NCBI GenBank assembly: GCA_022600605.1
Contig: JAHZKD010000133.1
Coordinates: forward strand, 1-42,414
Length of the DNA: 42,414 bases
Origin: Actinomycetes bacterium
GTDB lineage: Bacteria; Actinomycetota; Actinomycetes; Mycobacteriales; Mycobacteriaceae
Reading direction: 5' to 3'
Part shown: piece after piece, positions 1 through 42,414 of the stretch
Numbering within the stretch: the first letter of the stretch is position 1
Layout: the number at the start of each line of letters is the position of its first letter
Notes under the pieces: model-generated
What the model was told of the DNA's origin: nothing
What the model saw: only the letters and a program-made list of their open reading frames with translations
Databases searched by the model: none
Program-made: the position numbers and the translations under genes

Positions 1-114
1 GATCGACACAGTTCATCAATGAGGCCCGTCGATTGTCGTCAAACTCGACCAGCCCGAGCGAAACGGCAAACACGAAAACCCGGCCCCGCCGTGGCCGGAT
101 CAGGTTATTACAAA

Positions 115-140
115 GTGGAGCTAAGGGGACTCGAACCCCT
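115..140. repeat. Left attachment-site copy (attL): 26-bp duplicate of the tRNA-Ala 3' end
   Basis: gtggagctaaggggactcgaacccct at 115-140 is identical to 42065-42090, inside the intact tRNA-Ala. Confidence 0.9.
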
Positions 141-525
141 TGACCGGAAAGGCCCATAATAGCCACTGAGCTGCACAAACGCGCTGGGATGCCCTGGGAT
201 GCGAACGGGAAACGACATGAAACGACGCCACACGACCTGGGAGAACAGTGAGAGTTGTTGACGGCGTCAACACTCACCCATCCCATAACGATCTGTTCAT
301 GAGGAGACTCAATGGCCTCCCGGGCGGCCTGTCAGCCGAAGGAGATGGCCGAGGACCTCGGAACCATCAGCGAGGTCGCCGCTCTCCGACTGGCCGGGAT
401 CACAGGCCCCCAACATGACTGCCCGCCAATGGGAATCTGCCGCCGCCGCACTGTGAGGTCACAATTGCCCGCCGTCGCCGAGATCGTTAGCCTGCGTGGC
501 TCTCAGGGCCGTTTACCCTCATCTG

Positions 526-954
526 ATGGACGCCGAGGGTGCCTTTGTTCCGCACAAGCCCGACCCCGAGTTGTGGGGGACGACGATCCTGTACGCGGTC
601 CGGCTGGACTACTTCGGCAAGCTTTCGAAGAAAGATCGGCACCGGCTTATCGAACACAACCCCGAGGCCAACAAGAAGGCCCCGGTCTTCTACGTCGGAC
701 AGACCACACTGCAGGCCTGGGAGCGGTACGAGAACCATCAGAACGGCCACAAGGACAGCAAGTGGGTGCGCAAGTACGGCCAGCACCTGATCCGGGTCGA
801 CGAGTGGCAGCCGGACTTCGGCGTGGCACTGCCGAAGAAGACCATCAAGGCTGCCTGGAAGTTGGCCCGGCGCAGCAAGTCCGATCCCACCGAGAGAGAG
901 CTGGCATTGACCGAGTTGCTCCGGGCGCAGGGTTACTACGTCATCTCACACTGA
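526..954 (+). CDS. GIY-YIG-like nuclease domain protein (putative)
   Basis: ORF 496-954, likely ATG at 526. Pattern ILYAVRLD...VFYVGQT...WERYENHQNGHKDSKWVRKYG...TERELALTELLRAQGYYVI resembles the GIY-YIG fold signature. Confidence 0.45.
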   Translation: MDAEGAFVPHKPDPELWGTTILYAVRLDYFGKLSKKDRHRLIEHNPEANKKAPVFYVGQTTLQAWERYENHQNGHKDSKWVRKYGQHLIRVDEWQPDFGVALPKKTIKAAWKLARRSKSDPTERELALTELLRAQGYYVISH

Positions 955-1413
955 GACGGCAGCCGGATGCCCAAGTGTGCCGGATAGTCGCGATCGACGT
1001 CACGATCACCGAAGTGCTTGGTCGCCTTAAGGGTTTGGCCTCCCGGATCGTGGTTGAGCATGGCGGCGGCACCGCCAACGGATAACCGGCCGCCCAAGCT
1101 GAACCCGCGCCGACTCTCTGCACGAATTTTGACTGCGAATAGGTCTGGACTCGTCACGGGGCCAATGTCCGTGACCCTCCACATCAAGCACCCTAGGGCT
1201 GGAATGTCGCCGGGACGCTGCGATCGTGCCTGGCGACCCGAGTAACGAGAACGGGCCTGGCACCGGGCACCGGGCACCGGCGGTTCTGAATAGCTGACAG
1301 GCCACACCAAGATCCACGCAACATGCGTAATTCCCCCCACTGCGGGCATTCATCGGCGCTAACCTTCCGAATAACGCAGCGGCCCCGCTCAGCGTCCGGG
1401 AAGGCAGACAAAC

Positions 1414-1743
1414 ATGCGACCTCGAAGCTCTTTCGTCCAGTTGTTGGGCATTGCAACATGTCTCGTATGTTTCAGTCCGGTCGTGAACGCCGACCCGCCC
1501 GGACAAGATCCGCAGATGCCTAACGTCACCATTGGGTGGTGTCCTGGCGGCCAGGGAGGTTTCCTGGCGACGAAGTTCTGCGATGGCTTGCCGTATGCCG
1601 ATGGCAGCTACTGGCACCAGCTGATCATGACCGGAAGCTCGTTCACTGGACCAGTTTTCAACCTGGACTGTGTTGTCTTCAACCCCGACAGCGGCCCGAT
1701 TCCGCAGCCAGCGCCTCCGGGTGGCTGTGACGGTGCGGTGTGA
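1414..1743 (+). CDS. Small exported mycobacterial-type hypothetical protein
   Basis: Signal-peptide-like N-terminus (MRPRSSFVQLLGIATCLVCFSPVVNADP), Cys-containing mature part with PNVTIGWCPGGQGG...CDGLPYADGSYWH. Confidence 0.7.
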   Translation: MRPRSSFVQLLGIATCLVCFSPVVNADPPGQDPQMPNVTIGWCPGGQGGFLATKFCDGLPYADGSYWHQLIMTGSSFTGPVFNLDCVVFNPDSGPIPQPAPPGGCDGAV

Positions 1744-1786
1744 GAGTCGAGAAACCACAGTCTCGGGATCGGCCGACCCGCACCAG

Positions 1787-2131
1787 CTAGTGGCCCATGT
1801 AATCGTGATCCCCAATACTTACCGCCTCCCAGCTTCTCTGGTTGCGAGCGTATTGAAGATGAGCTCGGATCTTTCGGTCCACTCGGACGGAGTAGCAGCC
1901 GGGGCCACCGTTTTTCCACGGTTTGAAGTTGAGGCCCGGCGGTTCGGTCGATTTTTCCAGCATTGATCGGCATTTTGCCCATTTGGCCCGTATCGGTTTG
2001 TCGAGCCGTTGCAGTTCTTTCAGAAATCGTTTTGTCTCGGTGATATTGGGAACCGACTGGAACAGGTCGATATTGATCCCGAGTAGTTGCAGCAGGTCGT
2101 GATCGTCGAGGATGAAGAATGGGGCATCGGT
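1787..2131 (-). pseudogene. RelE/ParE-like toxin-fold segment, no start codon, out of frame with the upstream HExxH ORF
   Basis: Manual reverse-strand translation DAPFFILDDHDLLQLLGINIDLFQSV...PPGLNFKPWKNGGPGCYSVRVDRKIRAHLQYARNQRSWEAVSIGDHDYMGH*. Absent from the ORF track because it lacks a start. Confidence 0.55.
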
Positions 2132-3032
2132 TCCACGCTATGCGCGTGATGCCGGGGTATAACTGACTGGAATCAAGTCCCGGTGGAACTGCCCATTCCG
2201 GATCCACGACCGAGGCGTGTTGAAACTGGGCCGACAGTTCCTGGCACCCCCCGACGTAGCCACTGCGATTTTTTGCGTATTGGGGCGCGAGGTCATAGCC
2301 AGCAGGTTGTCTCTTGCAGTAGTCGACGAGGGCGGCGTACCCGCCACCCGATTTACGCAGAACCCCGCCTCCTGGCCACCTGAAGCCCCGGAGCATGTAG
2401 GCATTGGCCAGGGCTTCCTCCAGCTCGACGTAACCCGCAGCGTTCCGGTAAGCGGTCTTTGCCTTCCAATAAACTTCCCGTCCCGACACCAGTTCCCAGT
2501 TGGCCGCCATGCAGTCGGTGGCGAAATGGAACAGTTCGTGCCTGAAGATGGCGTGGAAGGCGAGTTCAATTCTCCGCTCCATGCTGACGGGTAGACCGGC
2601 CAGAGCATCCCTTGCCATGACGAGTATGCCCTTGATGGGGATGTAAATGCCGTGCTGGTAACGCTGTTGGTGGAAGGTCATGTACCACCCGAGTGCATCT
2701 ATTCCACGGACTTGTTCGAGCCGTTTCATGTCGCCGCCGTCGTGCTCACTGAGGACGTTGTCAATCTCGGCCTCGGTGACAGCGGGCGGGACTTCAAAAA
2801 CGACGCTGGGTTCGTCGGAGAACTCATCGTCGCCATCGGGCCAATCGGGGTTATCCGGCACCGAGTCGACGAGGAATCCGCCTCGGTCTGGAGTCCATAT
2901 CGGAGTCGCCCGGTCGTTTCCTGCCCTAACGTCTTCGGGAAGCGGCTCATAACGAAGCGCACCAGGCACATCTTCCAGCGCCATCCGGATCTCACGAACC
3001 GAAGGAACGCGACCGTTTGTCATGGCTGACAT
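2130..3032 (-). CDS. Putative HExxH metallopeptidase-like protein (C-terminal part of ORF 1608-3032 is probably out of frame)
   Basis: FRHELFHFATDCMAANWELVSGREVYWKAKTAYRN...ELEEALANAYMLRGFR; HELFH plus downstream ExxxANAY acidic motif. Confidence 0.5.
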
Positions 3033-3848
3033 GCTCCCATCCAGAAGTGACTGTTCGCTGTGCGGGGGGGACGTCTACTGGGGAACAAAGAGACTCTGGT
3101 GGTGGCTGGCACCCGCCTCAGGGGCGACACGTTGTGAGCGGCTTTAGCGCCAGACCGATCACGGGTTTGTGGTGGCGACTTGTCATGCCGCCACGGCCTG
3201 AGATCGGTTGCAACCTCACGCCACGCTGGACGGGTGGTGAGTGAGAGAAAGAAGCCGCTACTCGACACCCCGGCTCTCCCACTCTCCGAAGGTTCCTTGA
3301 TCCGAGATCCATTCTCGACGGCCATTGCAAGAACGGCCGAGAGCGACGGCAGCAGCAGTCGACGGGGAGGGAAAGACGATGTTGCGGGTGACACGGCCTC
3401 TGCCATCCTCCACGGCAATGGCACCTGCGCCACAGCTCGATCGCGGTGACTACAGGGACCTACGTCGAAGTCATCGAAGCCGTCCAGTGTGATGCGCTGG
3501 ACTCGATGAGCCCTCTGTTCCCCACCGTCGACGCGATCGACACAACTCCAGGATTCTTCCCTCCCGATGCCTAGCAACAGATGCCGATGCAATGGCCCTT
3601 GGGGCCATAGGGCGGTGCGGGCGCGACGGCCGTGCGCAGCGCCTCATGCGAAGATCCCGCGGAGCCTGATCTGCGCTAACCCTTTCGCTCGATGATCCGC
3701 CGGCGGCGTCGATCCATATCGGGCGTTCTAGGCAGTAGAACACGCAATCATCGTTGGGCAGGTCGAGCGGACCAGCAAGCAACGGCGACTCTCTTCTAGC
3801 GGTCGCTGCGCAACGCGAGCCAGGGACACCCGGGTGCAGAGCCTCGCC

Positions 3849-4859
3849 TCACCACTTTCCGTCGGTGACTGCGTCCGGGCTGACGTCGCCCAGTCTCACG
3901 ACAGTATTCGGATCGACGGGCAGGAACGGATTCTCTGCACCGCCAGACATTTCCCCAACGGTCTTGAGGTCCGCCAAGGTCTGCGCCGGCGCCAGATCCC
4001 GGGCATCGGCGTCGTAGTAGTCGAACCACGGCAGACCAGCGCTCACGTAGGCGTCGCGGTCGACCGGTGAGGGCGGCGGCATTTCGCCGGTGATCGCCGT
4101 CCACTGGGCGGCCGAGCACAAATGGACGAACACGCGACGGGCGCCGCTCTCGTCGTAGTCAGCGAGCGGGCGATCGTCGGTGTACACCTCCTGACGCATC
4201 CGCCCGCCGACCCCCAACCCCATGTCCGCTGAACCTGTGGGTGCCAAACACGGCATCGGGGCCATGTCCGAACAGACCTCGTAGGGCGCTCGCCGTGCGG
4301 CCCGCCAGGCCGCTAGGGCCTCTTCGGTCAGCCCGACCGCCCGCAATTGCACCCCACCGTGCGTCTCGTGGCCCGTAACCTGACCTTCGACAGTTGCACC
4401 GGAACCGAGAGGCACGGCGACGAACTGCCGGATAAATCCATCGCCGGCGTTGATGCCATCGAGCCACGGCTGATCAGGCAGCACAACGTAGTTCTGCGGG
4501 TCTTTGACCAGGTGCTCGATCCACGGCAAGCCGCTCACCGCGCACACCTTGCCTACACCTACCTGCAACGCGGCAGGCTCTGACGCACCAAAGGACAGCC
4601 ACATCGCCTCGCGTTGGTAGATCGGCAACATCACTCCGCCGCGGACGAGCCACTCCGCTGGCGCAGTCGCGGGATAGTCCGCCACCCGCCGCAAGGGAAA
4701 CCGGCCCAGACCCGGCGGCAACGGATGCAGTCCCGTGTCTGGGATTCGCAGGGTCCGCTCGAACTCCACCGTCACCGGACCCATCACGAGCTGGTCCCTG
4801 ACGATCTCCAGCGGCGCACTCTCTGCTGGCGCACTCTCTGCTGGTGCACTGTCTTTCAC
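3849..4859 (-). CDS. Conserved actinobacterial hypothetical protein
   Basis: 336-aa ORF with coherent composition (YQREAMWLSFGASEPAALQVGVGKVCAVSGLPW...QPWLDGINAGDGFIRQFVAVPLGSGATVEGQVTG). Confidence 0.65.
   Translation of the reverse strand: MKDSAPAESAPAESAPLEIVRDQLVMGPVTVEFERTLRIPDTGLHPLPPGLGRFPLRRVADYPATAPAEWLVRGGVMLPIYQREAMWLSFGASEPAALQVGVGKVCAVSGLPWIEHLVKDPQNYVVLPDQPWLDGINAGDGFIRQFVAVPLGSGATVEGQVTGHETHGGVQLRAVGLTEEALAAWRAARRAPYEVCSDMAPMPCLAPTGSADMGLGVGGRMRQEVYTDDRPLADYDESGARRVFVHLCSAAQWTAITGEMPPPSPVDRDAYVSAGLPWFDYYDADARDLAPAQTLADLKTVGEMSGGAENPFLPVDPNTVVRLGDVSPDAVTDGKW
4816..4854. repeat. In-frame 15-bp tandem repeat encoding SAPAE units
   Basis: gcactctctgctggc repeated at 4816-4830 and 4831-4845, partial third copy. 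Confidence 0.8.
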
Positions 4860-5042
4860 GCTGCCCCCATCTGTTGATTTCTGCGTTCCCGATATCTGTA
4901 TCAGCTGTCACCGACACAAAAACTTCGCGCGCTAACCGGGCGCCCAACCGAGCAGCGTGGGGGTTAGATCTTGCTCGGCTGCGGTGGGTGAATGTCTGGC
5001 GGGCCGGAGGCGTCCGTTTTCCCGCCTCCAGCTCCTGCCGCG

Positions 5043-5288
5043 TCAGCCGCGCCGAGCCGTATCGACCTGATCCTTGATTTCCCGGTATGTCGAGACCCGC
5101 GCCACCACGGAATCGGAAGCGGAGGAGCGCACCTCGTTGTCTGGCTCTACAGCAATCCCGTAGAGCAACCCGTTCAACTTCGCGTGCAGCTCTGCCCGTT
5201 GCTGAGCGGTAAGCGCATCCCTGCGTTCTTGGTCTAACGACCTGTCGATCAGACGGGCTTCCCCAGCGCATCTCTTGATCAGGCGCAC
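5043..5288 (-). CDS. Small hypothetical protein
   Basis: 81-aa ORF with plausible helical composition (MRLIKRCAGEARLIDRSLDQERRDALTAQQRAELHAKLNGLL). Confidence 0.35.
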   Translation of the reverse strand: MRLIKRCAGEARLIDRSLDQERRDALTAQQRAELHAKLNGLLYGIAVEPDNEVRSSASDSVVARVSTYREIKDQVDTARRG

Positions 5289-5373
5289 TCGCTTGTGGGC
5301 GGCGGCGGCAGCCGCGCGGCCCAGGCGCTGCTGAAGACTTCGGGATCAGCGATCCGTCCGCCTCCGGCTGATC

Positions 5374-7110
5374 TCATTCCTGCGCAGCAAGACGCTCAAG
5401 CGCATCGGTCTGGCGCATTCCGTCGCGGATCGCGGCCATTGCCGCGCAGTCGTCTTCGTTATAAGTCAGCAGCCATGACTTGGCGTTGGCGGCCTCAACC
5501 TCGTCGCCGCTCTCATGCAGCTGGGCTAGATGGGTTTGCGAGATCGCCCCGCCGGGATCCTCGACGCGCCAGTGAAAGCCGAAGCGTGGCGCAACCTGTT
5601 TGATGCTGCTGCCGTGCACGGCGACGAAGTGGCGTTTGAAGAACTGCTCGAGGTCGACGAAGACCCCGCCGCACTGGGGATCGATAAGATCAGCGACCGC
5701 GGACGTACCCAGGATCCGTTGCAGCTGCGCACGTTCTGGAGATGACCAGTGGAACACCAGAAGAGTGCTGCCGTCCCTTCTGGCGGCGGCGATCTGGGCG
5801 CGCAGCCATTCGGCGAATTCGACGGCCAGCCGGTGTTCGGAATCGGTTTTCATGGCAGACCAGTTCGCGAAGTGGTGGTAGCGCGGAGTCGTGTCGTCAG
5901 CACCACGGCGCACCCGGGCACCCCAGAGGTAGACGAATTGATTTGTGTCCCATTCGACATCGAGATCGATCTCGATGTCCGCGACCGGCACCGGCCCGGG
6001 TCGGGCTCGGGCGATGTCGATTCCGGCGACGATCATCGCGGCCCGCTCGATGACGCCCCGCAGCCGGCGGCGGGCCCCGGCGCGGCTGCGGTGGCTGACT
6101 TCGGGGTAGTAGGTATCGGCGAACCCGTCGTCGTCGGGGTCCAGGGCCGCAAGCTCCGCGGTAGTAGCCACCCCCAACTGCCGCAGGGCCAGCCATTCGC
6201 GGGTATCCAAGCCACCCACGTTGATCAGCGCCGAGGGATCCTCGGGTCCCATCTTGTCCGCGCAGAACTGCTCGTAGGGGCATCGGCGGCATTCCGGCTG
6301 CCCGATCGGGGCCACCAACAGCCGAGGGTTATCGCCGGCTCCGCCGACGCGCCGGGCGGTTTGGGCGACCTTGACCCGGAAAGCGTGTTCATGGTCGTAA
6401 CGCTGCAGCAGGGATCGGCGGGCCTTGCCCTGGCTGCGCGAGAACGTAAACGCACCCGGCGCCTCCAAGTCATGCCACACCAAAACCAACTCCTCGTCGC
6501 CCCCGCCGAAGATGTCCAGGCCGGTGCTGCCCAGCACCGCCCCCGATGCCGGTCTCCCGGGGGTTCTGCCGCACGCGTTGAGCATCCGCCAGTAGTGAGC
6601 CAGCTGGATCCCGTCACCGTAGCGATGGGGGGTCGCCGCACTCCAGCCCGGCACCGTCCGCCGGACAGCGGGATTGTCCAGCGTGGACACCTCGACGGTG
6701 GTGCGTTGCGACTGCTGTGCGCTGCGGTGGTTCTTGACATCGCCGGGCAGGTACCCGCCGTCGACAGCGACCAGCAGGTCGGGTCTGCCGGTACGTCCGC
6801 CGGCCGGATCATCGGGCAGCCAGCCCCCCATCACCAGCGGGGCGCCGTTGTCCATCGCCTCCACGGTGGCCGCCACCGCTGCATCACGGCGTAACTGTCG
6901 ATCGATCAGCACCCCACCGGGATTCAGTGCCCTTAGTCGAGCAAAGGCATCTGACTCGAAAGCGTTTCCGGCGTCGATGCGGGCCTGATCCTCTGCGCTG
7001 GGAACCTCCACGGTGCGGACCAGCGGCAGCGCGTCATATTGTGCGCGCACAGCACACCGTTTGGCGGCGCAGCCCCCCAGCAGTACCGGTGTCACACTCG
7101 ACTCAGTCAT
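5374..7110 (-). CDS. TM0106-type RecB-like nuclease with C-terminal RNase H-like (DEDD-type) domain
   Basis: GRPDLLVAVDGGYLPGDVKNH (PD-(D/E)XK core), CRRCPYEQFCADKMG cysteine cluster, IEIDLDVEW...YNEDDCAAMAAI exonuclease-like motifs. ATG at 7110 likely. Confidence 0.8.
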   Translation of the reverse strand: MTESSVTPVLLGGCAAKRCAVRAQYDALPLVRTVEVPSAEDQARIDAGNAFESDAFARLRALNPGGVLIDRQLRRDAAVAATVEAMDNGAPLVMGGWLPDDPAGGRTGRPDLLVAVDGGYLPGDVKNHRSAQQSQRTTVEVSTLDNPAVRRTVPGWSAATPHRYGDGIQLAHYWRMLNACGRTPGRPASGAVLGSTGLDIFGGGDEELVLVWHDLEAPGAFTFSRSQGKARRSLLQRYDHEHAFRVKVAQTARRVGGAGDNPRLLVAPIGQPECRRCPYEQFCADKMGPEDPSALINVGGLDTREWLALRQLGVATTAELAALDPDDDGFADTYYPEVSHRSRAGARRRLRGVIERAAMIVAGIDIARARPGPVPVADIEIDLDVEWDTNQFVYLWGARVRRGADDTTPRYHHFANWSAMKTDSEHRLAVEFAEWLRAQIAAARRDGSTLLVFHWSSPERAQLQRILGTSAVADLIDPQCGGVFVDLEQFFKRHFVAVHGSSIKQVAPRFGFHWRVEDPGGAISQTHLAQLHESGDEVEAANAKSWLLTYNEDDCAAMAAIRDGMRQTDALERLAAQE

Positions 7111-7599
7111 CGTGACGCACATTCGCCGACAATGTCACGGCGTAGCTACCCCGTGGAAGTATCTCAGCGGCGACGAAGTCTTCACCAGCCGCGCCCCGTC
7201 GTTGGTTGGTGAGCTTCGGCCACCTCATTATGGTCGCAATATTTCATGCCGTATCGCTGCAACGGGTGGCGGGCGATCCCGCTGACTCAACCGAGGCGGC
7301 GATACAGTCGCGCTGTACAGCCAGGCACTGTTCACGCACCTCACCCACCGTCGGCGACAGTCGGTAGGCGTGCTGGTGACAGAAACCGGTGAGTTGATGC
7401 CGGGCGCCGACGGGGGCCGCACCGGCCGGCGTGGGATCCAGCGACTTCAACACTGCCAGTTTGGCTTTCGCGGTTCCGCTGGCCGGACGTACGCCACAGA
7501 GCGTCGGTGCCGAAATCTCTCGCAGCCTTGCTCAAAAACCGAGATGCAAGGCAAGGGCGCCCGTTCCCGTCACGGCGCGGGGAGGACCGGTGACTGACG

Positions 7600-7827
7600 T
7601 TGGATGAGCTTCGGTGGGTGTTCGATTCTGCCATGCATACGGTGCGGGTGGCGGCCGCCGGGCAACGCCACGATGAGATCGAGGCGACCGGGGAGTCTGT
7701 CACACCAGAGTTCCCCGTCATGGTTTCTCATGAATTGCGATATTCCTGCTCGAATTTAGCGATTGCCGGCGGCGCGAACATCAATGTGTTGCGGCGACTT
7801 ATAGGCCACAAGAAGGTTTTATCAGTG
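7600..7827 (+). pseudogene. Tyrosine integrase C-terminal remnant
   Basis: VTPEFPVMVSHELRYSCSNLAIAGGANINVLRRLIGHKK matches the HxLRH...LGHxx region of tyrosine recombinases; the catalytic Tyr is absent. Confidence 0.65.
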
Positions 7828-8013
7828 CCCGAGATCATCAGCTTCGCCCGCTACCCTCGAGACCTGGCAGGCCCCGATCATCGCCGCCTCCAGACAGGGG
7901 TAGCCCGCGCCCAGAGCCACAACCGTATCGTCAAACACGTCCGCCGCATCGCGTTCAGCTTCCGCAACGCCGACAACCGGCGCCGCCGCGTGCGGTGGGC
8001 CCACCCCCGGGCC
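7828..8013 (+). pseudogene. ISL3-like transposase C-terminal remnant
   Basis: PEIISFARYPRDLAGPDHRRLQTGVARAQSHNRIVKHVRRIAFSFRNADNRRRRVRWAHPR resembles the ISL3 transposase tail (..NRxxKxxkRxaxGfRNxxNxRrR..). Confidence 0.5.
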
Positions 8014-8203
8014 GATCACGCCGAGTCGCACCCAGCCGGCACCAATGCCACTGCTAAATGCGAAGCCACCTTATTCACTGGTACGGCGCCACTTTCAGCC
8101 AGCCCGACGGGGCAGGCCAACCCAGATGACAACCTTCTTATGCTTGCGCAGCAGGCCCTAGCGCGCGGCGCAGCGACGCAGTCTTGGGGAGTGCCGTTGC
8201 TGG

Positions 8204-8749
8204 TCAAAAGATTTCATCGATCGCTTGAACCAATTCGTCATCAACTCGAAAAGAGAACACGATGCTTTCATCCTCGATCCTGAACGAGCCATAGCGAAGC
8301 GCATCTTCCAGTTTGGTAAGTCGGGCAATAGTGCTGTCGATGAAGTCATCAAATGCTCCGAGTAGGTCAACTAGCGCTTTCCCGACAAGCCTACGTAAGC
8401 GATACATGTCCAGCGGAATATTCATCTGACGGTTCTCCTCCGCAAGGCCTAGAACCTGTTCGTGATAGTCCATGAGCCGGCCGGCTGCGAGGACGATCAC
8501 GTCGGCATCGGCTTCGTCATCGGAGTCTTCGCCACACATCGCTTGGAATGCGGGGCTCTTGATCAAGTCCGAAATCTGATCAACGATTTTGACAAGTTCG
8601 TGCAATCGAGCTCCGAGCAGGTACTTCGCGGTCTCGCTGGACCAATCCAGGCCCTCTGGATCGGCGAAGCCAAGCTTCACCTCTCTCAACCGCGAAATCA
8701 CGGCATCTCGACGTGGATCATCACGGACACGAACGCCGTGGCTGGCCAC
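8204..8749 (-). CDS. Hypothetical protein
   Basis: 181-aa ORF, acidic and helical; overlaps the end of the DUF2510 ORF. Confidence 0.55.
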   Translation of the reverse strand: MASHGVRVRDDPRRDAVISRLREVKLGFADPEGLDWSSETAKYLLGARLHELVKIVDQISDLIKSPAFQAMCGEDSDDEADADVIVLAAGRLMDYHEQVLGLAEENRQMNIPLDMYRLRRLVGKALVDLLGAFDDFIDSTIARLTKLEDALRYGSFRIEDESIVFSFRVDDELVQAIDEIF

Positions 8750-9537
8750 AAAGGTGGCTGCTCTTCCAGCATCGCAGTCAGATCCGGGTCGGTGTAGACG
8801 ACCTGCGCAACTTTGGCGGAGTCACCAATTGGCCGTCGCGTCGGTTCGATGAAGGCGCGCATCAGGTCGGCGCCTTCCTCACCGTAGATACCGCGCAGGT
8901 CGCCCTCAGATACCCAACGGTGCTGCTGATCCGCACGCGCGCGAAGTCCGTGCTCGTCCAGTTGCGTTGGTGTGAAATGATCTGTCCACCGCTGCCCATC
9001 CCAGTAGCGGTGACGCGGTTGGCCCTGTGGGTCTGGATACCAGCCAGCGGGCGGGGCCGCGCCGGCAACGTGGGGATAGTCCCGACGATCGTCGGCTTCG
9101 GTCTCCACCCGCCCCACGGCACGGGGGGGCTGACCGTGGCGGGCCTCCCTGAAAGCTGGCTGCATGCTGGGTGCGATATCGGCCGCAGCGCTTACTGGCT
9201 TGCGATTATCACCGACAGACGTCGGCAGTTTTGGTCCCGCACCTGTCGAGCGTCTATTTTCGGTTGTGGACGATCGGAGTCGACCAGCGACCGAAGGCGG
9301 CAACTCGGTGTAGTCGACCCCACCGGTGGCGCGGGACCCTTTCCAGCGGTGGTCAAGTTCACGTTTGCCCAGCGAACCGTCCTTAAGCACTCGTGGCCCC
9401 CAGATCCGTACTTCCACCAGCACGCCACCGCACCATTCGGCGGTCACGTATCTGGGACGAAAGACTTGCTCGAACGGTTCGCCGTTTACGCCACATCGCA
9501 TGTCAGTCAAGGTGCCGGGCTCGATTAGGAAGCGCAT
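8698..9537 (-). CDS. DUF2510 domain-containing protein
   Basis: PAGWYPDPQGQPRHRYWDGQRWTDHFTP is the DUF2510 signature. Confidence 0.75.
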   Translation of the reverse strand: MRFLIEPGTLTDMRCGVNGEPFEQVFRPRYVTAEWCGGVLVEVRIWGPRVLKDGSLGKRELDHRWKGSRATGGVDYTELPPSVAGRLRSSTTENRRSTGAGPKLPTSVGDNRKPVSAAADIAPSMQPAFREARHGQPPRAVGRVETEADDRRDYPHVAGAAPPAGWYPDPQGQPRHRYWDGQRWTDHFTPTQLDEHGLRARADQQHRWVSEGDLRGIYGEEGADLMRAFIEPTRRPIGDSAKVAQVVYTDPDLTAMLEEQPPLWPATAFVSVMIHVEMP

Positions 9538-9744
9538 ATTGTTGGTCTCCTTCGTTCGTATCTCAGCGTGTGACCACCGGTGCAGCCACCCACTCCCAGC
9601 TGGATCTGCACCGCATCCTGTCGCCGCGAGCTAGCCGGGGTCGCCCTAGGGCTGGTCCACTAGCCAGATCCCAATCCCCTCGCATTCTTATGGCACCCGG
9701 TACGCACCGTATACACCGTTGATTTTCCTTTTCGGGATTGTGCG

Positions 9745-10079
9745 GTGCGGTTTGGTGGCCCACGATTCTGGCCTTCTCGGCGGCGCGCGGCAAGCGATCC
9801 CGGCGTGCATACGCTGGGCAACTTTCACAGCCCCGGGCGACTGATCTTCGGCCACCGACTCATTATCGACGCCGCGGTCGCTACCAAAGTCAAACCGACC
9901 CCGAAAACCTACTTGGGCACACTTTCACCATCCGCGAGCTAAGCCTGCTTCACCAGGTGTTCGCCGGCCACAAGATCGACCGCGACTTGTTCGGCCGCGA
10001 AATGCAACCCAAACTCAGGATGGCGGCGCCTCTGCCGCTAGCAGGGTCGCTGGCCCTCACTGGGGCACCCGCCAAGTAG
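9745..10079 (+). pseudogene. NUDIX/NrtR-like C-terminal fragment, frameshifted
   Basis: Frame 9745: RLIFGHRLIIDAAVA; then frame 9738: LLGHTFTIRELSLLHQVFAGHKIDRDLFGREMQPKLRM. Together they match the NUDIX-wHTH linker and winged helix. Confidence 0.6.
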
Positions 10080-10096
10080 CGGTTAGCGGGTGCCCG

Positions 10097-10519
10097 CTAG
10101 TCGCAGCTGCCGCACACCCCGGTCAACGACAACTGCATCCCGCAGCCACAGAAGCCCGCTTCGCGCTTCTTATCGCGAGAACGCTCACCGGTCGTGTAAA
10201 TGCGGTTCACCGGGTGCCCCGCGTACCAAGTGCCTTTCGGTGAGCTGCTGGGTCCGCGTTGGACCGCACTGCCGGTAATTCGGACGACCTCGTCTTCGGA
10301 CGCGAATCCGGTCGTGTACCCGTAGTAGATCCGCAGATCTCGGAGTCCGTCGCGCCTCCTAGCAATGACATACGGCTTATCGGCCCTGTCCACCGCGAGG
10401 TACTCCGCGATTCCGACGGCAGTGGTAATCCGGCGGATGAACTCGTGGTTGTCCGCCGGAATCCCAGCCTCGGTCATGGCCGCAAGAAGAGAAGCGGATG
10501 GCTTATCTGCTGTGGTCAT
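10097..10519 (-). CDS. Small protein with C-terminal Cys-rich (zinc-ribbon-like) motif
   Basis: 140-aa ORF ending FCGCGMQLSLTGVCGSCD. Confidence 0.55.
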   Translation of the reverse strand: MTTADKPSASLLAAMTEAGIPADNHEFIRRITTAVGIAEYLAVDRADKPYVIARRRDGLRDLRIYYGYTTGFASEDEVVRITGSAVQRGPSSSPKGTWYAGHPVNRIYTTGERSRDKKREAGFCGCGMQLSLTGVCGSCD

Positions 10520-10988
10520 GGGTGTCTCCTTCGTGAACCTGCCGAGAGTGCAGGCGATCGTGAGATTCTTCTTTCGGGAACCTTTAGAAACAAACGAAAC
10601 TAGCCAGCTTCAACCGGCCAGCTTCGTTACGTCCGTCAACGTCCCGAAAGCGGTGTACCCAACCTTGCCGTTCACCGTCGACCCGCGCAAGGTGTCTATA
10701 TCGTTGATCTGAACTTCGGCGACGGCGAAGCCCTTTTCATTGCCCCGTCGCCCAGCCAGCGGGCGGAAAAAGCCTTACCAGAACGATATTCGCCGCCAAC
10801 CGCTTTGATAATTGCCCCGCCGCCCGCCATGACGTCGAGTTCAGCGTCCAGTTCTGTTGCTGATCAGTGGCAGATCGCTTATGGCCGTCTGGCCGCGAAT
10901 CCGCAGTTCAGGGCTATTTTGCGGAAAGGTCATTGCCGCACCCCAAATCCGCTATCCCGAGGCGCGCTAGAGAATAACTCTCAGGAAT

Positions 10989-11057
10989 CCATCCTCGGTT
11001 CATCTTCGACGGGCACATCTAAGGTGCTACCTTCCAGCGACCAGCCACCGAGGATGG
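10989..11057. promoter_or_regulatory. 11-bp perfect inverted repeat whose 3' arm covers the probable Shine-Dalgarno of the helicase gene
   Basis: CCATCCTCGGT (10989-10999) and ACCGAGGATGG (11047-11057); TTG start at 11068. Confidence 0.55.
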
Positions 11058-11067
11058 GGGCAGCCAT

Positions 11068-13380
11068 TTGATCACGACCAAAGAGTTCTTCCGCTGCCAC
11101 GAGGAAGCACTCGGGTTTCGTCCGGACCACGAGAAGTACGAGGCAATCACGGCAGATGCGGCCGACACCTTGTACTTGGTGGCTGGTCCAGGCACCGGCA
11201 AGACCGCCTGTCTGGCTGCGCGCCTGCTCAAACTCATGCTGGTAGACGGAATACCTCCCGACGGAATCGTCGCGACAACCTTCACGACCAAGGCAGCTAA
11301 CGAGTTACGTTCTCGAGTCCTCGATTGGGGATTCCGCATGACCGGCCACCTCGCCCGCGACGAGCGCCTCAGTAAGCGCAAGCGGAAGGCTGCGGAAGCA
11401 CTGGACGTCAACCAGGTCGTCACCGGCACGATCGACAGTCTGTGCCAGGACATGCTGGTGCGCTACCGCGAGTCCGGCACTGAGCCGCCGACAGTCGTCG
11501 ACGAGTTTGTCGCCAAGACCTTGCTGCTGCGTTACGGACTTTTTGAGGACGCTCGATACCGAAGCGAGCGTCTCAACGAACTCCTCATGCAACTCGATGC
11601 TCGGAAGAGCAAGTTCGGCTGGAACATCGGGAGCAAAACGGAGGTTCTCTCAGCGATCGCCGACCGGCTCGTCCATGACCGTGTGGATGCCCGGAAGTAT
11701 CTTGGGGTGCGCGATTCCGACGAAAATTACAAGCGCACCAAGCTGATTGACGCCGTGGGGTCATATGACACTCAACTCGACGAGCGCTTAATGTTGGATT
11801 ACGCCGGCCTGGAGTTAGAGGCACTGACGCGATTGGAGACAGGCCAACTCGCGACGTTTCTCGGCCGCGTACGCGCCGTTTTGGTCGATGAGTATCAGGA
11901 CACCAATCTCCTTCAGGAGCAGATCTACTTCGAACTCGCGAGGGCATGCGGTGGCGCATTGACCGTCGTCGGTGATGATGACCAGAGCCTCTATCGATTC
12001 CGGGGAGCAACAGTGGAGTTGTTCAGCGGATTCGCACAACGCGCCAGCCAAGAGGGGTGGAAGGCGAAACCCATCTTCCTCCAAACGAATTACCGCTCGA
12101 GCATGCAGATTGTCGGTTTCGTCGACAAGTACGCCCGTCTCGACCCCGGGTACCAAACGGTGCGCGCCAAAGACAAACCGCCACTGACGGCGCACGCCTC
12201 CGCGCCCGAGGGGCCGCCCGTGCTCGCCATGTTTCGTGACACCCCTGAAGAACTCGCCGAATCGCTGGCCGACCTGCTTCGAGACGTCTTCAAGGGCCGC
12301 GGGTTCCCAGTGCCAGACTTCGGGAAGATCCGCTGCCAACGCAGGGCCGGCGACGTCGGCGACGCAGCACTGCTTTGCGCAAGTCCGCGGGAACATCGAG
12401 GCAGTAAAACCCTACTGCCGGGTCTCCTGCGGGAAGCCCTGTCCGCCACTCCGCAGATCAACGTGTTCAACCCTCGTGGCCAGGCTTTCGAAGACATTCC
12501 CACGGTGGCCGTCCTGGGCGGCGGCCTCCTGTCTTGCCTCGACCCGGATAGGCGAATTGAGGCAGCGGTTTTCCTACGTCCCGAGATGCGCAGGACCTTT
12601 CAAACATGGCGACAGGCCTTCCAGGACTGCATCCAATTCCGCAAGGACGCCCGCCGAATTCTCACCGGGTGGAGGACTAGGGAACGCAATGTCGCGAAGT
12701 GGCCCAACCGCGTCTCTGCCCTTGAGTTGCTCTACTCGCTCGCCTCCTTCCTTCCGCAACTTCATGATGACCCCGAAGGGCAGGTCTACCTTGAGGTCTT
12801 CACCCGGCAGTTATCAGCCTGCGAGCAGGTCAGTTCCTTCGGGGGTCGAGTGCTAACCGATCCGGCCGGGGAACGGAACGCCAAAGGACTGAACCTGGCA
12901 GACCGCAGTGTCCGGGACCTGCTGCAGGACTTCCTCGGACCTATTGCTGCCGGTTCCACTGACGTCAACGAGGACCTGTTGGAGGACTTCCCGCGAGACC
13001 GGTTGCCGGTCTTGTCCATCCACCAGTCGAAAGGACTTGAGTTCCCGCTAACGATCGTCGACGTCGGGTCGTCGTTCAAGAGCAACCACCACGGCCACCG
13101 CTTCAAGAGGTATCCCGACTGGCCCACCTCGGCCCAAGCAATGGAAGACCATTTCCGGCGCTATACCCCACTGGGTGTGCCCCGCCGTGCCGACGTCGAT
13201 CGGGCATTCGATGACCTCTACCGTCAATACTTCGTCGCATTCAGTCGGGCACGGGACGTCTTGTTGCTGGTGGCACTGAACTCCGCTCGGCCAGACGGCA
13301 CGATTCCCAACGTGGCGGTGGGTTGGCGGCGTGACTGGAAATCGGTGTGGGCTACTGACCCGCCGTGGCTCGAGATTTAG
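11068..13380 (+). CDS. UvrD/Rep (PcrA)-like superfamily 1 DNA helicase
   Basis: Walker A LVAGPGTGKTACLAARLL, VDEYQDTNLLQ, VVGDDDQSLYRFRGA, NYRSS, LSIHQSKGLEFPLTIV, VAFSRARDVLLLV. Confidence 0.93.
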   Translation: MITTKEFFRCHEEALGFRPDHEKYEAITADAADTLYLVAGPGTGKTACLAARLLKLMLVDGIPPDGIVATTFTTKAANELRSRVLDWGFRMTGHLARDERLSKRKRKAAEALDVNQVVTGTIDSLCQDMLVRYRESGTEPPTVVDEFVAKTLLLRYGLFEDARYRSERLNELLMQLDARKSKFGWNIGSKTEVLSAIADRLVHDRVDARKYLGVRDSDENYKRTKLIDAVGSYDTQLDERLMLDYAGLELEALTRLETGQLATFLGRVRAVLVDEYQDTNLLQEQIYFELARACGGALTVVGDDDQSLYRFRGATVELFSGFAQRASQEGWKAKPIFLQTNYRSSMQIVGFVDKYARLDPGYQTVRAKDKPPLTAHASAPEGPPVLAMFRDTPEELAESLADLLRDVFKGRGFPVPDFGKIRCQRRAGDVGDAALLCASPREHRGSKTLLPGLLREALSATPQINVFNPRGQAFEDIPTVAVLGGGLLSCLDPDRRIEAAVFLRPEMRRTFQTWRQAFQDCIQFRKDARRILTGWRTRERNVAKWPNRVSALELLYSLASFLPQLHDDPEGQVYLEVFTRQLSACEQVSSFGGRVLTDPAGERNAKGLNLADRSVRDLLQDFLGPIAAGSTDVNEDLLEDFPRDRLPVLSIHQSKGLEFPLTIVDVGSSFKSNHHGHRFKRYPDWPTSAQAMEDHFRRYTPLGVPRRADVDRAFDDLYRQYFVAFSRARDVLLLVALNSARPDGTIPNVAVGWRRDWKSVWATDPPWLEI

Positions 13381-13389
13381 GTAATTCCA

Positions 13390-14538
13390 ATGGATTTGAG
13401 TGTCCGGAAACCGCCTTATGTAATCCCGTCCTACAGTCTTACTGGCGATCTCTTGAGCTTTATGCGCTGCGGCCTGCAGTACCGGTACGGCACCTTAGGT
13501 CGGCTGCCTGCTACCCGCCCGGTGCAGCTGTGGTTCGGGCAATTCATCCACGGCGTGCTCGAGGAAGCATTCCTTCGCTACCGCGCCAACGGCGAAGGCA
13601 GGGTTGTCGGCAACGAGGAACTCAACGAGATCCTCCACCTCGTGGCGCGTCGACTGGCGGCCAGCGGCCTTCGACCCCGAAACCGCAGCCTCGAAGAAAT
13701 CGGCCATGATCGAGCGCGCACTGCGGTTCGACAACTCGGCCCTGAACTGTTCCCGATCATCAGCCAGGCAGAGATCCCACTGAACGGCACGCGGCACATG
13801 CGACTCGATCGTTGGCCGAAGTCACTTCCGCGCCGAGAATCAGATCGATACGAGATGGCTGGCATCATCGATGTGATCACTGAGGTGGCGCTGGACGACC
13901 CTGCATTGCGGAGCAATCGTATCGTTTCGGCGATCTTGAGCGCACTCAACGAGCCACTGCCCGCCAAATTCGAGGTGATCGTCGACTACAAGGGGATGCG
14001 CAGACCACCCACGAGGACATCCCGCAAGGCTCCCGACTACTGGCGCATCTACGAGTGGCAACTTCAGACGTATGCAACGCTGCGATCTCTGCAGCCAGAT
14101 GCCAGACCGGTCGCGGCAGGAGTGCTGTTGTACCTCAACGAGTTGCGCCCGTCGGTGGGCGACATCGCCGCACTGAGGCGAGAACTTCGTAGCGGATTGA
14201 CCGACGTCGCTCCCCAGCCAGGCAGCAACGATGAGCAGTTCCTGAACAGTGAGAAGTCTCGGGGATTCGTCCCGGACCTGTCGTTCAACTTTCGCCTGAA
14301 GCGGGCGCTGCGGATCGTTCCAATCACCCACGAGTCCCAACAGGACGCCGCCGGGAACTTTGATGAGGTCGTTCTTGACATCGAAATCGCTCGGGCCAAG
14401 GAACGGCAATCGCCACACATCCGCCAACAGTGGCCAAGGAATCCGTTCGACGACGCCACTTGCGTAGCGTGCGACTGGCGGACAGTCTGTCCCGCACATC
14501 CCGATGTGACTACGGCACTTCCTACCGAGAGTGCATGA
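13390..14538 (+). CDS. PD-(D/E)XK (RecB/Cas4/AddB-like) nuclease with probable Fe-S cysteines
   Basis: N-terminal FMRCGLQYRYG, FGQFIHGVLEEAF, VIVDYKG, WQLQTYATLR, C-terminal CVACDWRTVCPAH. Confidence 0.85.
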   Translation: MDLSVRKPPYVIPSYSLTGDLLSFMRCGLQYRYGTLGRLPATRPVQLWFGQFIHGVLEEAFLRYRANGEGRVVGNEELNEILHLVARRLAASGLRPRNRSLEEIGHDRARTAVRQLGPELFPIISQAEIPLNGTRHMRLDRWPKSLPRRESDRYEMAGIIDVITEVALDDPALRSNRIVSAILSALNEPLPAKFEVIVDYKGMRRPPTRTSRKAPDYWRIYEWQLQTYATLRSLQPDARPVAAGVLLYLNELRPSVGDIAALRRELRSGLTDVAPQPGSNDEQFLNSEKSRGFVPDLSFNFRLKRALRIVPITHESQQDAAGNFDEVVLDIEIARAKERQSPHIRQQWPRNPFDDATCVACDWRTVCPAHPDVTTALPTESA

Positions 14539-14619
14539 CCCGGTTCGCGGATCGCCCCACCGATCGCGGGCTGCCCGTGTCGAGATGCAGGAAAGATTGA
14601 CGAGAAACGTCGAGCTGCT

Positions 14620-16701
14620 TTGACGAGAACCAGCCGTGTTGGGCTCTTCTCGGTACTTTTCTTCATAACGGTGAAGTGCTCGCCGACGCGGTTCAACGCA
14701 CCCTGCACGGGTGAGCGGGTATCTAGGGCCTGGCGCCTCGGCAGTTACAGGTATTCGACGGACTCGGCCTCGAAAGGCGGCTGGGTGTCATCCGCGGCTC
14801 ATGTCTGCGTCATCCCGGTCGAGCGATTCGAAGGACGCTTTCCGAATCGCACCGCACTGGTCCCGATTGGGGATCGTGGCGAACTGATCTGTGACCACCC
14901 CGAAATGATCGAACTGGCGCTGGAGGACTTACGCGCACGTGATGAAGACAAGCTCGATCCGGACCGTCCACTCGGGGAAACCTTCACACTTCAGCAGCTG
15001 CGATTCCTGCACGGATCAGTGGACGGCGAGACGAGTAGGACTCGGCGGCGTGCATTGCGGACACTAACTAAGCCTGCGAGCGATATGGACCAACGTGCCA
15101 CTCGCTCCCTGTTTCAATGGATACCCATGAGCGGGCACCTCTTTGTCCTACGGGGCGATCTGACGCACCTTCGCTGTAGCGCAGTCCTGGTTCCCTGCGA
15201 CAGCCGGTGGTTCGTTGTGTGGGACCACTGGTCTCAACTTCTTCCCGACGATCGCTTAGGGCCACGTAATGCCAGGGGTTGGAGGGCCCTGACCGATGGC
15301 GGCACGGGACGCTTCGCCGACCTGGTCACCGACGGCGACAAGTGGGTGCGCCTCGTCGTCACCGCCAGTACCGAAAGGTTCGACAGTCCCGAGGCGAGGG
15401 CAGGCTGGGTGTCACAGGGCGTCACTTCTGCGATCGCCGACCTGTCGACGCGCGGAGTTCCCCTGCCAGCCGGCCGCATAAAGCCGCTGATCGCTCTGCC
15501 GCTGGTCGGAACTGGAGCCGGCGGTTTTGAGACAACGCGGGGCGTACTCATTCATGAGCTACTCCCCGCGCTGATCAAGGCCGCACGCGAACACGATGTC
15601 GACATCGCGCTCGTGTTGATAGATCAACGCGACCACGCCGCCGTCCAGGCGGTACGAACAGACTACTGGGCCGAGTTCGCCGAAGAGCAACCTGAAATCG
15701 CTGAATACCTCGACATCGCCGACGAACTGGGACGCCGGGCTGCAGACGGAGAGCTATCACTGTTCCTGGGATCGGGGGTGAGCGTTCCCCTCGGCCTCCC
15801 GGACTGGAAAACCCTCCTTTCGAACATTTCCCCCTTCGCGATCGACTTTCAGGCCGAGACCCTGCAGCAGATCGCCAAGAACATCGAGCATGCAATCGGC
15901 AGAGACGAGTTGGAACAACGCATCGTGCGCAACGTAAGGGTCGATGGTGTGGCGCCAGCGCACCTGCTGCTGGCTGCTCTTGCGGTCCCCCAGGTCGTAA
16001 CGACCAACTACGACACCGCATACGAACGGGCACTCGAGACAACTGAAGGAAGAGGCAAATACCGTGTGCTCACAGGACAACTCGCCCTACAAGGGCACCC
16101 CTGGCTGTTGAAGTATCACGGCTGCATCAACCGCCCAGGGACCATCGTCATCACTACTACGGACTACGAGGAACTCAAGATTCACTACGGCGCGCTCCAG
16201 GCCGTCGTGGAATCGCTCATGATCACCAGCCATCTCATGTTCGTGGGTTTCAGCATGGAAGACGAAGAATTCGTCGACGCGGCGAGAAGAGTCAAAGTCG
16301 TGCGAGATCTCGCTGAAGACAGCAATTTATCCTCTGTGGCAACCGTTTTAGCTCTGCATCCACACGCCGTCTCCACGCTCGCGGGCTTCGATATCGTGCC
16401 CATGCTCAATGACCCAGATAGTCCTAAAGAGGCGGCGCGGCGGCTGGAGATATTCCTGGACCGCGTCTCGTGGAGAGCCACCACGAAAGGTCCGGCATCG
16501 AGCTCGTACTTGCTGCATCCCGACTACCAAGACCTCTTCGCCAAAGATGTCCCGACCAACAAATTCCGCGAACGACTGTTAGAACTGGCCAACGAACTAG
16601 AAACTGACTACGCCTTCTGTCACAGCAGTAGGGGGTGGAACCAGGTAACCGAACTCCTTGCCCAACTGGGGAGACGATCATCAGATCAGCGGTCGCCGTG
16701 A
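14620..16701 (+). CDS. Macro domain-SIR2 protein, with an in-frame upstream NUDIX-linker/winged-helix-like segment (true start possibly GTG 14785, ATG 15085 or ATG 15127)
   Basis: SIR2: LFLGSGVSVPLGLPDWKTLL, VVTTNYDTAYERAL, LLKYHGCI, LMFVGFSMEDEEF. Macro-like: LFVLRGDLTHLRCSAVLVPCDSR...IALPLVGTGAGGFETTRG...ALVLIDQRDHAAVQAVR. Upstream: LICDHPEMIELALEDLR...LGETFTLQQLRFLHGSVDGE. Confidence 0.8.
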   Translation: MTRTSRVGLFSVLFFITVKCSPTRFNAPCTGERVSRAWRLGSYRYSTDSASKGGWVSSAAHVCVIPVERFEGRFPNRTALVPIGDRGELICDHPEMIELALEDLRARDEDKLDPDRPLGETFTLQQLRFLHGSVDGETSRTRRRALRTLTKPASDMDQRATRSLFQWIPMSGHLFVLRGDLTHLRCSAVLVPCDSRWFVVWDHWSQLLPDDRLGPRNARGWRALTDGGTGRFADLVTDGDKWVRLVVTASTERFDSPEARAGWVSQGVTSAIADLSTRGVPLPAGRIKPLIALPLVGTGAGGFETTRGVLIHELLPALIKAAREHDVDIALVLIDQRDHAAVQAVRTDYWAEFAEEQPEIAEYLDIADELGRRAADGELSLFLGSGVSVPLGLPDWKTLLSNISPFAIDFQAETLQQIAKNIEHAIGRDELEQRIVRNVRVDGVAPAHLLLAALAVPQVVTTNYDTAYERALETTEGRGKYRVLTGQLALQGHPWLLKYHGCINRPGTIVITTTDYEELKIHYGALQAVVESLMITSHLMFVGFSMEDEEFVDAARRVKVVRDLAEDSNLSSVATVLALHPHAVSTLAGFDIVPMLNDPDSPKEAARRLEIFLDRVSWRATTKGPASSSYLLHPDYQDLFAKDVPTNKFRERLLELANELETDYAFCHSSRGWNQVTELLAQLGRRSSDQRSP

Positions 16702-16749
16702 AGATTCCTCTGAGATTCCCCACGAAAAGTGGACAGGGGGTTGTGCTGC

Positions 16750-16971
16750 TGGGACTGCCGCGTCTAGCAATTGTTCGGGGACGTCGGGGCTGAGCATTCT
16801 CCGATCGCTGAGCGACGCCTCCGAGCGAGTGTAGTGATGCATCCATTCGTCAACTACTGCAATGAGTTCAGATTTGGTTGCGAAGATGTGAGGTAGTAGT
16901 AACGGCGCTTGAGGGAGTCGACCACAGCGATTCGGCGCGCCGTTGTCGCAGCAGATCCCGGTGGCACCCAT
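16750..16971 (-). pseudogene. IS3-family transposase C-terminal remnant
   Basis: MGATGICCDNGAP...FATKSELIAVVDEWMHHYTRSEASLSDRRMLSPDVPEQ resembles a decayed DDE integrase core end (CYDNAxxE...WixxYN..R.H..LgxxsP). Confidence 0.5.
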
Positions 16972-17133
16972 GGATCGACGCAGGCGGGTATCAACGCAGC
17001 CCTGGGTCATCGCCCGGGCCGTGTACTGCCCACCCAAGTAAGCACGACCACAAAACTAAACCTTATTAAACTAGCAGCGATATCCCGCTAATCTTCGTTT
17101 TAGCTCGACACGCGGATACCCGCGGAACAAGCT

Positions 17134-17946
17134 TCATGACGGAGTCCACGACAGTCGTGCGACCGCGTCGTGGCTGTGGATACTTTCGATGTTGCGGGCT
17201 TCGACGCGGTGCGCGAGTTCGAGTGCTCGGCATTGCCCGGAGACGTCACGCAGCAGGTCCTCGACGAACATGGGTTTGTCGTAGGCGGCCATGGTGACGG
17301 CACGTTCGTCGGGTCTCTTCACGACCGGAAAGACCGGGCAGGAACTGTTTGCACGGATGATCTCGATCAGCGTCGACACGGGGACGGGATATGCCGCATC
17401 GCCGCTGCCCTGCACGGTGAGCGACACCCTGCTGCGCTGATTGTGGGCGCCGTAGTCGCTGATCGCCTTGCTGCAGGGGCACAGGGTCGTGACGTCGACC
17501 GACACTGTGGTCTCCAGCGTGTATGAGTCGTCCGACAAGTCGCCGCGCAAATGCACATCGTGGACTTGCCACGCTTCTTGACCTGACGTCGGTGCGGCCA
17601 CCCTGACGGCAACCGGCAATGCCGCCGAGACCCGCGCGGTGGACGCATCGAGCAGGTCGGCAAGGATCTTGAGCGCCGCGGCGAACTCCCGTGGGTTGAT
17701 CACCTGCAGGTGTGTATCGGCGGCCTGGACCATCCGGCTCATGTGGGTCCCGCGGCGGTCGGCCGGCAGTCCGACGGTGATCTCTAGGTCGGCGATGACC
17801 GACTGGGACAGTTCACCGTCGTCGAACACGACTGGATAGCGCAGACCTGAGATGCCGACCTCGTCAATCGGGATACCACGATCGTCGAGCTGGTTCTGAA
17901 TATCGAGAAGTTGGTCGCCCGCGGCTCCGTTCAGCGTGAGTGTCAT
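17134..17946 (-). CDS. folE2: GTP cyclohydrolase FolE2 (type IB)
   Basis: TTLCPCSKAISDYGAHNQRSRVSLTVQ, GISGLRYPV, HSHDAVA; start reset to the ATG at 17946 overlapping the queD stop. Confidence 0.9.
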   Translation of the reverse strand: MTLTLNGAAGDQLLDIQNQLDDRGIPIDEVGISGLRYPVVFDDGELSQSVIADLEITVGLPADRRGTHMSRMVQAADTHLQVINPREFAAALKILADLLDASTARVSAALPVAVRVAAPTSGQEAWQVHDVHLRGDLSDDSYTLETTVSVDVTTLCPCSKAISDYGAHNQRSRVSLTVQGSGDAAYPVPVSTLIEIIRANSSCPVFPVVKRPDERAVTMAAYDKPMFVEDLLRDVSGQCRALELAHRVEARNIESIHSHDAVARLSWTPS

Positions 17947-18326
17947 TGGTGCGTGCCACCGGGCCCGCGATACACGCACCCGGATGTGCAGGTCTCCGAC
18001 ACCCTGATCGCGGACATCATCGGCAAGGACGCGGTCAGTTCGCGCCACATCCACGCCGCCAGATTTTCGCTGGTGGGGTTCTCCAACCCGGGTACCTCGT
18101 TGAGGTAGTAGTGATCGAGTCGGGCGATGACCGGCTTGCAGGCGTCTTTGATGTGGCCGAAGTCGATGACCCAACCGGCTTGCGGGTCGACCGGTCCGGT
18201 CACGAACACCTGGGCCCGGTACGAATGGCCATGCAGCCGTGAGCACTTGTGATCACTGGGCACGTTCGGCAACCGGTGGGCGGCTTCGAAGGTGAACTCC
18301 CAGAAGATCTCTGCAGTTTCATTCAT
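17943..18326 (-). CDS. queD: 6-carboxytetrahydropterin synthase QueD
   Basis: FTFEAAHRLPNVPSDHKCSRLHGHSYRAQVFV, WVIDFGHIK, LDHYYLNEVPGLENPTSENLA, VSETCTSGCVY. Confidence 0.93.
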   Translation of the reverse strand: MNETAEIFWEFTFEAAHRLPNVPSDHKCSRLHGHSYRAQVFVTGPVDPQAGWVIDFGHIKDACKPVIARLDHYYLNEVPGLENPTSENLAAWMWRELTASLPMMSAIRVSETCTSGCVYRGPGGTHQ

Positions 18327-18958
18327 GCGATTCCTAAGTATTTGTGGGTTTGCAGACTTAGCCGCCATCTGGGCCGTTTGAGGCAGTATTCGACTGCGGC
18401 GGCGGTGTTTTCCCTCACTGCCGGGCCGTCCATCGGCGAGAGCCGGAACGATTTGAAGTTCAACTGCTCGAACTGCGCCGGATCGCCGCCGTCCTGGGGA
18501 TACACGAGTTTCAACTCATCACCGGACGTGAGGACCAGGGGTGCGCCGATTTTGGGGCTCACGCATGTCCAGTCGATCCCGGGCGGTGGGGGACGGGTGC
18601 CGTTGGTCTCCACCGCAATGTAGAAGCCCTCAGCGTGCAGGGCGTCGACCAGTGCGGTGTCGAGTTGCAGTAGGGGTTCTCCCCCGGTGCACACCACCAT
18701 TCGGTCCTCGTGGCCGGTCTCGGGCCACGCGCGTGCCACCGCGGCCGCGAGGGCGTCGGCGTCGCGAAAGTGTCCCCCGCCTGGGCCGTTGGTCCCGACG
18801 AAGTCTGTGTCGCAGAATTTGCAGATCGCTCGTTCGCGATCACTTTCGCGGCCGTTCCACAGGTTGCAACTCGCGAACCGGCAGAACACTGCCGGGCGTC
18901 CGGTATGGAATCCCTCGCCCTGCAGGGTGTAGAAGATTTCCTTGACCGTGTAGGTCAT
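18323..18958 (-). CDS. queE: 7-carboxy-7-deazaguanine synthase QueE (radical SAM)
   Basis: FYTLQGEGFHTGRPAVFCRFASCNLWNGRESDRERAICKFCDTDFVG, CTGGEPLLQLD, AVETNGT. Confidence 0.94.
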   Translation of the reverse strand: MTYTVKEIFYTLQGEGFHTGRPAVFCRFASCNLWNGRESDRERAICKFCDTDFVGTNGPGGGHFRDADALAAAVARAWPETGHEDRMVVCTGGEPLLQLDTALVDALHAEGFYIAVETNGTRPPPPGIDWTCVSPKIGAPLVLTSGDELKLVYPQDGGDPAQFEQLNFKSFRLSPMDGPAVRENTAAAVEYCLKRPRWRLSLQTHKYLGIA

Positions 18959-18959
18959 T

Positions 18960-19652
18960 TCAGGCCGCCTGGTAGATCAGCGGGTCGGGAAGGCCCGCCT
19001 CAGCGAAGCCTTTGAGTCGCAGCAGGCACGAGTCGCAGCGCCCGCACGGCTTGCCTGCATCGTCGGGGTCATAGCACGACGAGGTGAGGCTGTAGTCGAC
19101 CCCCAATTCCAGGCCCGTGCGAACGATGTCCGCCTTGGTCAGCGTGATCAACGGGGTGTGGATGGTTAGCGCGGAGCCTTCGACGCCGGCCTTGGTGGCC
19201 AGGTTCGCCATCGCCTGGAAGGCGGCGATGTACTCGGGCCGACAGTCCGGATAGCCGGAGTAGTCCAGTGCATTGACGCCGATAAAGATGTCATTTGCGC
19301 CAATGGTTTCTGCATAAGCGAGCGCGAAAGACAGGAAGATGGTGTTGCGTGCCGGCACGTAGGTCGACGGGATATCGTCGTCGCTCAAATCAGAAGCGGA
19401 GGTGTGTTTGGGCACGTCGATGTCCGCGGTCAGCGACGAGCCGCCGAAGACCCGCAAGTCGATGTCGGCGACCACGTGCCGGGCGACCCCGTGCGCCGCG
19501 GCCACCCGTCGCGCCGACTCAAGCTCCGCGGCGTGCCGTTGGCCGTACCGGAAGGACAGGGCGTAAGGCGTGTACCCGCGGCGCTTGGCGATTGCCAACA
19601 CCGTCGTCGAGTCCAACCCTCCGCTGAGTAGTACTACCGCCGGTCTATCCAT
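18960..19652 (-). CDS. queC: 7-cyano-7-deazaguanine (preQ0) synthase QueC
   Basis: [72 protein letters not shown]. Confidence 0.95.
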
Positions 19653-19689
19653 GACGTCCTCCCGGTGCGCGTCGGTGTGTGCGGCTATA

Positions 19690-19738
19690 GTAACCGAAAC
19701 TACACCAGACAGCCGACACAGTTTGGGCGTAGTTTTAC
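19690..19738. promoter_or_regulatory. Putative divergent operator: imperfect inverted repeat between queC and the dpdA operon
   Basis: GTAACCGAAACTAC (19690-19703) versus GTAGTTTTAC (19729-19738); AAACTAC/GTAGTTT core is a perfect 7-bp inverted repeat. Confidence 0.4.
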
Positions 19739-19758
19739 GGCACCGAGAGGAGGATGAC

Positions 19759-20643
19759 TTGCCGAAACTGACGATCGTAGTGAACTGCACCGACAGAAAG
19801 TCGATGCAACCTGCGGCGAACCTGCGGCTGGGTTCCCTCCCCCGCGGCGACAACCAGGCACGTTTTGAGGTGTGGCGTCGGCGTGTTGATCAGGCAGACG
19901 CACAAGTCAGGCTCGTCGACCTCTATCAGGGAGAGGCTTGGCAGGAAGTCCGGGGGCTGTCCAACGATGCGCGACACGCCGGCTACTCCGTCACGACCCT
20001 GGTCGCCTCGGCGGGCCTTGGCCTGCGCGATGTTTCGACACTGGCGAGCCCTTACGCCGCGACCTTCGCCGGCGGCCACCCCGACTCGGTCGCCTCCAGC
20101 GCCGAGGACAACCGCGACTGGTGGCGCCGCCTGAGCGGTCTCAAGTTCGCGCAGTCTTTGACTGACAGTGCTGACCGGGTGCTGCTGGTCCTGTCCGAGA
20201 CCTACGCCCGCAGCTTGGAGCACGATCTGATCGCCCTGGCCGATCGCGGAGGCGACCTCCTGCTGGTGGGTGGCGCCCGCGACATCGACGGGCTACCGCG
20301 ACTTCCCGCCAACCGCTCCCTGCGCGCCGAACTGGGCGGTACCACCTCCAGTGTCAGCCTGCGTATGGCGCGGCGCTGGCTTCGTTGTCGCACCAGCACC
20401 GCCCTCCATACCGCCAGGGACGCGTCCGCGTGGTCGGATTGGGCGCAATCGGTGGCCCGATCCGAGATCTACCACCGAGCGCCGATGACGGATGCCGAGA
20501 TCGGCCAGTGCATCAATAAGCTCTGCGCCGATGAGCCCAACCTTTCGGCGACCCGCGCCCTACGCCGGGTCCGCGATGCCGGTATTGCCTGCGAGCAGAA
20601 GCGGTTTGGCCGGATTTTTCATTCAGTGATGGACCCGCGATGA
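19759..20643 (+). CDS. YaaA/DUF6884-like protein, first gene of the dpdA operon (candidate DpdC-role or accessory protein)
   Basis: TTG start after [26 protein letters not shown]...[52 protein letters not shown] resembles YaaA/DUF6884; 4-bp overlap with the next gene. Confidence 0.65.
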
Positions 20644-21785
20644 CCGACGGCCAACCCGAACGCATCCTTGAACGGCGGGCACTGCGGATCGAGCAGAACT
20701 CAGACATGCCGTTATACCTGTTCGCTCTGGCCGCCGACGAAGTCGCCTTAGTCGCCGACGTGGCCCGCATCTCCCGCGATGAAGCCGGCAAACTGATCGG
20801 CTACCAACGGCCTGAGCGACGCAACCATGTGAAACAGATCCTCGACTACCTCAACTCCGGGGACGTGCTGTTTCCCAATGGACTGATCCTCGCACTCCCC
20901 GACAACGTGCGGTTCCGGTCCAGTCGCGGCCCGACCACCACCGATGGCCTGGCCACGGCCGGCACCCTCGAGATCCCACTCCCCGCCGGTGACGACGAGC
21001 CACGACCGGCGTGGATCGTCGATGGTCAGCAACGCAGCCTGGCCCTGGCCCGCACCAAGAACACACGCCTGGCGGTCCCGGTGGCCGGCTTCGTCGCACC
21101 AACCTTGGAAATGCAACGCGACCAGTTCCTCCGGGTGAACACCGTCGCGCCACTGCCGTCGAACCTCGTCACCGAACTTCTCCCCGAAGTGATCACAGCG
21201 CCCTCGCCACGGTTATCGCAACGCCGAATGCCCTCTGCACTGGTCGACATGCTCAACCGCGAACCCGACTCCCCATTTTTCGGGTTGATCAAGCGGGCCT
21301 CAACGGACGCCGAGGATCGTCGACAAAGCGTCATCACCGACACCAGTCTTGTTGAGGCGCTGAAGGAATCACTTGAATCACCGTCGGGAGTGCTGTTTCC
21401 CTACCGCAATATGGCCACAGGGTCTACTGATACCGACGGCATCCGGCATGTGCTGTTGCTGTACTGGAACGCGGTGCGCGAGCTGTTTCCCGACGCATGG
21501 GGCAAGCCGGCCACCCAGTCCAAACTCATGGGCGGCGTCGGCATCCGGGCGATGAGTCGCCTGATGGATCGGGTCATGGTCCACGTGGATGTCACCTCCC
21601 CCCGCGCACCAGCTCAGACCAAGAAGGAACTCTCCCGCATCGTTGCGAAATGTCACTGGACTAGTGGCACCTGGGAGGAACTCGGCTTGCCGTGGAACGA
21701 AATGCAGAACGTCTCCAAGCACATCTCCGCGTTATCCAACTACTTGGCGCGGGTTTATGTGGCTGCCCGCAAGGAGCAGCCATGA
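20640..21785 (+). CDS. dpdB: DpdB-like DGQ(H/Q)R-domain protein, copy 1
   Basis: WIVDGQQRSLALA; FLRVNTVAPLPSNLVTELLPE; immediately upstream of dpdA with an ATGA overlap. Confidence 0.82.
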   Translation: MTDGQPERILERRALRIEQNSDMPLYLFALAADEVALVADVARISRDEAGKLIGYQRPERRNHVKQILDYLNSGDVLFPNGLILALPDNVRFRSSRGPTTTDGLATAGTLEIPLPAGDDEPRPAWIVDGQQRSLALARTKNTRLAVPVAGFVAPTLEMQRDQFLRVNTVAPLPSNLVTELLPEVITAPSPRLSQRRMPSALVDMLNREPDSPFFGLIKRASTDAEDRRQSVITDTSLVEALKESLESPSGVLFPYRNMATGSTDTDGIRHVLLLYWNAVRELFPDAWGKPATQSKLMGGVGIRAMSRLMDRVMVHVDVTSPRAPAQTKKELSRIVAKCHWTSGTWEELGLPWNEMQNVSKHISALSNYLARVYVAARKEQP

Positions 21786-23029
21786 AGTTCTACTTCCCCG
21801 ACAGCCAAGACCAAGTCAGCCCAACCTATGACTTCATCCACGACGAGCACTCGCCGCTTCGGGTTCGCCAACGCGACGACCGCTACGCCCACGAGGTGCT
21901 CACCGCGCCCGCCTACGATGGGATCCTGGTTTCCAAAGCAATCGTCGATGGCTCCATCCGGGGCGTCGGGAAATATTCGATGCCCCAACGACAGCGCCTC
22001 TACCGCTTGGGTGTGCGCGGCTTCTTCCGCCTACCCCACGACGTCGAAACACTCGGCGACTGCGGGGCCTTCACCTACATCAACGAACCCGAACCGCCCT
22101 ACACCGTAGATGAGGTCATCGACTTCTACCAGCAGTGCGGATTCGACGCTGGCGTCAGCATCGATCACATCGTCCTCGGATACCACCGGCCCGGCAGAAG
22201 TTCCGAACCACCCGAAGAGTGGAAGCAACGACGCCGAATTTCGCTGGCCTACGCTGAGAAATTTCTGGCGGCCGTTACCGAACAACAAGCGAACTTCGAA
22301 CCGATCGGAGCCGCACAGGGCTGGGATCCAGAAAGCTACGCCGACAGCGTGCGTGAACTTCAGAACATGGGCTACACCCGCATCGCACTCGGGGGCATGG
22401 TCCCCCTCAAAACGCCCGACATCATGGCGTGCCTCGCCGAAATCGCGACAATCCGTTCCGAAGGAACAAGTCTGCACCTTCTCGGGATCACCCGCCTGGA
22501 CTCGATCCAAGCCTTCGAAAGTTTCGGGGTGACAAGTTTTGACAGCACCTCATCGTTCCGGCAGGCATTCATGGACGAACGCGACAACTACCACACCGCG
22601 TCCACCACGTTCGCCGCGATCCGCGTCCCCCAAGTAGACGGCAACGTCGCACTCAAACGGGCCATTCTCGCCGGAACCGTGTCCCAGAGCGAGGCCCTGG
22701 CCGCCGAACGGCGCAGCCTCAAACTCCTGCGTGAATTCGATGCCGGACGCTGCGCCTTGGATGACGCCCTCGATGCTGTCATCGACTACGAAGACATCGT
22801 CGGAGTAAAGAAAAGTTACATCGACCAGTACCGCCGGACACTGCAAGCAACTCCGTGGCGAGACTGCACTTGCGGACTCTGCGCCAAGCACGGCATCGAG
22901 ATGGTGATCTTCCGCGGCAGCGAACGGAACAAACGGCGAGGCTTCCACAATCTGTCGGTGCTCGCCGCGAAAATGAAAGCACTGCGCGACTTGGACGCGG
23001 TGCCCCTTGAAAGGACGGCGTGTGGCTGA
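21782..23029 (+). CDS. dpdA: DpdA, TGT-like DNA 7-deazaguanine transglycosylase
   Basis: TGT-like barrel pieces (GVSIDHIVLGYHRPG, YTRIALGGMVPLKT, LHLLGITRLDSIQAFESFGVTSFDSTSSFRQAF) and zinc site CTCGLCAKHG...RGFHNL. Confidence 0.92.
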   Translation: MKFYFPDSQDQVSPTYDFIHDEHSPLRVRQRDDRYAHEVLTAPAYDGILVSKAIVDGSIRGVGKYSMPQRQRLYRLGVRGFFRLPHDVETLGDCGAFTYINEPEPPYTVDEVIDFYQQCGFDAGVSIDHIVLGYHRPGRSSEPPEEWKQRRRISLAYAEKFLAAVTEQQANFEPIGAAQGWDPESYADSVRELQNMGYTRIALGGMVPLKTPDIMACLAEIATIRSEGTSLHLLGITRLDSIQAFESFGVTSFDSTSSFRQAFMDERDNYHTASTTFAAIRVPQVDGNVALKRAILAGTVSQSEALAAERRSLKLLREFDAGRCALDDALDAVIDYEDIVGVKKSYIDQYRRTLQATPWRDCTCGLCAKHGIEMVIFRGSERNKRRGFHNLSVLAAKMKALRDLDAVPLERTACG

Positions 23030-24116
23030 CAGGTATGACATCAGGGTGCCGGCACTGGAGGTCCTCCAGGGGGCGCGTCGGATCTACTGCTTCGCGATCG
23101 ACGGCAAGCACCTCCTGGACTTCACCGCGGTCTCGCGCGTCAAACGTTCCGGAGATGGTGAGTTGGATGGCTATCAGCGCCCCGAGGTGCTCAGCCACAT
23201 CAGGGCGATACGTCGGTACGTCGAGTCGCCGGATGCTTTCGTACCCAATGCTGTTGTTCTCGCATTTGATTCACGCGTCCGATTCGAAGCCAAACGTCAC
23301 AAGCGCACCGTCGAATACTCCACCATGGGCGAATTGATCATCCCCGTCGACGAGACCCTGGAGGATGCAGCTAAGCCAGCTCTCCTGGTCGACGGACAGC
23401 AACGGGTCGCCGCGATCAGGGACGCCGATGTCGCCGAATTCCCAGTGGCCGCGGTCGCTTTCATCGCCTCAGACGCCGAGGAACAACGCTCGCAGTTCAT
23501 CCTGGTCAACAACACCAAACCGCTGCCCAAGGGCCTCATCCATGAGCTGCTGCCAGGGGCCACAGGCTACCTGCCGCCCAAATACGCCCGCCGGCAACTA
23601 CCCGCGCAAATCATGACCCGCCTCAACCTCGACTCTGACAGCCCTTTCCGCGGCGCCATTGCAACCCCGACCTCGCCCGACGGCTACATCAAAGACAACA
23701 GCGTATTGAAGATGATCGAGAACAGCCTGTACGACGGCGCTCTCTACCAGTACCGAAACCCCGAGGACGGGTCCGGCGACATTGAGCAGATGGTGCTGCA
23801 CCTCAAGATCTTCTGGAGCCTGGTGGAGTGCACCTGGCCCATCGAATGGAAACTCATACCGCGAAAGTCGCGACTGACCCATGGCGTCGGCATCCAGGCC
23901 CTCGGGTACATCATGGACTCCCTTACCGAAGGCCACCACGCAGACGCGTTGCCCAAAATAACGCTAGACCGTCGACTCGAGTCGCTCTGCGAGGTCACAG
24001 CCTGGGCCAGTGGGACCTGGGACCTCGGACCCGGCGATCAGCGGCGTTGGAACGGCCTGCAGAACACACCCAACGACGTCAAGCTCTTGACGAACGTACT
24101 TCTCAGAGCGCTGTGA
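23022..24116 (+). CDS. dpdB: DpdB-like DGQ(H/Q)R-domain protein, copy 2
   Basis: LLVDGQQRVAAI; FILVNNTKPLPKGLIHELLPG; clearly related to the 20640-21785 product; GTG at 23022 likely. Confidence 0.8.
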   Translation: MADRYDIRVPALEVLQGARRIYCFAIDGKHLLDFTAVSRVKRSGDGELDGYQRPEVLSHIRAIRRYVESPDAFVPNAVVLAFDSRVRFEAKRHKRTVEYSTMGELIIPVDETLEDAAKPALLVDGQQRVAAIRDADVAEFPVAAVAFIASDAEEQRSQFILVNNTKPLPKGLIHELLPGATGYLPPKYARRQLPAQIMTRLNLDSDSPFRGAIATPTSPDGYIKDNSVLKMIENSLYDGALYQYRNPEDGSGDIEQMVLHLKIFWSLVECTWPIEWKLIPRKSRLTHGVGIQALGYIMDSLTEGHHADALPKITLDRRLESLCEVTAWASGTWDLGPGDQRRWNGLQNTPNDVKLLTNVLLRAL

Positions 24117-24184
24117 AGCGTACTGGGCTGTGGACAGGAGGACACCTCCGCGGCACTGATCGCCTGAACGATCATCTCGAAAGC

Positions 24185-26302
24185 TCACACGACGACGTCG
24201 TACACCACGTCCCTGGCCGTGTCCGGGCCTGTTTTGATCGCGTCCATCGCCGCCCGCAGCAGCGACGCCGAGCCGCCCCCGTTTGCCTCGACGATAATCG
24301 CGCGCTTGTTGGCATGCTGTCTGATGAACCCGGTGGCGGCATGTTTCGCGCATCGGATGGCGAGAACGATGTAATCGGCGCGGCGTGACCAGTCCCTAAG
24401 TTGCGAGTTACCGACACGGTCATGACTCGACCGGACATTCAGGCCAGGAGCGACTTCGGCCAGAGCGCTTCGCACCCGACTCAGAATGGCCTCGTCGAGA
24501 GAGTATAGAAGCAGATTCCCTTCGATACGCTGTGGTGTCGATTGCACGCCTACTGGCGGATCCCAAACCAATCCAAGTTCAAGCTCCTGGTCGAGACTGC
24601 GCGCCATTCTGAGCTCATCAGAGCCGATTCGCGCACGTTGTCGACTCAACGGTTCCAGAAGACGAGTTGTCAGACGCAGTCTGGCTTCTGGATCAGGTGC
24701 TGCATAGCGCGCCAACATGTCCACTAAATCCAACTCCACCGATGAGCGTTCGATGCTCACCCAACGGTCTATGTCCGCGCTGAGGTCGTCGACTAATCGA
24801 GCGTAGTCACCGTCCGCGGGCGCGGAGCGTAAGACGATATCGGTGAGAGCGACCAGACCGGCTAGGTCAGCCGGACGGAACTTGCCCTGCAGCAGAGCGA
24901 TGTCGATTAGCGCCTGGGCAGCTTTAGGGGCCGGAATGCCGAAGTCGTCGGCGTCGATAAATGGTCCGGCCAGCGACCACACTCGACTGGCTGACGAGTC
25001 ATCCAGGTCTGCTATGACCGCCGCAATCTCCTCGTCGTCGGTTGACGGTGCCGGCCAGCCTCTCCACTGCTCGTTAGCAAGCAAGTCGCAAACATCGACA
25101 CCCGCCCCGATGGCACTGAAGAGCTGCGCCCATGACACTGGTTGAGCGGCTTGCTCCTTCGTGGTAACGCCCGGCTCGGACGAGCCTAGAGCTTCAGACG
25201 ACAATGTGGGTTGCGGCGCGAGTTCTGCTTCTAGCGGCGTCGCTGGCTCAGCCGCATTCCCGTCTGCCGCAGGTATCTCGGCGATAGGTTCCTCAACCCG
25301 AACTGATGCATCGTGTGAGCCCGCAGGTTGCTCCTCGACCTCTCGCACGACCGTCCCGGCTACGTCTACTCTCAGTTCGGCAAGCATTTCGACAACACCG
25401 GGCACCCGCACCAGTTGGTCGCCGAGTCCGTCACCCTGACGGACCACCGCGGCGATCGCGAGCACCTTTAGAGACTTGGGCCCGAAGCCTGCATAAGGCT
25501 TAGTTACCAGTGGCGGGACTAAATCACCGCGGTCCAGCAACGCCTCTTTGGCGGCTTCGATGTCGCCCGCATCCAACGGCGACTCGACCAGTTGGTAGTA
25601 GATCGCGGCCAGAATCGCGTCCTTCACCGGACCCGGAGGATTGCTGTGAGCTACAGATTTCAAGCCGGGTAGGCGAAGCAATTCGCCATAACTGCCAAGG
25701 CGGGCGAGACGTTTGATCAGAAGGTTGGTGTAATTGCTCCCGCTCAATCCGTTTCCGGATAGTCGGTCTAGCAACGCCGCCGACGCCGCGCTCTGACCAG
25801 CAGCTAGTGCTAGGTCGAATTCGGCCAGCAGACGGGACAGAGGAAGTGGAGCAATCCCGACACCGATCGGCTTGCGGCCAACGGCCTCAATAAGTCGTTG
25901 CAACGCTGCCCATAGGCTGGCACCTGTCTCCGTTCGAACATCGAGCAACAGAATGCCACGGTGTCCGACAAATTCCACCAGCGCTGCCTCGATCGGATCA
26001 TTAAGATCCAACGTGCGTGCGCTGTACGGTGCGTAGCTTGGCACAACAAAGGCATCAACCCATTCCCGCACCGCCATTGCCTGATCGCCCGACCGTGGAA
26101 CGACATATATTAGGCGGTCCTCCTGGCCTGGTCCCAGGCGCGGAAGGATATACGGCGCTTCGGAATCCGTTGACATCGACTCCAGGAAGGGACGCAGTCG
26201 CTCCCCTGTCTGAGACTGGAAGTTGCGGTCCCAGTACCTGTTATGCGGAAGGCCGAAAAACCTGTCCAGAAATCCATCCAAGTCCTTGGTCGCTACTCCC
26301 AC
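24185..26302 (-). CDS. dpdD: DpdD
   Basis: 705-aa protein at the end of the dpdE-K operon; C-terminus ADYIVLAIRCAKHAATGFIRQHANKRAIIVEANGGGSASLLRA resembles DUF2325; assignment mainly by position and size. Confidence 0.7.
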   Translation of the reverse strand: MGVATKDLDGFLDRFFGLPHNRYWDRNFQSQTGERLRPFLESMSTDSEAPYILPRLGPGQEDRLIYVVPRSGDQAMAVREWVDAFVVPSYAPYSARTLDLNDPIEAALVEFVGHRGILLLDVRTETGASLWAALQRLIEAVGRKPIGVGIAPLPLSRLLAEFDLALAAGQSAASAALLDRLSGNGLSGSNYTNLLIKRLARLGSYGELLRLPGLKSVAHSNPPGPVKDAILAAIYYQLVESPLDAGDIEAAKEALLDRGDLVPPLVTKPYAGFGPKSLKVLAIAAVVRQGDGLGDQLVRVPGVVEMLAELRVDVAGTVVREVEEQPAGSHDASVRVEEPIAEIPAADGNAAEPATPLEAELAPQPTLSSEALGSSEPGVTTKEQAAQPVSWAQLFSAIGAGVDVCDLLANEQWRGWPAPSTDDEEIAAVIADLDDSSASRVWSLAGPFIDADDFGIPAPKAAQALIDIALLQGKFRPADLAGLVALTDIVLRSAPADGDYARLVDDLSADIDRWVSIERSSVELDLVDMLARYAAPDPEARLRLTTRLLEPLSRQRARIGSDELRMARSLDQELELGLVWDPPVGVQSTPQRIEGNLLLYSLDEAILSRVRSALAEVAPGLNVRSSHDRVGNSQLRDWSRRADYIVLAIRCAKHAATGFIRQHANKRAIIVEANGGGSASLLRAAMDAIKTGPDTARDVVYDVVV

Positions 26303-26817
26303 GGTTGGCCGCCGAAACGCTGGGTAAATTCGACTCTGGTCAGTGCAGCGGCGGTCCGATCGAGCAGGTATCGGCTTCGTTCGTCGTTCTTATGCATGCC
26401 CTGGTAGGTGTAGTTCATCGATCCGGTGATCTGCCAGTCATCTCCGCATAAGGTCTTTTCGTGGTAGATGGTTTCATCACGAATGACCCTCAGGTTCGCC
26501 GGATCCACCTGTCGCTGCAGGTGGTCCAGAAAGCGCACGCTTTTGCCGGGCCGGGTAATCACCCGCAGCCTCGTCCCAGCCTTCGTCAGAAGCCCCAAGA
26601 CCTCGGCGAACAGATAGGAACGGTTCAGTGGGTCGTTGAATGCCGCGTCGTAGGCGCCACCGGTGTTATCGATCACCTCGATATCCGATATCCAAGGCGA
26701 CATCAACCAGAGGTCCTCGCTGGGAGTCAACAATTCGGACAGCAGCACATCGGATAACAGATGATCGATCTTGACTCCGGTGGCCTGACCGGTCCGTTGA
26801 TCTCTTTCGCGAATCAT
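26293..26817 (-). CDS. dpdK: DpdK, phospholipase D-like domain protein
   Basis: LWLMSPWISD, YHEKTLCGDDWQITGSMNYTYQGM (PLD HxK..GSxN motif). Confidence 0.85.
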   Translation of the reverse strand: MIRERDQRTGQATGVKIDHLLSDVLLSELLTPSEDLWLMSPWISDIEVIDNTGGAYDAAFNDPLNRSYLFAEVLGLLTKAGTRLRVITRPGKSVRFLDHLQRQVDPANLRVIRDETIYHEKTLCGDDWQITGSMNYTYQGMHKNDERSRYLLDRTAAALTRVEFTQRFGGQPWE

Positions 26818-29800
26818 CCTGCTGCCTCGGTTAATTCGACAATTGCATTGATCTCACCGGCACTCCGAGCTAGCTTGGCGACGGTTCCGTGCAATCGTAG
26901 GACGTCGCGGTCAACAGCGATCGCCGGAACCTCGCGGAGCGCACGTGTGAATTGCCGCAGGTTGTCCACTGACGCTGACAATCGGACTCGGGCATGGGCA
27001 GTGATTTCCCGGACGTAGTTTTCCGCCCAGACGGGGTGGGTAACGTCGATGACCGGCAACTGCTCGTCGTGGGCGGCGCGGACCAGCAGTGGGTCCAGTC
27101 GTGGGTTCGGACTGTACGGCTGGTAATGCTTCAGATGTTGAATGCGAGCTTCGCTGCCACGCGGCATCAAAATGCTGTAGATCTGGTCCGGATTGAAGTC
27201 CAGTTCTGCGAGCCCCGGAACTTCGATCGCGCCGGCCCCGGCCAGGTAGGCCAGAATTCCGCTGTCGACCTCGAAACCCAGCTGTTCTTCAAGATCGTCC
27301 CAGGCCTGGTTGAGTTCGAGGGCAACCTTGTCGGTGTCCTGACTAGATCCCGGTCGCAGGTAACGTGACGATAATGCGGCCACGGCCCTGTGCCTCGGGG
27401 GCGCGTCAATGTGCGCCCAGGCACGACGCAACTCGTGCAACGCCGCATCAGCCTCTGCAACGGAGGCCGGCGACCGAAGCCGGGCTACCGCTTGCGCTGC
27501 AACCGATTGCGGATTGTCGACGATATGGGCGAGAAGACGACTGACGGTATCACGAACATATTCCTGTTCACTGTCGTCGAGCACGCCGTCGACGAGGTGC
27601 CAGAAACAACTTGGGTCGGTGGCGTAATAATCCACAAACTTGGTTAGGATGCCCAAGCCGCCAAGTGCTGTCTCCGTCAACCACACTTTAGCGCTTCCAG
27701 TACCGTCGGGATCCACGACATCAACGATCAAATCTGTGTCCTGGGCATCGGGGCTGGAGCGTTGGGCCGCAGCCCGGATTGCGGCCGCGACGGTGTCGCG
27801 ATAGGTTCTCTGCGCCAACACGATCGACCCCGGCACGACGTCGTCTGACCACAGCAGGCCAGCATTGCGATCAACCGCTTCAACGACGTTAGCGTCATCA
27901 GCCAAGGCAGTTAAGGTACTAACGAGTCGGGCCGGACTGTTGGAACTATCATCACGATAGATGGCGTTCAGGACACTATCGATGCTGTCAGCCCACGCTC
28001 CCCCGCTCAACTCTTCGCCTACCTGTTCGTTTGTCTTGGTTGGGTTTTCAACTCGCTTGAGCGCAAACGCGGTGGTATACACGAGAGCAAGCCAGCGCCG
28101 CTGGAATGCATTGGCGCGGTGTTCCAACTCTGGGTCATCCTGCAGTGCCGCGTTGAAGGCGAATCCCCGCCATTGCGGTGAGCGCAGATAGTTCTTCACT
28201 CCCGGCGCAGTAGTGTCGAGCGCCAACAGTTGAAACCGCACCCCGTCGACACTTAGCGAGAAGCCGAGTGCTACCGACTCGCCGCCTCTTGCGTAGCTGA
28301 CCGACAACTCTCGGTCGGGCGTGGCGCCACCTTTCGTCTTGATTGTGCAGTCAGCGCCATCGGTCAGACGACGAACCACAACGGGATTTCCGATCCCGCC
28401 AGTGCCGAACCCCATTGCCGGAATACGGCGATGCCAGGGGCTCGATCTTGGTACGTCGGTGTCGGTGAGCGGTTCGCTATCGACGAACTGGGATTTCCAC
28501 CGAGCGACACCCTGTGACTGGTCGGCGATCTCCGGTGGAGGCTGATGCAGTTGGATGGCCAGCGGGCGCAGCACTCGGATCGGTGAGCCGCCATCCGGCG
28601 TCCATTCACCTTCATCAGCGTAGTCATCGAGGAACACCGAAACGTTCAGGGGTTCGTGCTCCCCGGCGGGGAGAGGAAGCCAGGTACGCTGGTCGGATTG
28701 GTTGTATCCGTAGCGCAGGCTGACCTTCCCGGGGACGGCCTCGCGCAGCGCAATCTCGACGCGGCGGGCCGGGTCGTCGTCGAGGAAATCGACATTGAAA
28801 GTTACTTCCGGAACATTCAAACCGTCGAACAAGGTCCGCGTCAGGAACTCCGGCAACAAGGACTTCGGCCGCGCTCCGGCGTCCTTTCCATATACCGCCC
28901 AACGTCGATCAAGTCTCCGCACAATAGTTGGTGCCACTGCAAGCAATATGGAACGCGGCGAGCCCCAAAGCGCTGCGTCCGCTTCCTCGGCGCTGATCTG
29001 CAGGCAGGAACACAGATAGGAGCGGAGGTCAGCCCGAAGTGCATCATCAGTCGCCAGGCTGCTGAGAAGCGCCGTCAAAGCTCTCTCGTCCGCCTGGGCG
29101 GGTTGTTGACCCCCTTCTTTTGGCGCGGCGACGATGGCGCGAGCATCAAGGCCGGTCCTTCGCGACAACCAGACCAGTAATGCCTGTGCCGCCTGTATTT
29201 TCAAGACGAACCGGTTTCCAACTGGCAGGCGCCGAGCCGGAAGCTCGGGCGCGAACAAGGTGTCGTAGGACTGATAGGTCAATCGGTCGCGCCCATAATC
29301 CGTCAATGTCACGACAGTCCATGGCCGGGTACCGCGGCGACGACCCGCGCGGCCGCGTCGCTGGACGAACGACGCTGAGTCGCGAGGAGCCTTATGCTGT
29401 AGCACCAGCCCCACCCGGTCATCATCGAACCCCACCTCAAGAGAGGCAGTCGCTACCACCAGATCCGAATCTTGGGATACCCCGCCGGACTGCGAGGAGG
29501 TCAGCGAGACCCTCAGTCCGCCGGCGCGCGCCGCCGGATCGAGCAGGCGGCCGATGTCTTGCACCAAGTCCCAGGACTGCCCGTCGATGAAGCGTTCGGG
29601 CCGATAGGGCGCGTCGATCGACCTAAGGCCAGCTAGCACCGGCATTCGCCCTCGCTTGCCTTCGGCCTCGGTCAGATCATGAAATAGTCGGTTGGTGACG
29701 TCGAGGTCGTCGGTGAACAGGAAGCCGCGCGAACCGAAGACATCTTCCTGTCTCGGCAGATCCAGTACACGGCCGAACAACATGGCTGTCTGGATGGTGG

Positions 29801-31223
29801 TAGATAACGCGGAAGCCTGCGACAACGGATCATTACGCAACGCGATTGCATACTCGCGGCCCTCTTCGAGTAAGTCGTCGGGTGCAGGCTCGACGAGTTC
29901 TACCGCCGCCCGGGAAAGTCCCGTGAGCTGTCCGAAGAAATCCGCGGCATCACGCAAAGTCGCACTGAGACCAACGAACACCGGTTGGCCCTTAAGCGCA
30001 AAACGCCAGCGCCGCAACAGCAGGGCGACCTGAGCTCCATGCACGCCGGAGTATGTATGCACCTCGTCCAACAGGACCAGCGCCGGAGAGCGCGCGCCGC
30101 TAGTCCACCCAAGCAGCCAGCCCATGTCGGGATCGGTGGAACTACGGTTGAGCATTTCCGTCGTGGTGAATAGCAGATCAGGCGGACTGGCCTTTAGCCT
30201 GTCGCGAGTCAGCACCAGATGCTCGATCACGTACGGACGCTGGGAATTTGTGCATTCGAGGCGCTCGACACCGGCCTTCCGGTCGGCTTCGGTCCAAACT
30301 AAATCGCTCCGGCAGTCCGGGCATTTCAGATAAGGACAGACCCAGGCGTTCCCGCTCGGCTTCCACGACGCCTTGGGTCCGAAATAGTAGTTAGATCGGC
30401 TGTTGTACGGAGTGTCGCCGTAGAGCACACCGACGCGCAGCGGTCGGACGCCTGCCGCCACTTGGACCGTGTTGATCGCCGCCAGTCGGTCGACAGCTTC
30501 ACGGAGTTGATCGCGTAGTAGTTCGTTGCGAGGATACAGTGCGACGGTGTGCACTCCTGTCCCACCACTGCGAGCGTGTGCAGCCATAGCGACGAATCCT
30601 GGCACGTAGAACGCCATCGTCTTGCCGCTACCCGTTCCGGCACCCACGATAACGCCGCGAGAGTCACGCTCGGCCAGGTAGCTCAAGATCGACTTGGCTG
30701 CGTCGACCTGAAACCGCGCTACCGTGGAGTGGCGTATGGCGGCTTCTGCGATGGCGGCCAGTGGATCGACCCAACCATTCGTCAATGAAAGTTGTTTTAT
30801 CGCAGCGGATGTCGCGACATCGCGATTTGGATAGCGACGTGGAGCGACATGCAGTCGGTAGTCGGCAACCAGGGTCGGGCGCCGCCGCCACCAGCCTTGA
30901 GTGGGGTTCTCGACGCGGAACAGTTGGCGAAGTGTAGAAGCCAGGCGGACGGTTTCACTCATGCGGGTTCGGTATTTAGCCGGCGAATATCCCGGGATCG
31001 TAAACAGGAACGACCGGTCGACGAGTAGTTCGATCACGTCGTCGGACAAGAGCCCTAGCGGCCAGTCACCCAGGTGTTTATCGACGACTGCTTCAACTTC
31101 TTCTTTCGATATCGTTCCCGTGGTCACACCCCAGGACAGCAGGGGAAGTTCGAGGTCCTCAAGATCGTCGAGCAGTGCCGAGACGGCTGCACGTTCGTCG
31201 AATGAAGGATCAGTCAAAGTCAA
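26814..31223 (-). CDS. dpdJ: DpdJ, large DEAD-type helicase
   Basis: VGAGTGSGKTMAFYVP, LVLLDEVHTYSGVHGAQ, VGLSATLRDA, SFVQRRGRAGRRRGTRPW, cysteine set CPYLKCPDC...C. Confidence 0.87.
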   Translation of the reverse strand: MTLTDPSFDERAAVSALLDDLEDLELPLLSWGVTTGTISKEEVEAVVDKHLGDWPLGLLSDDVIELLVDRSFLFTIPGYSPAKYRTRMSETVRLASTLRQLFRVENPTQGWWRRRPTLVADYRLHVAPRRYPNRDVATSAAIKQLSLTNGWVDPLAAIAEAAIRHSTVARFQVDAAKSILSYLAERDSRGVIVGAGTGSGKTMAFYVPGFVAMAAHARSGGTGVHTVALYPRNELLRDQLREAVDRLAAINTVQVAAGVRPLRVGVLYGDTPYNSRSNYYFGPKASWKPSGNAWVCPYLKCPDCRSDLVWTEADRKAGVERLECTNSQRPYVIEHLVLTRDRLKASPPDLLFTTTEMLNRSSTDPDMGWLLGWTSGARSPALVLLDEVHTYSGVHGAQVALLLRRWRFALKGQPVFVGLSATLRDAADFFGQLTGLSRAAVELVEPAPDDLLEEGREYAIALRNDPLSQASALSTTIQTAMLFGRVLDLPRQEDVFGSRGFLFTDDLDVTNRLFHDLTEAEGKRGRMPVLAGLRSIDAPYRPERFIDGQSWDLVQDIGRLLDPAARAGGLRVSLTSSQSGGVSQDSDLVVATASLEVGFDDDRVGLVLQHKAPRDSASFVQRRGRAGRRRGTRPWTVVTLTDYGRDRLTYQSYDTLFAPELPARRLPVGNRFVLKIQAAQALLVWLSRRTGLDARAIVAAPKEGGQQPAQADERALTALLSSLATDDALRADLRSYLCSCLQISAEEADAALWGSPRSILLAVAPTIVRRLDRRWAVYGKDAGARPKSLLPEFLTRTLFDGLNVPEVTFNVDFLDDDPARRVEIALREAVPGKVSLRYGYNQSDQRTWLPLPAGEHEPLNVSVFLDDYADEGEWTPDGGSPIRVLRPLAIQLHQPPPEIADQSQGVARWKSQFVDSEPLTDTDVPRSSPWHRRIPAMGFGTGGIGNPVVVRRLTDGADCTIKTKGGATPDRELSVSYARGGESVALGFSLSVDGVRFQLLALDTTAPGVKNYLRSPQWRGFAFNAALQDDPELEHRANAFQRRWLALVYTTAFALKRVENPTKTNEQVGEELSGGAWADSIDSVLNAIYRDDSSNSPARLVSTLTALADDANVVEAVDRNAGLLWSDDVVPGSIVLAQRTYRDTVAAAIRAAAQRSSPDAQDTDLIVDVVDPDGTGSAKVWLTETALGGLGILTKFVDYYATDPSCFWHLVDGVLDDSEQEYVRDTVSRLLAHIVDNPQSVAAQAVARLRSPASVAEADAALHELRRAWAHIDAPPRHRAVAALSSRYLRPGSSQDTDKVALELNQAWDDLEEQLGFEVDSGILAYLAGAGAIEVPGLAELDFNPDQIYSILMPRGSEARIQHLKHYQPYSPNPRLDPLLVRAAHDEQLPVIDVTHPVWAENYVREITAHARVRLSASVDNLRQFTRALREVPAIAVDRDVLRLHGTVAKLARSAGEINAIVELTEAAG

Positions 31224-31893
31224 CCCGCTTTACGCGAATGTTAGCCGCCCAATCACTTTTGCGTAAAACAGCAATGTCATCGTCAGTCAACTGATCCAAC
31301 GTCGTGCCTTCTTGTAGTTGCTTCAGCACTTCACGAAGGTGTGGCCCCGGATCCTCGACCGACAGCAATTCACGCCGGACCATGTCGCGGTAGTGCACGA
31401 ACTGTGCGATGGCAGCCGAATCAGTAGGTACTTGCATGCCTGCGGACTTCATGGCGTCCAGTCCGCGGTTGACCGGCCCAGCACTTCCCTTGCCGATTAG
31501 CGCGAGTCGGTCGGTCGGAAGTTGCTGAATCGCGTTTCCGGCCCACTCCCGCCAGGCAGCACTGAACGCCACGCGAACCCGTTGCTGAACTTCACCTATC
31601 TTCTTGGTGGCCGACTGGACAGCCTGCCGACTCGGTAGACCTCCGGCGCCAGCGTGCCTCTCAAAATTCCTCAGCCCACTGTCGAGTTCGCCGATATCGA
31701 CCTCGACGTTCTGACCGCGCAGAGCCGCTACTAGCTGGAGCGAATTCTCCAGGGACAAAAGCAGCTTCTCTGCATTCTCTACTTCTGTCGCCACCCGTAA
31801 GGCGTCATCTCTGTCCTTGTCGGTGTCACCGCGTTTGCGTGCCTCAGCCTGCAGTTCCAGCGCACGCGCAAAGATGGATCCGTGACCGCTCAT
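31210..31893 (-). CDS. dpdI: DpdI
   Basis: 227-aa protein between the dpdJ-like and dpdH-like genes, overlapping both; assignment by synteny. Confidence 0.68.
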   Translation of the reverse strand: MSGHGSIFARALELQAEARKRGDTDKDRDDALRVATEVENAEKLLLSLENSLQLVAALRGQNVEVDIGELDSGLRNFERHAGAGGLPSRQAVQSATKKIGEVQQRVRVAFSAAWREWAGNAIQQLPTDRLALIGKGSAGPVNRGLDAMKSAGMQVPTDSAAIAQFVHYRDMVRRELLSVEDPGPHLREVLKQLQEGTTLDQLTDDDIAVLRKSDWAANIRVKRVDFD

Positions 31894-34800
31894 TGGGCGC
31901 CTACCACCTTCCGCCAGTGCTTGATCATGCTCTGAACCTTCGCTGCTGCCGCGTCACCGGCACTGGCGCCTAACGAAGGTTCGACAGAACGGCTAGTGAA
32001 CCATTCATCACACATCTTGAGGAAATCGAAGATGGCAGGCAAATCAGGGCCGCGGTCGACGGCCGCGCAAGTGAGTTCGGCAAGGGCACGAGCTTGTTCA
32101 TCATCGGCCGCATCGATTGCCTCAAGGTCCTTACGCAAACGGTTCACCCAGCGGGAATCAGCACCACGCGCATCACTGAGAAGCTTATGGAAGTCAGCTG
32201 GATCGGTAATTGTGAGCGGACCCAGACCGGCACCCTGCGCGTGCTCAAACGCCGAGTCGACGGCATCTAAAGTCTCCGAAAGCGTCGTTCCCTCCGGCAA
32301 CAGTCGCGCCAACGTGTCATTAACGCCACGGAGGTCCCCGACCTGAGCCTGCACCAGTCGGGAAATCTGCGCCAGGCCACTCGGAGCGACTGCGTCCTGT
32401 AATTTTGCCGGCATCGGACTCGGAGGTTGCCACCGCCATGCCTTGGCGGCCTCACGGACCAACGGCACCACCCGTGCGGCATCAATCATGCGGGGGTCAC
32501 CGCTAGTGCCGCGTTGGACGCCGACCAGTCTGCGCAATTCGTTCGCCATGCCCGGTCGCGCCTCGCGATGCCCGCCGTAATACTTCAGCCACGATTCGGA
32601 CCGGAAAGACAGATCACGCAGGTGCCAGTTGATGCCGTCGTCGAACACCGCCGCGACCAGTTCGTCATCGGTCATGCCAGGCCAAGCCCGCCCGCACAAG
32701 ACTGCACCAAGCAGTGATGCGGTGAACCAGGCCACCAGGGTGTCGTCATCCGAATTGCGGGTGCGGACCACTTCGGCCTGGGCGGTAGGCGCGTACTTTT
32801 CGGCGATCTGCGCTAATCGGCGCATCGACTTATTCGCGGCGTTTGCGCCAGCCACTCCGGCATCGGCGCTCAGCAAACCTTTGAAGAAAACAGAGTTCTC
32901 GGCACTGCGGGTGAACTTGATCGGAGCATCTTTGGTTCCGGGTAGGCCTTCCGCGTCGGCGCTCTCAATAGACACCCTGGTTGAATTAACCGGCCACGCC
33001 CGGCGCTTCAACCCCACGTCAGGTTCGGAGCTCAGCGGATAGTTCCACTGAACCCGGTTGAGCACTGCCTGAGCGACTATGCGACGGATTTTCCCAGAAA
33101 TATTCTGGGACAGAGGGTTCCGTCCAGCCGCCCAATCATCGACTTCACCAAATGCCTGGGTAAGCGATGCGGGGACCATACTGCCTGTACCGCCTCGCCC
33201 CTGCCCGTCCTTGGTGCCGCCCTTCTGGTTGCCGTCATCATCACGGGGAATGTACGGTTCTCCGTCTAGGTCGAGTTCAGGCAGTTGGAACGTCGCGTGA
33301 ATTGTTGGGTCCAAATTGACTAGGTGATCCGGAGCGTCGCCCCAGTACTCGAGAAGCACCGTCCGGCGCTCGAAATCCTTCGTGTCGCGTTCGTTTATCG
33401 CGACTTCGACTTCCGGTCGCAGGGCCCGTTCAACGTCGACCAACGGAAACGACTTCTTGAACTGCTGGTCTGGGAACTCGCCGTCAGCAATGCGGTCCGC
33501 CTCTTCGAGGACCGGGATTACGACCTGCCCAATAACGGTTCGGGCATTGAACGCTTCGGGATTGTTGCCCGGAGCAGGTCGAGCATGGATGGCCCGGCGC
33601 AATGCCGACCAGTTCAGTGGGAAGATGCCGAAACCGTGCTCAGAAGCCCCGAACGCCGCGTGGCACGGTCGCCGGAATTTACACTGGACACACTTGTTGG
33701 GGACTGGTTCGCCTTCCGCCACGCGGGATTCGATAAGTTCGGCGGTGCCCAGTCTCGCGGCGTTCAGGTAGCGGCCGACAAATTCGATCGTGTCGGCTCG
33801 GCCCTGCTCTGAGGTATCGAACGAGACGTCGAGGTCATAGACGTAGGGCGTCGCAGCCTCGACTCGAGTGCGGACGGTCTCCGCAAGACGCTTGTAGTAG
33901 CCCGTCGTTACCGCCATCAGCGTGCGCACCGGTGCAAGTTCCTGCTTCCCCTCGCGGAAGGCTGGTTCGATCAGGGCATCGAGCAGGTCGCGTTGGACGC
34001 CCTGAATGACGGCGAAGTCCTCGATCAGAAGAACGATCTCCTTGCCCTGACGCAGATACTCCTTTCGGATGTTGAGCATCGCCTCCTGAAGTTGACCCTG
34101 TCCCATTCCGAACACAGCCTGCACCGCCGGCGACAACGCCTCCGTTAACAACTCGGCGGCCGCCGTCTGCAGCGATGGTCTGCCGCTCATAACCCGAAGA
34201 ATGTTGCGCACTTGTCTGGCCGAGTCTTCGATGACGGTGATTTCCGGCAGGTCGCTCACCTGAAACTCAGTAGGCCGGTCGTCCTCACCGTCCGCACGAT
34301 CGGACAAGAGACTGGTCGCCAACCGCGGGATGAGCGACCCGGCGCGCATGAGGTGACTCTGCACGTTCACATCGCGCAGCATCAAAGCCAACTTGTCCGG
34401 CCCGACCAGCGCCCGCCGGTCAGAATCACTGGGCTCAGCCTGAGCGACGACATCAGCAAGCGCACCAATGAGCTGTCGCTGCAGCACTTCTTCATCCACG
34501 GTGGCAGCGAACTCGTCAACCTTTTCGCGCAATCTTGTCAATTCTGGCGAGTCGACATCGTCGCGCTCGAGCAGAATCCGGATGAGCGCGCGAAGACTCG
34601 TTCTCGCCTTGGGCACGTACACCACGGTGCGGCGCTCGTCAGATTTCGTCCGCTCAGCAATCCATCGGACCAAGTGCGACTTACCGGTACCGGATTCGCC
34701 GATCACCGGCATCAGCAGCACACCGACTGGCGACGATCGAGTCAGAAAGTCGTTGTGTACATCATTCTCCGTCACCTTGTCTGCGCCGTCGGAATCAGAC

Positions 34801-34943
34801 AGGTCAGGGTGGCGGCGGCGAATCCGAAGCGGCACATGGGTGGCAAAAAAAACTGCAGGAGAGGGAGTGACCGCCTCGGTGCTGATCGTGGCGATTGCTT
34901 TTTCATGCGACCAGCAGACCGGGACTCCGGTGGGCGCCGTCAT
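31890..34943 (-). CDS. dpdH: DpdH, P-loop ATPase
   Basis: PVIGESGTGKSHLVRWIAER, IVLLIEDFAVIQGVQRDLLDALIEPAF, CVQCKFRRPC; 1017 aa. Confidence 0.83.
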   Translation of the reverse strand: MTAPTGVPVCWSHEKAIATISTEAVTPSPAVFFATHVPLRIRRRHPDLSDSDGADKVTENDVHNDFLTRSSPVGVLLMPVIGESGTGKSHLVRWIAERTKSDERRTVVYVPKARTSLRALIRILLERDDVDSPELTRLREKVDEFAATVDEEVLQRQLIGALADVVAQAEPSDSDRRALVGPDKLALMLRDVNVQSHLMRAGSLIPRLATSLLSDRADGEDDRPTEFQVSDLPEITVIEDSARQVRNILRVMSGRPSLQTAAAELLTEALSPAVQAVFGMGQGQLQEAMLNIRKEYLRQGKEIVLLIEDFAVIQGVQRDLLDALIEPAFREGKQELAPVRTLMAVTTGYYKRLAETVRTRVEAATPYVYDLDVSFDTSEQGRADTIEFVGRYLNAARLGTAELIESRVAEGEPVPNKCVQCKFRRPCHAAFGASEHGFGIFPLNWSALRRAIHARPAPGNNPEAFNARTVIGQVVIPVLEEADRIADGEFPDQQFKKSFPLVDVERALRPEVEVAINERDTKDFERRTVLLEYWGDAPDHLVNLDPTIHATFQLPELDLDGEPYIPRDDDGNQKGGTKDGQGRGGTGSMVPASLTQAFGEVDDWAAGRNPLSQNISGKIRRIVAQAVLNRVQWNYPLSSEPDVGLKRRAWPVNSTRVSIESADAEGLPGTKDAPIKFTRSAENSVFFKGLLSADAGVAGANAANKSMRRLAQIAEKYAPTAQAEVVRTRNSDDDTLVAWFTASLLGAVLCGRAWPGMTDDELVAAVFDDGINWHLRDLSFRSESWLKYYGGHREARPGMANELRRLVGVQRGTSGDPRMIDAARVVPLVREAAKAWRWQPPSPMPAKLQDAVAPSGLAQISRLVQAQVGDLRGVNDTLARLLPEGTTLSETLDAVDSAFEHAQGAGLGPLTITDPADFHKLLSDARGADSRWVNRLRKDLEAIDAADDEQARALAELTCAAVDRGPDLPAIFDFLKMCDEWFTSRSVEPSLGASAGDAAAAKVQSMIKHWRKVVGAQ

Positions 34944-35866
34944 GCGGCGACTTTGATTTCGGCGGCGGAAACCGGTCGCGTACCGCTACCTGCGTCGGGG
35001 TCCCACAACTGGATCGTGTTGGGGGCGTCCGAACGAGACGTCAACACTATCCAGCCGTCGTCATGCCCAGCCAATAACGCCGCTGACAACGCCTGGCTTG
35101 CGCCGTCTTCGGGAACGTCAAACCCTAATGCGCGACTATAGGCACCGCCTGGGAGAATAGGCAGTTCCTCCAGCAGTCCGGTGACCAATTCTTGCGACGA
35201 GAGTTTCGTTCCGTCGCGCCACCTATGTAATGCCGTGCGACGCACGGCCTTACGGCAGTCGGGCACTAGCGTCGCGATGCGCCCGTCGTGGAGCAGTGGA
35301 GTGGCAGCAAATCCAAGAGCTGCGGACCATTCGGGGAAGAAGGCCCACCGGGCGGTGTTCTGAAACGGGTTGCGGAACTCGTCTGAGACCACGCCAGCTT
35401 GGACCTTGCTGAACGTGTTGCTATCGACCGTCTTGTCGGACGGCAGTGTCATGAAAAAGCACAGCGCGCGGAGCAGATCCTTGCCTTCGGTGTTTGAGGT
35501 TTCAGCACCCAAAACCTCGACCGACACGCGGTGCAGAATCGAGTGGCGCAGGACATCGTAGAACCCTTCAACGTCATCCGCGGCCAAACCACTCACGGCC
35601 GCAGTCAATGCGAGGTAACCGTCCTCCTCGTCGAGCACACCAAGTTCCTTGGCGATTTTCACAGTCCTTTCGAAAGTCTTCTCTTTATCCCCTTTCTCTT
35701 TTTCGCCTTTCTCCTTATCGACGCCAGAGTCGAACAGGGTCGGTGGACTGAGAATCGCGTGCACATGCCCGGCTCTTTGGCGCTTACCGGGCACTCCCAG
35801 TAGGTACCGGGTCAGCGCCCAAAGTGGTCTCGGTAGTGCACCTTCAACATTGATTAGGGCAGTCAA
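34940..35866 (-). CDS. dpdG: DpdG
   Basis: 308-aa product from a TTG at 35866 just after the dpdF stop; 4-bp overlap with dpdH; assignment by synteny. Confidence 0.68.
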   Translation of the reverse strand: MTALINVEGALPRPLWALTRYLLGVPGKRQRAGHVHAILSPPTLFDSGVDKEKGEKEKGDKEKTFERTVKIAKELGVLDEEDGYLALTAAVSGLAADDVEGFYDVLRHSILHRVSVEVLGAETSNTEGKDLLRALCFFMTLPSDKTVDSNTFSKVQAGVVSDEFRNPFQNTARWAFFPEWSAALGFAATPLLHDGRIATLVPDCRKAVRRTALHRWRDGTKLSSQELVTGLLEELPILPGGAYSRALGFDVPEDGASQALSAALLAGHDDGWIVLTSRSDAPNTIQLWDPDAGSGTRPVSAAEIKVAA

Positions 35867-35867
35867 T

Positions 35868-38405
35868 TCAGAGCTCCTTCGCCAATCTTTCCAGTCGAAC
35901 GGTGTTTCCCATAGTCCAGATCGGAGTGCCAGGTTTGCCAGGATGGGCAAGGTCAGTGCGATGCACCAAGTATGTCGGGGCTCCGTTATCCAATCGGTAG
36001 GTGATCAAACTGCTCAACGGTTCGCCGGGTGCGGCGACCCATACCACCGGACCGTCGTAGAAGTCCACCAAGAGCCCGTCGGAGTCGAAGATTATCGGTA
36101 ATGGCGCTGCCGACTTCTGCGCGCGCGAAAGCGACTCTCGGCTCAGGCCGGGGCCGGCGGTGACTGGTATGCCGCGTCGAGAGAGCGCTGAAATAACATG
36201 CGGCAGTAAATCGTTGAAGTGCTGTGGATCGTCCCAGCGTATACTCAGCCAACTGTTGGATCCGAAGTAACTGGACAGTGGCGGATTTGCAGGGAGAGTC
36301 CACTTCGCGATATCAGGCAGTGCGTCGCCGCCGCCTCGACGCAGGCCTTCATCTTGGTTCACCGGCAATTCCCGACGGCATTGCGGACACCCACGGCAGT
36401 TGATCACTGTCTTTAGGTGGATTCCGTTCCGGTCGATCCTGTAGTAATCGGCGATCGCAGTCGATACACACCTATTTCCTTTGTTCAATTCGCGCATCCT
36501 GCCTAGTGCGGTCGCTTGCTCAGTCTTGACGAGGTTGCGCTCGCGGTTGACCTTCTCTTTGAAGAACTCCTCGTCGTTAATACGCACGTGATGCTCGGTG
36601 ACTTCACGAATGTCGCGACGCTTGGCCGCTTCATCGTCCTGGTCGGGGATCACGGTCGGCGCATGGAGTGTGATCAGCCCCGCTCGCTCCATAAGGTGCA
36701 GAAGGCTAGCGTTCCACTGTGCGTTGCGCTTCGACTCGACTTGTAGGCCAGGCCGGTACTTAGACAGATCGATACACAACCGTTCGCCAAGCTTAGTGGC
36801 ACCGGCGCGCATGGCTCGCCAATGTTGCCATGATATTTCGTCGGTCATTAGTTGAATATCATTGATTGCCTGAGCAATCCGGTTGTCATCGGATTGATCC
36901 TGCCCTCTGTGTGCAACATAGGCCGCTAGGTAGGCCACCGACGCTCGACGGTCTCGACCGGCTCGACCGACTTCCTGATAGTAACGGTCGATGGTCTCGG
37001 GGATCGTCGCGTGCACCACCGACCGAACGTCGGGGATGTCCAGTCCGAGGCCGAACGCCGAAGTTCCCACCGCAATGTCGTAGCGGGTCGCCACTATCGT
37101 TCCGTCGGTGTCTTCGCCCCTGAGTCCGGTGACGACGTCGCGGCGTTCGGTATCGCTGGAATCACCGTCAAGTCTGGTAATACGGTCGAACCCGTGGTTT
37201 TGCAGCAGTTCAAACCACCTTGCAACATCCTCGCGAGTCGTCGTATACAGAATCAAGGGTCGCGGTAGTCGCCCCACCGCGGTCAGCACAGCTTGTTGGC
37301 GGTCTTCTCGATTGTCGTACGTCTCGAGGAAATACGCGGGTTCACGGCGGGTCGACGATGCCCACACCAGCTCGACGGGTCCGGGGATGCCGTAGGAGTT
37401 CTCAAGCGCGCGGATTTGTTCGGCGGTCAGTGTCGCGCTCATCGCGATAGTCACCAGTTTTTGCCCGGCTGGGGCTGAGGCCAACCAGTGTCGACGCTTG
37501 CCGGCGATGCCTTTGAACTCGGGCCGAAACGAAGCCCCCCACTGTTCGACCAGGTGAGCTTCGTCGATGACAAGATGGGTCAACCGACCCTCGGCCGCGG
37601 CCGAGTCGAGGGCTGCCCCCAGTCCGGTCATGACCGCTTCCGGCGCCGCCACCACGACCGGTTGACGACCGTCGCGAATCGCTTTACGGATCTGGGTTTT
37701 CGAGATGTCGTCGAGATTCCCGGTATAGGCAAAGCGGGGCACGTCCGGAAAGTAGTCACGCAAACGGCGCTCCATGTCCTGAGCCAGCACCACCGTGGGT
37801 ACGACGATCACGGCCACCCCGCCACCGGTGCGCACTGCGGGAATCACGGCAGCCAAAGCAACTTCGGTCTTGCCCTGCCCGGTCGGCAGGCACACGATCA
37901 ACGTTGATCCCGATGGTGCGGTCACCGCAGCGCGGGCGGCCTGGCGCTGGCCCTCTGAGGTGTAGCCGGAAAAGCCGAAAGTGTAAGACCAAAATGGATC
38001 TGCGGGAATGACATTCGTTCTAGAACGCTGTTCCCGATAGACCGGTTCGATGTCTTCTTCTGCAGCGGACCGATCGTCGGACGGCGGTAGCCACTTCCGG
38101 GCATTGATGTGCGCCACAGTGCCGTCAGTAAACGCATTGCAATTGCCATCACGCCATTGCTCGACGGTGGGCAACCGCTCACCCAACGGAACCGTGATCG
38201 ACGGCGGCGTCGACGTACCAGCGCAAGCCTGATGTTCGAGCAGTAATTGCCGGGTCAGCGCCACCAGATCCTCGACGTTCTCCCGACCGGCGCGGTGTTG
38301 GTCCAGCGCATCGCGCAACCGCTGGGTTGTTCCCCATACTTCCGCATTGCCATCGACATCGGGTTTGAACCGCCAGAGTCGCTTGATTGCGTTCAAATCA
38401 ACCAT
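35868..38405 (-). CDS. dpdF: DpdF, RecQ-like helicase
   Basis: LIVCLPTGQGKTEVALAAVIP, HLVIDEAHLVEQWG, IAMSATLT, RYYQEVGRAGRDRRASVAYLA, Cys motif INCRGCPQC. Confidence 0.87.
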   Translation of the reverse strand: MVDLNAIKRLWRFKPDVDGNAEVWGTTQRLRDALDQHRAGRENVEDLVALTRQLLLEHQACAGTSTPPSITVPLGERLPTVEQWRDGNCNAFTDGTVAHINARKWLPPSDDRSAAEEDIEPVYREQRSRTNVIPADPFWSYTFGFSGYTSEGQRQAARAAVTAPSGSTLIVCLPTGQGKTEVALAAVIPAVRTGGGVAVIVVPTVVLAQDMERRLRDYFPDVPRFAYTGNLDDISKTQIRKAIRDGRQPVVVAAPEAVMTGLGAALDSAAAEGRLTHLVIDEAHLVEQWGASFRPEFKGIAGKRRHWLASAPAGQKLVTIAMSATLTAEQIRALENSYGIPGPVELVWASSTRREPAYFLETYDNREDRQQAVLTAVGRLPRPLILYTTTREDVARWFELLQNHGFDRITRLDGDSSDTERRDVVTGLRGEDTDGTIVATRYDIAVGTSAFGLGLDIPDVRSVVHATIPETIDRYYQEVGRAGRDRRASVAYLAAYVAHRGQDQSDDNRIAQAINDIQLMTDEISWQHWRAMRAGATKLGERLCIDLSKYRPGLQVESKRNAQWNASLLHLMERAGLITLHAPTVIPDQDDEAAKRRDIREVTEHHVRINDEEFFKEKVNRERNLVKTEQATALGRMRELNKGNRCVSTAIADYYRIDRNGIHLKTVINCRGCPQCRRELPVNQDEGLRRGGGDALPDIAKWTLPANPPLSSYFGSNSWLSIRWDDPQHFNDLLPHVISALSRRGIPVTAGPGLSRESLSRAQKSAAPLPIIFDSDGLLVDFYDGPVVWVAAPGEPLSSLITYRLDNGAPTYLVHRTDLAHPGKPGTPIWTMGNTVRLERLAKEL

Positions 38406-41400
38406 TGGTCCACTGCCCGCCGACAACACAACTGGCCGCCATCACCCGGATGGCCGGGGCCGCCAACGCGTTAACCACCGCTTCTCTCACCACGACATCG
38501 AACAGATAACCTTCAGCGTCGGTGACTAGGCGTCCAGCGGCCTGGCGAGCTTCGGCCTGTGTCCGGTATATCGTCAGTAACTGCTGTGCTTCACTCCTCG
38601 CGCGGTCGGCCCGGGTTCGAAGCGATGCCTCGTTGGCGAAGGTCTCGACAGAGGTCTTCTCGGCGGTCCGTACCTGCTTGCCGAATCGGTCGAACCCCCC
38701 GAAGACGTCGGCCAGAATACTGATCTGCCGGCCGAGATTTTCGTCGCGTAAATTGTCATAGTCGCGGTTGAGCCACGTCAGAAGGTTTGAATCCCGAACA
38801 AAATCGTCTGCACCGGCGCGCAGCCACACCCGGACCAGAATCGGCGGGAACAGCGCATCAGCGTAACGGCGTAGCGCAAGTTCGCCCTCGCCTTCAAGAT
38901 GTTCCACAGCCTTGGTGAGGTCAGCCTCTACCAGCAGGTCGAATCCGAAGAACGACAATGGCTCTCTTGTCTTTAACCGTCGCAGCATCGCTGAGGCCTG
39001 GCCGCGCTCGTCGACCTTGATAACGTTGTCCAACCCCGAGATAAACGGATTGCCTAGCCGGAATAGGCGCAGGCCGGAGTTCCGGAGCGCAACCGTTCGG
39101 TTAAACACGCCGCGCATCGAACCGGCAGGCAGTCTCCCGAACTGCCGGGTGAGCATCAACGGGGAAATCAACGGCTTGCGGAAGGTGTCAACGCCGAACT
39201 CAACTGCCGAGGCTGGTTCAGTCACGGTGAATCGGATACCGCCGCTGTCCGGAGCGACATAGCGACGGGCGTCACGTTCGTATGCTTGCCAACGGGTTTC
39301 ACTTTGACCTATCCGAACCGCGATCTTTTCACCAAGCGAGCTGTCAGCGACGGCATCGAGCGCGTCCATCACTTGAATCTGTTTGCTTTCGTCTGCGACC
39401 GCGGTCACCACGTGAGCGCTCGCGGCGCACATCCGTTGTGGGCCGTTACGGAGCGCCAATGCCCACAGTTCGACCTGCAGTGCGTCGAGTCGATCTTGTA
39501 TGGCTGACATTGACGTTGTCCAGGCCCCGAAGGCGTGAACCAAAAGATCCGTCCACGCCGCGGAGAAGCTGTGGTCGGTATCTCCGAGGGCGATTACGAA
39601 ATGGTCCGCCGGTTTTGTCATAGAGCCGAGAGTTGCGGCGTACCTGTCGATTCGACCGATTCGCTGTTCGAGCCGATTAGGCGACCAGGGCAAGCGTAAA
39701 TGCACAGCGGCGTCTGCCTGTTGCAGGTTGACGCCGTCTTCGGCAGTGGCGTCGGCGATCACCACCCCTCCGGTCGCCCGCCATTGCCTCAGATCGTCGT
39801 CGATCTTGTCCGGGGGTGCGGCAGCGGTGTGTTCGAAGACTGGGACCTTCTTGCTGCGGTCGCGAAGCGCATTTGCTACCAATCCCGCGAGTTGACCTGA
39901 ACCGCAAAACACGACGGTACGTTGCTGATTTCCGATGGTCAAGAGCAGTCCATCGATCAAGGAGTCATCGGATTCACTTGCAACTATTAAGGTTTCGGCT
40001 TCAAACGGCAGCACCGGGGCCTCCCGGAGAATTTCGCGTTCAACAGCGCTGAGCCCCGCGCTCTGAGCGGTACGCGCATCTTCGCCCAGTCGGAACTGCA
40101 CAGCCTGTGCGAAGTCATCAGATAGCCCGTCGAGTCGTGAGGTCAACACTGCTAGCACGTCACCGTATTCAATAAACGCTGCTTCCGCGTCTTCGGGTTC
40201 GTCGGTGTGGTCGAAAATCCAAGCTGCGACCTGCTGTTGCCACTCGAGAAGTGCGTCAACGGTGGCAGGTGCCGACTGGGGAAGCAATGTCGGCGCGCGG
40301 CGACCGGTGACATCGAACGGCAACAGATTCTCGTTGACGTCATCGATCACCCGCGCCCGCCGATGCCGGATGGTTCGGCGATGCAATCGATAGGTTTCCG
40401 CGAGGTGCGCACGCAGAGCGTCCAACGCCTCACCGAGTGCGGGACGGTCGGCCTCGGCGCGCAGGAATGCCTCGTTATCGAGCAAGCCCAATACGTTCGC
40501 CGACAACCACTCAAATCTCGGATCGGCCGGTAGCATTTCGCGGATCTCAGCGATGGAGGACGGCAGCAGCGATTCGAAGCCGGGGTCGAAAGTGTCCATG
40601 GCGTTGGCCAACTCCCGGTGCTGCGCAAACCGCTCGGTGAATGCGGGCAGGTCTTCCCACCGGTACACGTCCGGGTCGAGCAGGTGCAGCAGTGCAAGTT
40701 GCCGATCGGCGCGGGCGGTCGACGGCGTTGCCGACAACAGCAGCAATCGTTCCACCGAATGGGCCAGCACCGCCAGTTGCGGATAAGGCGCCAAGCGCGG
40801 GTCGCCACTCCGGGTTAGAAAATGAACTTCATCGACGACCACCAGGTCATAGCCGTGGTAGTCCGTCCACTTTTCCGGGTTGTCGTGGCTAGAGATTTTG
40901 ACGGTTGCTTTCGGGAAATCGTCAATAAAGAACTTAGTAAGCAGTTCATCCTGCCACTGCCGGCGCAGCACTTCCGGTGCCAGGACAGCGACGTGCGCCT
41001 GCGGACTGTCAATGAGCAACTGGCGGATGATCAGACCGGCTTCAATGGTCTTGCCGAGTCCGACCTCGTCGGCGAGGAGGTAGCGTTGCACCGGGTCAGA
41101 CAACACCGTCAGCGCGGTGTCGATCTGGTGCGAATAGATTTCGACCGCCGACGAAAGCACCGCGGTGAAACTCGCGCAAGCCTGTCGTTGATCGATCAAC
41201 GAGTGCAGCATCGGAAGTCGCGCGTCGCGGTAATAGGGCGATTCGATCGCGCCGGCTACCAACACCTCTGCGGGGGAAGTGATCGACTTCTCCCACCGCA
41301 CTCGCAACTGTTCAACAGGGATGATCTGATCCCACTCGCGATCGGGGAAGCGCACCGCATAGCCGTTGTCGGCTTGAGCCATTACCCGACCTGCCTCCCA

Positions 41401-41613
41401 ACGGCCGGTGTCAGGGTCGCGCCGGTAAACGCGTTGCTCGACCGGTAACAACACCGGGGTGCACTGCTCGAGTGACAGTTTCCAGGTCATCGCGACCGGG
41501 TTAGCCGGGGAGTCGAAGGCTTCAACGACCAGAACGCCGTGGTGGTTTTCAGCTACATGACCGAGCCCCGGGATTTCGGGGTGAACGACAAAGGTACCCG
41601 ACTCAAATGACAC
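38398..41613 (-). CDS. dpdE: DpdE, SNF2-like helicase
   Basis: RYLLADEVGLGKTIEAGLIIRQLL, DLVVVDEVHFLTRSG, LLLLSATPS, NRLEQRIGRIDRYA; GTG start at 41613 preceded by GGGAGGGGGG. Confidence 0.87.
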   Translation of the reverse strand: MSFESGTFVVHPEIPGLGHVAENHHGVLVVEAFDSPANPVAMTWKLSLEQCTPVLLPVEQRVYRRDPDTGRWEAGRVMAQADNGYAVRFPDREWDQIIPVEQLRVRWEKSITSPAEVLVAGAIESPYYRDARLPMLHSLIDQRQACASFTAVLSSAVEIYSHQIDTALTVLSDPVQRYLLADEVGLGKTIEAGLIIRQLLIDSPQAHVAVLAPEVLRRQWQDELLTKFFIDDFPKATVKISSHDNPEKWTDYHGYDLVVVDEVHFLTRSGDPRLAPYPQLAVLAHSVERLLLLSATPSTARADRQLALLHLLDPDVYRWEDLPAFTERFAQHRELANAMDTFDPGFESLLPSSIAEIREMLPADPRFEWLSANVLGLLDNEAFLRAEADRPALGEALDALRAHLAETYRLHRRTIRHRRARVIDDVNENLLPFDVTGRRAPTLLPQSAPATVDALLEWQQQVAAWIFDHTDEPEDAEAAFIEYGDVLAVLTSRLDGLSDDFAQAVQFRLGEDARTAQSAGLSAVEREILREAPVLPFEAETLIVASESDDSLIDGLLLTIGNQQRTVVFCGSGQLAGLVANALRDRSKKVPVFEHTAAAPPDKIDDDLRQWRATGGVVIADATAEDGVNLQQADAAVHLRLPWSPNRLEQRIGRIDRYAATLGSMTKPADHFVIALGDTDHSFSAAWTDLLVHAFGAWTTSMSAIQDRLDALQVELWALALRNGPQRMCAASAHVVTAVADESKQIQVMDALDAVADSSLGEKIAVRIGQSETRWQAYERDARRYVAPDSGGIRFTVTEPASAVEFGVDTFRKPLISPLMLTRQFGRLPAGSMRGVFNRTVALRNSGLRLFRLGNPFISGLDNVIKVDERGQASAMLRRLKTREPLSFFGFDLLVEADLTKAVEHLEGEGELALRRYADALFPPILVRVWLRAGADDFVRDSNLLTWLNRDYDNLRDENLGRQISILADVFGGFDRFGKQVRTAEKTSVETFANEASLRTRADRARSEAQQLLTIYRTQAEARQAAGRLVTDAEGYLFDVVVREAVVNALAAPAIRVMAASCVVGGQWTNG

Positions 41614-42064
41614 GTTTGCCCCCCTCCCGCTGTTCCTCAGTCAAGGACCTTAGTAGCCGGGTCTGACAGTAGTCAGGGGGATTTTTGGAGTCGGCGATCC
41701 GTTCACCAACTTGCCCGGACTCGACCTTCATGGCTCTATCTCTAGCCCTGCGGCGACCGTCAGCTTGGTCTCCCACCAAGGGGGTGGAATCGTCAAAACG
41801 TTATTCGCCCATAGCCCGTCCCGTCCCACCGCACCAGAGTGGCATGACTTGCGGGCGCCGAAGTTTGTATCTCCGAGCTGTGGGTCGTGGACAAGCGGGT
41901 GTCGAGGCCCATCGGTCGCTGAGGCACGGCTGTAGTCGCTGCCGAACAGGGAGCCGATTCCGTCGAACAGATCGAACAGAACTGTAGTCGAAATTGTCGT
42001 CAAACGGCGCCTCGGAACCTCGACCAGCAAAAAGCCAAAGCTATGTGACTTCGGTGTCTCCCTG

Positions 42065-42090
42065 GTGGAGCTAAGGGGACTCGAACCCCT
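42065..42090. repeat. Right attachment-site copy (attR) inside tRNA-Ala
   Basis: 26-bp identity with 115-140. Confidence 0.9.
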
Positions 42091-42138
42091 GACCCCCACA
42101 CTGCCAGTGTGGTGCGCTACCAGCTGCGCCATAGCCCC
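42066..42138 (-). tRNA. tRNA-Ala (anticodon GGC)
   Basis: Reverse strand GGGGCTATGGCGCAGCTGGTAGCGCACCACACTGGCAGTGTGGGGGTCAGGGGTTCGAGTCCCCTTAGCTCCA; 73 nt, acceptor GGGGCTA/TAGCTCC, GGC in the anticodon loop. Confidence 0.95.
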
Positions 42139-42195
42139 GTGAAGTTGTGCTAATCGAAGCTACACCACCTGCGGGTTGCCGTTCAAAATCCCAGG

Positions 42196-42414
42196 TCACG
42201 GTACTTCGCCGCCGGCTTCCGGACCCAACGGACGTCCCTGAGTATGGGCCCTGAATGCAGGTGGACGGGTTTCGGGCGCAAAGACCCAGCCGACCGCGGC
42301 CACCCCGAGAATCACACCGCTGACCGTGAAGGCCCAACCGAATGACGCGTGCTGGGCCACCTGCCCCACCACAAGTGAGCCGACGATCGAGCCGAGGTCG
42401 GCCATCATCTGAAA
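42196..42414 (-). CDS. MFS transporter C-terminus (partial, runs off the window)
   Basis: FQMMADLGSIVGSLVVGQVAQHASFGWAFTVSGVILGVAAVGWVFAPETRPP. Confidence 0.75.
   Translation of the reverse strand, partial: FQMMADLGSIVGSLVVGQVAQHASFGWAFTVSGVILGVAAVGWVFAPETRPPAFRAHTQGRPLGPEAGGEVP

What the first reader, a model, noticed from the sequence alone, without database searches (positions are those of the whole stretch)
11068..16701. Candidate defence module: UvrD-like helicase + Fe-S PD-(D/E)XK nuclease + macro-SIR2 protein
Three same-strand genes follow one another closely. The helicase and the four-Cys nuclease resemble a split AddAB/RecB-type pair; the third combines a macro-like ADP-ribose-binding module with a SIR2 domain retaining GSGxS, TTNYD and YHG motifs. 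SIR2 NADases are established abortive-infection effectors (Thoeris, DSR, SPARSA), and macro domains occur in ThsA proteins. I do not recognise this exact triad as a named system. Inference: helicase/nuclease senses or processes phage DNA and macro-SIR2 depletes NAD+.
Basis: partly seen in the sequence, partly recalled or inferred. Interest (0 to 1): 0.7.

Follow-up and report, generated by a model that had tools for sequence, protein, structure and literature searches.

The report
Helicase-nuclease partner of 7-deazaguanine DNA modification
Two of the three genes flagged, a DNA helicase and a DNA-cutting nuclease, form a tightly linked pair that travels across bacteria and archaea with the genes that put an unusual base (7-deazaguanine) into DNA; they are probably a nuclease arm of that self-marking defence, while the third gene is an unrelated neighbour.

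Summary
The three ORFs are real, but the triad is not a unit. The helicase (Hel, 11068-13380) and the Fe-S PD-(D/E)XK nuclease (Nuc, 13390-14538) are a true pair: Hel lies directly upstream of Nuc in 84 of 85 related loci (median gap 10 bp; the exception is a contig end), and the two are fused in a haloarchaeon. The macro-SIR2 gene is near none of the 85. Hel-Nuc is linked to Dpd far beyond this island: DpdA-family genes lie nearby in 41 of 52 non-Methanobrevibacter loci, and 7 of the 11 other genomes carry DpdA elsewhere. All 5 plasmids with Nuc are among only 26 of 72,556 with DpdA. Of 28 Hel-Nuc genomes tested, 23 lack DpdE and DpdH of the canonical restriction operon. In a Mycolicibacterium island Hel-Nuc is co-inherited with the modification genes while DpdD-K were swapped. 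Best reading: an AddAB-like, exchangeable restriction effector of Dpd-type systems, absent from PADLOC and from the papers I could read. The association is strong; restriction activity is inferred.

The parts
11068..13380 (+). Hel: UvrD/AddA-like SF1A helicase, 770 aa (TTG start; the M. arenosum orthologue starts at the same place with GTG)
   Evidence: Pfam; alignments; AF2 pLDDT 90, Foldseek best E to UvrD and highest query TM to AddA
13390..14538 (+). Nuc: AddB/Cas4-like Fe-S PD-(D/E)XK nuclease, 382 aa, 9 nt after Hel
   Evidence: Pfam; alignments; AF2 pLDDT 86, Foldseek top AddB (3u44_B, 4cej_B), then Cas4-family ACE1
14671..15100 (+). remnant: C-terminal half of a NUDIX/NrtR-wHTH gene, in frame with the SIR2 ORF (not a functional part)
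   Evidence: same-genus genes match aa 3-105 of the query; full NUDIX-NrtR gene in L012
15127..16701 (+). macro-SIR2 protein; separate defence-like cargo, not part of the Hel-Nuc/Dpd unit
   Evidence: absent from all 85 Hel-Nuc loci
17134..17991 (-). FolE2 (preQ0 pathway); ORF opens to 18246, start placed by the M. arenosum orthologue
   Evidence: PF02649 E 2e-72
17943..18368 (-). QueD
   Evidence: PF01242
18323..18958 (-). QueE-like radical SAM
   Evidence: PF04055; 83% to the M. arenosum orthologue; 62-64% to proteobacterial QueE of L019/L020, annotated 7-carboxy-7-deazaguanine synthase in L020
18960..19721 (-). QueC (start placed by orthologue)
   Evidence: PF06508 E 3e-78
19735..20643 (+). 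DpdC (start placed by orthologue)
   Evidence: PADLOC E 3e-104
20640..21785 (+). DpdB
   Evidence: PADLOC E 4e-143
21782..23029 (+). DpdA, TGT-like DNA transglycosylase (start placed by orthologue)
   Evidence: PADLOC E 9e-187
23007..24116 (+). second DpdB
   Evidence: PADLOC E 2e-146
24185..26302 (-). DpdD
   Evidence: PADLOC E 3e-177
26293..26817 (-). DpdK (PLD nuclease)
   Evidence: PADLOC E 5e-49
26814..31223 (-). DpdJ (YprA-family helicase)
   Evidence: PADLOC 1552 bits
31210..31893 (-). unassigned gene in the DpdI position
   Evidence: position only; no family match
31890..34943 (-). DpdH
   Evidence: PADLOC 1045 bits
34940..35950 (-). DpdG
   Evidence: PADLOC E 4e-9
35868..38429 (-). 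DpdF
   Evidence: PADLOC E 3e-259
38398..41613 (-). DpdE (SNF2 helicase)
   Evidence: PADLOC 1162 bits
42063..42138 (-). tRNA-Ala(GGC), likely island attachment site
   Evidence: ARAGORN, Rfam
115..145 (.). 31-bp direct repeat of the tRNA-Ala 3' end (other copy 42065-42094): likely island ends
   Evidence: blastn; sequence

Best explanation
Hel and Nuc form one two-subunit, AddAB-like ATP-driven helicase-nuclease. It is an exchangeable effector module of Dpd-type systems. DpdA, with DpdB and DpdC and preQ0 from FolE2/QueDEC, swaps guanines of the host DNA for 7-deazaguanine derivatives, which marks self. Hel-Nuc loads on foreign, unmarked DNA, probably at ends or breaks, unwinds it and degrades it, either beside the canonical DpdD-K restriction operon (here) or in its place (most relatives). 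Shown here: pair conservation, intact catalytic residues, AddAB-like folds, linkage to DpdA across phyla, absence of DpdE and DpdH from most Hel-Nuc genomes tested. Inferred: that the two proteins bind each other, that they attack unmodified DNA, and that the mark blocks them. The macro-SIR2 gene is a separate passenger of the same island.
For: Pair: Hel directly upstream of Nuc in 84 of 85 loci, median gap 10 bp (with for six loci whose Nuc ORF opens further upstream); distance matrices correlate r = 0.94; fused in Natronococcus CG52 (1073 aa). Linkage to Dpd: a DpdA-family gene in 41 of 52 non-Methanobrevibacter loci (42 of 53 sequences with the window; 38 of 85 loci with a DpdA HMM), and DpdA elsewhere in 7 of 11 further genomes, against 2 of 397 Actinomycetota. 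On plasmids 5 of 5 Nuc records have DpdA against 26 of 72,556 overall (hypergeometric about 4e-18, or about 4e-11 for the 3 full-length matches; records not fully independent). DpdA sits a median 2.4 kb away, in many loci as DpdA-Hel-Nuc or Hel-Nuc-DpdA. Nuc-DpdA distances correlate (Mantel r 0.46-0.59, p 2e-4). Effector role: DpdE (over 250 bits) and DpdH found in the same 5 of 28 Hel-Nuc genomes; the 3 bacterial Hel-Nuc plasmids have no DpdJ match. Mosaic: against M. arenosum, Hel/Nuc are 73/70% identical like the modification genes (DpdA 72, DpdB 81, QueC 80%), whereas DpdE-K are 26-38%. Fold: Nuc like AddB, Hel like UvrD/AddA.
Against: Methanobrevibacter and kin (35 of the 85 loci; with L045 one clade in the tree) have Hel-Nuc without DpdA (0 of 11 of these genomes tested, and none in L045's), in housekeeping context beside a YprA/MrfA-like helicase (27 of 29 loci), so the pair can work without this mark. 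No restriction activity or DNA modification is measured. In the window DpdD-K is complete, so Hel-Nuc may be redundant or accessory there. Some Dpd islands have neither (Sinorhizobium CCGM7 within 15 kb).
Confidence: 0.58

Rival explanations
1. Hel-Nuc serves the modification side: it repairs or processes breaks and intermediates that base exchange by DpdA, or attack by DpdK/DpdJ, leaves in host DNA, protecting the host instead of attacking invaders.
For: It is co-inherited with the synthesis genes, not with DpdD-K, in the Mycobacteriaceae pair; DpdA and Hel-Nuc adjoin in many minimal loci; AddAB-type enzymes are repair enzymes (established knowledge).
Against: Many DpdA records have no Hel-Nuc (21 of 26 DpdA plasmids; no phage record has Nuc), so modification does not need it; 23 of 28 Hel-Nuc genomes, which lack DpdE and DpdH, would then have no evident Dpd effector.
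Confidence: 0.2
2. An autonomous AddAB-like defence or repair pair that only happens to share islands with Dpd.
For: Methanobrevibacter and kin keep it without DpdA beside a housekeeping-type helicase.
Against: DpdA is linked in nearly every other lineage although DpdA is rare; it is specifically DpdA, within a median 2.4 kb; the DpdA-less Methanobacteriales are one clade nested among DpdA-linked rows (midpoint root).
Confidence: 0.15
3. One reading: helicase/nuclease senses phage DNA and macro-SIR2 depletes NAD+.
For: The three ORFs are adjacent here; SIR2 residues are conserved.
Against: SIR2 in 0 of 85 Hel-Nuc loci, not in the M. arenosum island; about 590-bp gap with a gene remnant between.
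Confidence: 0.04

Closest known systems
Dpd (7-deazapurine in DNA) islands, dpdA-K (PMC11888242, PMC6884629)
   Same: DpdA, two DpdB, DpdC, preQ0 genes and nearly all of DpdD-K are in the window
   Different: Hel-Nuc is not among dpdA-K; in most Hel-Nuc genomes tested DpdE and DpdH are missing
AddAB / AdnAB / RecBCD
   Same: UvrD-family motor plus Fe-S PD-(D/E)XK nuclease; Nuc best matches AddB, Hel matches AddA and UvrD
   Different: compact and split otherwise: 770-aa helicase without nuclease, 382-aa nuclease without helicase-like domains; linked to DpdA; also fused (Natronococcus)
Gabija (GajAB)
   Same: UvrD-family helicase; GajB models are the top PADLOC hits of Hel (about 115 bits, shared family)
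   Different: no GajA (ATPase-TOPRIM); partner is a PD-(D/E)XK nuclease
BRIGADE (Dpd-like systems of haloarchaea, PMC12458937)
   Same: 7-deazaguanine genes with, at times, a PD-(D/E)XK nuclease instead of PLD; Halobaculum L103 has a distant Hel-Nuc
   Different: BRIGADE usually has two YprA-like helicases and was found only in haloarchaea; the bacterial Hel-Nuc loci here mostly show no DpdJ
Thoeris ThsA / DSR / KomC (for the SIR2 gene)
   Same: SIR2 domain of the defence NADase kind
   Different: macro instead of SLOG domain, no TIR partner seen, not part of Hel-Nuc

Membership tests
Dpd system (the island) | DpdA transglycosylase with DpdB | tested here: met
   PADLOC E 9e-187, 4e-143, 2e-146
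Dpd system (the island) | DpdC and preQ0 synthesis | tested here: met
Dpd system (the island) | restriction operon dpdD-K | tested here: met
   D, E, F, G, H, J, K found; DpdI position held by an unmatched ORF
Dpd system (the island) | dPreQ0/dADG present in DNA and restriction of unmodified DNA | not testable with these tools
   needs LC-MS/MS and transformation assays
Hel-Nuc as a Dpd component | conserved linkage to DpdA in independent lineages | tested here: met
Hel-Nuc as a Dpd component | named in a Dpd or other PADLOC model | tested here: not met
   Nuc: Cas4 only, weakly; Hel: general UvrD/GajB models
AddAB | AddA with C-terminal nuclease, AddB with helicase-like domain plus nuclease | tested here: not met
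   lengths, domains and structure models; works like, not a member
Gabija | GajA partner | tested here: not met
   no GajA hit among neighbours scanned
Thoeris (SIR2 gene) | ThsA SIR2 domain | tested here: met
   ThsA1 model E 2e-26 over 372-559
Thoeris (SIR2 gene) | ThsB TIR partner nearby | tested here: not met
   no TIR among the neighbouring ORFs scanned
BRIGADE | two YprA-like helicases with Dpd-like genes, haloarchaea | tested here: not met
   one DpdJ, mycobacterial window

The most novel reading that the evidence does not exclude
DpdA (with or without DpdB/C) plus Hel-Nuc is a self-sufficient, minimal restriction-modification class based on 7-deazaguanine, as few as three genes (DpdA-Hel-Nuc), spread over many bacterial and archaeal phyla, in which an AddAB-like processive nuclease replaces the whole DpdD-K operon.
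Probability: 0.35. Interest if true: 0.8.

Novelty: new variant of a known kind. Interest (0 to 1): 0.62.

Why it matters
Dpd islands that lack dpdD-K have looked like modification without restriction. Hel-Nuc gives many of them a candidate nuclease and makes the question testable: does 7-deazaguanine mark self against an AddAB-like enzyme? It would also show that a repair-type helicase-nuclease was recruited as an effector whose specificity comes from a hypermodified base, and would give annotation tools a new two-gene marker.

Tried and rejected
Triad as a unit: rejected. Thoeris/Gabija membership: rejected on missing partners. Chance neighbourhood for Hel-Nuc and Dpd: rejected by plasmid and genome counts. 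SIR2 structure: not folded; viral scans gave no relatives for an allowed alignment, so the macro call rests on the profile match and motifs. Empty integration site: the left flank (114 bp) was not found beside the tRNA in relatives, so the island ends rest on the 31-bp repeat alone. Key older papers (Thiaville 2016, Iyer 2013, Gedara 2023) are not held; an earlier mention of this pair there cannot be excluded.
Full report
What is in the window. The window is one whole contig (G000:C253) of a metagenome-assembled genome; its nearest relative places it in Mycobacteriaceae. The three ORFs exist as described. Hel is a UvrD-family helicase and Nuc a PDDEXK_1 nuclease; the third has a SIR2_2 domain with best PADLOC hits to ThsA, Dsr2 and related SIR2 proteins. 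A profile of the third protein's relatives also hits macroH2A1.1 (E 5e-8), besides ThsA, DSR2 and KomC, so a macro domain is real. Its start is probably ATG 15127: relatives L015/L016 have a start next to that point, and the in-frame stretch before it matches the C-terminal half of NUDIX/NrtR genes of the same genus, without a Nudix box.

The missing context. PADLOC and Pfam identify a complete Dpd island immediately to the right: FolE2, QueD, QueE, QueC, DpdC, DpdB, DpdA, a second DpdB, DpdD, DpdK, DpdJ, an unassigned ORF at the DpdI position, DpdH, DpdG, DpdF, DpdE. A tRNA-Ala(GGC) lies at 42063-42138, and a 31-bp direct repeat of its 3' end at 115-145. The simplest reading is a 41.9-kb integrated element carrying Dpd, Hel-Nuc and macro-SIR2. 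Only a weak integrase remnant was seen (7600-8283, E 0.026).

Is the triad conserved? No. Nuc is absent from 396 other Actinomycetota but full-length relatives (41-49%) occur on a cyanobacterial and two rhizobial plasmids, each with Hel directly upstream and a dpdA on the same plasmid. One scan of 84,980 prokaryote genomes and one of viral contigs gave 82 loci, 85 with the plasmids. Hel precedes Nuc in 84, median gap 10 bp; the exception (L027) is at a contig end. SIR2 is in none. SIR2 relatives sit without Hel, Nuc or Dpd.

Linkage to Dpd. Of 52 loci outside Methanobrevibacter and its close kin (two distant haloarchaeal plasmids included), 41 have a DpdA/TGT-family gene nearby (42 of 53 sequences with the window); a DpdA HMM finds it in 38 of 85 loci. 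Of the other 11, seven genomes have DpdA elsewhere or just beyond the fetched stretch, four do not (L027, L031, L032, L045). Base rates are low: 2 of 397 Actinomycetota, 26 of 72,556 plasmids, and all five plasmids with Nuc are among those 26. By my own arithmetic the hypergeometric probability is about 4e-18 (about 4e-11 for the three full-length matches), though records are not independent. Arrangements differ: DpdC-DpdB-DpdA-DpdB-QueE-QueD-QueC next to Hel-Nuc in Proteobacteria; DpdA directly before Hel-Nuc in Poribacteria, Planctomycetota and Desulfobacterales; Hel-Nuc-DpdA in archaea; and a group with NurA-like, ATP-binding, DEAD-helicase and a second short TGT gene. A changing neighbourhood with a constant DpdA argues for a functional link.

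Does it replace DpdD-K? In 28 Hel-Nuc genomes, DpdE (over 250 bits) and DpdH occur in the same five only. The three bacterial plasmids with Hel-Nuc have no DpdJ match. The nearest relative, Mycolicibacterium arenosum, has Hel-Nuc and a complete Dpd island: Hel 73%, Nuc 70%, DpdA 72%, DpdB 81/82%, QueC 80%, QueE 83%, but DpdE-K only 26-38% identical. Hel-Nuc thus moved with the modification genes while the restriction genes were exchanged. Nuc-Hel distances correlate at r 0.94, Nuc-DpdA at 0.59 (0.46 without near-duplicates; Mantel p 2e-4).

Structure and mechanism. Nuc (AF2 pLDDT 86) matches AddB of AddAB best, then Cas4-family ACE1. Hel (pLDDT 90) matches UvrD by E-value and AddA by query TM-score. 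In Natronococcus the two are one 1073-aa protein. This supports one helicase-nuclease machine. That it degrades unmodified DNA is inference from the Dpd link and the missing DpdD-K genes.

The exception. Methanobrevibacter and close kin carry Hel-Nuc without DpdA (0 of 11 genomes tested), beside a YprA/MrfA-like helicase (27 of 29 loci). In the Nuc tree they are one clade, with L045, nested among DpdA-linked archaeal rows (midpoint root, so gain or loss is not decided). The pair can therefore have another role there.

Literature. GATOR-GC describes dpdA-C plus dpdD-K and notes islands without the restriction operon (PMC11888242). BRIGADE in haloarchaea at times has a PD-(D/E)xK nuclease in place of PLD (PMC12458937). 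A BREX survey describes HerA-TGT systems (PMC12839542). The passages read mention no UvrD-plus-nuclease pair linked to Dpd, and term searches found none. Core older papers are not held.

Limits. The scan's seed alignment was the window and three DpdA-linked plasmids, and only the best 80 of 139 relatives were kept, so the linkage is measured for relatives of about 34% identity or more. Many loci are on short contigs, and absence of DpdE/DpdH in draft genomes can be an assembly gap. The MAG is 88% complete with 7% contamination and holds a second, 87% identical tRNA-Ala flank, so the contig may belong to a close relative of the named bin.

Noticed in passing
17134-41613: Complete Dpd 7-deazaguanine DNA modification and restriction island, not noted in the finding.
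   Followed up: yes
115-145 and 42065-42094; tRNA 42063-42138: 31-bp direct repeat of the tRNA-Ala(GGC) 3' end: likely ends of a 42-kb integrated element.
   Followed up: partly
9738-10079 and 14671-15100 (+): Two C-terminal remnants of NUDIX/NrtR-wHTH genes on either side of Hel-Nuc.
   Followed up: partly
7600-8283 (+): Weak match to the C-terminal part of a tyrosine integrase (E 0.026), possibly a decayed integrase.
   Followed up: no
5374-7122 (-): TM0106-like RecB/RNase-H-fold nuclease; a TM0106-family nuclease is also on the Picosynechococcus Hel-Nuc plasmid (L018).
   Followed up: no
L018, L022, L023, L025, L026, L028, L029, L084: Hel-Nuc loci sharing a DEAD helicase (about 800 aa), most also NurA-like and ATP-binding proteins, and a second short TGT-like gene: maybe a distinct Dpd-like class.
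   Followed up: partly
L054-L100 (Methanobrevibacter loci): Hel-Nuc without DpdA, divergent from a YprA/MrfA-like helicase in 27 of 29 loci: role unknown.
   Followed up: partly
L101, L102: Two IMG/VR contigs carry Hel-Nuc with a DpdA-family gene; L102 is ordered DpdA-Hel-Nuc and is followed by a 947-aa gene not identified here.
   Followed up: no
G000:C228:6219-6567: Second tRNA-Ala flank, 87% identical to the window's: possible strain mixture in the MAG.
   Followed up: no
31210-31893 (-): 227-aa ORF at the DpdI position without any family match; an ORF of similar size lies at the same place in M. arenosum.
   Followed up: no
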